From positions 310,001-374,000 of the forward strand of contig OZ038458.1 in the NCBI GenBank assembly GCA_964036195.1: a stretch of 64,000 bases of DNA. Reading direction: 5' to 3'. This document shows positions 1 through 64,000 of the stretch, one piece after another. The notes under the pieces were generated by a model. That model was not told where the DNA came from and searched no databases. It saw nothing but the letters and a program-made list of their open reading frames with translations. Each line of letters starts with the position of its first letter. Positions within the stretch are counted from its first letter, which is position 1. Source of the stretch: Sphaerolaimus hirsutus (lineage: Eukaryota; Nematoda; Chromadorea; Monhysterida; Sphaerolaimidae). A program made the translations under genes and the position numbers.

Positions 1-765
1 AATTACCCGGGTACCAGAGAAAACGTAAAAATATGCTACACGGAACTGTTATTGTTTGACAAATGTAGTGTATTATGATGAGTTCAACATGTTCTAATGT
101 TGAGGAGTTCTAATTCCGCAATTGGAGAACTCAAACACCAATTTGTAAGTGAAAACTAAAAATTTGAAGGAAAGTATTTTTTGTGAGGTAGAACTGAAAT
201 GCGAATAAAAAGTCAAAGACATTTCAAGTGTTTTCTCATGACTGGCCATTTGTCGTTTAACTCGCCATTTAACTTACAAATTTACTTTTCTTTAAATTTT
301 TACTTGCCATTCAACTTGCCTTTACTTCTCACTCATAAATTTTTTTTAGTTCTCCTGTTATGGAATTGGCACCTTATAGTTGACACCCACTAGTTGACAA
401 TGACGCAAAATGTGAACTCCAATCCCAATTCAATACCCCGATCCCATCATTCTTAATATATAACCAATACAGGTAAGCAGAACATGTCGATGATGGGGAT
501 CATATGAACATCATTAATGTTGTTAAAAAACCCATTGTGTTTTTCGTATTCTCTGATAGCGGAAGCACTTAATATAATTTTTACGTTTACGTTTTATTTT
601 ACGTTTTCCCCGGTATTTTCAAAATACCTTACGTTTTAGTATTTATACTTTTGATTTCGAAAAGGTATTTACGTTTACGTTTACGTTTTCCAAAAATACC
701 AGTATTTGTACAACTCTGGTTTTTATATTAAATTTAAAAATTTGCATTGCTCCGTGCTCGTTACT
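1..765. other. No gene seen; ACGTTT-rich stretch
   Basis: I see no exon here. The only structure is a loose cluster of TTTACG/ACGTTT words at about 577-695, with partial inverted symmetry around the GGTATTTTC/GAAAATACC-like middle. It may be a degraded short element. The short ORFs have no domain signature. Confidence 0.5.
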
Positions 766-963
766 GATATACTCGGCGGGCATGACACTTGGTATGGGAA
801 CTTACCATAACCCATCTGAATAATGAACCAAAAATTATACAGTTTTTCATCGTGATATTTCGTTTTTACTATGGAATAATTAATTTCGAAAATTTATCAC
901 AAGATTTTACCCATTTAATTATGGTAAGATTCTGTACATACTCTGCGGTCCGCCGAGTATACA
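766..963. mobile_element. MITE family C (TATACTCGGCGGAC ends)
   Basis: The ends are inverted copies of TATACTCGGCGG, and the right end also carries CGCAGAGTATG. The interior has inverted words (ACCATAACCCATCTGAA, AATTTATCACAAGATTTT) found again at 24.9, 28.5 and 42.3 kb. No coding capacity is visible. This is the type copy for family C. Confidence 0.75.
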
Positions 964-1035
964 TATTTTATTTGTTCATTTGGTGTGGTCGTGTACGATG
1001 GCGCTGCACACACTACCTTGTACTCTCCAGAAACT

Positions 1036-1175
1036 CCTAAATCAACTTTGAATGGCATTATAGTTTATTGAAATAATGTGTTCGTCAACTGCAGGTGACA
1101 AACAGTAAAACTACCTCATTCCAGTGAACTCAACTGCATTTAAGGCTGATTTATGAGTTGACAGCGTGCAGTTTA
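1036..1175. repeat. Repeat family F (foldback, GCTGATTTATGAGTT)
   Basis: A short inverted-repeat element. One arm reads CATTTAAGGCTGATTTATGAGTTGAC-like sequence and the other a diverged reverse complement; a GTTGACARA core lies between. The same arms recur near 10.9, 17.7, 33.3, 33.5 and 35.6 kb. Confidence 0.5.
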
Positions 1176-1374
1176 GTATGTGCAGCGACAATGAGTTCCG
1201 AGTGGTGTAAAACAACTCCAGTTTGCAACTCTCTCCAGTCACCTCTCTCGATGCATAGCTGACTGGCACTTGACCGGCACTAATTTACCTCTGCTAAATA
1301 TATTGACTGAAAACAGCAATTCCACTTGTAGCGTTGACAATGCTGCCTTATTGCCCAAGACGCAGAAACTTGGG

Positions 1375-1552
1375 TAGTGACGTAACAAGCGCCAGGGGTT
1401 TGGCGCCACAGCAAAATGGCGCCAAGCGCTATTTTGAACGCAATCGCACCGGGGCAAAATGGCGCCAATGGCGGAAAGCGCGGTTGCGTTTTCTACTCTG
1501 GCGCTAGCGCCATGCGTCGGCGCCATCCCGCCATGGCGCTTTTACACCACTA
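1375..1552. mobile_element. GGCGCC-rich foldback element (family L)
   Basis: Begins TAGTGACGTAACAAGCGCC and ends GGCGCTTTTACACCACTA, which are imperfect inverted ends. Between them are many GGCGCCAA / AAGCGC words in both orientations, making a GC-rich island in AT-rich DNA. A second full copy with matching ends lies at 56.9 kb. No 8 bp duplication could be matched at this copy. Confidence 0.6.
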
Positions 1553-2732
1553 AGCATTGCCGCCTTCAAAAAGACACGCCCTTACATATTGGAGTAATAC
1601 ACATTTCCCCTGTGCCGCTTGAGCCTGTGCTATATAGTTTACTGCCGCGGCTTATATTTACAACAATTTTGCCATTTTTGGACTTTCTTGATTTGATTTT
1701 GTGATTTCGTTTGGCAGTGGTTATTTTTAACATGTTTTTGATGCATGAATTTTGAGCCATAGTTCCGAACCGAATCATGCATTTAGATACCTATATTCTG
1801 ACGCTTCAAACTTGCAAATTAATATTCCGAAATAAAGTTATCCTAAAATCCTTACTTGCGATCATGGAGACTCTATGTTGAGTTAATTTTCTATATTAAG
1901 AGTGTATTTTATATCTAATAAATTCTTCGAAAACACTGACCATATTTTCGTGCTAATTTTAACAAAATAAGGTTATTCAAGACCTAAAAATACCTAAAAC
2001 CTAAAAATAACATCAAAACAATTTCATTTGTTACAAGATGCACTTAGTCGCAAAAATCCATTCTGCATGCAGCATGAACCTGTATTTTCTAGTGCAGCGA
2101 AAATGCAATGTGCACTGGAAATCGATTGCTCGCATGCCACTTGCACTATAGTTAGCAGGCTTCATGCAAAAATGCGTTTTAACATCTAGATGTTTTTTGC
2201 AACATTTAGTGTGCAGTTTATGTTTATTGTGTGTTGTTTTGGTCAAAGTGATATTTTGTTTTATATGTTTCTTAGATAAACACTTGATGGAATTTTTTGA
2301 TGTTCGAAAAGTGGGATCGATCTGACTCGTCATTTTTTGTTCAGGTAATATTGAAAAAAAATTTCAATGATGCAAACTTTGTTACATTTCACGTGCAATA
2401 CTGACCCACAAAATAATAATTATATTTTTCTGAGAGGGAACCAAATTTTTCCGGTTTCCAAATTTCATCAATATGTTTATTTACATTCAGCCAAATTATC
2501 AAATTATGAATTTTTAGACAACGTAATGTAATGTCCACTGGTGTGTCTAGCGGCTGTTTTTGTTCCCATTGGCTGCTACAAGCATCCATGCAGAAGCGGC
2601 GCTGCAGCCAGCTGCATGGATTGATTCATGCATTGTTACATGCGCCGGGTCGATTGCATGCTTCGCACACCCTGCTACCGTGTTTTGATGAATGAAGTCA
2701 CGTGAGAAATTATACACAAATTCACCCGTTGT

Positions 2733-3055
2733 CAGGGGTCTCTGGGAATATGACCCTCCCTGGGGGTGCATAGATAGCTGAAAATTTTGTGTGGGGGCAG
2801 GGTTCGCGGGGGTTCAATATTTATATAGGGTTTTTCAACGTGTAAACGGCAGAAAGGGAGGAAAATTGCTAAAAAAATGAAGAAAATATACGTAAAAATA
2901 GGTATACAAGGACATATATAGCCAAAAATAGCTGTAAATAGGCAAAAAGACACACGGACTAGTGACTTTGAAGGTGAAAATTGGCAAAAGGTCATGAAAC
3001 TTAGCGACAGCTGTAACCCACAGCAGCGACAGGGTGTAACCCCCCCTAACCCACC
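2733..3055. mobile_element. hAT-like MITE family E, right end degraded
   Basis: Starts CAGGGGTCTC, followed by GATAGCTGAAAA, GGGTTTTTCAA and AAAAATAGGTATA blocks in the same order as the complete copies at 4.9, 7.2 and 15.2 kb. The C-rich terminal block survives, but the closing GAGACCCCTG is lost. Confidence 0.65.
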
Positions 3056-3779
3056 TTATTGGAAACCCCAGTTCACCATTGTGAAGGGAATTTAGCGGAA
3101 TGAGAAAAATACAAGTATGTTGGTTTTTCATTCAGATGTATTACGGTATTCATATATCGAAGCATGCGTGCAGTCCGCAGACAATACATAAAATGCGCGT
3201 GTGTTTGTGTCCCGGCTGTAGGTAGCACGGCAATAGAAATAGGACAGTGTCATAGCATTTTGCTCGATTTTGTTGCCCAGTCTCGCGAGTTGTGTCTCTT
3301 TGCGTCGCGTGGCAAGTAAAGTAACCAAGTTCATTCGGTTTATGCACTCGCGATGTGTTGGGACTCGACCCGGACCCGGACCGACCCGGGTCGGGTATTT
3401 GTGTTGATTGACAGTTTTGCATGATTCGTGGTTCGGCTTGTTACTGGTTTTCGTGATCTTGATGTGGCCTTTTAAATGCCTTATTTTCATTTTTGTACTG
3501 GTAGAGAATGTCCGCTCACCTGCCTGATTTTATTGTGTTTTGCGTATACTCCGCGGTCCTATATGCTATTTCTGAATGAAACACTCCATCATGACGTCAT
3601 CGTGAGTATAATCAAAAAACGTTTGAGGAAAAAACATTAGTCACGTTTACGCGACTCCGCCTTTTCATTTTATCAATATATTTCTGTTGTTATGAAAGTG
3701 CGTGCATAAGCATCCTGCTCGAACACATAAATATGACTTTTGAGCATTTTTCGCCATATTTGATATGTTTGTGCTTTGG

Positions 3780-3945
3780 CACTCTTCCAATGTAATTTTT
3801 ACTGCCGTCCTATTGGAGACTGCCGTTCAATTGAAGGGTACCATTCTATCCCTATTGTGAGTGCAAAAACGTGGCAAAACCTGCCGTTCTATTAGAGGTT
3901 CCGCCCTCCTAGTGGAGATATGGCGTTGTATTAGAAGAAATACGG
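3780..3945. repeat. GCCGTTCTATTGGAG repeat (family B variant)
   Basis: Contains repeated GCCGTTCTATT(G/A)GAG units and ends TTAGAAGAAATACGGT, the right terminus also seen at 13.07 and 21.18 kb. This variant has TCTA-type palindromes in place of the C-runs of other family B members. Confidence 0.55.
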
Positions 3946-4878
3946 TGGCCACTTTGCAGGGAGTTTTGCTTGACTTTGGACACTTTCCATGACATATAAC
4001 ACTCGGCACCGGGTCCTGCGAGTCGGGTCGGGTTTGTATTTCGAGTCCTAAACCGCCGCGCGACGGCGGCAGGAGCGTCCCCTCCGAGGCGACGCTGCGT
4101 GTATTACTTGCATTGCCGCGCGTGTGCTCTGTTCCCCTGCCCACTGCTCATGGCTGCCGTGCATGATTCCAGGGGGGGGGGGGGGTATTCAAGGGGGGGG
4201 GGGGCTATTTGCCAACCGGCTTGGATGGTTGGCTGTGCTTTAGAGTGTTTGTTCAAGGTAAATATTTAGGAGTACAATATTTGTTTATGATTTTTGAAGA
4301 CCACCCTTTAGTTATTTTGAGTACCACTCTTTTTTGGCTTTGGGGCGCGAAAATGATTCTTACTTGAATATTTACCGTATATCCTTGATAAGTTTCCGCA
4401 TAAAAATTTTTTCGTCGGAATTTTTATGAGGGGAATTATTCAAGAGTAGGAGTTCTTTTTTTCCTCTCAGGTAGTCGGGGGATGGGGGGGCTATTCGAAA
4501 GGTGGAACCACCCAGGGGATTGAGGATTCACGGTGCTTAACAGCTGAATTGCGGATTTCTGAATGTGTGCATAAATAGCTTTCACTGTGCGGCGAAAATC
4601 AGAAACTGTCAATATTCTCCCGGAAAAATCGCCCAGGAACATACAAGCATCCAAGCCGAAGCCACGACTCAAACATTCCCAAACCCGCCAGCCAAAGGGG
4701 CGTTCAAGGCAGACAGGCACGGAGTTCCTCTGGAGGCTCTATGGCTGGATATATTTATGCGCCCTGGCCCCGAGTGTGCCCACTGCGCACCTATACTGAC
4801 GGCGCTGCCGACTGCCCGGCCGCGCGGCTCGCCTGTGGCGCTCGGGGGCTGTGCGCTAAGTCGTGGCCCTGTCGTGTT

Positions 4879-5382
4879 CAGGGGTCTCCAGGATTTTGGC
4901 CCCCGCGGGGGCTGGATAGATAGCAAATCCCTCCTCCCGAGGGATAGATAGCTGAACATTTTTTTGGGGGGACTCGCGGGAGCAAAATAGATGCTTTTTC
5001 AGTGCATAGAAGGCAGAAAGGGGGAAAAATCGCTAAAAACAGGTAAAACGTAGCTAAAAATGGCTAAAACAGGTATATAAACATGTGTATAGGCGAAAGC
5101 GGCGATTTAAAAGGTTAAAAACTATAAAATGGTATGGAAATTAACGATTTTGAGCGAAAAATGGGCCAAAATTTCTCAAAAATCACTCCAGATAGGTAGG
5201 TAGCTGAGCAATTTAAGGGGGGGCTCAGGGGGTAGTAGCCAAAAAATTTGTCTCGGGATAGATAGATAGTTGAGCAACCTCCGGGATAGATAGATAGATA
5301 GCTGGCGGATTTGGGGGGGCAGCCTCCCAGCCCCCCCTCCCAGCCCCCCCCCAGCCCCCCCAGCCCCCCAGGAGACCCCTGG
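4879..5382. mobile_element. hAT-like MITE family E with 8 bp duplication
   Basis: Ends are inverted CAGGGGTCTCC / GGAGACCCCTG. Flanks GTCGTGTT (left) and GTGGTGTT (right) match at 7 of 8 bases. TIRs starting CAGGGGT and an 8 bp duplication are typical of hAT transposons. The interior has GATAGATAGATAG runs, a GGTAAAA/TAGCTAAAAATGG block and a C-rich stretch, with no transposase ORF. Confidence 0.8.
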
Positions 5383-5525
5383 TGGTGTTTATAGTTGGAT
5401 TGGCTTTTTTTAGGGGGGGGCTTGAAGTGAAGTTCAGCATGGAATATTGCTTACATCAGGTTATAAGAGAAGGCAAATAAATTGACAATAATGATGGTCA
5501 ATTCAGGGTACTTTCCAATGTAGGG

Positions 5526-5690
5526 GGCGGACATCTCCCAGACTATGTAAAAAATATCCTGTACAAATGACATATGTCAACTCGTGTAAAATGACAAACG
5601 GAAATTTGTCATTTTCCAGGGGCTTTTGATTGACTTCTGCACTTTGCATGACATTTGACATTTTACAGGGCTCTGAGTGTCAAACTCTAA
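5526..5690. mobile_element. MITE family A, diverged copy
   Basis: Inverted arms are built from TGTAAAATGTCAAA-type words; the right arm reads GACATTTTACAGGGCTCTGAG. This family recurs more than ten times in the window, and its termini resemble splice signals (GTAAAA near the left end, TTTTACAG near the right). Confidence 0.65.
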
Positions 5691-5849
5691 CAAGACGACA
5701 GCCACAATTTTTCGAACACACTTTGCACACGCGACTGAGTGCGTCCGGTGGCCAATGTGGCGCTTGGCTGAACGCTTCCCCCTTTCTGCCAGCCATTTTT
5801 CTATCCATGTGTGACTAGATTTATCAGTTGGCGTTTGAATGTTGATCAT

Positions 5850-7183
5850 GCGAGATTACGCTTGAAGTTTACGCTGAATAATCTTGTTTCAGTTTTTTAC
5901 CCTTTCATGAAACAGACTTTATTCACTTATCTAACTACGTAAGTGCGTCAATGCACTTTTTATCCTTATTAGTCTAGTTGCCTTAGCATGTCCCGTGCTG
6001 AAATTTCCTTCGGCCAACAGATTTCTTTTTATCCCAGTATGATTCACGCTGCGTATTTATGATCAAGTGATTAAAAATAAACTCATACTTATTTGGTGCG
6101 CGCCTGAAAAACCGGCCAGATTAATTTAAACAATTGGAATAACGTACATATTCATTTTACAGCGGCTCCAATTTTCTCCGCCTTAAACTCAGCCGAACGA
6201 ATCTACCTATTCTAAAGAATCATGAATAAAAAACCTACATAAATATTTCAACCCACCTATAAATAAATATCAAAATATCTATCTATCAATTTACTATCAA
6301 CAAAAACACAACGAATAAAATCCCCAAATCAACCTAAACAAAACCCCCTCAAAATCTCCACCCATGCCCAAGCTGTAGTCCCTGTTCAGCTCCAGCGTGG
6401 ACTCGGAGCTGACGGGCGCCGGCGGCACGTACTTATTAGCAGTTCTGCTGTGGCGGCAGCTGCAGCTCGCAGCCGCTTATGCCCGCGCAGGCGGGTGGCG
6501 CTAAGCGCGCCGGCCAGAAAAATAGGGTGTGTTTTTTAAATAATTTTTTTAATTTTTTGAGTTATGGTGATGAGATGACAAGAGTCGGGAATATTTTTTT
6601 TGTCGTTGTGTTGGTGACCTTTGTGGCGGAGATTTGAATTTGTTTTTTTCTATTCGGAAATGTAGGAATGTTGGGAAAATTGGAAATTAGGAATGTTTTC
6701 AAATATTCTATGCTGTTTTATGTCCAAAATGTTTCACCGACACTATAGATCATCCCAGTAAAGAAATGTATAAAACGTGAGGATGGCACCCACAGTAATA
6801 ATAAACAATAAAACAGGTATTAGCCAAGAAAAACATGAGTAAATATGAGTATAATAAACTTATTTATGAACGTCGGAACACTTTATTTTTAGTTGATTCA
6901 TTACCACCACTTGAAACATGTAAAACCAAATTCAGGCGTGCATGAAAACACGTGAAAAATTAGCTGCTATTAAGAAAATGAGATGGATTGAAATTTATAT
7001 TAGGTATATATTAATATACATAGATTGCCGGATAAGTGTCTCCAAATTGTGGACTTTTTATGTATTTACCTACCTGAATATTGCCTAAAGTTATGCTGCC
7101 TTTCCTGTGTATGGATTGGTGAAAAGAAAACTGTGGTTCAAATTGTTCGAAATATTACATTATTTTAATGCTATTTATGTAGG
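5850..7183. other. Otherwise featureless AT-rich DNA
   Basis: Apart from the GC-rich exon-like patch at about 6.36-6.53 kb, I see no exon, tRNA or clear inverted repeat here. Confidence 0.5.
6362..6500 (-). other. Possible - strand exon, GC-rich (unrecognised)
   Basis: A GC-rich island in AT-rich DNA. On the - strand it has a pyrimidine-rich acceptor-like lead (CTATTTTTCTGG...CTTAG) and a possible GGTGGAG donor. One frame ends GCELQLPPQQNC followed by two stops. Another reads NKYVPPAPVSSESTLELN then RDYSLGMG. Both look protein-like, but they are mutually exclusive and I match neither to a family. The + strand is open too, which GC-rich sequence can do by chance. Confidence 0.22.
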
Positions 7184-7191
7184 GTTGCATT

Positions 7192-7643
7192 CAGGGGTCT
7201 CCAAGAACTTGGTGCTCGTGGGGGCTGGATAGATAGAAAATCGCTCCTCCCGAGGGATAGATAGCTGAAAAAATTTCTGGGGGTTGGTGGGGGCACAATG
7301 TATAGGCTTTTTCAAGGTTAAGAAGACAGAAATAGGAAAAATCGCTAATAATCAGTTAAAAGTAGCCAAAAGTAGGTTTAAAATGGCTAAAAATAGGTAT
7401 ATAACCATGTATATAGCCGGAGAGCACGATTTTGAAGGTGAAAAACTATAAAAAGGTGTGAAAATTTGAGAGATTTTGAGCGAAAATTGGGGCAAAGTTT
7501 CTTAAAAAGCTGAGCGATTTGGGGGGGGGGGGGTCTTTGGGGGTAGTAGCCAAAAAATTTGCCTCGGGATAGATAGATAGCTGGCCGATTTGGGGGAGGG
7601 CAGCCCGCCCCCCAGCCCCCCCCCCCCCCCTGGGAGACCCCTG
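7192..7643. mobile_element. hAT-like MITE family E, intact copy
   Basis: Starts CAGGGGTCTCC and ends GAGACCCCTG. It is flanked on both sides by the exact 8-mer GTTGCATT (7184-7191 and 7644-7651). This is the cleanest family E boundary here together with the 15.2 kb copy, and fixes it as hAT-type. The interior has GATAGATAG motifs, AAAAATAGG words and C-runs near the right end, with no protein. Confidence 0.88.
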
Positions 7644-7969
7644 GTTGCATTTACATAAAGGGTCACTTTTCGATATGGATATTCTATATGAGAAAATGGT
7701 CGATTTATGTAACATTGGAGAAACATTTTCTTTTATTATAGGTAGGCAGTTTTAGTTAGACTTGAAAAGATAGATTGTCTACGTAGTTACACTAATTTTG
7801 CCACCTTACTCGTACTAAATGAAGTACAAAATGGCTCAATTGAAATATTGAGCATAGTTAAGCTCATTATGCTTTGCTTGTTCTCTTCAGTTTCCAATTC
7901 CTGAAGTTGACAAGTGACGAGTAGTGGTGAGTAAAGTAAAAGTGTTGAGTCATGTGATATACCGTATTT

Positions 7970-8393
7970 ACTCGAATAATTCCCCCCACTTGAATAAGTC
8001 CCCCTCCTCGAATAATTCCCCCCTGCTAGACGAGTGAGGAAAAAATAATTCCCCCACTCGAATAATCCCCCCCCCCCCACAATGATGGAGAATGAATAAT
8101 GCACATTTATTAAAATCACAATCGATGAAATCAAACCAAGCAAAATAGCAGTGCCTCGTTTGGTTCATCGAATACAAATGCAGCACATTCAGTGTGTAAG
8201 GATGCAAAGGAATGTGCACTACGAATGGAAGTTGTACGTACATGTGTACGTTGTGTGACGGAAACATACTTGAAAATTTTGAGGAAATAATAATTCCCCC
8301 ACTTGAATAATTCCCCCCCTTGAATAGTTCCCCCCTCAAAAATGTCTGACGCAAAAAAAATTCCCCGGGGGAATTATTAGAGTAAATACGGTA
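7970..8393. mobile_element. MITE family B (TACCGTATTT ends)
   Basis: Termini are inverted TACCGTATTTACTCGAATAA; next to them are runs of AATTCCCCCC in direct array on both sides. The interior (about 8090-8280) has no homology I recognise. Similar TACCGTATTT-plus-C-run elements occur about twenty times in the window, so this is its commonest family. Confidence 0.8.
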
Positions 8394-8533
8394 TTACTAA
8401 ACTTATAAAGAGCAAGCATTTCGCTGAAATTTTTTTTCAGATAAAAGTTGTGTCACAGTTGACTTACCACCTACAACTTCATTTAACACTTGCCACTTTT
8501 CTTCTCACTCGTTCGGTTGCGTATTTGCCCCCG

Positions 8534-8740
8534 GGCCAGTCCCAGACCCTGTAAAATAAAGTGTCAAATAAATGTACTGTAAAATGTCATGCAAAGTGTC
8601 ATTTGTCATGACAAATGTAATGGAAAGTGTAAATTATCATGCAAAGTTCAGTGATAAACTAATTTCTTTTTTGTTTTGATATACATTTTACATGACATTG
8701 ACACTTTACTTAACACGTTACAGTGTCTGGAAGTGCTCCC
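8534..8740. mobile_element. MITE family A
   Basis: Left end GGCCAGTCCCAGACCCTG then TAAAATAAAGTGTC; right end CACGTTACAGTGTCTGG. Arms of ATGTCATGCAAAGTGTC run in both orientations. A second copy follows after about ten bases. Confidence 0.75.
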
Positions 8741-8748
8741 CGGAGCTT

Positions 8749-8907
8749 TGTGCCACTCACAAACTCTGTAAAATGTCATGCAAATTATCAAACTCATGTA
8801 AAATGTTATTAAAAACTATATAAGAAGTGTGCCAGTTTCTAGAGCATTTTACATGACGTTTGCGTGACATTTTACATTTTACCGGGTTTGGGGTGAGTGG
8901 CACCAGG
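8749..8907. mobile_element. MITE family A, tandem neighbour
   Basis: Well-preserved inverted ends: GTGCCACTCACAAACTCTGT on the left, and the complement of GGTGCCACTCACCCCAAACC on the right. It shows that family A termini begin GGYGCCASTC. Inner words are TAAAATGTCATGCAA and ATTTTACATGACG. Confidence 0.75.
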
Positions 8908-9209
8908 TAACAGACACTTGTAACAGGGCAGAGCACTTGACAAGTTGTTCAATTGGCCCCGGGTGTCCTCCTCTTTTGTCTGTGTTCGAACTACATGCGC
9001 CGCAAATTATTAAGCATTTGCGTGCAAGTGCAAAAGAGATTAGGTATTTACTTGTGCCCACTGCTCAGTGTGCGCTTGCGAGACAACGTGTGCTGATACA
9101 CAGGGGGTAAAACAACACTTTTCGATCGTATTTATGAAATTATGTTGATCTATATGGCATAGTAGTGTGTATTTGCTTCTATCTCTGCATTAGCATTGTC
9201 AGGTAATCT

Positions 9210-9648
9210 GAAGCCTCTACTTCTAAAAGTCGATAACTCCAAAAAATCGATTTCGAGATACCTTATAGCAATTTATACCGGTGATGCACGCGTGTCCAAT
9301 GGACGCGCTCGCTGACTGTGGTAAAGTTCCAAATTTTCAAATCAAGTGTCAAATTTTTCGCTCCTGATCTCAATATGAAAGGGAGAGATGCAAGGGAATT
9401 TCTGCACTAATCAACGTTTAGAAGTATGGAAGCGCCGCACATTACCATTTACTGTTTGGTTGTTTTTCAGAAAAAAAGTAGACTTGTCGACTTCTTGCTG
9501 GAGTTTATTTTGGGAATTGTTCCTAATTGTCCCAAAAGTTTCAAAATGTGAAACCTGAAAATCTGTGAGAATGGTGAACAATGTGCGAGATGTCGTTTCT
9601 GTACACAATTTTCGAAATATTGGAGTTGTCGACTTTTATAAGACGCCG
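9210..9648. mobile_element. Family M element (AAAAGTCGACAAGTCC)
   Basis: Left end GAAGCCTCTACTTCTAAAAG then TCGATAACTCC; right end GTTGTCGACTTTTATAAG then ACGCC. It is a diverged relative of the complete copy at 24.0-24.7 kb, with an internal ACTTGTCGACTTCTTG. Confidence 0.6.
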
Positions 9649-9755
9649 CAATGCTCTAAAAACACTTGTCTCCCAAATCTTTAAGCTTACGTTTAAGCTT
9701 ACTTCAGGTATCCTCAATCTTTTGCAGCACAAGTCCGCGTCAGAAGTGAACTGTC

Positions 9756-10532
9756 TACCGTATTTGCTCGAAATACCCCCCTTGGTTTTATTTTTTCAGA
9801 GTGAGAATTTTGAGGGGGGTTAAACGAGGGGGGATATTTCGAGGGGGGGGGGTTATGATGGGGGTGCACTGATACGCACATCTACCCGACACGCACATTT
9901 GCCCTTTTTTCACTTGACACTTTTTTAAGTGATTTTCCGATATGAGTGAAGTGAAAAAAGCTGCGCAATGACATTAGTGAACTTTTTTCACTTCACTCAT
10001 ATCTGAAAATCACTTGAAAATGTGTCCAGTGAAAAACAGTGAAAAATGGCTTTTTTTCACTGTTTTTTTTCACTTGACCCTTTTTAAGTGATTTTCAGAT
10101 ATGAGTGAAGTGAAAAAAGTTCACTAATGTCATTGCGCAACTTTTTTTCACTTCACTCATATCTGAAAATCAATTGAAAAAGTGTCAAGTGAAAAAAACG
10201 GGCAAATGTGCGTATCGGGCAGATGTGCGTATCGGGCCTGCCCCGTTATGATTTCGGCAGAATTTTTTTAACTGCGAAAACTAATTTGTTGTTTGTAAAG
10301 TACGCAGACTAGAAAATTGCAACAATTAGCAGCATGTATAAGAGTCTATAGACTTTTATACATAAATATGTAGATGGTATAAACCCTGTTGTAACATCGT
10401 GTGTTCTGCGTTGCCCGCACCACAAACCGCAGCTTTTGTCATTTACACACAATTTGGGGGGGGGGTATTTCGAGTCGGGGTGTATAAATTCATACTGGCC
10501 ATTTTTGGGGGGTATTTCGATGAAATACGGTA
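9756..10532. mobile_element. MITE family B containing a nested element
   Basis: Starts TACCGTATTTGCTCGAAATA and ends TATTTCGATGAAATACGGTA. G-runs and the family B interior (CGCAGCTTTTGTCATTTAC) are split by the family D insertion at 9860-10244. Confidence 0.78.
9860..10244. mobile_element. Family D palindromic element, nested, exact 8 bp duplication
   Basis: Flanked by GTTATGAT on both sides (9852-9859 and 10245-10252). Ends are GGGGTGCACTGATACGCACA and its approximate complement. The interior is nested palindromes built from TCAAGTGATTTTCAGATATG, GTGAAAAAA and GCGCAATGACATTAGTGAAC, repeated so that the whole element can fold several ways. No ORF. Confidence 0.85.
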
Positions 10533-10849
10533 TATTTCCGTTTAACTCACATAGGTAAGATCAAATGGCAACTGCACCCATCCAAATGGCGGTTCATTTT
10601 TCTTATCCCGTCACGCGACTTGCGCCCATTAAATGTAGTAAATGTGCATGGTATAAATACGCATTTACTGGCCTCTACATTAGCGCCATTTCTACTGCGG
10701 CGCAGTTCAATTTTATAAAAGTGCGCACAGATGTAGCATTGGGATTTAGTTCCAAAAGGCGTGACGAAATTTGGCGCGGCAATTTTTGGGAAAGGTTTCA
10801 TGTCATAAATACTTGTTTTGTTAGACATCTAACATGTGCGCACACTAGT

Positions 10850-11035
10850 TTACTAACCAAATTTTGAATATTTAGTAAACTCATAAATCAGCCTTGAACG
10901 CATTTGAGTTTACCAGAATGTGTTATTTTTATCTCCTTCAACTGTAGTTGACATACACATCACTCTGATCAACTGATTATCCAATCAAAGCTGATTTATG
11001 AGTTTATTAAACTTTTAGTTTGCTGGGTGTAAACA
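10850..11035. repeat. Family F foldback repeat
   Basis: Two arms read AAACTCATAAATCAGC(C/T)TTGA and its complement GCTGATTTATGAGTTTA, with GTAGTTGACATACAC between. A similar arrangement occurs at 17.6-17.8 kb. Confidence 0.6.
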
Positions 11036-12154
11036 ACTCAGAAGGCATACCACATAATACTCAATTCATTTTGAAACATCAGTATGTTATTTTTAACTAC
11101 TCTGCCACTCATGAAGTTCCCATCACCACTAAGGCACTTATCATTGATTTTCATTTCATTTTTTAAAAGAAACAAAAATTTTCTTGCATGATGAAATCTG
11201 AACATTTTTAGTGTTTATGGGAACAGATGTGTACATAGCACTCCAAGTGTTAAACATATCATCACTGTAAATAAAAATCTTCACATACAACTACCCTAGC
11301 AGTCACATGCTCAGTTGATTGCTTTGATTTGGAAATACTGGGATACTGAGAGTTAAATAAATTATGACACTTGTGCAAAATAAAGTAAAAATGTCCTGAT
11401 GAAGCATTCAAGTATTTGAATTAGTGCTTTTTTAGCCAAAAATAGAAGAAAATTAGAAAATATAGATTAAAAAACCGCTGATTTTAGGAGAAAATGTCAT
11501 ATTTAGAAAGTGAACCTGTGATGCAATTTTTGTATTTACTGAGACTATATACCTGACTGATTTTGTGGACATTTAGGGTAATGTTAGCATGTAATTTCTG
11601 CCCAAAAAATAAACCCCTCGAATAAGCTCCACCTCGAGTGAACCCCCCTCGAATTAACTTCCTTTGAATTAAACCCCTCTTGAATAATCCCCCCTTCAAT
11701 TTTTTTCACGATATGATAAACCCCCTGGTGGTATTTCAAGGAAATATTGTAGATAGCCAGCTGCTCTGATAAAGTAAATGGTTAGCTTGGACATCTTCCT
11801 TTACATCAAAAGTTCGGACTGACCCAAAGGAATTTAACATAGTTTTATTCGGCTAAGACATTGGAATTCATAAAAAAATCTATAAAACAGATTTTATTTC
11901 ATCCATCCAAAGAAATTCGCATTTGGCATTTAGCCAATTTTAGGAATGTATTTGTGCAACTGCACAGAACACTGCCCCAATAAATGTTGATCAGACAAGA
12001 GTACCCCTTCTCTACTGTAGATCTCGCGGTAGATATATTTACTGCTTTTCAGTGCTTTTCTATTCATGCCATAACAAGTCTTTGGGCAAATACAATATCT
12101 GGAGTAAAAAATCTATTTAGACTTTTGATTTTTGCTGATTTTAATTTAGCCATG
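11036..12154. other. No gene seen; one family B remnant
   Basis: AT-rich DNA without an exon candidate. At about 11.59-11.75 kb there is a decayed family B copy with AACCCCTCGAATAA-type words and a right end close to TTTCAAGGAAATATTGTA. Confidence 0.45.
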
Positions 12155-13073
12155 TACCGTATTTCTTGTAATAGAAGAGCGCCGTTCTTTTTTTTCGTCG
12201 ACTTTTTTACCTGCCGTTCTTCTAGACATGCCGTTCTATTGGAGGTTGCCGTTCTATTATTTCACCAATCTTTTTCACAGATTTTTTTCATCTGAACATA
12301 TTATTTTCATGAAACATGGGTAGGGATGGAAAAAAAACGTTTTTTTTTACTCGATGTTTTTAAAAAAAAATTCGTTTTTTTTATAAAAAATCGTTTTTTT
12401 TATAATAAAAAACGTTTTTTTTTAAAAGCTCCCAGATATGACCTTGTGTCAACATATATAGGTATATCAGACAGTGGCAATACTCTGTGATGTTATATAT
12501 GACCATATAATGGCTGTTGAGCCATGGGATAGCATTATAAGTGGCGATTTGTGTCAAAAATATCCCATTTTTTGTCGATACGTTCGTATGTCGCCTTATA
12601 GTCGAATGTTCGTGAATTCAGGTAAAGTTTGGCACGGAATAGTGATGAAACAAGGTTATAAAATGAGGTTGTTACTTTGGGAGTGAAGTTACACACTGTG
12701 GAGGTACATGGAAGCACATTACCTCAATATTATATACTACAGCAACATATGACGGCTTATTAACCCATGGTAGCATATATAAATGGATACTTTGATACTA
12801 AAAATGCCACAAAACCAATGAAAACAACCACCAATGTCAATTTGTGTGTGAAATTGCGCATCAACTCAAACAAAACAAAATGTGAAAACAACTCCTTAAT
12901 CATAGTTCTGACTGAGCACCTTGGATGTTCTCATCTCACTACCCATTTTAAAATATTTGTGTGTTTTGGCACTCTTCCAGTGTTAATTCTACCTGCCAGT
13001 CTATTGGAAGTGTCGTTATATTGTAGGTGCCGTTCTATTGGAGGTATGCCGTTCTATTAGAAGATATACGGTA
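12155..13073. mobile_element. Family B variant split by a nested family J element
   Basis: The left part starts TACCGTATTTCTTGTAATAG and holds GCCGTTCTATTGGAGG. The right part repeats GCCGTTCTATT words and ends TTAGAAGATATACGGTA. The middle is occupied by the family J copy at 12.32-12.87 kb, so the two halves are one older element. Confidence 0.65.
12321..12865 (+). mobile_element. hAT-like family J copy, right end truncated
   Basis: Begins TAGGGATGG, then alternating A- and T-runs around AACGTTTT. About 430 bases of complex sequence follow, from CCCAGATATGACCTTGTG to TCAATTTGTGTGTGAAATTG, that reappear in reverse orientation at 41.15-41.58 kb. The matching right terminus is missing here. 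Confidence 0.7.
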
Positions 13074-13308
13074 AATATTTGTCTTAATTACTGATATTAA
13101 ATGAGTTTTAAGTGACAATTTTGATGAAATTTATTGATTTGTTCTAGACTAATCCTCCTCCCACACAGAGCATTAAATAATATTTTTGTTTACGGGATAA
13201 ATTTATCCAAAATGACGTTGCTTTATCCAACTCAATTGTTTTCGTCGGGTAGTAATAACTATTTGCAAACGTAAAAGCTTTCCCACACGCTAAGATAGGT
13301 CAATGATA

Positions 13309-13668
13309 TACCGTAAATTTTCTCGAAATGCTCTCTGGGGTTGACTATTTCGCTAGAAATTTTGACGTGATGGTATTTCGACGGGGGCGGGGGGGGGGGG
13401 GCTTACTTGAGGGGGATTATTTTTTCGTCAGAAATGTTCCAGAAGGATCATAGTAAAGACTAGGCTTTGACTTACCCAAAACTGTTAAAAAAATGTTACC
13501 AAACACGATAGGTATTTTATATTTGGATATTTTTCGCTGTTACTTTCCGTCATTTTATTTAGCATATCGAGTGGGTGGGTGTTTTTGCTCAGGAGCTGGG
13601 CTATTCTGACCTGGGCTATTTCGAGGGGGGGGGTCAATTCAAGGGGTGTATTTCGAGCAAATACAGTA
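13309..13668. mobile_element. MITE family B
   Basis: Ends TACCGTAAATTTTCTCGAAA and TTTCGAGCAAATACAGTA. G-runs adjoin both ends, and the interior near 13.5-13.6 kb carries GGGCTATTTCGAGGGG. It is diverged relative to the 59.8 kb copy, with which it shares GTCAGAAATKTTC and GATCATAGTAAA-like words. Confidence 0.65.
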
Positions 13669-14132
13669 GGTGCTTTCCAATGCCGATTTCCAGTGCATGC
13701 ATCAACGTGGAGTGTGCATGATGTCAGTTGTGCGTGATGCATCGTGGAGCGCACGCATTTCGAGCAGATGCAAATGCACATAATTCTATTTATTTGCAGT
13801 GCAGTTTTGATCGGGCCTATCTCGGGCAACATCAACACATCTGATGTGCAACTAGGAACTCTTGTCAGTGTTCTTTGGACACACGCGTGCCGAGTTGTCA
13901 ATTGGATATTGTATGTGCTACTGGATACACACAGGATTGAAAAAATCTCGGGAGATTTATATTTTCAAAAAATCAGGAAATGTTAAAAAATCTTGTATTT
14001 TTTTTTTTTTTTCGAATTTTTTTCAGGGAGATTTTGTTATATTTTCTTTTTGAAAGAATTTCTGATATATTATATTGTGTAAAATCACCCATTTTTAATG
14101 CTACTTTCAATTTAGTAGTTCACCACCTTAAA

Positions 14133-14510
14133 GGGGCAGGCCTGATACGCACACGTGCCCGATACGCACATATGCCCGTTTTTTTCACTTGACACTTTTT
14201 CAAGTGATTTTCAGATATGAGTAAAGTGAAAAAAAGTTGCGCAATGACATTAGTGAACTTTTTTCACTTCACTCATATCTGAAAATCACTTGAAAATGTG
14301 TCAAGTGAAAAATAGCCATTTTTCACTGTTTTTCATTTGACACATTTTTAAGTGATTTTCAGATATGAGTTTAAGTGAAAAAGTTTACTAATGTCATTGC
14401 GCAACTTTTTTTTCACTTTACTCATATCTGAAAATCACTTGAAAAAGTGTCAAGTGAAAAAAACGGGCATATGTGCGTATCGGGCACGTGTGCGTATCAG
14501 TGCACGCCCC
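14133..14510. mobile_element. Family D palindromic element, exact 8 bp duplication
   Basis: Flanked by ACCTTAAA on both sides (14125-14132 and 14511-14518). Ends GGGGCAGGCCTGATACGCAC and complement. It has the same nested CACTTGAC...AAGTGATTTTCAGATATG palindromes as the copy at 9.9 kb. Two exact duplications at independent sites establish family D as a mobile unit. Confidence 0.88.
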
Positions 14511-14520
14511 ACCTTAAACA

Positions 14521-14590
14521 CATTCGGGATCGGGATTGGGGCTTCAGGATCGGGACCGCAAAATCTCGAAAACTATCGGGATTCGGGATA
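14521..14590. repeat. Degenerate GGGATCGGGATT repeat
   Basis: A short stretch of CGGGATCGGGATTGGGG-type hexamers. It resembles the CCCGAT/CCCGAA repeat at the end of the CaV-beta gene (29.9-30.1 kb) and one at 52.08-52.17 kb. Confidence 0.45.
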
Positions 14591-15183
14591 GGGTTCCGTT
14601 TGAACCGTAGCACAAACGCGTGCTTTTAAATGTGCCTCTAAATGGGGCTTCAATTGAATTGTAGCTCCCTTGCACATTTGTGCTTGTGTCACAGTCCACA
14701 CAGTGACCGATTTGAAAATGCTGTTGTAGCTTAATACTATAGCTTTGGTGACCACTGCTAATATTTAGAAGTAAAGTGAAATTGTTTATGAGTTTACACG
14801 TTTTTCCCCTGTGCGCATTTTAAATGGGACAAGCGAGCTTCCATTCTTTTGGAACAAAAAAAATTAACCGGCTTACCTACATAAGTATTTTTTCAATACG
14901 TGCTGCCGGTGCCAAGTGCCGTCAAGTAGGAAGCTGCGCGCATGTAGGATTAAAATTGCGATAAAACGTGTTATTTATAACTAGCCAGGGGGCAAATTCA
15001 GGTAGTCCGAAAAGCTGTGCCCCCCGCGGAACATTTCAGGTTGTCTGAACCCGCATCTGTTGCCAAACCTATCCAGGGGGGCTGCCCCCCTTTATATATT
15101 ATAGGTGCTTTTTTAAAGGTGCACCTCAGCTCAGAACCTGTGCAAATGCACCTGACGCTGTACCCATATATAAATATGCGTAC

Positions 15184-15646
15184 CAGGGGTTTAGTAGATT
15201 TGGACCCTGGCGGGGGTTTATATAGATAGTGAATCGCTCCTCCGGAGGGATAGATAGCTGAAAAAAAAAATTTTTTTTGGGGGGGGTAGGCTTTTCCAAG
15301 GTATAGACGGAAAAAAACGGGGAAAAGTTGCTAAAAGTAGGTGAAAACCAGCTAGAAATAGGTCTATAAGTACATATAGTACAAAAAATCGCTAAAAATA
15401 GGCAATAAGGAACGTGAATTAGAATTTTGAAGGTGAAAAACTATAAATAGGTACGAAAATTAGCGATTTTGAGCGAAAATTGGGCCAAAATTTTTTAAAA
15501 ATCGGGCAATTTGGGGGCTAGATAGCCAAAAAATATGCCTCCGGGATAGATAGATAGCTGAGCGGGCCTCCGGGATGGATAGATAGCTGGCGGATTTGGG
15601 GGGGGGGTAACCCCCCCCCCAACCCCCCCCCCCCGCTAAACCCCTG
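15184..15646. mobile_element. hAT-like MITE family E, intact copy
   Basis: Starts CAGGGGTTTAG and ends CTAAACCCCTG, with the exact duplication ATGCGTAC on both sides (15176-15183 and 15647-15654). The interior carries GATAGATAGCTG, AAATCGCTAAAAATAGG and long G and C runs. Confidence 0.88.
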
Positions 15647-16419
15647 ATGCGTACATATACCAAATACATTGGTGTCTCGATTAGTGCATCTGGGATGCAA
15701 CACCAACGCCAATAGCGCCAAGGCGCGGCGCCTACCAATGGGCTCATACAAAAGCCCCCCCTATTTCTGGGTGGGAAAGGGGTGCAGCGCACCCTACAAT
15801 GAAATCGGGCATGTTGAATTTGGTCCCTGGTAGGGCGTATTTTACGCCAATATCTATCTACGGCTGACAAAATGGTATTTATTTATAATGCTTGAATGCA
15901 CTGCTTGTTTCACACATACCTGTGTACTGTATTATGCAAATTATATTAAGCCACAGCCTTTACGTTAGCGCGCCGCAGACCGTGCTAATTAATTTTGTAC
16001 CTAAATACATGAATTAAATGTGAATGTTATATTCCAATGCAAGTAAAATAATAAATTAAGTTTGCGCAAATTGCATAGGTTAAAGTGCGGACTGGTGAGA
16101 TATTAGAATGTATCCAATACTTGTTTAATTTTTCGGTGTTTCCTTGCGGTGCGGTATTTATATAGGTAAGGTATTTGACCAAACAAAACATCTATATCCG
16201 GGGATACGACATTTTATTGGATTTGCGCTTAATATGTTTGCTCAAATATCGACTTATAATAGGAAAAATATGTCACCCAGCATAATTATTTATACAAAAA
16301 TTCAATCTTAATCAAATATCTTCCGTCTTTTAAACACGTTCGCAAAATAATCTCAACAGCAGGCGACCGGACAAATTACCATTCTAAAAAAATTCTAAAA
16401 AAAATTTGAAAAAAAATAA

Positions 16420-16521
16420 ATGGTGCGGCACGACGCGGCTAAAAAGAGCGTGCGCTTTCGGCGGCAACAAGCGCTGCAGCCGCCCGACCACAGGCATCTG
16501 CTCGGCGCCAGTTCATCGCAA
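16420..16521 (+). CDS. Putative first coding exon of CaV-beta
   Basis: Starts MVRHDAAKKSVRFRRQQ and ends HLLGASSSQ at a GTAAAA donor, phase 0. The next exon begins in phase 0 with GSAES, matching the usual Gln/Gly-Ser-Ala-(D/E)-Ser join in this family. It is GC-rich against an AT-rich background and basic, as beta-subunit N-termini can be. The 7 kb intron with an assembly gap leaves the link unproved; other first exons may exist. Confidence 0.55.
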
Positions 16522-16551
16522 GTAAAATTGCATAAATACAATTCTAAATAC

Positions 16552-16972
16552 TACCGTTTATCCTCGAATAAGTCCTCAGGGCAGTTATTTTTTCGTCAGA
16601 GTTTTTGAGGGGGGAGTTATTCAAAGGGGGGGGGTTGTTTCCTCAGAAAACTTGACTTAATTCATGGTACATATGAATGCATTCTGTTAACTCATGTAAT
16701 CCAGGTATTTAACAGTTAAACAACAACAAAACAGTGTGTATACACTGCGTACACGTTATGTATCTGCTGTCGCTGCTATACGTGAACATTATTTTGTGTT
16801 TTCATCGATCATTTTTGTAAATTTTGGGGGATTTTTTTCACCCAGAGGGGGAGTTATTCAAGAGATGGGAGTTATTCGAGTGGGGAGTTGTTTTTTCGTC
16901 AGACTTTTTGAGGGGGAGTTATTCAAGGGGGAGGAGTTATTCGAGGGGGGTCTTATTCGAGGATATACGGTA
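16552..16972. mobile_element. MITE family B, 30 bases after an exon
   Basis: Ends TACCGTTTATCCTCGAATAA and TTATTCGAGGATATACGGTA. GAGTTATTCAAGGGGG units flank a unique middle. It lies just downstream of the putative CaV-beta first-exon donor. Confidence 0.75.
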
Positions 16973-17159
16973 CTTTCATTTGAGTGGATTTGTCAAGTGA
17001 AGTTTGGGATCATGTGTGCAAGTGGACAAGTGACAGGAAAAGTGGTGTGAAAAGTGACTAGTAAGCTGATGACTTGAATGTGCAAGCATTTTTCACCTGG
17101 GCTGTATATCAAACGTACCCAAGTATTGAAAATATTAAGAATATTTACATTAAATCAAT

Positions 17160-17385
17160 GGCCCTACACAGACTAGTTGACAATGGAATTGAGTGTCAAC
17201 TGGGCCGACTGGTTTTGATTCAGATTTTAGTTGATGGGCGGCCGAACGTTCAAATGCACATAAAATACCAATGTTAATTCCTTTTCCACGTTGGCACATG
17301 TGCACTTGAAAATTGTCCCGCAACCCGTCAGTCAACTAATATCTCAAATGACGTGGAAACCAGTTGACATCCCGTGTGTAAGGCC
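17160..17385. mobile_element. Family G element (GGCCCTACACA ends)
   Basis: Left GGCCCTACACAGACTAGTTG then ACAATGG; right CCAGTTGACATCCCGTGTGT then AAGGCC. GTCAACTGG words occur in both orientations. Related copies lie at 20.5-20.9 and 43.4-43.6 kb. Confidence 0.6.
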
Positions 17386-17589
17386 AATGAGATGGGCGTT
17401 GCTTACAGTTGCGACCAATTTTGGCGTGTTGCCAATGCGAACAATGATGCAAATACTGCGTGGCACTTTTCCCGCCGCCAAGTACACCTAGCTTGACTTG
17501 TCCCGTGTGCAAACATTCCATCCCGCCAACACATCATTCACATTAAAATATAAGCTACCGGAACTGGGTGGTCAGTTGGCATGTGCATG

Positions 17590-17790
17590 CATCGATATGA
17601 TCTATTGTATGAGTTTACTCAATGTGGCCATGCACACTAGAATAGTACACCACTGAAATTTGGGAAACTCAATGAATTTACCATTTGAATTTACCACAAT
17701 GATTTATTTTTGATCACCTTCAGTAGTAGTTGACAGATTAGACATTCTGGTTAACTCGATGTGTTCAAAACAGATTTATGAGTTGCCCAA
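17590..17790. repeat. Family F foldback repeat
   Basis: Left arm ATGAGTTTACTCAAT; right arm CAGATTTATGAGTTGCCC; centre GTAGTAGTTGACAGATTAG. It is the same layout as at 10.85 kb. Confidence 0.5.
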
Positions 17791-17874
17791 ATATGGGTGG
17801 TGTACGTTTATCAAATGTGTGCTATACACACGGGTTTACGCGGTTTTCAATGAGTCTGCACCGCTCAGCATCTA

Positions 17875-19350
17875 AACCTGCATGGCATCTGGACCCGCGT
17901 GGCATGGATTTCTGCCTGCATGGCATCTATACCCGCGTGGCATCTAACGTCCCATAGATGCCAAGCGGGCTACATGCCTGCACATGCCATGCGGTCTCCA
18001 TGCCGTGTGGGTGTAGATGCCAAGCGGGCTGCCCCCCCACACACCCACGAGACGGCCTCATGGCCTCTGTGCCTCATGGGGGCTGTTGCGCGCCCGTGCA
18101 TGCATGGTGTCCCAAAATGAATTCTGACAAAAAATGTTGTTTTTTCAAAAATTCATGCTGAACCTTTACTTGCACAGCTGAAATATTACTCCCTGAACCT
18201 GTCACCCTGCAACTTATTTTTATAGGAGTACACCAGTTTATCCAGTCCAGTGTATCATGTGCACAAAAATATTAATTCAAAATGTCTAAAAACTTCAATG
18301 TTTTTCCCAATTATTGTTTTCAGATGTCAAGTGTCTCTGAATTTTTTCATTTAAATGCAAATATGAGTACTGTTTTGAAATGGGGAAGAAGGGTAGATAA
18401 ATAAATGCATGCCCATGCAAATTCATACATACAATTCTTTAGTAACCCTGTAAGAGTGGCTACTAGAATAAATTTTTATCAAGCCATTTTTTGGTAGGAA
18501 TTGCATTTTGGGACACCATGCATGTAAAAAGCCTCAGTGTTAAGGGGCAACACTCAAATTGATCTGGGTAGTGTGGTGAGATATGCATTGAATATTGTGT
18601 ACATGGTGGCTTAGAAATAGATGGTCAAATTAGAAATTTTTAACAGATTTTCTGGGATTATATTTTATTTTATTTTCTCAAAATCAGCCAATTTGAAATG
18701 TGAAATTGAAATAAAATATTGATCAATATATTTAGTGTTGTTTTCATCCAAATACTGTGTTTGATTGAAATTTAGCCATATGCACTAAACTAGGAAAGTA
18801 GGAATCCACTAATGTAGGCCACCATGTAAATGAGTTAAAATTCTATGTGAACACTGCTGGAACTCAATGTTGAAAGCCACTTGAACAGGGTGGCCCAATA
18901 CACATGGAAGTTTACAAAGCTGTTTCCAAAAATGATCAATCAATTTGAGTGTTGCCCCTTAACACTGAGGCTTTTTACATGCATGGTGTCCCAAAATGCA
19001 ATTCCCACAAAAAAATGGCTTGATAAAAATTTATTGTAGTAGCCACTCTTACAGGGTTACTAAAGAATTGTATTGATGAATTTACATGGGCATGCATGTA
19101 TCTACCCTTCTTCCCATTTCAAATGGTACTCATATTTGCATTTAAATAAAAAAATTCAGAGACATTTGACATCTGATAATAATAATTGGGAAAAACATTG
19201 ACATTTTTACACATTTTGAATTCATATTTTTTGTGCACATGATACACTGGACATGTAGACCCCCCTCCCAATGCCCGCTTGGCATCTGGCCCTATCCGCC
19301 CGTTTGGCATCTATGCCACAGTCCGCTTGGCATCCAGCATTAGATAGATG
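17875..19350. mobile_element. Giant foldback element with GGCATCTA arrays (family H)
   Basis: Two arms of about 320 bp (18245-18570 and 18935-19254) are near-perfect reverse complements around a 360-base loop. Matching landmarks include CCAGTGTATCATGTGCACAA versus its complement, and AAGGGGCAACACTCAAATTG versus CAATTTGAGTGTTGCCCCTT. Outside both arms are clusters of (T/C)GGCATCTA(T/G) and its complement (about 17875-18115 and 19262-19345). The right cluster runs straight into the assembly gap. No ORF of note, so it looks like a foldback DNA transposon. Confidence 0.75.
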
Positions 19351-19550
19351 NNNNNNNNNNNNNNNNNNNNNNNNNNNNNNNNNNNNNNNNNNNNNNNNNN
19401 NNNNNNNNNNNNNNNNNNNNNNNNNNNNNNNNNNNNNNNNNNNNNNNNNNNNNNNNNNNNNNNNNNNNNNNNNNNNNNNNNNNNNNNNNNNNNNNNNNNN
19501 NNNNNNNNNNNNNNNNNNNNNNNNNNNNNNNNNNNNNNNNNNNNNNNNNN
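19351..19550. other. Assembly gap (200 Ns)
   Basis: Exactly 200 undetermined bases. The size is a typical placeholder, so the true length is unknown. It starts inside the outer motif array of the large inverted repeat, a likely cause of failed assembly. Confidence 0.99.
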
Positions 19551-19867
19551 CGGTGGCAAACGAAAATTCGAAAACGTTTTCGATTTTTTTCTCAGTATTT
19601 TTAGTTGAAAATGCGGGTAAAATGCAGAAAAACGATCCATTCATAGCGCCGAAAAACACGGCATCCATTCATACCGCCGGAACGACAATTTTGAAAATTT
19701 GTCTGCGGTAACAGCTTGGAAGGCCTCAAATCATAAAGTTGTATTCAAAAACTCAGCAAAAAATTCGAAAACTTAATAATTGAGCTGTAAAAATTGGAAA
19801 AGTATTCAAAAAACTTCAAAAATTCGAAAACTGGGTAAATTCGAAGATCTGAAAACTATTTTTGTAA

Positions 19868-20247
19868 TACCGTATATCCTCGAATAAGCCCCCATCATAT
19901 AACTCCCCCCCTGTCGGCTGGGTGCAAAAAAATACCCCCCCTCGAATAGCTCCCCCTGTAGGCTGGGTGTGGGAAAAATACCCCCCCCCTCGAAAAAACC
20001 CCCTCCTTGATTGGTTGGAGAGGCATAACATGTAAAAAACGTTTTATGTATGGAAAAACGGTTTATGGAACTAATGTAGGCTGATTCAAGGAATATAATG
20101 ATCATGAATTTTACTAAATATTCTGATGAAAAAATAACTCCTCCCTCGAATCACTCCCTATCCCCTCGAATAACTATCCCCACTCGAATAACTCCCCCTC
20201 AAACACTTTGACGAAAAAATAACGGACATATTCGAGGATATACGATA
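19868..20247. mobile_element. MITE family B
   Basis: Left end TACCGTATATCCTCGAATAA; right end TATTCGAGGATATACGATA. CCCCCTCGAATA(A/G) units flank an interior sharing GGCTGGGTG(C/T)AAA repeats. Confidence 0.72.
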
Positions 20248-20506
20248 AATTCGAAAATTCAGTGGGAAGAAATATTTGAAAAAATAAACCACTTTTTCAA
20301 AAGCGTTTGCCATCGTTAATCGGCCGCATGCTTTACCGTCCTGTGGTGCACATGAATTCTTGATTAACGCCCGACTGCGGCTGCAGGGCGGCACGTGCCG
20401 CCGCAGCTTTCAGTCGCGACGTGTTTGACTGATAAGTTCACACTTCTGCCAAGGTGAAGCGCCACTGAGAGACGAGAAAAATGCACCATGCATTTGGTAG
20501 TGCAGA

Positions 20507-20907
20507 TGTCTGCATAGTCTACACGCTGGATGTCAACTGGTTTCGATGTCAACTCGATTCTAGTTCAATTCAGGTCGCAGGACAATTTTCAAGTGCACTT
20601 GCGGCAATGTGGAAAAGGAATCAATAGCTCCATGTGCATTTGAACCTAGTTTTGCAGCCCATCAAACACAATCTTTATGGAAACCAGTTGGCCCAGTTGA
20701 CATCCAATGACACCCAATGTCAACTGGGTCGACTGATTTCCATTAAAATTTTAGTCCATGGTTTGCATAACAATGTCAAATGCACGTGGCAATATCGATA
20801 GATTTCTTTCCGTCATTGCCGCGTGTTCACTGGAAAATTGTCCTGCGACCTAAATTGAACGGAAATCGAGTTGACACCGAAACCAGTTGACATCCAGTAT
20901 GTGTGTG
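20507..20907. mobile_element. Family G element, longer copy
   Basis: The outer arms are inverted: CACGCTGGATGTCAACTGGT on the left and ACCAGTTGACATCCAGTATG on the right. A second inner pair uses CGCAGGACAATTTTC(A/C)AGTG and complement. It resembles the 17.2 kb copy but has an extra central GTTGACATCCAATGACACC block. Confidence 0.65.
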
Positions 20908-21074
20908 GTGATAATGTTTTGGAACTAGTCCTTTTATTTGAATTCTTCGCACCTTTGTGTATTTTGAATCTGACGGAAAGAGCACGTGAAACGTCTGTAA
21001 ACGTCTCCCTTCCCTGGGGTCAGATTCAATTCGAACGCAAGACGCACGCGCGTCCGTGCACAATTTCATACGCT

Positions 21075-21180
21075 TACCGTATTTCTTCTAATAGAAAAGC
21101 GCCGTTCTATTTTCGTCAACGTTTTTACCTGCCGTTCTATTTGAGCTTTGAGGTGCCGTTCTATTGGAAGAAATGCGGTA
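21075..21180. mobile_element. Short family B variant (GCCGTTCTATT)
   Basis: Left TACCGTATTTCTTCTAATAG, right TATTGGAAGAAATGCGGTA, with three GCCGTTCTATT words in about 105 bases. It is the shortest complete example of this variant. Confidence 0.65.
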
Positions 21181-21395
21181 CTCGCGTGTCGGGCGCCTGT
21201 TACGTTCGAATCGAATTTGGGCCCTGACGGGAACAGCTTTTATCTCGTTTTTGATGCTACTTTTCCCCCGAGGCTATTACATTCGCTTTGCTCAGAAGTT
21301 ACTTTTAACGCATACTTTAGCATGCTGGGCACAGCAGAACATTCCTACACTTACAGAATGCTAAGTATATGTGAGCGAAGTATACTCGGTATTTA

Positions 21396-21825
21396 TCAGG
21401 GGTTTTAGTAGATTTGGACCCCTGGTAAATCGCTCCTCCGGGGGGGGGGGGATAAATAGCTGAACTTTTTTGGGAGGGGGGGGGGGATTCGCGGGGATTT
21501 TCCAAGGTATAGAATGAAGAAAAGAAAGAAAAAAATCGCAAAAAGTAGGTGAAAAATAACTGATAATAGGCAATAAAACATACGAAATAGTGATTTTGAT
21601 GGTGAAAAAACTATAGGTATGAAAATTAGCTATTTTTAGCAAAAATTGGGGCAAATTTTCTAAAAAATCGCTGTAAATAGGTAGATAGGGGGGATTGTGG
21701 GGGGGGGGGGGTCAGGGGATAGTAGCCAAAGAATTGGCCTCCAGGATAGATATGCAGATTGTTGGCGGATTTGGGGTGGGGCAACCCCCCCCCCCCCCTA
21801 ACCCTACCTATTAAACCCTCGCCCG
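21396..21825. mobile_element. hAT-like MITE family E, right end decayed
   Basis: Begins CAGGGGTTTTAGTAG, like the 15.2 kb copy, with the same AAGTAGGTGAAAA and TTTTGATGGTGAAAAA blocks. The right end carries a C-run and TTAAACCCT, but no matching 8 bp duplication. Confidence 0.65.
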
Positions 21826-21829
21826 GTAT

Positions 21830-23220
21830 GTCAAAATCACCAATATGTTTTGTTAACGAATGGAACCCCCCTTGAGCCAGTGATAAGCTTTCAACTTGAC
21901 GTTAACATTGCAACTAGTTTGTTTTGCCACTGCCCAAGCAACATGAGGCTTTGCAAAACAAATTGCAGCGGGGCCGAGTCGTAAAAGAGCGGGCGTGATC
22001 TAATTTGGGCTGCATTTTCGACGTATGGAAACAAACCCGTGGCTTGTGTGGCACCGAACGATGGCAAAACAATTGTCGAATTTTTAAATTTTTTAGAATA
22101 CATTTGGAATTTTCGAATTTTTCCACTGAATTATTGGCATTCTGAATTGTCTGCTGAATGTTGAATTCATATTTATGTTTTTGCGGCCTTCTAAACTGTT
22201 ACCGCAGAATTATTTTCACAATCCATGTTTAATTGAGGGTTTGTATAGTATTTCTGCATTAGAAGCATTTTCAACCAAAAATACTGGGAAAAATTCAAAA
22301 ACGTTTTTCAATTTACGAATATTCTAAAAAAATCGTATTTTTGTGTTTTTTTCTAGGGGTGAAATTGCAAACCTTCGAAACTTCGAAAAAGTTTTTATTT
22401 TCGAATTTTGGTTTGCCATCGTTTGTTGCATGACACACACTTGGCGCTTGGCTGCGGCGCGTGACTCTAGTTTTTAAATTTATTGCCGCATTCCATTTGT
22501 TTAGGCAGCACGGTTATTGTTGTCGGTTTTACTACTGGCAGCCGTCCCACACCATGCGTTATGTCATGTAAAACGTCACAGAAATGCCCGGTAGATCTTT
22601 CTTTCAAGTTTCCAGCGCATTTACACAGTGATGACAACATTTGAAATATTTCTATGCTAAATTTCATACACTTTACATAACACTGGCCATTCATGTGCAC
22701 TTGAAATTTTTTGCACTTGCACATTCATTCAAAAACCTAAACATTCATATTAAGCGCCATCACGAAATTTTGGACAAAATTTGTTGTGTTTGGATCTATG
22801 CCAAATTGTGACAGAGTGTTGTAAAAAGAAAAAGATACCTATTTTTAGATCAACTTGAGTTTTAACTGAACACTAAATCCACACGCTAAAAATTATTCCT
22901 CCCCAAATGTACAGGTCTAGCGGTTTTTTGTAAATACATTTAGTAGATTTTACATGGAATTGAACAATCTTTCGAATGAATTGCGGCCGGGATTATTTTC
23001 ATTTGCAATATTTTGTAAATACCTATCTTTTGTGTGTTTTGCGCGAGCATTTCTTTATTAAATATTAATTATATATCTAATGATAAATATTATCTGCACT
23101 TTGGCAAAATGTACAAGTAAAATGGCTAAAATATGTGACCTTATTGACTGCGGTTATTGATAAATATAATATTTTACCATGATAAGGGTGAGTGACCTGC
23201 TTTTGACAGGTAAATAATTC
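21830..23220. other. CaV-beta first intron, no feature recognised
   Basis: AT-rich sequence with short palindromic AATTCGAAAA(T/A) words. I find no exon or complete mobile element. Confidence 0.4.
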
Positions 23221-23224
23221 GAAA

Positions 23225-23560
23225 TTCGAAAGACTCTTCTTAGGTGTATGAGGCAGGAAAGGACGAAAAACCGCCCAAAGTAGGTAAAAATAGCCAGAGA
23301 TAAACAGATTGAAAGTAGCTATAAAAAGGCATTGAAATACATAAATATATAGCCAACAAAGTGATTTCGAAACCGCTCGAAATGTGATTTTTTTCTTGAT
23401 TTTGTGTGAAAATTGTGGCAAAACCGCTCAAAATGGGCTCCCCATAAATAGATATAATAGCCGAGTACCTTGCGAGTTGAACTCACGAGATGGGTCACCT
23501 CAAATGTGATCACCCCCCATTGGAGACCCCCGCATACCCCCACCTAACCCCCTTCTCCCC
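23225..23560. mobile_element. Diverged family E copy abutting a CaV-beta exon
   Basis: Retains the family E block order (GAGGCAGGAAAGGACGAAAA, AGTAGGTAAAAATAGCC, CAAAACCGCTCAAAATGG, GGAGACCCC). Its C-rich right end leads directly into CTTCTCCCCCTCAG, the splice acceptor of the next exon, so the element appears to supply the pyrimidine tract. Confidence 0.5.
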
Positions 23561-23565
23561 CTCAG

Positions 23566-23688
23566 GGCTCAGCGGAGTCTGGCGGGGGGCACGGCGGCGG
23601 CGAGGGCCACCTGGACGCGCGCGAGCAGCGGCGCAAGGAGCTCGAGCGCCAGGCGCAGGCGCAACTCGACGCGGCAAAGTACAAGCCG
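23566..23688 (+). CDS. CaV-beta exon: start of SH3 region (split by MITE)
   Basis: Acceptor CCCCCTCAG, phase 0. Encodes GSAESGGGHGGGEG, then the conserved helix HLDAREQRRKELERQ and AQAQLDAAKYKP. Family members continue PVAFAVRTN without a break, but here a family A transposon begins after the Pro codon. Reading on into the element meets an in-frame TGA at 23761. A possible GT donor within the exon is AA|GTACAA at 23679 (phase 2). Confidence 0.88.
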
Positions 23689-23883
23689 GTGGCCAATCTC
23701 GAACCCTGTAAAGTGCCCCCTGTCAAATGTCAAGTGTCACGCAAAGTGTCAAAAGTCACCTGAAATGCCCTGCGAAATGGCAACCGAGTTGCTATTTTGC
23801 AGGGCATTTCGCGTGACTTTTGACACTTTGCGTGACATTTGGCATTTGACAGGGCGTTTCACAGGGTCTGGGACTGCCGCCCG
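23689..23883 (+). mobile_element. Family A MITE inside the SH3-coding exon (candidate introner)
   Basis: 195 bp. Removing it exactly restores AAG CCG GTC GCG TTC (Lys-Pro-Val-Ala-Phe), the family sequence. CCGG occurs at both junctions and may be a target-site duplication. Left arm GGCCAATCTCGAACCCTG then TAAAGTG; right arm TTTCACAGGGTCTGGGACTG; the inner arms are inverted TGTCACGCAAAGTGTCAAAA. It contains a donor-like CCCT|GTAAAG (23708) and acceptor-like TTTCACAG (ends 23864), but joining those two shifts the frame. AA|GTACAA (23679) to the same acceptor keeps frame and would replace TyrLys by ValTrpAspCysArg. Confidence 0.85.
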
Positions 23884-23997
23884 GTCGCGTTCGCCGTCAG
23901 AACGAACATCGGCTACGACGGCACGTTGGACGACGACGCGCCCGTGCCCGGCACCGCCGTGTCCTTTGATATTAAGGACTTTTTGCATATTAAGGAG
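23884..23997 (+). CDS. CaV-beta exon: SH3 core
   Basis: Encodes [18 protein letters not shown], then [20 protein letters not shown], and ends at a GTGGGT donor in phase 0. FAVRTN and FLHIKE are the family's SH3 signatures. The left limit depends on how the transposon is removed. With the acceptor at 23864 the exon would start at 23865 and include residues VWDCR from the element. Confidence 0.9.
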
Positions 23998-24028
23998 GTG
24001 GGTGCGGCGTGGTTGATCAAATGTATTT

Positions 24029-24668
24029 GAGGCGTCCAATTCTAAAAGTCGACAAGTCCAAAATATGAAAATATTTTGAGTTAGGCCCGGAAACGTCATC
24101 TGGGGCTACTTCCGCACATTTTTCATCATTTTCCATAAATTTTTTGACCTCACATGCCCATACGGCATAGTGCCAAATTAGACGTTTTTGGGGAAAAATG
24201 CAAAAATTTGTGCAAGAAGTCGACAAGTCCACTTAGTTTTGGGCTAAAAGTCGACAAGTCCATCCTGCGCATCCTTCTTTTATGGGAAAAAACGCAAGAA
24301 ATGTGATAAGTCCATAATGGGCACCGATTTCTAAAAGTCGACAAGTGCATAAATTTCCCATGAGGCAGGACCAACGCGGGCGGGAACAAAAATGTTCTGA
24401 GTGCAAGAAGTCGACAAGTCCATTTCCCTCCCCAAAACAGTTTTGCTCTGACCGAATGGAATTTTATGGACACCCCATTTTTCACATATAGGTTGAGATT
24501 AGGGGCTGAAAATTTGACACTTTATTGTCAACATATGGAACTTAATGGAAAGCATGAGAGAGCCAAATTGGACACCCACCTAGGGCCTGGAATTGGGTTT
24601 GAAACTTAAAATGCGATTTACTCCAATCGCATTTTGTGGACTTGTCGACTTTTATAATTAGACGCCTC
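24029..24668. mobile_element. Family M element, complete
   Basis: Inverted ends GAGGCGTCCAATTCTAAAAG and complement of GAGGCGTCTAATTATAAAAG, each followed by TCGACAAGTCCA. The word AAGTCGACAAGTCCA recurs at least five times inside, in direct orientation, separated by unrelated 60-90 base spacers. ATTT occurs at both flanks. It starts 32 bases after an exon donor. Confidence 0.78.
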
Positions 24669-24721
24669 ATTTACGTTTGGTCGAAACATAGGTAAATATA
24701 CTCTAGTATAGAGTAAATACA

Positions 24722-24830
24722 TTTACCGTATTTCCTTGAAATACACCCCTCGAATAACCCATCCTACTCGAATTTAACGTCCTCGAAATACCCCTCCCCT
24801 TCGAATTATACACCCAGGTCTGAGCGACCT
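24722..24830. repeat. Family B left-end fragment
   Basis: TTACCGTATTTCCTTGAAAT followed by ACACCCCTCGAATAA units. The right end is missing. Confidence 0.5.
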
Positions 24831-24904
24831 GAGAAAAAATGAAGGAAATGAGACCATTATCTAAATAATAAATCCATAGTGTACAAAAATGATGAAAAAG
24901 AAAA

Positions 24905-25098
24905 TATACTCGGCGGACAGCACACCTAGTATGAAAACCTACCATAATTTAATGAATAAAATCTTGTGATAAATTTCGTAATTAATTATTCCATAGTAAA
25001 AACGAAATATTATGATGTAAAAACTATATAATTTTGGTTCATTTTTCAGATGGGTTATGGTAGGTTTTCATACTAAGTGTGATGTCCGCCGCTTATAG
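24905..25098. mobile_element. MITE family C
   Basis: Left TATACTCGGCGGACAGCACA, right GATGTCCGCCGCTTATA. Inverted inner arms GTATGAAAACCTACCATAA and complement, plus ATCTTGTGATAAATTTCG. It is close in sequence to the 28.5 kb copy. Confidence 0.78.
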
Positions 25099-25211
25099 AC
25101 AAAATCAAAAGACAAAATACAAAAGAAAAATAGGAAACTTGTGCAAAAAACGCCACCCAATTATCCCCGATAAACATTTCCACAAAACAAAACGTATCGC
25201 AAACACTGCAG

Positions 25212-25327
25212 AAATTCAGCAACGACTGGTGGATCGGGCGATTAGTGAAAGAGGGCCACGAATTAGGATTTATCCCATCCCCGTCAAAATTGGAAAATAT
25301 ACGGCTTCAGGCGGCACGCAAAAAACT
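25212..25327 (+). CDS. CaV-beta exon: end of SH3, start of HOOK
   Basis: Acceptor ACACTGCAG. Encodes [51 protein letters not shown] and GFIPSP are invariant in CaV-beta. Ends phase 2 at CT|GTGCGT, matching the phase 2 acceptor of the next exon. A phase 0 GTTGAT donor four bases later is the less fitting alternative. Confidence 0.92.
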
Positions 25328-25442
25328 GTGCGTTGATACTTTTTTCGGATTTTTTTTGTGGGGGGTGTCGGACGTGTTGTTATCAATTTTCACTTTTTGA
25401 AAACAATAATGGTAACGTGCCAAACCAACAGTGTAATCGGAG

Positions 25443-25627
25443 GCAGTCCCGCACCCTGTAAAGCTTAGATTTTATTAATGAAATTTTGATTAGATTTTAT
25501 TAATGAAATTTTGATTAGATTTTATTAATGAAAATTTGACACTTTGCATGACAATTCGTATAACATTTTACATGACATTTGACAGTTGACTTTATCTACA
25601 CTTTACAGAGCTCGGGACTGGCGCCAG
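25443..25627. mobile_element. MITE family A with internal triplication
   Basis: Left GGCAGTCCCGCACCCTG then TAAAG; right TTTACAGAGCTCGGGACTGG then CGCC. Near the left arm a 25-base block, ATTAATGAAATTTTGATTAG then ATTTT, is repeated three times in tandem. Confidence 0.78.
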
Positions 25628-25996
25628 GGGCCAATCCCGAACCACGTGAATTGTAAAATGTCGCACAAATGTACCAAACTGTCAGTAAATTTTTAAAATA
25701 CTCAGTGAAGTTTGCCTCTGCCTACAGCGCAGGTATTTTTTATGTTTCGTCACACTTGACAAAGTTAATCGCACAAAACCGCACTGAACCATACCGTAAA
25801 AATGTAAAACTTTATCGTACCATTTACCGCCGACGTTTTTACCGGCTCTATGCTACCTGTATGCCTGAAAATTTACCGACAATTTTCCCGTACACTTTAC
25901 CTGGGGGGGGGGTGCAACGCCAATAGAACACCCCTGTTCGACCCCTTAACCACCCTGAAAAGTAAAAATTCACTACGCTCGTGTTATCGGTTCCAG

Positions 25997-26129
25997 TTCC
26001 AATTTGGACAACGATGACTCGCTTTCTGAGGAGGAAGATGATGAGGACGAGGAGGGAAAACCGAAAAAACCGCCGCCGCTGCCGATTAATATGGGCGATA
26101 AGAAAAAGCAGTTGCCATTTTTTAAGAAG
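25997..26129 (+). CDS. CaV-beta exon: HOOK linker
   Basis: Acceptor TATCGGTTCCAG, phase 2, completing Leu. Encodes SNLDNDDSLSEEEDDEDEEG, KPKKPPPLPINMGDKKKQ, LPFFKK. The acidic run plus Pro-rich segment ending PFFKK is typical of the variable HOOK that joins SH3 to the GK domain and tunes inactivation. Donor GTTCGT, phase 0. Family members often swap exons here; I see no second one. Confidence 0.88.
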
Positions 26130-26488
26130 GTTCGTCAACTTGTTTTTTGACAGAATTGTGCATTTTTCTACATTTAATGGCCCTACGCATACTAGTTGAC
26201 TGACAACGACAATAAATGTCAACTGGTTCCGATCCCAATTCGAAGCTTGTTGACGAGTATCACTACGCATTATTCTATACACATGTAAATATTTAGGTAC
26301 TTGTGCCGGCTTTGTATTTATTTACATTGCACACACACACCACAACATTTTTTCCACACTACAGCAACATGATTCAACACTTTTGAATTTGAACGTCTTT
26401 AGTCGGCTCGCCAGCAAGCTTTGAATTGGGATGGGAACCAGTTCAGTAAGGACCAATGACTCTCTAATGTGTCACCCCCATTGTACAG

Positions 26489-26744
26489 CCAGAAATGGGA
26501 CCCCCCTACGACGTGGTGCCTTCCATGCGCCCAGTTGTATTAGTCGGCCCCTCCTTAAAGGGATACGAAGTTACGGATATGATGCAAAAAGCTGTTTTTG
26601 ACTACCTCAAGCACAGATTTGAGGGCCGCATCATAATCACCAGAGTTCAGGCAGATATTTCTTTGGCTAAAAAGAACACTTTGAATAATTTTGGCAAGAG
26701 AGCTATTGTTGAGAGATCGAATAGCAAAGCCAGTTTTAGTTTGG
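26489..26744 (+). CDS. CaV-beta exon: first half of GK domain
   Basis: Acceptor CCATTGTACAG. Encodes [60 protein letters not shown], then the KKNTLNN...[11 protein letters not shown] segment. This includes much of the groove that binds the alpha-1 interaction domain. The P-loop lacks the Lys-Ser/Thr needed for nucleotide binding, as in all beta subunits. Phase 1 GTCGGT donor; its G joins CG of the next exon to make Ala. Confidence 0.96.
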
Positions 26745-26808
26745 GTCGGTTGCGAATTACCTATTTTTGTGGAATTTACTTTTCCGGGCGAAAATTTCCT
26801 ATTATACG

Positions 26809-27391
26809 GTATACTCGGCGGACCGCAAAGTATGCACCCAAAATTATTAATGTCTTGGTCGATAACACGCGAGCTTGACACTTATGTATGCACGTCCGCA
26901 AAAAGAAAAATACCGTATTTGCTTGAATAGTTCCCCCCCCTTGAATAATTCCCCCCTCGAATAATCCTCCCGTGTAAGACGAGTGAGGAAATAATAATTC
27001 CCCCCTCGAATAATTCCCCCCTTAAAAGATTTGATCAATTGTTTGTGCCCAATATTAACAAAAATGGCATGTTCTTGTGTTAATAAAGCATATTTCATTA
27101 AATGTGTTGATAGAAACATGCTTGAAAATTTTGACGAAACAATAATTCCCCCTCGAATAATTCCCCCCTTGAATCGTTCCCCCCTCAAAAAAGTCTGACG
27201 AAATAATAATCCCCCAGGGGGATTATTCAAGCAAATACGGTATTTAAAAACGAAAAAGGCAGAGTCGCGTATAAACGAGGACTGTTTTTCCCGTCATGTT
27301 TTTTTCCGGAATTATTTTTATATTATTAATGATGTCGTCATGATGGAGTGTTTCCTTCAGAAAAATGCATAGCGTGCAGTCTGCCGAGTAT
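26809..27391. mobile_element. MITE family C split by a family B insertion
   Basis: Left GTATACTCGGCGGACCGCAA then AGTATGC; right GCATAGCGTGCAGTCTGCCG then AGTAT. A family B element (26911-27242) sits inside. The left end is about 65 bases from an exon donor. Confidence 0.72.
26911..27242. mobile_element. MITE family B, nested in family C
   Basis: Ends TACCGTATTTGCTTGAATAG and TATTCAAGCAAATACGGTA, with GAATAATTCCCCCC arrays on each side. It resembles the 7.97 kb copy, including GACGAGTGAGGAAATAATAA. Confidence 0.8.
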
Positions 27392-27507
27392 ACCTGAATC
27401 GGCCATTTTTACTGTCAAATTTATAAATGTTATGTATAATTTTTTGTGCTCAAGCACAGAAACCATTTTGATGTCAACCATGATAAATAAAATGATTAAT
27501 AAAATCC

Positions 27508-27634
27508 AAAGTCATGTAAAATGGCAAATGACCAGTACAAAATAAAATTGCCTAGCCATCAAGCCAAATTAAGATGATGACATTTGACGCTTTGCATGAC
27601 ATTTGACATTTTACAGGTCCTGTGAATGGCACTA
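27508..27634. mobile_element. MITE family A, partial
   Basis: AGTCATGTAAAATGGCAAAT on the left; GACATTTGACATTTTACAGG then TCCTG on the right. The outermost bases are diverged. Confidence 0.55.
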
Positions 27635-27699
27635 GGAACTATCTCCAGTCCAGCACTTCAAAATTTCATTGTGTTTTTCGTTGCGTTGATCCTAGGTGT

Positions 27700-27960
27700 A
27701 TTTACCGCAAAGTATGCGTTCGAAATTAAGGTACTTATGTCTTAGTCAGTAACGTGCTAACAGAATCTACTTATGCACGTACTTTCACAAAAGAGAATGT
27801 ATTTAAAAAAGAAAAAGGTGGACTCACGTACACGCGTAGGAAGTTTTCAATCATAAATGTTTTTGTTTTTTGTTAGAACCATCTTGATTTTATGAATGAT
27901 GACGTCACGATGGAGTGTTTCCTCCAGCAAAATGCATAGCGTGTGGTCAGCCGAGTATAA
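27700..27960. mobile_element. MITE family C, diverged
   Basis: Left part TTACCGCAAAGTATGCG; right part ATGCATAGCGTGTGGTCAGC then CGAGTATAA. It shares GATGACGTCA(C/T)GATGGAGTGTT with the copy ending at 27391. Confidence 0.55.
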
Positions 27961-27966
27961 CACCGT

Positions 27967-29090
27967 GAGGGAAACCCATTATTTAACCACAGCGACTCGT
28001 AACCCATCGACTCGCAAGCCAAAGTACATCAAGATTAAAGCCAAAGTGCCTCGTCTCTAAAGCCGCAGTCAAACTTTTGACTCGTCACCAAAAGTGTGTC
28101 AGTATTTAACCGTATTGTGTCATTATTAAAGCCATGCGTACATAGTGCATATTTTGTGTCATTATTAAAGCCATGTGTACATCATAATTACTTCATATTT
28201 ATGTATTTATTAAGTGCCAGAGGATACATGAGTGTGTGCTGCGTGCACAAATAACACGGAAATATGGGTTTACACGGTGACCCAATGATAAACATGCGTG
28301 ATGTAGGATCAAATGATGGAAAAAATACTCGCAAATCTATAATAAATATATCGTGCCCACTTTTCATATGGGAAATAGTGATGAAAATGTACTGGAAAAA
28401 CATGTGCCGCAAGTGAAAAGTACACGGTGTACTCGTAATGTAAATACATGTAATGTATAATTGGACAAATATATCTAGGTATACTCGGCGGACCGCAAAG
28501 TATGCGCAGAATCTTACATTAATTTTATGAATAAAATCTTATGATCAATTTCGTAATTAATTATCCCATAGTAAAAACTAAATATTTTGATGAAAAGACA
28601 GTATGATTTTCGGTTCATTATTCAGATTGGTTATTGTAGGTTTTCATACTAAGTGTGATGTCCGCCGAGTATCACAGAATTCATTAAAATTATATCTCAA
28701 TATAAAATGGTGAAATGCCATTTACGTCTGTTATCCATCTCTTTGTTCACACTGAAATTCTCCATGATCCACTTCATCGAGCCAAATAGAAATTGGCCAC
28801 ACGTGTCCATTCAAAAGCGGATTACCCCAAAAATGGCTGTGAACTTACCGCCACATGTATTTAAAAACTATACATCCATTTTGTATGTGTATCATTAAGT
28901 ATTTCCCTGTATTGCGGCTTGCGAGTCGACATATTGGCTTTAATAATGACACACAATGGCTTTAATAATGACACATTTTTTATGACCGTTTTGGCTTTAA
29001 TGTCGCTATACTTTGGCTTACCTAGCGAGGTACTTTGGCTTTACAGTCGATGGGTTAAATCTCGGGTAGCTTTAATCTCGCTATACTCTC
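27967..29090. mobile_element. Family N element with 9 bp duplication, just before an exon
   Basis: TAACACCGT occurs immediately on both sides (27958-27966 and 29091-29099). Both ends carry inverted arrays of GGCTTTAATAATGACACA-type words: left TTTGTGTCATTATTAAAGCC, right GGCTTTAATAATGACACA. Also present are CGACTCGCAAGCC and GGCTTGCGAGTCG. A family C element (28480-28672) lies inside. Its right edge is 24 bases from the next CaV-beta exon. A 9 bp duplication fits Mutator-type transposons, but that assignment is weak. Confidence 0.7.
28480..28672. mobile_element. MITE family C, nested
   Basis: TATACTCGGCGGACCGCAAA then GTATGCGCAGAATC on the left; GTGTGATGTCCGCCGAGTAT on the right. Interior near-identical in layout to the 24.9 kb copy. 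Confidence 0.78.
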
Positions 29091-29114
29091 TAACACCGTT
29101 TCGTCCCCTCGCAG

Positions 29115-29362
29115 CGGAAGTGCAGTCGGAAATCGAGCGCATTTTCGAATTGGCTCGCACCATGCAGCTGGTAGTTTTGGACTGCGACACTATCAACCAG
29201 CCTTCCCAGTTGATAAAAACCAGTCTGGCACCGATTATCGTCTACATAAAAATTAGCTCGCCCAAAGTGCTGCAGCGATTGATAAAGACCAGGGGCAAGA
29301 ATCAAGTGCGCAATATGAATGTGCAGATGGTGGGCGCTGAGAAATTGGCACAGTGCCCGCCC
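29115..29362 (+). CDS. CaV-beta exon: GK domain, middle
   Basis: Acceptor CCCCTCGCAG, phase 1. Encodes [60 protein letters not shown], then [20 protein letters not shown] and CPP. Every block is family-diagnostic. GTGGGT donor in phase 0. Confidence 0.97.
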
Positions 29363-29627
29363 GTGGGTATTGGGTATTTTTGGGTATTTTTATTGTTAAA
29401 GGTACATTGATGATCAGGAGTCGCTGCGGACACTTTTTGAGTTCTCACCACAAAAAGGATGTTTGTTTACATAACCTTGAAGCACATATTACCTTGTATA
29501 ACTCCCTCCGTTGGACATTGGACATTGGATTAATCGACGTTTTCTGGATACAGCGTGGAGTTATCAACCTTGAGAAATGGTCGCCTCAACCGCCCTACAT
29601 GCACTCACCTCCCGGCGCACCTCGCAG

Positions 29628-29876
29628 GAGATGTTCGACCTGGTGCTGGACGAGAACCAGCTGGAGGACGCGTGCGAGCACCTGGCCGAGTTCCTGGAGA
29701 CGTACTGGCGCGCGACGCACCCGCCCGTCAAGTCGCCGCCGCAGCTGCGCAAGCACCGGCAGCCGGGCAGCGGGCAGACGGCCAGACGCAACCCCCAGCA
29801 GCACCACAACCAGCAGCAGCAGCAGCACGGCGTGCAGCCGCAGCCCCTGCCGCAGCAGCACCAGGCCAGTGGCCAG
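29628..29876 (+). CDS. CaV-beta exon: end of GK domain and Gln-rich tail
   Basis: Acceptor CACCTCGCAG, phase 0. Encodes [33 protein letters not shown], then a tail with [13 protein letters not shown] and a His/Gln-rich run ending HQASGQ. No consensus donor follows: the next base starts a CCCGAA/CCCGAT repeat. Reading on adds [20 protein letters not shown] and more, to a TAG at 30039-30041. GG|GTTGGG at 29879 is a weak phase 2 donor. Confidence 0.92.
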
Positions 29877-30090
29877 GGGTTGGGCACCCGACCCCACCCG
29901 AACCCCAACCCGATACCCGCACACTTTTTGGAACCGATACCCGAACCCGACTCTACTACCCGAACCCGACTCTACTACCCGAACCCGATACCCACAAAAA
30001 TTTTTGGAACCGATACCCGATACCCTACCCGAAATTTTTAGTACCCGATACCCAAACCAAAAATTTTGAAAATCCCAACACTAGTGGGTG
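29877..30090. repeat. CCCGAA/CCCGAT repeat element at exon end
   Basis: Bounded by GGGTTGGG and CCCAACAC. The interior is degenerate ACCCGA(A/T)(A/C)CC units with two GGAACCGATACCCG blocks and AAAATTTTTGG/CCAAAAATTTT-like words. It reads in frame from the CaV-beta exon for 54 codons. Beyond it, GTGAGG at about 30089 would make a good donor, so the element may have pushed the original donor downstream. Confidence 0.6.
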
Positions 30091-30104
30091 AGGTCCGTGC
30101 ATTC

Positions 30105-30195
30105 TCCGCGAGTGGCGCCAGGCTAAGTGGCGCCACTCGCGGAGAATGGTGCCATGCGCCATGGCGCTTTTGCTTTTCCCCAAAGCCGTGGCGCT
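30105..30195. repeat. Family L GGCGCC palindrome
   Basis: GAGTGGCGCCAGGC...GTGGCGCCACTC forms a short hairpin, followed by GCGCCATGGCGCTTTTGC as in the complete family L copies. Confidence 0.5.
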
Positions 30196-30199
30196 CTTA

Positions 30200-30475
30200 T
30201 AAATAGGTAAATAATCGGGACCCAGTTTCTATATCCTGCATCAACGTAAAATATCCCACATTTGTTGGCCAAAAAGTCATGATAATTAGCGATTTTGATC
30301 AAAATTTCTATAAAAAATCCGGTGGGGGTTCCGCGGAAAGTAGCAACAACATTGCCTCAGGATAGCTAGGTAGATAGCTGAGCGGCGCTTGGCAAAGATA
30401 GATAGCTGGAGCGTTTTGGGGGTCTGCGCTGCAACTTTCTATCAACCCCTCACTGTAATAAACCCTTGGTTCAAG
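30200..30475. mobile_element. Family E right-half fragment
   Basis: Contains TTAGCGATTTTGATCAAAAT, GATAGATAGCTGGAG and TAAACCC near the right end. The left half is absent. Confidence 0.5.
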
Positions 30476-30589
30476 TTCAAACTCAAATTTCAAAAATGTC
30501 TAGTTTTGAGCACCAAAGTGGCCCCTAGGTAATTGTACGTAAAATACTACAGTCGATATGTCGGTTGACATTTAATTTTCAATTCGCAG

Positions 30590-30709
30590 ATGGCTGCTGA
30601 CGGGGCTGGCGGCCAGGTTCCCGCTGGCATGGCGCCAAGTGCGGCAAAGTTTTTCGGTGCCGGACAACAGCCGCAGCCAGCCGCCGCCGCTGCCGCTGGC
30701 AGATTTTGA
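30590..30709 (+). CDS. CaV-beta putative terminal exon
   Basis: Acceptor TTAATTTTCAATTCGCAG. In phase 0 it encodes [39 protein letters not shown] and a stop, a low-complexity tail plausible for this family. In phase 2 it would read WLLTGLAARFPLAWRQ and end 36 bases later. Phase cannot be settled because the upstream donor is obscured by the repeat. Confidence 0.6.
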   Translation: MAADGAGGQVPAGMAPSAAKFFGAGQQPQPAAAAAAGRF

Positions 30710-31226
30710 GATGAATTTTTTTGTTTGGTAAATTTATTACAGTAAATAATAGAGGGAGCGCCCTGGTTGGAAATTGTACGCGACTTTGACTATTTATGAT
30801 GAATAATGATTGCAGACCGTCTGAAAAACTGTTTTATTTTTCTTTAAAGTTTAAAAGCTTTTTTATTTTGTTCTTGCGTTTTACGTGGATTGTCAAACAA
30901 AAATAATGAAAAAATTTGAAAAATCGAAACGGAATTTAGGTTGCACGGCCGTTGTATCAGATCGCCAATAATTTACCAAGACGCTCTTCAATCAATTATA
31001 AAATTTGGCATTTTAATGTCCATATGAATAATTCAAGTGAGCAAGGTAAGTAAAATAATAATAAATACTTAAATATGTACATATTTACCTAGATATTTTA
31101 TCTATTCAAGTACCCTTATGAAGGCACGGTCCCGCCCAAAAAATGACACAGTTGAAAACTACTTTTCAACCGGACATCAGTCACCGAGTAAACCTTGGTC
31201 CTGTAATTCACTGAATGCATTCAATG

Positions 31227-31628
31227 TACCGTATTTCCTCGAAATACCCCCCGGGTTTTTTTTCAGAGTGGGAATTTTGAGGGGGGTAATTCGAGGGGGG
31301 GTATTATTTCGCCAGAACTTTTTTGAACACAGTACTAATTTGTTGTTTGTAACGTGCGCAGATGTAGAAAAATGCGACAAAAACCAACATAGGTATACAA
31401 GGGTCTACAGACTTAAACAAGTAAATATGTCGATGGTATAAACCACGTTAAAACGTACCTAATACAGTCATTGTTTTTAAGGTGTGTTATGCATTGCCAG
31501 TTGACAAAACGCACCTTTTGTCATGTACGTTCCATTTACACTCAATTTGGAGGGGGGTATTTCGAGGGGGGGGTATTAATTCATAGTGCCCATTTTGAGG
31601 GGGGGGGGTATTTCGAGGAAATACGGTA
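31227..31628. mobile_element. MITE family B
   Basis: Ends TACCGTATTTCCTCGAAATA and TATTTCGAGGAAATACGGTA, nearly perfect. The interior shares CAACATAGGTATA, ATGTACGTTCCATTTACACT and CAATTTGG(A/G)GGGG with the 10.4, 54.6 and 61.6 kb copies. Confidence 0.85.
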
Positions 31629-31721
31629 TTCATCTACCCATATATTCTTGTTGATACAACACCAAGGTTCGCTTGGCTTGTTTTCGTTTGGCTGATTTTT
31701 GGTTGATAAGCGACCGTAGCT

Positions 31722-31908
31722 ACCGGCAGTCCCGCACTCCGTAGAATGTGAAATCAAATGTAAAATATCATGTAAAATGCCATACAACAATTATAGAATT
31801 TCACGTAAGATCAAATGCTCAGTAATAAAAACTAACTTTTTACTGTAATTGACATTTTACATGACATTTGACACCTTACTTTACATGTTACAGGGTGCGG
31901 GACTGCCT
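31722..31908. mobile_element. MITE family A, well preserved ends
   Basis: GGCAGTCCCGCACTCCGTAG at left; GTTACAGGGTGCGGGACTGC then C at right: 12 of the first 14 terminal bases are paired. Inner arms TAAAATATCATGTAAAATG and TTTTACATGACATTTGACA. Confidence 0.8.
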
Positions 31909-32501
31909 CCTGGTTTTTTGGCGCTAATGCTCCAGGGGCGCCGCTCTCATTGCTATTTAGGTATTCAAACAGAAACATCTACAAATATTATGTGTGCAAA
32001 ATAACCAGTGCAAAATGAAGTCGGTAAAACAAACCAATTCACCCAATAATTCCTGGTTTTTATGTACAGCATCGGTTTTTCGTCGTTCAGTCATGCTTTT
32101 GCGAATTTGATTTTGCATGTGCACATGTAAATGCGAGCTGGTTATAAATACTTAGTACGTATATCAATTTCCACTTTTTGAGATTTTTGAGCTTGCAAAT
32201 TATGAATCTCGGTCTCTTTTCGTTCCCGAATCAAAATGAGTGAGATGTCTTTAGCATTCCTTTCGTTGTTGTTTTTTTTGTACAACCTGGAACCAGTTTG
32301 TATGTTTTATAATTGTAAAATATGACATTTTTAAAAATTCTAAATAAACCATAGAAATTGGTTTGGTCAAAAATTGTTAAATCTTGTGTTTTTGTATGTA
32401 TTCCCTTGTAAATATGTAAAACATTCTCAAAGTTTGATACCCTTCGTTCACCTTCCATCACTGCATACCTACATTTATTTGAATACAAGTACCTAGGTAT
32501 T

Positions 32502-32630
32502 TACCGTATTCCCTCGAAATACCCCCCGGGGGGTGATTGTTTCATAGTGGTCCCGAGAGGGGGGGGGGTTAAACGAGGGGGGGGGGGGTATTTCAAGGGG
32601 GGGGGGGGGGTATTTCGAGGAAATACGGTA
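32502..32630. mobile_element. MITE family B, short internal-deletion copy
   Basis: Only about 130 bases: TACCGTATTCCCTCGAAATA, CCCGGGGGGTGATTG, G-runs, then TATTTCGAGGAAATACGGTA. The termini are intact but the usual 300-base middle is missing. Confidence 0.8.
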
Positions 32631-32707
32631 TATAAAGTTTCTTTTTTTGCACTCCGTATAAAAATTGCTTAGTTGTAAACACTTCAGGCATATTGATTTT
32701 ACAAAAG

Positions 32708-32759
32708 ATGTCTTACGACACAGTTCAGATGTCTACTGTGACTTCGTTGAATGCCGAAG
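32708..32759 (+). CDS. Unrecognised gene X: candidate first coding exon
   Basis: ATG then MSYDTVQMSTVTSLNAE and a split Gly codon at a GTAAAT donor (phase 1). Its phase agrees with the micro-exon downstream. I do not recognise the protein. Support comes from matched phases across four segments with usable splice sites and from the absence of repeats, not from homology. Confidence 0.42.
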
Positions 32760-32902
32760 GTAAATATTTAGGTATTTATACTCCAGCGACTTGACCTAAT
32801 GCACACACAGTTGCACTAGTGCAAAATGATGAAATTTCTTTCCTATCATGGGGTAAAAGTTTGAGCGTTCCTTTTTTGACGAATTTTTGCATTATTTTAC
32901 AG

Positions 32903-32925
32903 GCATTAGCGTAGTTCCTCGAAAG
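32903..32925 (+). CDS. Gene X: candidate 23-base micro-exon
   Basis: Strong acceptor GCATTATTTTACAG and perfect GTAAGT donor bracket 23 bases encoding (G)ISVVPRK, phase 1 in and 0 out. The sites are the best-formed pair between 31 and 44 kb. Alternatively the pair is spurious, since repeats dominate the surroundings. Confidence 0.42.
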
Positions 32926-33269
32926 GTAAGTGTGCTGTCCTCCGCGTATACCGTATTCCAGACGGGGGTAGTTCGAGGGGGGGGGGTATTTTTTCCTCAG
33001 CTCGAAAACCCTGGGGGTATTTCGGTCACTGGACTGGAGTATATTTACCTATGTGCATGAATACCTATTTAAGGAGAACTTGGTCGCCAGACATTTTTCT
33101 AAAAGTTATCTGCATAATCTTTCGCTATTTCTCAACAATGTGATTATTGTGATTATTTCCTTCGCTATGTGATAAATACATATTTTCTACGCATTCAATT
33201 CTTATAAAGAAAAGTCTATGAAAATAAAGATGGAGAATGGTGAATTTTCTTGATTTTGTGTATAATTTT

Positions 33270-33440
33270 AACAATTTCATTTTAGTAAACTCGTATCAGC
33301 TTTGAAAGTCATTTGCGTTTACCCAATGAGGGGTTCGTCAACTACAGTCGACGTAAATAGATAACTAATAACTCACCCCGTCAACTCGATTACGTTCAAA
33401 GCTGATTTATGAATTGACTACTTTTCTCAATTTTTGTAAA
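33270..33440. repeat. Family F foldback repeat
   Basis: AAACTCGTATCAGCTTTGAA on the left and TTCAAAGCTGATTTATGAAT on the right, with a central CAACTACAGTCGACGT. A partial second copy follows at 33.52-33.65 kb. Confidence 0.55.
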
Positions 33441-33717
33441 CTACCTAGTGGCCGCATACATATTGACCCCACGCACATTCGTTGACAAGCGAAATTTTCA
33501 TAACTACGTATTACATCTGTTATAAACACATTTGAGTTTATCATTATGAATTTTTTTTTATATACGTCGGAAGTAGTTGTCAGAATCAGAATATACTGGT
33601 AAACTCAAATGCGTTTGTAGCGAATTATCAGCTTTGAAAGTTTCTGTTGTAAAATTAGGTGGATGGTGTGCGCATATCTATTACCGGTACTTTTGTGCTT
33701 CAGGTACTTTTGTGCAG

Positions 33718-33801
33718 ATATGGTATTGCACAACTGATTCTGCGCATCCAAATTCACAAGATGCATCCCAACGTCTGGCTCAAGTCGTCGTTCAACATGA
33801 G
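33718..33801 (+). CDS. Gene X: candidate third exon
   Basis: Acceptor GGTACTTTTGTGCAG and donor GTATGT enclose 84 bases (28 codons, phase 0-0): IWYCTTDSAHPNSQD, then ASQRLAQVVVQHE. With the acceptor 14 bases upstream (ending 33703) another open frame reads VLLCRYGIAQLILRIQ then IHKMHPNVWLKSSFNM, so frame choice is uncertain. No family recognised. Confidence 0.4.
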
Positions 33802-34749
33802 GTATGTTCATTGTTTGTTTTTGTGTAATTGTCATAAATTAATGGTTATTTAAGCATTAAAGTTGAATTTCAGAGCAATGATAAAATTGCTATACTCCAA
33901 CTTTACATTTAGCATTCAGGGTTCACGTTGGCAGCGAGCCAACAATAACAAATGAATGCGATTATTATCTAACAACTATTATAGGTAGGCAGTGTTACGG
34001 TGTGAAACAGTTAAATTCATCAAGTTGAATTTTTAAAATTTGCAATTTTTGCGCTCTTCTATTAGAAGAAATGTGGTATATCACGGTGCCAGTTCATTAC
34101 ACAATCCTGGTGATGGAACAGTGCCAAAGCGCTGTGTCAGTTATTTCAAACGTAGGTTATGGCGCTGCGCACACCGGTTAACTGCCAGTAAATTTTGTCA
34201 ACTCTGAAATCCACTTTGGATGGTATTTGAGTTTACTGGAATTACAACTAGATTCGGGTGACATTAGGCCGTACATCTTTCCGAAGGAAACACTCCAGCA
34301 TGACGTGATCACTTTCGTCGCCGTCATCATCTCTCGCCATCACGTCGTCTTCATGACGTCATTGCTTCGTCATCATAAGTTCTCGGCTGGCCGTCTGCCA
34401 GTCCAAGACATAACTCCTATCCGTTTGTAGAGTATCGTGTCTGCCGAGTATACAGTTGAAGGAAATAAAAAAACGTTTTCCAGTAAACTCAAATGCGTTC
34501 ATGGCTAATTTACGAGTACTAAATTCTCATAGTGCTAATTTCTCGTTGGTGAACTAGGTGCAGCGACATTCTATTCTATCACTGCACAAATTCAGAGGGT
34601 TTTTTCATTTTCGTTTGCTTTCTTTTTACACTCATCCATTCCTGTTTCACATCTAATATCACTCATTTTCCCATTTATTTATTATTGCCGTATTTTTGCA
34701 TGCCTAAATGTCTTCTCATTAGCATTTTTCCTGTGTTTTTTTACAAAAG

Positions 34750-34849
34750 AAAACAGTTTCACTTGCCACAAGGTGGTACGGCTTTCTATTCAGAATTCCC
34801 TTTGAAAGTGCACAATGGAAAAGTGACAAAAAATGTCAAACGGAAATAG
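34750..34849 (+). CDS. Gene X: candidate fourth exon
   Basis: Pyrimidine-rich acceptor TTTTTTTACAAAAG. In phase 0 it encodes KTVSLATRWYGFLFRIP, FESAQWKSDKKCQTEI and a split codon at GTAACG. Other frames end within the segment. No later exon could be traced; the gene may end here by an alternative frame or continue into the repeat-rich DNA beyond. Confidence 0.35.
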
Positions 34850-34876
34850 GTAACGTCATGAATGTTTACTTTTGAC

Positions 34877-35000
34877 AGTCCGGAACCCGTAAAATGTCAC
34901 GAAAATTGTAAAGTGTCGTGCAAAAGTTCATGTAAAATGTCAAACGCCCAATGTTATTTTCATACTTTTCTCATGGAAAATGTAAAAGGTTTTACTATTT
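34877..35000. mobile_element. MITE family A, right half lost
   Basis: GACAGTCCGGAACCCGTAAA then ATGTCACG, followed by AGTGTCGTGCAAAAG and ATGTAAAATGTCAAACG. The right terminus is not found. Confidence 0.5.
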
Positions 35001-36016
35001 TTACATGTTAGAGCGATGTTTACACTGGAAGACATAATAGATGCCGTTTAGTGGTTATTTAGTATTTTATAGGAAAATAATTTGACATCTTCAAAATTTC
35101 ATTATTTTAGCGACAAAATATAGGGATTTGAAATTTCATAATTACGTTTTCTGTACACGTGTATTTTTCAAAAGTACGTATACAGGTGAGTACGGGTATT
35201 TTTTAGAAGTATATGTATGTGTATTTACAAAGCACTCGTGTAAATATATGTTTTTTTCGAGGAAATGTAAATACATTTTAACAACTGTGCACCGAACGTC
35301 CCGATTTGGAAATGCTCGCTGTGCGGCGCTCGCGTGCTCTATAGGCATCGTGTAAGCCCCGCCTACTTCAGTCGCATGCGTTGGGCGCCTGTTACCATTA
35401 CTGATGTCGCATTTTTTTGACCTTTTGCCATCGGATTCACGTATCCATTTCCGAACTAATGAGTTCAGAAGTATTGCACAAAGGAATTATTAGTTCACAT
35501 TTTAAGTCGCAATTTGTGTGAAAAATTTGTGTGGTGAAAAATAACTCATTCCAGAAAACTCAAATGCACGAAAAGTGGATTTATGAGTTTTCAAAGTTAA
35601 CATAGGCAGGCACTCATTTTGTCACATGCGCAGCCCATCAGTTGTTAGCCTAATATTCACTTGTACGTAATACATCTCTACGTTTACTGTTTTCACTCTG
35701 AATATTAGTTGAAGTTTCAGAGAGCATTCATTCCATAGTGTAGCTACCTAGTCTAAAGTTTGTTCAGTTTGGGATCCCAAAAGTTTTGAGACACGCGATT
35801 TTTTTAGCAATAGAATGATACTCGAATGTTGCTCATTTTTTATCTGCAACGGGAAATTTTTATCAATCTGACACGGTTTTTATTTACTTATTAGTTAAAG
35901 GGTTAGTTATCACTTTACTCAATGTTACTTTCTTAAGTTATCACATTACTTTCACTTTACTAATATTTAACTTAACATGTTCTTGTCACTTCTTCACTTG
36001 TGGAATAAATCCCCGG

Positions 36017-36190
36017 GGACAGTCCCACACTTTGTGTGGTGTAAAGTCAAGTGTCAAATGTCATGTAAAATGTCAATCAAAAAATGTTATTACTGAACTT
36101 TTGACAATTTGCATGACATTTGACAAATTTGTATGACATTTTACATGACATTTGACACTTGACATTACAGTTTACAGTGTGCATAACTGG
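36017..36190. mobile_element. MITE family A
   Basis: GGGACAGTCCCACACTTTGT at left; TTACAGTTTACAGTGTGCAT at right. The inner arms include four ATGTCAAA-type words in both orientations. Confidence 0.68.
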
Positions 36191-39100
36191 CTGACCCCCG
36201 ATCGAGTTGCAAAATTAAAGTTTTTTTCTCAATTTTACAAGCTTAAAACATTGAGTAAGAGGAACTTTTAAATGGAAGGTGTCTCGCTACTTTTTGAACA
36301 AAGCAAACATATGATACTGCTAGTGTTTCATCCATGCCGCAATAATGTCATGAAAGATTATATGTATCTATGTGGCTTTCCCAGTGGATACACTAATGGA
36401 ATATTAAAGATATTTAAGCTGGAAAGGTGTTAGTGCAAATAAGCTTGATAACGATGTAGTTAAACTATTACACTATGAAATACAGTGAAATAGTTCACTA
36501 AATAGTACAATTGTATTTAGCGCCAATGTACAGCTATAACTGATGACAGTGGGTTGCTTGAATTTTCAAAATTTGACCCGATAATTTTTCGAGTAACCCG
36601 ATTTGTTGCATCGGAAACTATGAGATGCCCGATTTTGTGTTTTTGTTTTTAAAATACTGCATTATTGCCTATAAAAGGAACATATTAGAATATGATTCAT
36701 TTTTATTGTTTCTGTTAAGTGTGATGCTTTCAGCAAAATTGTGTTTTTATTGAATTGACATTCGGTTGACACGAATTTGCAATGTCAACTAGTGTATATT
36801 TTGTATCCCATGAATTGTATTTACATCATATTTAACCAATAACAGCCGGCAAAACATTGCATAATTTCCCATTTTGCACTTTTAATTGCACAAGAACAGA
36901 AGCGCACCAGATCCACACTTTTCCGTTGAGATAATCCCCATTTCTTTTTACCCATTGCGCATTTTATTTGGGCCATTTTTCCGCTTCAGTGCGTCTGTTT
37001 GTCGGCTTTTGTAACCCCGCGAAAAAATCAGTTTTTATCGAAAAATGAATCGATCATTTTTTCGCGAAAAATACGCCCGATAAATGACGGATTATAAACT
37101 TTTTTGCCGAAAGAAACACTATTCGGTTTTCAGACTGGAACTGCTTAATGGTAATTTTGAAGTTTTGAAAGTTTCGTACAGCTGTTTGGAACAATAAAAA
37201 CGTTCTTTTGGCGGCCATTTTGCAATTTCTGAAACTGAATTATGGCGGCACTGGGATAAGTTCGAAGCGAATGCTATGTACGAAAATACACATTTACATA
37301 GTTGTATTCATTCTTATTATTCAAGATTGTAGATGATTACGCAAAGCTATTTGTGAGCTGAAAAGTTATTTATGACCTGTACACTTTGGCATGTTTAAGA
37401 ATTTTACTCTACATTAAAGTATCAATTCATCATTCGCTCAATTTACTTTCGTTCATATTTCTTCCAGTGTAGGTATTTATTTGCAATAAAATGACACTTA
37501 TTTTGCTATTTTATTCAGTCAAAATAATGCAAATTTCGACTTTAAAATAAATGCGCATTGCAAATTTTCTCCAAAAATGGTGCCCATGTGTGAGTGACGT
37601 GCGCTGCTAAAAATGATGAAAAAAGTTTGGACACAAAATCTTTGCCAAAATAGCTTTGTGTCTGTCGTCTGAACTAAAATGAAAGTTCTGCCCCATTTTG
37701 AGGTCAACTGTTTCAGTTTATATGTATTTATGTATTTACGTGTCAAGGTATTTAGGTAATATACTTTACTTGTATGAGTACAATTTGAGGTATATTTACA
37801 TGTTTTGGCTTAAATAGTTGTCTATTTGTTTGCTGCCAGAACATTTGGCCCTCTTCTTTAATTGTTCAAGTGTGAATGTTGGACTATTTTGTTGACTTCT
37901 TAGATTGTAAAATACATAAAATATGCACTGTTCGTGTCTTTATGTTTTCTGGAGTGCTCATTTATATTATTACAGCTAAAATTTTATTGGGCGCAATATT
38001 TTCTGGCCGCCAATAATAATTGCCCACCCATCGCTGCTACCCTTGTAGATGTGAAAGCTTTTTAATACGTTAAAAAAATCAAGTTTGTACGGCTGCCCGA
38101 AAAGCAAGTCGGGTCAAAGAATGTTGCTCATCTGAAACTATTGTCAAAATACCGTATTTCTTCGAAATATCTCCGGGGGTTTATCTTTTCATAGTGGAAA
38201 ATTTGAAGGGGGGTTAAACCAGAGAGGTTATTATATCGCTAGAATTTTCTTGAACCGCAGCTTTTGTCATTTGCGTTCTCTGTACACTCAATTTTGGGGG
38301 GTATTTCGAGGGGGGTTATAAATTCATAGTGGCCATTTTCAGAGTGTATTTCGTGGGGGTACTTCCGATCGACACTGCAGTCGATTTAATTGTTTTTATC
38401 TTATATTTTACTGTGTATTTAGGTTTGCTTTCATTCAAGATACTCAAAATACCCAGGGTATTCCATTTTCGGCAAAAAGTATCAGCGCGTTCACAACTAT
38501 ACATTTTCTGCAAAATGTCTCCATGCATTATGCCCATTAGGTTCTATGCATTCCGATATTAATGGTGCTTTTAGGTGAAACGCATTTAAAGTTCCATTAA
38601 AACGCAAAGAAATTGGCCAAATTTGAGGCGAAAATTGCGATCCAGTTCTGTTGCATAAAAGCGATTTTTATTCGGTGAAAAATCCATCATTCATTGTTGT
38701 TTGTTTGAAGTTTAAAGTAGAGTATTTGTTGAAAGGATTTTTCTGCTAAACAGCTGTATAAATTTTTTGTTGCACCTGTTTAGAATATAAATAATTGCCG
38801 TTTTGTATTTTGTTGAAATGGTTTGAAATGTCGAATAATAGGTGGTGTTTTTTGTGATTTTTATTAATTTTTGTGCTTAATGTTTACTTGACAAGCTGCG
38901 GAACTTAAAAGCTGCTCTATGACAAGAATTCTTTGGAACTAATTTTGAACGTTTATTGTATTTGGAATTATGTATACATTAGATTTTTTGAGTAAATCGC
39001 TTCATAATTTATTTCCTCTTTCCATTTCATTATTCATTATTGTGAAAAAAATAAACCGGAAACCTTAATTATTTCCGTCGTAACAAAATGTCAAGTTATG

Positions 39101-39376
39101 CAAATTTAAGCGTCGTTTGCAAATACGCCCTCAAAGTCATTTCCTATTAATTTTTTTTGCCATTCTGAATCATGCCATTAGGGGCGCGGAATGTGTGAAC
39201 AAGGTTTATTATATTTAAGTATAAAAACCTTCTACACTCTTCATTTCATTAGCTATTCTGTATAAATGTCTCATTTAACAAGTTGATCATTTTACAGCAT
39301 TGGGATGAAATGCCATAAATTTATCCTTCTGTCATCAATTTTACATGTGTATGATCACATCAATCGAGATGCCTGA

Positions 39377-39535
39377 CGCCAGTCCCGCACACTGTAAACT
39401 GTAAAGAAAAGTGTCAACTGTCATGTAAAATGCCATACAAATTTGTCAATTGTCATGCGAAATGTTTAAAGTTAAGTAATAATTTTTTATTGACATTTTG
39501 CATGACATTTGACACTTTACTTTACAGGGTGCTTA
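39377..39535. mobile_element. MITE family A
   Basis: GCCAGTCCCGCACACTGTAA at left; TTTACTTTACAGGGTGC at right, the outer right end eroded. Confidence 0.66.
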
Positions 39536-41023
39536 CTCCATTGTTTTGCATCTCAAAATTTGGATTTCAAAAATGTTGCTTGTGGATTATTCAGCATGTA
39601 AAATCATTTGATGTTTTCGAACAACAAATCACATGTTGGCATAATGTATTTCTCTATTTTTTTCTGTGCTTGAAATCATTATTTTGATCATCACATTTGC
39701 ATTTTTTCAAGAAATTCATTTTAATTCTCTTCTGCCAAATGAAACAATTGAGATCTTTTTAATTGTTTAGATTTTCAAGTAAAATTGGTAGTCCATTAGA
39801 ACAGCACCCAAGCTCATGTGAAATGTGAATATTCCAATTGCAAATGGAACACTCACTTAGTATTTAGGTATACATATTTCACTCGGCATGAGCGTAAATA
39901 CAAGTACATATTAGAGTATGCGGGTATTTATTATTAGCTGTGCAAATAAAGGTCTTAAGTCTAGTCTCTTCACATAGAGGTGCTTTGCGGTGCCAATTTT
40001 CTCTTTATACTCTGCCGACAGCGCACTTTACGCGTGAAAGTGCCATATACCCTTTGAATGACCGATCAAGTTTTTAACGTGTTTTTCGGCGCAATACTTT
40101 TTTCTCTATGGGGTAATTGAGCGCAGAATTTGTCACATGACTTTTTTATTCCGCAAATTACGGTAACATCCTTTGCAAAGCTTTCGCTTTCTTTCTTATA
40201 TCAATTTCTGGTGTTCTGTACTAGACTAGATTTGTTGCACGCGAACGTTTCTGTGTTTCATAGTACTTAATTGCTTTGGCGGCATTAACTATTTACGATA
40301 CCAGTTTTGTGCGGAACAGTGCAAAGCGCATCTTTTCAAAAGGAAAATAGTGTCGGTTTTTTTATTTGATGCATCAATTCACAAAAATAGGTGGTCAATT
40401 TAGGCCGCATTTTTATTATTCGGAGTTATCAAAAGTTTTGTCACCGAATGTCCTAAACATTTTCAACATAAACTTTCTTAGTGCATAGAATAGCGTACGA
40501 TTCCCTTAGTACATTATTTATAACTAACTATTACAGCAATGTAGCCAAGATTACCTATTACATAAATACAAGCAAACATACAACAGAATATTTGTATACA
40601 AACATTTACATCGCTACGAAAGGGCAATGACCACTTTACAAGTATGAAAGTTTACAAGTAAAGAAAACCTGAAAGTTTACAAGTAAATATATACAACTTT
40701 ACAAGTAATAAGACCTAAGTTTACAAGTAGATTACAACTGCATTTTTGCGCGCACTTTACAAGTAGATTTCAACTGCATTTTGTGCGCACTTTACAAGTA
40801 AACTGCCACTAATCTTTGCAAGTAATTTTTTCAAGTAAGAAAGTGTACTTTACAAATATATTACAAGTGAGTATACATCAAAAAAGTGCCTGCAGGTACA
40901 CAAGCATTAGCTGCTTTCCTTGTGCAAACACTGCATTGATTTTCAAACAAAAGTTTCAATCAGATAACCCTAATTGAATGTCATCCGCAAGTGTATCTGC
41001 CTGGCGCCTGGTGCAGTCAAGCC

Positions 41024-41705
41024 TAGGGTTGGCCGATGTTTTTTTTTAAACGTTTTTTTTTTTAAAAAAACATGACGTCCGAAATTTTTTTTTTTATAAA
41101 AAAAACATCGGCCGAAATTTTTAGTACTAAGCACTAGGTATTTTGCAAAATTTTTGCGCGCAAGCGCGCAATTTCACACACAAATTGACATTGGTGGTTG
41201 TTTTCATTGGTTTTGTTGCATTTTTAGTATCAAAACATCCATTTCTATGTGCTACCATGGGTGAATAAGCCGACATATGTTGCTGTAATATATAATATTG
41301 GGGTAATGTGCTTCCGTGTACCTCCACAGTGTGTAACTTCACTCCCAAAGTAACAACCTCCTTTTATAACCTTGTTTGATCACCATTCCGTGCCAAACTT
41401 TACCTGAAGTCATGAACATTCGACTATAAGGCGATATACGAACAATATGTCGACGAAAAATGGATATTTTTGACACAAATCACCACTTATAATGCTATCC
41501 CATGGCTCCACAGCCATTATATGGTCATATTTAACATCACAGAGTATTGCCAGTGTCTGATATACCTATATATGTTGACACTAGGTCATATCTGGGAGCT
41601 TTTAAAAAAAACACGTTTTTTTTTAAAAAAACACGTTTTTTTAATAAAAAAAAACGTTAAAAAAACAAACATCGAGTTTAAAAAAAACGTTTTTTTCCAA
41701 CCCTA
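41024..41705 (-). mobile_element. hAT-like family J element, exact 8 bp duplication
   Basis: Starts TAGGGTTGG and ends CCAACCCTA. The 8-mer GTCAAGCC stands on both sides (41016-41023 and 41706-41713). TAGGGTTG ends with an 8 bp duplication are typical hAT. Both ends have A/T-run hairpins around AACGTTTT. The unique middle is the reverse complement of 12.43-12.86 kb. No long ORF, so it is non-autonomous. Confidence 0.87.
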
Positions 41706-41889
41706 GTCAAGCCCACCACCTTTGATGAGGCAGCATAAAAAATGCATGCAGCAAAAATATTTTGTCAAATGCCTGGGAATCCGGATTATGGATCAAGGAT
41801 GGGATTATCCAGGCAGTAAAAAATGCAAAATGCTTTAACATATGTGCATTTGTATGTCATTCATCAGTCTGAGTCATTTGATTTCATAG

Positions 41890-42142
41890 TTATACTCGGC
41901 GTACGTGATACTCTGCCCTCGCACTGATTTATGTCTCGTGTTAGAAGCGTGCCAATGATTATTAAATCATGCGATTTCCGTAAAAATATGAAAAAAATTC
42001 ATCGATGTGAATATGTTAATGAATAACATTATAACAACAATCAATTTTGTCATCTTTTTATGAAACTCAGACGCGTTAACCATCGTTGGCACACTTCCAG
42101 CGGGAACCACGCGTGCAGGGTGTAAAGTAACCGGAGTATATC
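41890..42142. mobile_element. Family C subtype 2 (ATACTCGGCGTACGTGATAC)
   Basis: Left TATACTCGGCGTACGTGATA then CTCTGCCCTCGCACTG; inner GAAGCGTGCCAATGATTATT and its approximate complement near the right end. The same subtype appears at 46.3, 57.5 and 63.8 kb. Confidence 0.62.
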
Positions 42143-42243
42143 ATGGCTGACAGTTTTGGTAGAATATTTGCAGAGCTTGTCAACGCTGATTATTACATGA
42201 AGTTTGTTTTGACCACTGTTCAAGCTGAAAGTAAATTTTTATT

Positions 42244-42362
42244 AGAGTATACTTGATGGACAGCACATCTAGTATGGACGTGATGAAAAAACTGTATAAT
42301 TTTTGGTTCATTATTCAGATGGGTTATGGTAGGTTTTCATAGTGTGATGTCCGTGAGTATAC
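42244..42362. mobile_element. Family C, short deleted copy
   Basis: AGTATACTTGATGGACAGCA at left; GTGATGTCCGTGAGTATAC at right; retains GATGGGTTATGGTAGGTTTT. About half is deleted compared with 24.9 kb. Confidence 0.6.
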
Positions 42363-43374
42363 ACAGTTTCCGCACAGCTTTCAGATTTTTTTGCCCATTC
42401 TGTTTAAAAATGTGGCCGCCGTGTAATACTTATAGGATTATCTCTATCTGATATGATGACCTACTTGTAAAAGTTCACATGTCGTTCGTATGCTTGTAAA
42501 GTGCGCTTTTTTACTTGTAAAGTGAGCGCAAAAGTTCACTTGAAATCTACTTGTAAACTTTGGTATTTTACTTGTAAACTTCTATATATCTACTTGTAAA
42601 GTGTTGAGTAAACTCTACTTGTAAACTTTCATACTTGTAAAGTGCTGCGGGGTCCTACGAAACGAATCGTTTCGCCTCAAGCAAATTTCATGCTTCATGC
42701 ATTTCAGTGTCTTCCTGTTTCAGATCAAACATATCGCTGGATGGGATAAAATGGGTGGGCTGTCATGAGTGATAGTATACGATAGGTGATGTTATCAGTG
42801 CCATGACAACAGAGTACCTTTTCGATTTTTACGCGTAATTTTAGGTGTTTTTTTTGCTGCAATTTTGCAATAAAAAGGGCGAAATCTCGAGTTTTATCTG
42901 ATATCGTCTCAAAATCTATCGGTCGCTTTTGATGACAATATTTCTAGATCATGATCTGATTAGAAGTCATGCTTATCTGGTCTGAACATTCATGATCTTG
43001 AATGCTTTTCGTTTTTGAGGAACTTTTTTTGGCTTTCTACCAGAGAAATTGTGTAGGGCACTGGAAACAAGATAAGTTGACTGAGCAAAGATAAAAATAC
43101 AAATCCAGTTTTTGCGATTTGATCTCTACCTATCATTTTGCCATTCACATTTTGAATTGAGAAAAGAATGTGAAATTTAAGACTGAATAGGTATACCTAA
43201 ATAAATATATAGAAAAACTATAAACTCTATAATTCTCGGTGCACCGGTGCCACATTAGAATGACAAATTGTACGTATTTTAAGCGGTTGCGCATGTAAAA
43301 GAGAGGAATCGCGCTTCCAGGGGTCAGTTTCTCTTAGAACGTAGGGCGCCATAAGGCGCCTTCAATTGACCTAA

Positions 43375-43611
43375 TGGCCCTACACACACTAGTTTTCACC
43401 GTGACTGATGTGAAAACTGAAATGGCCACATGGCCACATCCAGCCTACTCTTATTGTATGCTATATGTGTTTTAGTCTTCAAATTTTAACTTTCATAAAA
43501 TTAAATTCAAATTTAAATTAAATTAAATCATTCAACCGTGTTCGTTAATTTGCATTTGAAAAAATTTCAGTTTTCACACGAAGTCACTGTGAAAACTAGT
43601 GTGTGTAGGCA
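43375..43611. mobile_element. Family G element
   Basis: GGCCCTACACACACTAGTTT then TCACCGTGACT at left; AGTCACTGTGAAAACTAGTG then TGTGTAGG at right. The inverted ends are about 30 bases long and well matched. Confidence 0.72.
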
Positions 43612-43654
43612 CAATAGGACATGTAATTGGCATTAACCATGTTCCAATGTAACA

Positions 43655-43816
43655 AAGTCATTGTTTTTAACATGTGTTCTGCATTGCCCGGATCACAAAC
43701 CGCAGCTTTTTTCATTTACGTTATCTTTACACTCAATTTGGGGGGTATTTCGAGGGGGGTTTATAAATTCATAGTGTCCATTTTGTGGGGGTGTGGGTAT
43801 TTCGAGATATACGGTA
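43655..43816. repeat. Family B right-half fragment
   Basis: Carries CACAAACCGCAGCTTTT, ACACTCAATTTGGGGGG and the terminus TATTTCGAGATATACGGTA. Confidence 0.6.
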
Positions 43817-43889
43817 AAAAATATAAGATTTGTTTACCATTTTCTGATATTAAAAAAATCTCTCGACATTTCCTTCAATACTACTCGCG

Positions 43890-44110
43890 CCTTACGTCAC
43901 AACTGAATTCGTGCCCAGGCGAGTCTAATCTAAGCCGCAGGGCGGGTCTTATTTGTTGTGCAGCGGTTGCAATTTTCATGCTTTGCCGCTCACTGATTGT
44001 GCCTTGTATCATGCGAATAGTTTCTTGCCGCCGGTGCGCAGCGGCGCCTGCCAGCGACTCGACTCGACTCGACTCGGCAAAAATTTGTGTCAACCCGCGG
44101 GAATTGAAAA
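43890..44110. promoter_or_regulatory. CpG-rich patch upstream of TRIM9 (possible promoter region)
   Basis: GC-rich compared with its surroundings, with a CGACT array (CGACTCGACTCGACTCGACT) at about 44055 and GGCGCC sites, 600-800 bases before the TRIM9 start codon. I see no defined TATA box or initiator. It could equally be another decayed repeat. Confidence 0.25.
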
Positions 44111-44700
44111 TTGTGTACATGTTTGTAAGAGCTTGAGCGCTCAAATTAGTACCTGATAAATAAAAAAGATTTTGCTACTGAACCTTTGACATGTTGCACA
44201 ACATTTAAATGTGCGGTACTGTCATCTGCACGAGCTTACTTAGTAAACTAATGCGTTTTTCAGGAAACTGAAAACTGGGAAACTGTTGAATATGCCCAAT
44301 CGTTGGCCAAGAATTTTGACCCGACAAGTCGGGTCACGTTTTTCAGTTGCGATGGGTCTAAGCAAATAGTGCATGCGCGTGCGCTGCGCCGTTACAATAC
44401 TTACAGCCAGTGCTAAGTGCCTCCATAGTGCATTTGATTTCGTACACTGTTTACTTGTAAATGTACAGAGCTGTTGAGAGATTTACGTTTATTATTATTT
44501 CTGTACATCAGTATAAAAAAAATATAATCTATATTTTCTAATATTCATAGCTTTTGATAGAAAGCGCGCACTGCATCGAAGAAACGCCGCCGAGAATCCA
44601 TTTTAAAACCATCCTCAACCACTATTCCCACAGTCCCACTCAATTTTTGCAAAAAAACCCTCAGGTTTCGAACCCGCACAATCTCACTAACCCCCCAGCC

Positions 44701-44827
44701 ATGGAGGACGAACTGCGGTGCCCCCATTGCAAGCAGTTCTGCCAGACTCCAGTGCTGCTCGCCTGCTCGCATAGTTATTGTCTACAGTGTGCCATTGATG
44801 TGCAGGTGCCTGTGGTGGCTGGCAATG
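44701..44827 (+). CDS. TRIM9: TRIM9 exon 1: first half of RING
   Basis: Encodes MEDELRCPHCKQFCQTPVLL then ACSHSYCLQCAIDVQ and VPVVAGN. Zinc ligands Cys7, Cys10, Cys22, His24, Cys27, Cys30. The start is chosen because family members begin ME(E/D)EL; an in-frame ATG at 44554 would add 49 residues unlike the family. Donor G|GTGGGT, phase 1. CAG|GTGCCT at 44815 would be phase 0 and does not fit exon 2. Confidence 0.94.
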
Positions 44828-45112
44828 GTGGGTTTTTGGGGTTGGGGGTTTTGGTAATTTTGATTGGAAGTGTGTTTTTGAGGTTTTGAGGAACTTGAAT
44901 AAATACCCATACCGATACTATTGTATTCCTGCAGTACATTTCTCTTATCTGTTTTTTTATTCATAATTTTATTGCATTCACAGTGTAAAATTTCATGTAG
45001 GTATGTAGGAACATTTTCATCAAAATACAAACCAACCAACAACAACCAGCTTAACAAATTTTCCCCACCTTAAATACAACCCCAACAAAAGCTCCCAATC
45101 CCCATATATCAG

Positions 45113-45293
45113 ATGGTGCCTCCTCTAGCAGCACTGGGCACAGTGCCAAGTCATGTGGCGCAGCCAGCAGTTCTGGGGGAGGTGACACTGAGTCAGATGA
45201 CAAACTCTCAGTGCTGTCTGAAAGTGACTCTGGAGTGGTGTGCTCTTCTGCTAACTCGAGACCAAATAGCTTCATTGCTGTTTCTGGATCAGG
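45113..45293 (+). CDS. TRIM9: TRIM9 exon 2: RING loop, Ser-rich
   Basis: Acceptor CCATATATCAG, phase 1. Encodes DGASSSSTGHSAKSCGAASS, SGGDTESDDKLSVLSESDSG and VVCSSANSRPNSFIAVSGS. The Ser/Asp-rich loop between RING halves is a TRIM9/67 hallmark. Donor GG|GTTTGT, phase 2, a weak site whose form is repeated at exons 3 and 11. Confidence 0.9.
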
Positions 45294-45582
45294 GTTTGTT
45301 TTTGATGGGGTTTTCATGGGTTTGAGGGTTGTTTTTGATGTGATACATGCACCAATTTGATAATGTTTTGTTGTAATTTTTACATTACTTGTCACTGATA
45401 GGTGTATTTGGCACTTACTCTTTACTTACCACTTTTCTCGTTACTTATGGAATTGACTGCTGCCACAAAACCAAAGGCTTGCTAAAATTTCATTATATTT
45501 ACACACTTATATCTATTCCAAATTAAATGCAATCATGCATTGAAAATGACCAATACCCCCAAATAAACCTCCACTTTCCCAG

Positions 45583-45792
45583 GCGCTGTTCCGTCCTATC
45601 ACAACCTGCATCAGTGGGCATTTTAACACCACCCACAGCACTCGCTGGCGGCTTCTCTTTGAAGTGTGCCGCCTGCAGTAGGGTGCACTATTTTGCCGAT
45701 TGCGATGCGCCCAAATACCTACCCAGGAACAGAGCCCTGGCCAATGTTATTGAGAGGTATAGTAGGAGATGTAGAGATGGCAATAGTGCCAG
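45583..45792 (+). CDS. TRIM9: TRIM9 exon 3: second half of RING
   Basis: Acceptor CCACTTTCCCAG, completing the split Gly codon. Encodes RCSVLSQPASVGILTPPTAL, AGGFSLKCAACSRVHYFADC, DAPKYLPRNRALANVIERYS and RRCRDGNSA. Cys131 and Cys134 are the last RING pair; the PKNRVLxxVIxRY-type segment follows as in vertebrate TRIM9. Donor AG|GTTTGT, phase 2. Confidence 0.94.
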
Positions 45793-45884
45793 GTTTGTGT
45801 TTTGATCTTTTTGCTAGTGTTTATTTTTGTTGAACTTCGGAGCTGGGCTGTAAGTAGTAGCAGCTGTAGTTTTGCACATCTGAT

Positions 45885-46040
45885 AACCCCCCCCCCCTAT
45901 TGAATAATTCCCCTGTAAGATGAGCGAGGAAAAAGTTCCCCCTTTAGGAATATGATCAATTTTCCCCCTTTGAAAATCCCCCCCTCCCTTAAAAAGTCTT
46001 ACATACAATTATCACCATGGGGAGTTATTCAAGCGAATAC
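45885..46040. repeat. Family B fragment in TRIM9 intron 3
   Basis: CCCCCCTATTGAATAATTCC and GGGGAGTTATTCAAGCGAAT units; the outer TACCGTATTT is eroded. It lies between exons 3 and 4, 54 bases before the latter. Confidence 0.55.
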
Positions 46041-46094
46041 TTTTTGTATAATTTATTCACGAAAATATATGAACCATACCCCCTTCCCTTACAG

Positions 46095-46183
46095 GAGCCC
46101 CCGGGACCGGTCGGACAATCTGAGTTCCAGTCGACACAGCCTGTGCGCATCCAGCTCCAGCACATCCAGTCTCAATCTGCCCA
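46095..46183 (+). CDS. TRIM9: TRIM9 exon 4: Ser-rich linker
   Basis: Acceptor CCTTCCCTTACAG. Encodes (R)SPRDRSDNLSSSRHSLC then ASSSSTSSLNLP. It links RING and B-box 1, is low in complexity and poorly conserved. Consensus GTGAGT donor, phase 1. Confidence 0.88.
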
Positions 46184-46318
46184 GTGAGTGGATACATGGA
46201 CTAGTTTTATGTGCTTTGGTATTTTGCATGTGCAAAATTGAGTTTGCAGAAGAATTTTTAAAATGCTTTTAATAACTTTTGCCGTTGTCAAATTAATTTT
46301 TCATCGAGGAATTCCAGT

Positions 46319-46561
46319 CATACTTCAGTATCTTTACACCTTGCACGCGCAGTTAGAGTTGGAAGCGTGCCAATAATATGTAACGCATGCGATTTTCTTA
46401 ACGAATGAAAAAATCATTGCTGTTATAACGTTATACGTTGTATTCACAACAATAAAAAAATTTATTGAACTGAAATCGCGTGCATTAATTACCATTGGCA
46501 CTTTCCCAACGTGAAACATAAATAACTGCGCATGAAGTGTGTCTTGTCACTGGAGTATACC
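46319..46561. mobile_element. Family C subtype 2 in TRIM9 intron 4
   Basis: Inverted inner words: GAAGCGTGCCAATAATATG and its approximate complement near 46.49 kb. Right end CACTGGAGTATACC. It resembles the copies at 41.9 and 57.5 kb and ends 72 bases before exon 5. Confidence 0.55.
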
Positions 46562-46633
46562 CCAAACACCAATCATTTCCCCAACTCTAGTTTTTTGATA
46601 ACGTCAACATCACAATCCCCCCTCAATTCGCAG

Positions 46634-46836
46634 CCAGTCCAACGTCAACTGCGCCGGCACCTTGTCAACTGTGCGAATCGCCCCTGGAGCCAAACACAGC
46701 CAAATTTCACTGCTTACAATGCGACGTTTACTATTGCGACCAGTGCAGGGAAACGTGCCACCCCAAAAGGGGTCCCCTGGCGCAGCACCAAATGGTGCAG
46801 ATACATGGCCATGGAACTTTGCAGAGGAATGGGGAG
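46634..46836 (+). CDS. TRIM9: TRIM9 exon 5: B-box 1
   Basis: Acceptor TCAATTCGCAG, phase 1. After SPTSTAPAP it encodes CQLCESPLEPNTAKFHCLQC, DVYYCDQCRETCHPKRGPLA, QHQMV, then QIHGHGTLQRNGE. Ligands include Cys213, Cys216, Cys229, Cys232, Cys237, Cys240, His245 and His254. Donor GTAGGT, phase 0. Confidence 0.96.
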
Positions 46837-47238
46837 GTAGGTGCATTTGGGGGGGTTGGTGATGCGATTGTGATAATAGATTGGGAATGATGATTTTTGA
46901 TTAAGTATATTCTCGTGTTTTATAAGTCCTCTGAGGGGGGTGTCATTTCGCGATGTGAAAAACGCCAGTACTTTGGCGCCAAGCGTCATGGCACTTTTAA
47001 ATCACTTATCTCATCGAACAGTGTATGTGTAGTCATCCGAGGGCGCTATCAATTACTTTTAAAAAATTCCACAAGCATTATCTTTGAAAGGGTTTTTTCA
47101 ACATTCTAAATACAAATACCATTGGCTCCACGCCAAATAATGCACTACGCACCAATTGCGCCATAAATACACCTCACCCCTACACCCCCCAAATTGGCAA
47201 CCATCCAACACCCAACCCCCCCCCCCCAACCCCCTCAG

Positions 47239-47394
47239 TCGAGCAGCACCAAGTGCATGGAGCACCCGTCGCAGCCGCTCAGTCTGTTCTGCAGCACGTG
47301 CCAGTACCCAGTGTGCGACTGCTGCCAACAGCCGGGGGCCAGGCACTTTGGACACGACACTACCAGTTTGGAGAAGTTGGGCAAGCAGCAGAAG
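47239..47394 (+). CDS. TRIM9: TRIM9 exon 6: B-box 2
   Basis: C-rich acceptor ending CCCCCTCAG. Encodes SSSTKCMEHPSQPLSLFCST, CQYPVCDCCQQPGARHFGHD, TTSLEKLGKQQK. Ligands Cys276, His279, Cys288, Cys291, Cys296, Cys299, His306, His309. Donor GTGGGG followed by a G-run, phase 0. Confidence 0.96.
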
Positions 47395-50300
47395 GTGGGG
47401 GGGGGGTATTTTTGTTTTAATTTGAGATTTGGGGGGGGGGGGGTTGGCAGTGGTTTGCGAGGTTGTTTTAGGCTGCAGGTACCTAACTATTTATTGCATA
47501 TAATGTGGAAAATGTTAACTCTAGAAATTGGCTCCAGTAATTAAAATTGCACGCTGCTTAATTGAATGTTGTTCCAAAATACAAATCAGCACCGATGAAA
47601 ATCACAACTGAATCGGATTTCTTCAAAATAAATTGTTATTTGTTAAAAATTGTTTTGATCAATTTGCCAATTGCAAGAATTCCCGCGCAACAAAACAAAT
47701 ATACAAAGAATCGGGCAGCCCGATAAAATCGTGTCGGGCAAATTCAATATCACCCCACCAGCTTGTTATTCCCGCTCTGCAGCACCAGCCATGCATGCAG
47801 AAATGGGCTCATCATTCACATCAAAATCATCGCATCACGCAAATTCGCATTTTTTTTTCTTTTTTCAACGCCAACGTGTTTTTTCCGCCCTTTTTTTATC
47901 CCCCCGTGAATGCTAAACATTGCATAAGATCGCGGCTGTGGGAAAATGCGCCGGTGCGGTCGTAAAAAGTTATTAGCGGAACTAACGATGGAAAGCGCGG
48001 TTCCATGAAATTACGTTTCGAAAATGTTCGGACAGTTAGATTTAGGTGAGCTACAAAGGCATGTGAATCTTTTGTAGGAAAAGTAAATGTTTTTGTATAG
48101 TTGCATACCAAACATGTATTGTATTGTATACCAAACACTTTGCATGGAAATCTACCATAACCCATTTGAATAATGAACCGAAAATAAAATATTTTTTCAC
48201 CATAAAACATTGGATTCACCATCTGATAATTTGGAACAAAATTTTCTTCTAACTTTATTAATCAAGTTATGGTAACATTCATTGTATTCTGTGTGCTGGA
48301 TACTTACCCACAAGATTGATAAAAACTCTCACGACTGTTTCAAGAAAGATTTATATGTCACCCCGAAGTTTTTTCTAACTAGATGTGTCCATTTTCCAAT
48401 CTGTGGTGTTTGAGGGGGGTGGCGTATTTTACCTGAACTATTTTTTTCGATTTTGCTGCCTGGGCCATGCCAGTGATGCAATGACGCCATTTTTCTGACG
48501 TTTTTTCATTTAACAAAAAAACAAAAACAGGAGAAAATGTTACCACCGTTTGAACAGTAGAATTGGTAATAGGTAAATACAGGCGAAAGTCAAATACAGA
48601 GTACAGTACGGAAATCCCCATTTTCACGACATATCCATTTGATATAAATTTGTAAGCAGGAAATTTGAGACATGCATTTTGCCCGATGCAAAATAAATAC
48701 CCCTACAATTTTGGTCCACACTGTACATGCCTAACGAATGCTTTTCTACCACAGTGAGCTAGCTGTATATATCCGCGCGGCACTTATGTACCTTTGAGCG
48801 AATGAAATGTATCCCTTATCCTGGGCAAATGCTCTAGCCCACTGCGCATGGATATTTTATATTTTCTACATGCATTTCGAGGGAGCATAGCCTTTACTTT
48901 CTTGAGTTTGGGTTTTAATGGCCCCAGTGCTCATGAAAAATTTACTTCAATTTGAAGGTTGAAACTGAAAGCTGGCGCTCAACTTCCACTAATGGAAAAA
49001 ATCAGTATTTTTTCTGTACACTGCGACCACTTTTCAACTGTCAATAATTTGGGAACACAAACATGAATGTGTACCAAACTTTGCATTCTGTATCAAAATG
49101 ACTGAACAAACAAGTTATTATTGTTATGTAAATAAATAAATAGATACAGAGAGATACTAGTCAGTTCAAACATTGGCACTTGCACAGGTACATAAACAGA
49201 TTACAGTTAGACGCAGTCAGCAGGTCTATCAATTTGCAACCACAGATGGGCATGTTCATTTCTCAAGCCCATGATTTGCAAGCCATGCAATTATTGGCAT
49301 TGTTCACACTATCTGGCTAGCTGTTAGGTGTTGGGTTGAGTATTCAGATTAATGAAAAATTTTGTTGCAATCTAGGTTAGGCAGTTAGTAAGCAGATAGT
49401 AAGTACATTTTAAGAAAGAACATTTTCAACTAGTGCAAACATTTTGAACAAGAGCAAGTGAAAACATTTTCAGTATAGTCTGCCCAAAGTTTCATTTTTT
49501 TTTGTAGTGCCTAAATTTCAATGATGTAATGTTTATTCAGTAAAGTCTGCTGACTGCACACTTGAAATTCACCATATTCCATTGGCACATTGAATGCACC
49601 GACAATCAAAACATTTTTCACCATTTCCCCAAAACATTTTTTCACCACCATTTTAGGTTAGATTTGTTTTAATTTTATCAACATTGGTTTGATCGGGGGA
49701 AAATTGAGCGCTCAGTTTTACACATAAATCAATCTATGAATTTATGCAAGCAAGTGATGCAGTCTGCAAAATATGCACTGAACTTGTAGATCACTCAGCT
49801 TGGAAAATATACACTGTGGCAGTGGGTGAGCCTCTGTCTATGTATTTATGAGTATATAAAATGAATGTATGAATAATGCGCGTTCACACTTTTGACCTCG
49901 CTAAATGAAGGTCATTTGTATACCGGCCCACCATTTGTGGTACATACACATGTAAAGTGGTGTTACCTTGACATTGGGATGTTTCACACTAAAATAATAC
50001 CAGTTAAGGATGACATGTGGATCTATTTCAAATGGGGGTCAAATGGGGGACCTATTTTTATGTTTCGTGTATTTTTGTGAATGCGAATGTTTCTGTGGGA
50101 TTTAAGGCACTTATTTTTTATTTCAACTTTAAATACCGACCTAGTTAACAATAAAAATTATTTTGTACATTTAATTTCTCGTCAGGCAAATTTTGCCGAT
50201 GATGTTCAATGAGTAATTAAATATTTGCTGCCCGATTAAATGTGCTCTTTGTACTACCTATTTAAGTCACCATTTTCATCTTTTCAACACAGTTTCAGAT

Positions 50301-50822
50301 GAACCGACCCCGGTCATTTGATTTGATTAATCAAAATTGTATTATGTAATTCCGATCAATCTAAACGTTCTACACGTCACTTTTTCGATTTGCATCGATG
50401 CTGTCAGCACAAACGCAACCGCCATATTTCAAATCTTGTGTCATAAAATATTTTGTGTAATTTACAATGCCATAAAAATTGTCTTGGACATTCGAAATCA
50501 ATGACCACCGCACTTTACGAAGTCAAAAGTGGACACTACCACATTCTGCTTGACATTTGATCACTGGAAATTGCCACACAAACAATATTTTGATTAATTT
50601 GTACATGCACAGCATGCAAACTGGAGTAATAGGTATAATATAGGTACATATCCATGTATATAGATGAATGTATACCAACATTGTGACTTAATTAAAGACC
50701 ACACTCCGTACCCAAGGCTTAGTTTACGTTTACTGAGCTCTTTGGTGGAGAATTGTCTTGAATTCAACACACAAACATTTTTGAACATTTTTGAAATTCA
50801 TACAAAAATGTCACTCATATGA

Positions 50823-51050
50823 CCATCCTGGACTATGTAAAATACCCTGCAAAATGTAAAATGTAATGCAAAGTGTAAAAAATCATGAAAAATACCTGGG
50901 AAATGCATTTACCAAGTAAGTTTGCCACTTTCAGGGCATGTTGCATGACTTAGACACTCTGCATGGCATTTTACATGACTGTTGGAACTTTGCATGACAT
51001 TTCACATATACCAGTGCGTTTTGCATGACATTTTACAGGGTCTAGGAATC
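50823..51050. mobile_element. MITE family A
   Basis: ACCATCCTGGACTATGTAAA then ATACCCTGC at left; GCATGACATTTTACAGGGTC at right. The inner words TGCATGACATTT and AAATGTAATGCAAAG are inverted. Longer than other copies because of extra TGCATGAC units. Confidence 0.7.
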
Positions 51051-52078
51051 TACTTCAATCCATAAGATTTTCCGCCGACGAAAACGGACGCTACTATAGT
51101 ATAGTATTTTACTCTGGAGACATGTAACTACCCAGTATTATGTTCATTAAATGCCGGTCATGTAAGCTATGTGTACATGTGATAGATCAAATGTTACATT
51201 GGCTTGTTTATTACGGATTTCCTGGGCTAATATTTTGCATCGGAGAAATGTTGGATACACATTTCGAGGGGACTAATTTTTGATTTAGGCAGATTACTTT
51301 TTGGAATCCATTGAAATTGAAGTAAAGAGTTGTTTCTGATAACTAAAACTAAATAAAATATAAGAAAATACTGAAAATATTTAGCTTAAATATTGATTTA
51401 GATATTTATCTTTCATTTCTCCTGTTTTTTAATCCTGATATTTAATATATTTTGATGAGAAAAATGTAAATACGATAAATATATCCATGTTTCCTCAAAG
51501 AGATTCAATCAAATTACATTTTTGAGAGATTTTCTGAAATTATATTTATTTATATTTTCTAAAAAACCTTGTTTTTGAAACGCTAATTTTGCGTTATTAG
51601 ATCGTAAAAATGATTTATAAGAATCACGGAAACCAGCCCGTCTAGTTACTTTATCCATCATTTGTTTACAACAGGCCACAAGAATAAACCAAAAAGAAAC
51701 ATAGTTCACATTCAGCGTTCATATGAATACGCTTTCTGTCCAATTTGTAACTAAATATGTCTTTTTGGCAACTTCGAATGATTTATAGTGAACAGAAAAA
51801 TGAGACATTCTAAATCTAACATATGTGTTACTTGTAACATGTTTTTGTTCACAGGAATATGTACAGGAAACATGTGTTGCGTTCACGGGGCGAGTTTTTT
51901 TTCAATGTAAACACGTGTAGGTTGTGGTTTATTTTTTAGGGGGAAAATGTTGAATAGGAATGATGTAGTTTTCTTATTTGCAAAAAAAAGTTTCGGAAAA
52001 ATGGCAATTTTTTATGCGTGAAAAATACAAGAGATCGATTTTTATACCTAACGGCTAGCTGGAGTTTTGACAGTATTT

Positions 52079-52175
52079 CCCCGGCCATCCCGAATCTGAA
52101 TAATTACCGGGATTTTTCGGTACTCCGATCCCGAAACCCGCAATCACGATCCCGATCCCGAAAAGTCGATCACAT
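52079..52175. repeat. Degenerate CCCGAT/CCCGAA repeat
   Basis: CCGATCCCGAAACCCGCAAT and CACGATCCCGATCCCG. The same type of hexamer array as at the end of CaV-beta, here in intron DNA. Confidence 0.45.
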
Positions 52176-52286
52176 TTAAACCTAATAGTCACACCCCAAA
52201 TATTGTTGCCGACTGAATTTACTAATGGCTTCTTCTGAACGAAAAAACAACAACAACAAGCAAACAAGTGTAGATAAAAATTTGAG

Positions 52287-52372
52287 CTGCGCCAAAAAAA
52301 TGGCGTCAAGCGCCAAACAAATTATGTATCACGCATTAAAATGGCGCCAGGATCAAGGGCGCCAAGCGCAAT
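52287..52372. repeat. Family L GCGCCAA cluster
   Basis: AATGGCGTCAAGCGCCAAAC and AATGGCGCCAGGATCAAGGG then CGCCAAGCGC. Outer ends not identified. Confidence 0.45.
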
Positions 52373-52819
52373 TCAACACTAATTGCCAGTGTGTATTCCA
52401 ATCAATTTCAACAGTGCGCATTTCCATTTTCCATCTGCCGTCGCACACCGCCCTGTAATTTTCCACTTGAATTTGGCTTGTAGAAATCGGATGTTTCCCG
52501 TTTTTCATGAAACCCCACATTATGCACCTTGTATGGAATAAACAATTCCGGACATTATAATTAATTATAAAATTAATCAATTGTGTATTTTCATTGGATT
52601 TTTCTGTGTTGGGGCTACTGAAAAATTGATTTGGGGGGGGGTATTTTTTAACGCCGCAATCTTTAACGAAGCATAAAGCATCAAAAAGGATACAATGAGT
52701 TCTCTCCCAGTGATCACAGAGGGGGTTATTCGAGGGGTGTATTTTTTCCTCACTCGGTCTCAGATAACATGGAGAGATATTCGAAGGGTGAACTTATTCG
52801 AGAATTTACGGTATCTATG

Positions 52820-53283
52820 TACCGTATTTCCTCGAAATACCCCCCCCCCCTTGAAATACCCCCCCCTCGTTTGACCCCCCCCCCCCTCTCGAGACCACTA
52901 TGAAACAATCACCCCCCCCCCCCCTCGAAATACCCCCCCCCCCAAATTGAGTGTAAAGGGAACGTACATGACAATAACGGTAGTTTGTGTTCTGTGTACT
53001 GCAGAACACACGTGAAAACAATGTCGGTGTCACGTTAGAACAGTGTACATACCATCTACATACTAATATTTGTCTACAGAACCTTATAAATGGCGGTTTT
53101 TGTTGCATTTTTCGACGTCTGCGTACGTTTCAGATGACAATTTCGTACTTGGTTTTCAAAAATTTTCTTGTGAAACAATAACCCCCCCCCCCTCGAAATA
53201 CCCCCCCCCTCGTTTAACCCCCCCCCTCTCGGGACCACTATGAAACAATCACCCCCCGGGGGGTATTTCGAGGAAATACGGTA
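52820..53283. mobile_element. MITE family B, young-looking copy
   Basis: Ends TACCGTATTTCCTCGAAATA and TATTTCGAGGAAATACGGTA. The interior is almost the same as 61534-61987, including TCTACAGAACCTTATAAATG and GACGTCTGCGTACGTTTCAG, so the two copies are likely recent. Confidence 0.87.
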
Positions 53284-53805
53284 TGTAGAGTAGATTGATT
53301 CATTGTTCACACAACAAAAGTAAACAGAGCAATAAAATCCTGGATGAGTCAATTTAATAACTCTTCGTGCAGATGTAAATACAAACCAATTTTGTAAATG
53401 ATTCATGAGCTGAAATTTTTTCTGGATATTGTTCGTTCCTGACAGCGGGGGTCTGTAATTTGGTTAGACGTTTAAATTTTTATCTTCCCAGAAACTCCCG
53501 AAATGATCCGACAAAATTAAACAATCTTGACTTCAAATAGACAAATGGAACCAAATGGACACAGGGAAAAAACATTTTGCCCCAACCAGTTCATGCCTAA
53601 TATTTTGGAAACTGAAATACATTTGAGTAGACCACAATGGATCGTTTTTGATCTCTGTAAACAATAGTTTGTGTACTCCTCGTTCCGGTTAACTCATGCA
53701 TACAGAGTGGACTTTTACTTCACTTTTGGAAATTTCAGCTGTAAACTAGTGTGTGGGGCCAAATATTTCTTGTGGCTAATATAGGAACGGCCAGGGCTTT
53801 TTTCC

Positions 53806-53896
53806 AAAGGTTTTCAACCAATTTTTTAACGAAAAAAAAACGGTTTCTTTAATAAAACAAGTTCGTTGAAAAAAAACGTTTTTCTCCATCCCTAGG
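53806..53896. repeat. Family J terminal fragment
   Basis: AACGAAAAAAAAACGGTTTC, then AAAAAAACGTTTTTC and CCATCCCTA: one A/T-run hairpin end of the hAT-like family without the unique middle. Confidence 0.5.
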
Positions 53897-54379
53897 CTAA
53901 TATCCAACTAACGAGATATTGACTTGCAATGATGTCAGGAATAATTCTCGTTTTTTATGGAAAATCATATTTAAGCCATACTGAATTGCCCATGGCAACA
54001 CGAAATATAAACGTTTTGTCAATTGCTCTGTCCATTCTCTTTCATATTTAAATACTCAAAATTGCTAAAAAAATGTATGGACAAATTGATAAACACTTTC
54101 ATAACATTGAAACGTAAATGCCACCATTACACAATTTCTGTTACATGACGCCATCAATCAATGCTCTAAATGCATTTCACGAGAATAATTACGGCCCATT
54201 AGTGCCATTTCACTTAAAGTGTCACATTTCAACTTGAATGACATCATCAATTGTCATCACTTAAGTGCAGTGTCATAATGCATGCCGATCTTATTCGCAC
54301 GGAATATTTACAGTAAAATTGCGCCGTTTAGGTATAGAATGGGGAATGAGAAAAATTCCAAGTCAAATAGCTTTTCTAT

Positions 54380-54790
54380 TACCGCATTTCCTCGAAATAC
54401 CCCCCGGGGGGTGATTGTTTCATAGTGGGGGGGTATAACGAGGGGGGGGGGGGTATTTCGAGGGGGGGTTATAATTTCACAAGAAAATTTTTTAAATCCC
54501 AGTACGAAATTGTCGTCTGAAACGTACGCAGACGTCGAAAAATACAACAAAAACCGCCATTTATAAGGTTATGTAGACTAATATTAGTATGTAGACGGTA
54601 TAAACACTGTTCTAACGTGACACCAACATTGTTTTACATTACACAGAACACAAACTACAGTTATTGTCATGTACGTTCCCTTTACACTCAATTTGGGGGG
54701 GGGTATTTCGAGGGGGGGGTGTTGTTTCATAGTGGTCCCGAAAGGGGGGGGTAGAACGAGGGGGGGGGCGTATTTCGAGGAAATACAGTA
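54380..54790. mobile_element. MITE family B, inverted relative to neighbours
   Basis: Ends TACCGCATTTCCTCGAAATA and TATTTCGAGGAAATACAGTA. The interior is the reverse complement of the 52.8 and 61.5 kb copies (ACGCAGACGTCGAAAAATAC, CCGCCATTTATAAGGTTATG). Confidence 0.85.
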
Positions 54791-54989
54791 TGTCGAAATA
54801 GGTATGTAGCTTTAAAAAGGTCAAATAAATACTATTTTTTATCTATATTTCCTTGAATATATCCCCATACAACCTATTTTACTGAAATTAGGGTAAAGTG
54901 GCTTTACCATAAATTTTATGTGGTCTTAGAATTAAGCCCCTGGGGCCGGGGCAGCCACGAATGTCTTACGGTAATTCACACGTTATGGG

Positions 54990-56880
54990 TCGCGTTTTTT
55001 CTTCAAAACAAATCCTTCAATTATCGCAATTTTCTGTCCAATAAAGGTTGCGTGTTTTATGTGCATTAACACCATCGAAACAACGCAAAAAGATTAGTTT
55101 ATGAACCCTTTCACGTTCAAATCCCACGCCATGTCAAGTAGCAAATTTCAGATGGTTTCAAGCGCTCAAAGTTACACGCATCAAATGTCAGTGAAAATTT
55201 GTAAAATTTTAAATATAATACTACTAGGATGGAACTGAACTTAACTGGCATTTTACACCTTTTTGGCACTTGACAAATCTTTTTAACATAAATGTGTATA
55301 TGTTTTACACAAATATTTTTGTATTTTTAATTTTGACAAAAGTTTACGACTTGACATGGTTTGGGATTACACGCTGGATCACGAATGACTCATGCTTAAG
55401 AATGATGTCAGCACGCTCGAGTTATATATATTTAACTTAGGTCATTTATCATGTATTAACTTGGGCTCTAGTGAAAGTCAGTGGAGATTTATGACCCATT
55501 TCATTTGACTCTGACTGATTTTATTCACGTAGTAGGGGGGGGGGGATTTGAAAATTTCCAAAAGTCTTCGTGCCAGTTTTCATGTTTTGGCGCTAATGGC
55601 TCCATTTGTTGCGAGGCGTAAATACTATATTTAACACAAGATACTGTAGAGCTATGGATGGAAGATGTTTTACGACCCTTTTTAAATAAACCGGTTTTTA
55701 AAGCTCCAAGTGTGGTAATGAGTTGTTTTTTCTTCTAAAAACAGCTAAAAACCGTCGAACATCCAACGTAGAAGCAAAATACCGTTATTATTTCAATTTC
55801 CCCGCGTCAAAATTTCAAATGCCGCAAATTGTCAAATCTGGTGGAGAAGATGCATCTGGCAGCAGTCCAAATGCATTCGAAATGTCGTTCTCTCGAATTA
55901 ATTGCATTGCATGGATGTGCCAAAATTCCATTTAGCCCATTTCCACTATCAAAGACGGATGGCATGCGCTAATACAATGGGCGGGCGACATTACATGTTC
56001 CCATGTATAGGGTGTGTCGAAATACATGCGACAGTACAATGTGCACGTGTAAGACATTGGTTGCAGATAAATGGACAAGCACTATAGTTTTACTATATTA
56101 TGCAGAACGTGATTGATTGTTTTGCAGGGGTTCGGTGCTGTTCGCAATTTAAGCGGCGCCACTTGAATTGACGCTGGCACATTTCGCTGGAATCGGTGTT
56201 TGAAATGTTGTGGAATGGGGGTATAAATCACTACATGAACAATGTATTTTATATGAAATTGTGATTCAAAATCAGGATTCATTCAAAATGCTTGTCAAGT
56301 ATTTACCTCCGTTTGTCGCCTAGTATACAAAGAATTTTCTTCACAGTATACCACCTCCACTCAATGTTCATACTCAAATAATTTTATTAATTGGACTTCT
56401 CGATGGGTTGGAAATGAAACGAAAATAAATCTCATTTATAATGTTCTGCTATAGATAAATAGTCAAAGGCTGCACACATTTCAGTCCGAATTCCATGCAT
56501 AAGCTTATTTCAACTAGAGTAGGTAATCAATCTTTAGTCATGCTATTTACGTTCCAACATTTACCTACACTATTTTAATAGTGGAACATTTATCGGTATG
56601 CCTAGCATTTTATGGCTGAAGTGATAAAAAATTTATGTAAAGGGATGGTTTTTTGTGTAGTCTTTATATGTATTTACGTATGTAATTACATTGCCAAGAG
56701 AAAATGGCAATAAATTGGCAAAGAAATGGGGGAAAATGTTCTGTTGTCTTCCACGCTTGAAGCAGCTGGGAATGGAATGTACATTTTACATGGACCATAA
56801 CAAAATACAAATAAACAACAAATCAAATAAATACATGAGTATGCACAAGAAAAATGTATCAAATTAATTTTGGTGAAAAA
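54990..56880. other. TRIM9 intron 6, no feature seen
   Basis: AT-rich DNA without exon candidates or recognisable element ends. A 9-base G-run occurs near 55.54 kb. Confidence 0.4.
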
Positions 56881-56937
56881 CATGATCACTGGAAGCCAAA
56901 ACGCTATAGAATTAACAACCTCGCAAACTGTCATTCG

Positions 56938-57164
56938 TAGTCATATGAAAAGCGCCAGAACTTCGGCGCCAAGAAACAACAGCGCCATGGCGCTTTTCCA
57001 ACTCCCAGCGCCAAGCGCCAATGGCGCCAGAAGCACCATGGCGCTTTTTGCTGCGCCAGGCATTTTGTTCCTGGAGCCAGTAAAAAATAGCGCCAAGCGC
57101 CAAAAGCGCTACAGCAAAATAGCGCCAAGCGCTTAAAGCCCCATATGGCGCTTTTACATCACTA
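56938..57164. mobile_element. Family L element, complete
   Basis: Left TAGTCATATGAAAAGCGCCA, right TGGCGCTTTTACATCACTA: matched inverted ends. The interior has about a dozen GCGCCA/TGGCGC words in both orientations. Ends beginning TAGTGATG suggest a hAT-like origin, but no 8 bp duplication is evident. Confidence 0.7.
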
Positions 57165-57351
57165 GTCAAACGACAAGAAAAACTAAAAGTGATAAGTAGA
57201 CTTGTATTTACAGCAGATAAACAGAAAAGGGAAACCAATTTTCTTCACACTTTACTTAAAATCACTTAAAATTAGCTCACACCTTTCCGACAATTTGAAC
57301 ACATAAATATAAAAGTGTCTGTCCTCCAATTTTTGCGCATTTTCCCCACAG

Positions 57352-57447
57352 GCAGAGTTGTCGGGGACGTTGTCAGTGCTGAGCGAGAAAGCGCGCAGCG
57401 CAACAGAAAACATCTCCAGGACAAAGGCGGTCGTCGACGCGATGCCA
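57352..57447 (+). CDS. TRIM9: TRIM9 exon 7: coiled coil
   Basis: Acceptor CATTTTCCCCACAG. Encodes AELSGTLSVLSEKARSATEN then ISRTKAVVDAMP, gap-free against the SDRAKEAKEFLVQLRNMVQ region of vertebrate TRIM9. It follows a 10 kb intron. Consensus GTGAGT donor, phase 0. Confidence 0.9.
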
Positions 57448-57474
57448 GTGAGTTACCACCCCCCCCCCCTTCAC

Positions 57475-57640
57475 ATATACTCGACGGACTTGATACTTTG
57501 CACTCGCGGTTATTTATGTCTATTGTTGGAAGCGTGCCAATGACAATAAAAGCGTGTTGATTTTGTAAAAAACTTGAAAAATTCATTATTGTGAATATGT
57601 TAACGTATAATGTTCTAACAGCAATGACGATTTCAAGTTT
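57475..57640. mobile_element. Family C subtype 2, partial, next to exon 7
   Basis: CATATACTCGACGGACTTGA then TACTTTGCACTCGCGG; inner GGAAGCGTGCCAATGACAAT. Starts under 30 bases from the exon 7 donor. The right end is lost. Confidence 0.6.
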
Positions 57641-57756
57641 TCGAAATTCGAAACCTCATTTGGGGAAAACACTTAAAACTTTAAACACTTTTCTTGGCGA
57701 GTTTGCCATCGTTAGTAGTGGCTCTTCATAGCCAAGCGTCAAAAAACCCGTGGCAC

Positions 57757-57962
57757 TTTTATGTATTGTAAATCCTCGAATAAGTTTATGGTTATTTTAC
57801 TTAGAAAAATTTATTCTAATTTATAAAATATAGTTTTCAAACACCACACCCACATGGTGAGTTATTCAGGGGGTAGTTATTGTTCCTCACTCGGAGAAAA
57901 GGGGGCTTTATTCAGGGGAGGAGTTATTCAAGGGAGGGTACTCATTCAAGGATTTTACGGTA
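57757..57962. repeat. Family B, diverged copy
   Basis: TAAATCCTCGAATAAG at left; ATTCAAGGATTTTACGGTA at right; GAGTTATTCAAGGGAGGG units between. Confidence 0.55.
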
Positions 57963-58107
57963 ACCAGTCTGAGTTTTTATCACCCCATTGTGTGGGATGG
58001 AATAAAATCTCAAAAACGTGAAGATGGGTAATATTTGAAAACTAGACTATGATCACTCTTTGATACTGAGCTTTTTGTTTAAAAAAACAAGGCCGTAATT
58101 TGCATGT

Positions 58108-59113
58108 CCAGGGGCCAGTTCCGCAAGTAGACAAGTTAAGAGTTAAAAGTTAAGAGTTGAGTTAAAGGTTAAAAGTTGAGTCAAAAGTTGAGTTAAAAGT
58201 TAAGAGTTGAGTTAAAGGTTAAAAGTTGAGTCAAAAGTTGAGTTAAAAGTTAAGAGTTGAGTTAAAGGTTAAAAGTTGAGTCAAAAGTTGAGTTAAATGT
58301 TAAGAGTTGAGTTAAAGGTTAAAAGTTGAGTCAAAAGTTGAGTTAAAAGTTAAAGGTTAAAAGTTGAGTCAAAAGTTGAGTTAAAAGTTAAGAGTTGAGT
58401 TAAAGGTTAAAAGTTGAGTCAAAAGTTGAGTTAAAAGTTAAGAGTTGAGTTAAAGGTTAAAAGTTGAGTCAAAAGTTGAGTTAAATGTTAAGAGTTGAGT
58501 TAAAGGTTAAAAGTTGAGTCAAAAGTTGAGTTAAATGTTAAGAGTTGAGTTAAAGGTTAAAAGATGAGTTAAAAGTTGATTTAAAAGACAAATGGGTCAT
58601 TTGTTGCAGAAGCGCGATACGCTGATCTTCAATCATATTTTGTCCCCTCACAGCCATTTCGAAACAACGTTCGGCGATTTTTTTGTTTTTTAGCGATAAT
58701 TTTTTTGGATACGTTATTTTCAAATGACGTGCATACAACATTGGCACCATGCCAGCGAACAGCCGTATCGATACCAATTTCATATTTTTATTTTTTTATA
58801 TTTTTTTACCATCATTTTCCACTTGTCTCTTAACTCTCAACTCTTAACTCAACTCTTAACTCAACTCTTAACTCAACTTTTAACTCTTAACTCAACTTTT
58901 AACCTTTAACTCAACTCTTAACCTTTAACTCAACCTTTAACTCCACTCTTAACATTTAACTCAACTTTTAAGTTTTCTCTTAAACTTTAACTTTTCTCTT
59001 AAACTTTAACTTTTCTCTTAAACTTTAACTTTACTCTTAACTCGTCATTTGTCTTTTTACTCAACTCTTAACTTTTAACTCTTAACTTGTCCACTTGCGG
59101 AACCGGCACCAGG
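58108..59113. mobile_element. Foldback element I with minisatellite arms
   Basis: Ends CCAGGGGCCAGTTCCGCAAG then TAGACAAG, and complement of CCTGGTGCCGGTTCCGCAAG then TGGACAAG. The left arm is a 50-base minisatellite. The right arm (about 58825-59095) is made of complementary TTAACTCAACTCTTAAC words with different spacing. The middle (58600-58820) is unique and carries a - strand open frame (MKLVSIRLFAGMVPMLYARH, then LKITYPKKLSLKNKKIAERC). That frame may be a remnant of element coding sequence, but I do not recognise it. Confidence 0.75.
58136..58590 (+). repeat. 50 bp minisatellite, about 9 units
   Basis: Unit starts TAAGAGTTGAGTTAAAGGTT, then AAAAGTTGAGTCAAAAGTTG and AGTTAAAAGT. Unit starts fall at 58151, 58201, 58251, 58301, 58389, 58439, 58489 and 58539. 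The 88-base step shows one 38-base unit with a 12-base deletion. A few units share the variant AAATGT for AAAAGT. Confidence 0.9.
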
Positions 59114-59773
59114 ATAAATTGATGTTTGATTCGGTGGTGCGAGTGCTGCAAAAAAATTTCATCGGAAAAAGCACCATAATTTTCTAAATGACCGCATTGA
59201 AATAATATGTCATTATTCACACATCTGTTCCCATTTTTTAAAGCAATGTGGCGTTGGGAACGATATTTTTCCGCCAAAATTGTGTCGATTTTCCATTTTA
59301 GTTTACCAATTATTTCCTTTTAGATATATTGTATGGCGTTGCACAAACAAATTTATCAGATCAAATCAAATTTTCGTCAAATTAAAGCACACCTTCATTT
59401 TCAAGACAAACTAGGCGAAAAATCCCGTTTTCAAAAATGAAACACACCTCAAAATTCCATGCGCGCAGCAGGTGTCCATAAAATCACTCTGAAAATGTGG
59501 AATTTCTTCATTAAAATTTTTGCACGATTACGAAGGCCATCTTTGCGCCACCTGTTGACAATATATTTGATTTGATTTCTAAAAAAAATGAAAATCGAAT
59601 TTGAAACAAAGGGAGCGACGTTTCATTCTTAAAATCTGGATACGTATTGTATCGATGTTTGCAGATATTAATTCGCAAGACAATAATATTTATATTCAAA
59701 ATAAAATCCTTGCCATTGGTTCTGGTATTCAAATGGTACATCTGGAAATTGTCTCTGAAACATTCTAGTAAAG

Positions 59774-60212
59774 TACCGTATTACCTCGAAATACCCCCAT
59801 GGGGGTTTATTATTTCGCCAGCAAAATTTGAGGGGGGGTTAATTCGAGGGGGGGGTTTATTCGAGGGGGGGTCTTATTATTTCGTCAGAAATTTTCGTAA
59901 GGATCGTAGTAAATAGTAGGCATTTGCATGCCCAAAACAGGTAATAAATGTGTCCAAACAGGATATATTTGGACATAAAAACGTAGATTAGCTACACAAA
60001 CATGTCCATGTGTAGCTGGAATACAGATAAACAGTAATATACATCATGTACATTGCATACATGACGTATTTATTATGTACATGACGTACATCATTCCGAA
60101 GGGGGGGGTATTTCGAGGGGGGGGTTTATTATTTCCCCAGCCGATTTTGAGGGGGGGTTAATTCGAGGGGGGGGTTAATTCAAGGGGGGGGATAATTCGA
60201 GGTAATACGGTA
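59774..60212. mobile_element. MITE family B
   Basis: Ends TACCGTATTACCTCGAAATA and AATTCGAGGTAATACGGTA. The interior lacks the TTATAAATGGCGG block of its neighbours and instead has TGTACATGACGTACATCAT palindromes, so it belongs to a separate subfamily. Confidence 0.8.
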
Positions 60213-60235
60213 ATTCGTATTACTTAAACCTGGGC

Positions 60236-60412
60236 GGGCCCCTTTCAAACCAAGTAAAATGCCCTGGAAAATGTCAAAAGTCATTCAAAGTGTCAATAGT
60301 AATGTAAAATAACCTGAAAAGTGGCAAATCTCTGGTAAAAATAAAATTTGACATTTGATATCAATTTTGACAATTTTACATGACATTTTATCGGGTCTTT
60401 GAGTGACACCAA
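60236..60412. mobile_element. MITE family A
   Basis: GGGCCCCTTTCAAACCAAGT then AAAATGCCC at left; TACATGACATTTTATCGGGT then CTTTGAGTGACACC at right. The acceptor-like TTTTACAG of the family has become TTTTATCG here. Confidence 0.66.
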
Positions 60413-60454
60413 TAATCAAATAGCGTTGACCAATCAGCATGCAGAAAAGAGTAA

Positions 60455-60870
60455 GACCCCGTTTACACGGATTTTTTGTGACGACTCGACAAAAATAAAA
60501 CGTTTAATAAGTTGAGTAAAGATGTTCCATATTTATGAGAAAAAGTGGTCAATTATACATATTACCTAGGCGAATATGCATGTCAAATTGCACAATCGTG
60601 CTTGTAGCTCATGAGTTAAAGGCGTTTGAAAACTTTTGCAGTTGTCGGACAGTTGTCGGACTGTCTCCGACAGCCAGCGACAATAGCTAACTTTTTTCAA
60701 ACGTTATAAATCTTGAGCTGCAAGCACAAGTCTGCAATTTGGCCTGCATATTCGCTTAGGTAGAAGGTATACTTCATCACTTTTTCTAATGAATATGGAA
60801 CCTTTTTACTCAACTTATTGAACGTTCTATTGTTGTCGAGTCGTCACAAAAAAACCGTGTAAACGGGGTC
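60455..60870. mobile_element. Harbinger-like MITE with TAA duplication
   Basis: Ends GACCCCGTTTACACGG and complement, flanked by TAA on both sides. The two halves (about 190 bp each) are imperfect reverse complements throughout (CGACTCGACAA..., GCGAATATGCA(T/G)G, GCTTGTAGCTCA). The centre is a short GTTGTCGGACAGTTGTCGG motif. TAA duplication fits PIF/Harbinger. It lies between TRIM9 exons 7 and 8. Confidence 0.85.
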
Positions 60871-61177
60871 TAACCCTTGTTTTTGATTGAACGCGGGAAT
60901 TTCCAGATTTCCATTGGCACGTGCAAATCGATTTGCACACCAGCTTGCGGAGTCGCTAAGTACACAGAGGTTGTGCCGTTATTTTTTTACAAAAATTGAT
61001 GAAAAAAGCATGCAAATTGAAATGAGGAATGGGCGTGTGCATTAGGTAAACATCTACCTATATAAATACACTGCGATATCTAAAGACCTTGGTACTTACA
61101 TTCACCTAAAGGAACTAAATATCCACACAACAAAAAAAAACAACATAATTTACACGCAAAATTTACAAAATTTACAG

Positions 61178-61294
61178 GCGGCATGCAGCGATTTCGAACA
61201 GCAAATCGAGTCACAAATCGACGGTCTCATAACGGCGCTGCACGATAGAAAAGAAGTCTTGTTGCAGTTTGCTAGGGAAGAGAGAGACAGGAAG
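61178..61294 (+). CDS. TRIM9: TRIM9 exon 8: coiled coil
   Basis: Acceptor AAATTTACAG. Encodes AACSDFEQQIESQIDGLITA then LHDRKEVLLQFAREERDRK; vertebrates have CDALIDALNRRKAQLLARV here. Donor GTGGGT, phase 0. Confidence 0.95.
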
Positions 61295-61317
61295 GTGGGT
61301 CAATGTTTTTCGTAATT

Positions 61318-62097
61318 AGCATTGAAAAAATCGTCAATTTTTAGAAAATATAATAAAATATAATCTCAGAAAATCTCCCACGAAAAAGATAATTAAATCT
61401 CTCTCAAAAAACCCTGGAAAAATACCAGAATAAAAAAAATGAATGGTATATAAATAAATATTAATATCAGAATTTGAGAGATTTTCTGATATTTTTAAAA
61501 ATCTCAGAAAATCTCACAAAAAGAAAATATAATTACCGTATTTCCTCGAAATACCCCCCCCCTCGAAATACCCCCCCCCCTCGTTTGACCCCCCCTCTCG
61601 GGACCACTATGAAACAATCACCCCCCCCCCCCTCGAAATACCCCCCCCCCAAATTGAGTGTAAAGGGAACGTACATGACAAATACTGCAGTTTGTGTTCT
61701 GTGTACTGCAGAACACACGTTAAAACAATGTCGGTGTCACGTTAGAACAGTGTACATACCATCTACATACTAATATTAGTCTACAGAACCTTATAAATGG
61801 CGGTTTTTGTTGCATTTTTCGACGTCTGCGTACGTTTCAGACGACTATTTCGTACTTGGTTTTCAAAAATTTTCTTGTGAAATAATAACCCCCCCCTCGA
61901 AATACCCCCCCCCTCGTTTAACCCCCCCCCTCTCGGGACCACTATGAAACAATCACCCCCCGGGGGGTATTTCGAGGAAATACGGTAAATATCTCTAGAA
62001 AATCGTGAAAAATATAAATATCAGAAAATCTTATATTTTCTGAGATTTTCGGAGATTTTTTTAATATAAATCTCCCATAGATTTTTTCAATGCTATT
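61318..62097. mobile_element. Family P element with 7 bp duplication and nested MITE
   Basis: Left AGCATTGAAAAAATC and right GATTTTTTCAATGCTATT are inverted. CGTAATT stands on both sides (61311-61317 and 62098-62104). The arms hold repeated AAATATAATNTCAGAAAATC words. A family B element (61534-61987) has inserted in the middle. The left edge is only 23 bases beyond the exon 8 donor. Confidence 0.78.
61534..61987. mobile_element. MITE family B, nested
   Basis: Nearly perfect 20-base inverted ends and an interior almost identical to 52820-53283, including GAACACACGT(T/G)AAAACAATG. It is younger than the family P element it interrupts. Confidence 0.88.
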
Positions 62098-62356
62098 CGT
62101 AATTTCAAGGCAGATCATCAAATTGTCTTTATTTATTGATAGACATTTTCTGACCTTGTGCTAATTCCGCAAGTTATTTACTTTTTGTAAATATAAGTTT
62201 TCATTTTTCACTTCCGGAAAAACGGCAGTTATTTGAAAAAAATAAACATAAAAAGGATATTTACAGACAAAAATTGGCAGCGTTTGTCAAGCAATCTATC
62301 TAAGGGTAATTTTTTCATAAAAACCCAAATTTCAAAGCGCGAACTCACCCTCACAG

Positions 62357-62473
62357 ACGCGTCAACTGCGCGAACAGGTCGGCAACAGCACTTCGCGCTT
62401 GTCTCACACAACTGGCTTGATACAGTTCTGCATTGAGGTACTCAAGGAGCCCGACCCGGCCGCCTTTTTGCAG
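62357..62473 (+). CDS. TRIM9: TRIM9 exon 9: end of coiled coil, COS box start
   Basis: Acceptor CACCCTCACAG. Encodes TRQLREQVGNSTSRLSHTTG then LIQFCIEVLKEPDPAAFLQ, close to the [20 protein letters not shown] of vertebrates. The COS box targets class I TRIMs to microtubules. Donor GTATTT, phase 0. Confidence 0.95.
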
Positions 62474-62966
62474 GTATTTTTGTAGCTTGTGTTCATTTTT
62501 TTTGTTTTTTTTTGTTTATTGGGGATGAGTGGGAGATTTTTATCTTTCAATTGGAAACGGTGTTTTCTGAAGATCCTGCCGAATACATGCGGATTTGCCG
62601 ACTTGAGTCTGAGTGCACTTCACAAGTCTGGTGTTAGTGAGGTGTGTTCACACTTCACTTCACTGAAATAAATAAATATTATCACTATGCTCACAGTTGA
62701 CCGGCCACGATATAACTTGAACAAGTGCATTTCACCAATTTTTTAGTGACGGAGGAAATTTAATACGGTTCGATGAAGTGTGATGTTTCACGCCGTGCCA
62801 TTTTTTGGTATTGATGTATGAGTTGAAATTCATTTGGGAATCGATTTCCATCACGATCAACTACATTTTTCTCCAACTGACAAATGTTCAAATAATAAAA
62901 AAGTCAACTAGAACATAAATCCCATTGAAACTGATAAAGTGACTGAAATGACATAAAACTACGCAG

Positions 62967-63219
62967 GTGAGCCGCATGCTGATCAACAGAGCAGCGAATG
63001 CAGAATTGGGTTTCCAAAGGGACATGTCCCAATGGATGAACCAGACTGGGACAGCCTCTGCCAGCCAAGCGCAGGGACAATCCCAACCTCAAAGCCACAA
63101 TTCCAAAAGTCACAGCCATAAAGGTGCACACAAATCTGCTGCGGCCATGTTTGACTATTGTCTGGATGTGGATTCAGTTTTGGAATGCATCCAACAATTG
63201 GATTTTGCACAGTTGAAAG
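62967..63219 (+). CDS. TRIM9: TRIM9 exon 10: COS box and linker to FN3
   Basis: Acceptor AACTACGCAG. Encodes VSRMLINRAANAELGFQRDM, SQWMNQTGTASASQAQGQ, a Ser/His/Gln stretch (SHNSKSHSHKGAHKSAAA), then MFDYCLDVDSVLECIQQLDF and AQLK. Vertebrates have DFDLSLDNSPLLQSIHQLDF at the end. The Ser/His/Gln insert is lineage-specific. Donor G|GTGAGA, phase 1. Confidence 0.94.
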
Positions 63220-63514
63220 GTGAGAATAGTTATTTTGCCTAGGTACCTATATTATTCTGAGAACATTGGTTTAAACTGGGATAGTATTAAATCAACCTAA
63301 CATCACCAATCATATCGAAAAAATACACCGCCTACAAAATACACCGACAAAAACGTATATTTACTATTATGTCAACTTTTAATATAGTTTTATACAAAGC
63401 TTCATGTCAAGTGTCAATTCCATTCAAGTGTCTGTCACTTTCAATTTCAAAATCTCATTCATACCCAAAATCTAAGTTCCAAACATTTACCTTAACCTCC
63501 CTCCCACATCACAG

Positions 63515-63796
63515 CACCCGGCGCACCCACCATAATAGCAGAGGAGTGTTCAGCGGAAAACAACAGCGTGACAGTGTCATGGCGGCCGCCAGGGGGCGCC
63601 CACGTGCTCGGCTATAGTTTACAATTGGATGCGACAAACACAGGGACCCAATTCAAAGAGGTCTACAATGGCAGATCCACTGTGTGCACTGTGGACGGAC
63701 TTCACTTTAACACCCTTTATCATGCCAGGGTGCATGCTTATAATAGAGCTGGCAGGGGTCCAGAATCTGAGCCCATTGGCTTGCATACTGCTGAAG
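63515..63796 (+). CDS. TRIM9: TRIM9 exon 11: fibronectin type III domain
   Basis: Acceptor CTCCCACATCACAG. Encodes APGAPTIIAEECSAENNSVT, VSWRPPGGAHVLGYSLQLDA, TNTGTQFKEVYNGRSTVCTV, DGLHFNTLYHARVHAYNRAG and RGPESEPIGLHTAE. CTVDGLHFN and the Trp/Tyr core are family-typical. Donor G|GTTTGT, phase 1; the SPRY exons come next, outside the window. Confidence 0.96.
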
Positions 63797-63838
63797 GTTT
63801 GTTAGGTGGAGGATGTGCTTGTTGTGTGAGTGTTATGT

Positions 63839-64000
63839 AATATATACTGGGCGGACATGATACTCTGCCCTCGCACTCATTTATGTCTCACGTTGGAAGC
63901 GTGCCAGTGATAATAAAGCATGCGATTTTTGAGTAAAAGATGAAAAATCATTGTTGTGAATAAGTTAACAAATAGCCTTTTAACAGAGATGACTTTTTTC
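63839..64000. mobile_element. Family C subtype 2, cut by window end
   Basis: AATATATACTGGGCGGACAT then GATACTCTGCCCTCGCACTC; inner GGAAGCGTGCCAGTGATAAT. Begins 42 bases after the exon 11 donor. Confidence 0.62.

Follow-up and report, generated by a model that had tools for sequence, protein, structure and literature searches.

How might a conserved exon be read when a DNA transposon lies within its codons, and when exact removal of the insert would leave intron ends other than GT-AG? The question is raised by a 64,000-nucleotide stretch of DNA of the nematode Sphaerolaimus hirsutus, hereafter the window (C14:310001-374000 in an assembly of 348 Mb and 762 contigs), where a CaV-beta exon with ordinary outer borders is split by such an insert (Table 1). 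Taking out 195 nucleotides restores the frame, joining AAKYKP to VAFAVRTN as the original prediction had it, with AAGCCG/GTCGCG as the predicted join, and the CCGG that it noted at both junctions is indeed there. Besides the TGA at 23761 there are two more in-frame stops, so that the insert is, as was claimed, untranslatable in frame. The joined protein aligns gaplessly over 62 residues with CaV-beta2a (1t0h_A; E 6e-22 in a PDB search), and 21 other PDB CaV-beta sequences match it as well. The insert pairs with itself almost end to end, its fold reaching -149.7 kcal/mol against a mean of -65.1 (sd 5.0) for shuffled versions, a z of -17 that 0 of 200 shuffles equalled. The next CaV-beta intron (24028-24669) holds a second foldback-like element, starting with TGAGGCGT..., ending with ...ACGCCTCA and containing several AAAGTCGACAAGTCC-like internal repeats. 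Further along the window, a short ORF with EIPPPSFNPPPLGTTMKQSPPG-like text recurs near 32550, 52855, 53174, 61533 and 61881 and probably belongs to another repeat family, and the exons at 46526-63837 are presumably, by the look of their ORFs, those of a TRIM9-type gene.

Table 1. Features of the split CaV-beta exon and partial matches to the element family (positions in the window)
Feature	Position	Strand	Basis
CaV-beta exon, left part, ending ...AAKYKP	23566..23688	+	preceded by CCCTCAG; joined translation vs CaV-beta2a 1t0h_A; Pfam PF12052 match adjoins junction
Left CNG target-site copy (CCG), final codon of left exon	23686..23688	+	CNG at both family ends
Putative MITE-derived introner; predicted intron GTGGCC...CGCCCG (GT-CG), 195 nt	23689..23883	+	sister copies, consensus, fold z -17
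5' terminal inverted repeat with predicted 5' splice site GT; repeat end approximate	23689..23710	+	conserved among copies
In-frame TGA when element is kept	23761..23763	+	frame reading
3' terminal inverted repeat CAGGGTCTGGGACTGCCGC	23862..23880	+	family copies
Right CNG target-site copy (CCG), predicted non-AG 3' splice site	23881..23883	+	junction letters, family ends
CaV-beta exon, right part (VAFAVRTN...HIKE), then GTGGGT	23884..23997	+	sequence; alignment to 1t0h_A
Partial MITE-consensus matches	3942-3995, 5585-5671, 8533-8886, 25535-25585, 27577-27617		sequence match
Partial MITE-consensus matches, continued	31849-31907, 36046-36177, 39393-39520, 50835-51007, 60251-60398		sequence match

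Judged by its sequence, the CaV-beta insert belongs to a high-copy family of non-autonomous foldback MITEs, with a 189-bp consensus, terminal inverted repeats and no long coding sequence. A first look with the window copy as query scored 40 of 3,156 candidates. Genome-wide, a 33-nt end pattern (GGTGCCARTCYCRGACCCTGTRAAATGCCCTGT, at most 3 mismatches) gave 3,685 forward and 3,667 reverse matches, 7,352 together in 348 Mb, a figure that may exceed the number of elements because their ends are inverted repeats and one element may match twice; the reversed control pattern, at the same tolerance, gave 0 and 0. Loci came from the first look (8), the end pattern (30), a further set (60) and a strict CTG..CTG sample (30); paired ends were absent in 13 of the first 98, which were dropped, and with locus repeats removed 115 distinct copies were read. 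The family announced in the original prediction is thus real, but its 'over ten copies here' holds for the genome, where the full sister copies lie, while the other matches in the window are partial.

The common layout is CNG/GTGCCARTCCC...GGGACTGCCCC/CNG, slashes marking the element ends. With ends allowed to shift by at most 2 nt toward a match, the trinucleotides flanking 91 oriented copies were CAG/CAG in 41, CTG/CTG in 20, CTG/CAG in 12, CTG/CCG in 4 and others in 14; in 65 of the 91 the same trinucleotide stands at both ends, a 3-bp CNG target-site duplication. Because this duplication supplies the 3' end, the odd GT...CG boundary left by exact excision at CaV-beta, rightly pointed out at the start, is a family-wide feature and no accident of one copy. 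The GT at the 5' end of the element is there largely by construction, because most copies were fetched with patterns containing GTGCC; the invariant GT and final G of 38 sense-coding copies were set aside as evidence, as the fetching patterns contain both. A sister subfamily B, starting with GTGCC.. and continuing with CCCAAGCC, accounts for 6 of the 30 loci in the strict CTG..CTG sample (L100, L115, L116, L118, L122 and L125), all CTG/CTG, with mostly AT-rich flanks. Some genes hold two elements within about 1.3 kb (BCKDHA at L024, a FAT4-like cadherin at L021, a TRP-channel-like gene at L054, an IFT70-like gene at L065), which indicates a dense invasion. The locus names DCAF13, IFT70, RIMBP and TRPC go beyond the database labels and are our presumption. 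Locus L099 (G000:C762) is COX1 of the mitochondrion; its frame contains 14 TGA, and AGA stands at positions best read as Ser, in keeping with the invertebrate code. This reading of AGA speaks against a tunicate, and COX1, like the Srx/Srv receptor matches, looks nematode-like.

Many of the sampled copies look exonic. Among 82 subfamily-A copies of the 5' end pattern sample (L009-L098), the flanks have a mean GC of 0.56 and 0.55, and both exceed 0.5 in 45 copies, whereas the 2-kb bins of the window range from 0.325 to 0.483. Strand and phase were called with an annotation-free codon model. Its training set, 1,259 codons from 19 loci, came from proteins that had been chosen by eye as confirmed or recognisable, and it was rerun leave-one-out so that the scored locus was excluded from training (an earlier version, which started from four loci and went on to train itself, was rejected as it drifted onto the wrong strand). 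A call required a posterior above 0.9 over 90 nt on each side. Of 108 subfamily-A copies scored, 54 had both flanks called; the strand agreed in 43 and disagreed in 11. Once the element and one CNG are removed, the phase agrees in 38 of the 43 same-strand copies, where chance would give one third (p = 1e-13), and in 35 of these 38 the gene runs in the direction of the element (p = 7e-8). The 5 same-strand copies out of phase and the 11 strand conflicts count against reading the family as introners.

That the gene runs from the GT end of the element is not a matter of construction. AG-ending copies are in phase in 20 of 23 cases, all sense; non-AG copies, taken in element orientation, in 18 of 20 (p = 2e-7), of which 15 are sense and 3 are antisense (p = 0.0075). 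The 5'-end sample, which was not selected for CTG, is in phase in 27 of 31 copies as a whole, 26 of them sense (19 AG, 7 TG or CG); within it the orientation test on non-AG copies, 7 sense against 1 antisense, is weak alone (p = 0.07). Leaving out the training loci entirely gives 24 of 29 in phase, with 22 sense and 2 antisense. The antisense trio consists of L008, the second copy in L023 and L124. L008, which has a kelch domain match across the joined site, and the second L023 copy both show GT at the 5' end of the gene, at an element end that is usually GG. In gene sense the L023 copy reads GT..AG, L008 GT..CG and L124 GG..AG, so that L008 is the only non-AG member of the trio; the antisense call for L124 may be wrong, as its forward ORF also looks coding-like by eye. 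Another possible antisense coding copy, at L038 (near 1350-1525), would read GG...AG on the gene strand. As with known introners, similar copies thus lie inside coding exons of many unrelated genes, and the element ends coincide with the predicted intron ends, with the frame kept in the 38 copies.

Protein homology brings this down to single genes. Across the junction, the joined proteins of CNOT9 (C1:10595875, E 1e-31), EFTUD2 (C1:20014882, E 1.5e-26) and BCKDHA (C1:8335220, E 7e-12) align gaplessly with PDB sequences, and these copies, like that of CaV-beta, are all non-AG. OSCP1 is another gene with a copy (C1:3591983). Searches of Pfam or PDB with 26 distinct non-AG copies gave a junction-spanning match for 14 (L001, L002, L007, L008, L023, L024, L029, L065, which is weak, L102, L113, L114, L120, L121 and L128/L129); at L073 an SH3 match begins just past the junction, and the remaining 11 have no accepted spanning match in Pfam or PDB. 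At L031, one of these, Pfam reports RIFIN, which we discount as a membrane helix matching by chance. Pfam recognised nothing in ten short joined ORFs drawn from seven non-AG loci, a result that is neutral as to coding. Eleven AG copies were submitted too, and in 7 the match crosses the junction, weakly so in two; these lie in urocanase, a second copy in BCKDHA, TRP_2, kinase, carboxypeptidase, PH and zinc-finger domains. Srx/Srv receptor matches also figure among the Pfam results, and extra, separate copies of the left and right EFTUD2 exon halves lie at G000:C13:19279049-19279103 and G000:C1:20026721-20026774.

Could ordinary GT-AG sites nearby do the same work? For 15 non-AG copies we scanned from -30 to +60 around the left end for every GT, and from -70 to +30 around the right end for every AG, that would leave an in-frame, stop-free join. 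BCKDHA (L024) and the RIMBP-like gene (L073) have no such option in this range. The cheapest one changes 7 residues in EFTUD2 and 5 in CNOT9, where VKTDE, identical there to the PDB sequence, would be lost. L007 could lose two residues or have one replaced, and L029 could gain three or have one replaced by two; because these options are cheap, exact removal is not forced at either locus. The window copy, ending in CG, lacks the 3' AG of a canonical intron. Its cheapest option is the one foreseen in the original prediction, AA/GTACAA...CACAG/GG, in frame and stop-free, encoding VWDCR in place of YK beside the conserved site. Splicing there in the window copy strikes us as quite improbable: the protein would be altered where exact removal aligns gaplessly, L007, the other CCG copy, also regains its reading frame by exact removal (albeit with a cheap option of its own), and several other non-AG copies have nothing comparable. 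The internal pair built into the inverted repeats, GTAAAA...TTTTACAG, would shift the frame and leave 18 + 19 = 37 nt. It is, however, better-looking than GTGCCA, a weak 5' splice site, and this too counts against the introner reading.

The 3' base carries further information. A strict pattern, fixed at 14 + 14 positions that lie 145-175 apart, takes in subfamily B and copies outside coding sequence as well; it finds 403 CAG..CAG, 277 CTG..CTG, 137 CTG..CAG and 44 CAG..CTG matches genome-wide. Even decay of the two target copies would make the mixed classes equal, from which 137 against 44 departs (p = 3e-12), in favour of AG at the 3' end. The simplest reading is that an intron born at CTG works, yet gains from a change of T to A at position -2; the skew may also have a mutational cause. 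Introns of the CCG type were considered as a common class and rejected, since a strict CCG..CCG pattern, to which the window copy does not conform, gives 4 matches genome-wide; among the non-AG types it is CTG that is common. Copies ending in CAG and CTG have the same median divergence from the consensus, about 8%. At CaV-beta the copy is 13% off the consensus, which makes the recent gain proposed for it doubtful.

What has to be explained, therefore, is a family with a three-base target duplication, lying in coding sequence, in phase, in the sense orientation and skewed toward AG at the 3' end. The transposon-born intron, originally put forward for one exon, is well supported genome-wide as a candidate class by this in-frame, sense-oriented and exact placement. 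We consider it quite probable that the family is introner-like, the element bringing GT and the target the 3' end, with a tolerant U2-type spliceosome as the likeliest machinery. The element would insert at CNG, duplicating three bases, and its 5' end would provide GT(GCC); since its right end lacks AG, the duplicated CNG would become the last three bases of the intron. RNA cut exactly at both target copies would recover the original codons, with a CAG target yielding GT-AG, CTG yielding GT-TG and CCG, as in CaV-beta, GT-CG. The spliceosome would accept NG at the 3' end, and so would have to tolerate T or C at -2, perhaps helped by a hairpin setting both intron ends side by side. From the letters of the genome we infer RNA splicing as the agent, at these boundaries and with an efficiency sufficient for gene function. 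A genome search with U2AF2 found one strong locus, at C6:10838482-10841607, whose best pieces score 94 and 84 bits, against at most 43.3 bits elsewhere, and so gave no sign of a duplication like that of Fritillaria (below).

The hairpin might do more than help. In one variant, which we keep as a minor possibility, it is the hairpin and not AG that would set the 3' cut: the paired terminal repeats would hold the two target copies next to each other, so that any NG works, either because the spliceosome reads the stem or because SOS splicing acts as constitutive, genome-wide intron removal. In SOS-type excision proper, the terminal inverted repeats would base-pair within the mRNA, the hairpin so formed would be cut out by an endonuclease, and RTCB would seal the ends; as no spliceosome takes part, non-AG ends would be tolerated. 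The extreme fold of the CaV-beta copy (z -17) agrees with this, paired inverted repeats flank the exonic insert as they would in a substrate, and CAAP1, one factor of the SOS-splicing pathway, is present in the genome. Symmetric excision of a hairpin should nevertheless be indifferent to orientation and to terminal dinucleotides, at odds with 35 sense against 3 antisense copies and with 137:44 toward 3' AG; moreover, two of the three antisense copies show GT at the 5' end of the gene where the element usually has GG. We consider SOS-type excision, as described in the available part of a review (PMC13247085), unlikely to account for the family: the preference for the sense orientation and the skew to AG together favour the spliceosome over removal blind to orientation.

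Two further explanations do without any removal from RNA. An assembly is a single picture of one or few animals, and the non-AG copies could be unspliced, segregating insertions damaging the genes of the animal sequenced. That is very improbable. Their divergence is no lower than that of AG copies, and two pairs of paralogues have the same GT..TG insertion in common: in L107/L108 the elements are identical at 156 of 168 positions with 28 gap columns (flanks 149/150 and 146/150), in L128/L129 at 181 of 192, and the partners of each pair encode the same joined protein over some 30 or more residues on either side while the element has diverged. When 33 joined sites, 18 non-AG ones among them, were searched against the genome, no stretch exceeded 64 of 100 nt, so that neither an empty site nor a spliced retrocopy came up; two AG sites also match additional contigs (L082 on C353, L074 on C423), which have an element-sized gap there too. 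With the sense bias, these shared copies also speak against the disruptive segregating insertion that had been the second option at CaV-beta. Precise somatic excision of DNA, in the manner of the internal eliminated sequences of ciliates, would explain exactness at the target duplication but predicts neither the orientation bias nor the AG skew. We know of no animal where gene function is reached by this route, and we find it barely conceivable here.

Returning to introners with a 3' end supplied by the target, there appear to be, in one animal genome, hundreds of closely similar introns differing mainly at the -2 base of the 3' end, as set by the target. If this is true, nature has run a parallel assay of the AG rule, to be read out through divergence (age) and conserved exons (gene function). 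Intron gain on a mass scale in an animal is indicated, and with it a route where a new intron is born non-canonical and later drawn toward AG. There is a consequence for annotation: predictors restricted to GT-AG would break CNOT9, EFTUD2, BCKDHA and CaV-beta in this genome.

How does this compare with known systems, as far as the available portions of the papers cited below go? Introners are non-autonomous elements that reach high copy number and occur as introns in many genes; many of them have terminal inverted repeats and target-site duplications (Gozashti et al., 2022; PMC9860276). Some families, as in Chrysochromulina, bring the 5' site with them and take the 3' site from the DNA into which they insert, with a 4-bp target duplication and no inverted repeat (PMC9860276, legend of Fig. 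2C). Terminal repeats, target duplications and a co-opted 3' site are therefore already known. The same paper, in the text available, has introners in only two animal groups, and the word 'nematode' is absent from its main text. Searches of the literature on nematode introners, SOS splicing, GT-TG sites and introners generally, with subscription journals thinly covered, returned no report of the present family. Within that literature, we have not found described a single animal family in which the target base chooses GT-AG, GT-TG or GT-CG in many copies. The likeness to the introners of PMC9860276 lies in copy number, repeats, duplications and the co-opted 3' site; here, however, the co-opted site is variable (CAG, CTG, CCG), and for that reason one family would yield all three intron types.

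Terminal dinucleotides of this kind have precedents. The introners IE-B and IE-D of Micromonas, with 25 and 6 members, are GT-TG (Verhelst et al., 2013; PMC3879977), as would be the CTG copies here, which number 277 strict CTG..CTG matches in coding and non-coding DNA and whose end is set by the target base. In human genes, TG is used as a 3' splice site by U2-dependent introns, with 36 genes having it as an alternative site (Szafranski et al., 2007; PMC2374985), but not as a transposon-borne class. Amoebophrya introners form hairpins, with direct repeats of 3-5 nt at their boundaries and non-canonical ends (Farhat et al., 2021; PMC7789003), all with a counterpart here, although boundaries are highly diverse in Amoebophrya and predicted as GT...NG in the nematode. 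Finally, another animal, Fritillaria borealis, has introns with AG/AC and AG/AT ends, YAY..YAY triplets and a duplicated U2AF to deal with its non-AG ends (Soo et al., 2026; PMC13326754). A similar triplet before the intron and at its end is common to the two animals, YAY..YAY there and CNG..CNG here, but the nematode elements have a GT end, in a genome where the search found one strong U2AF2 locus.
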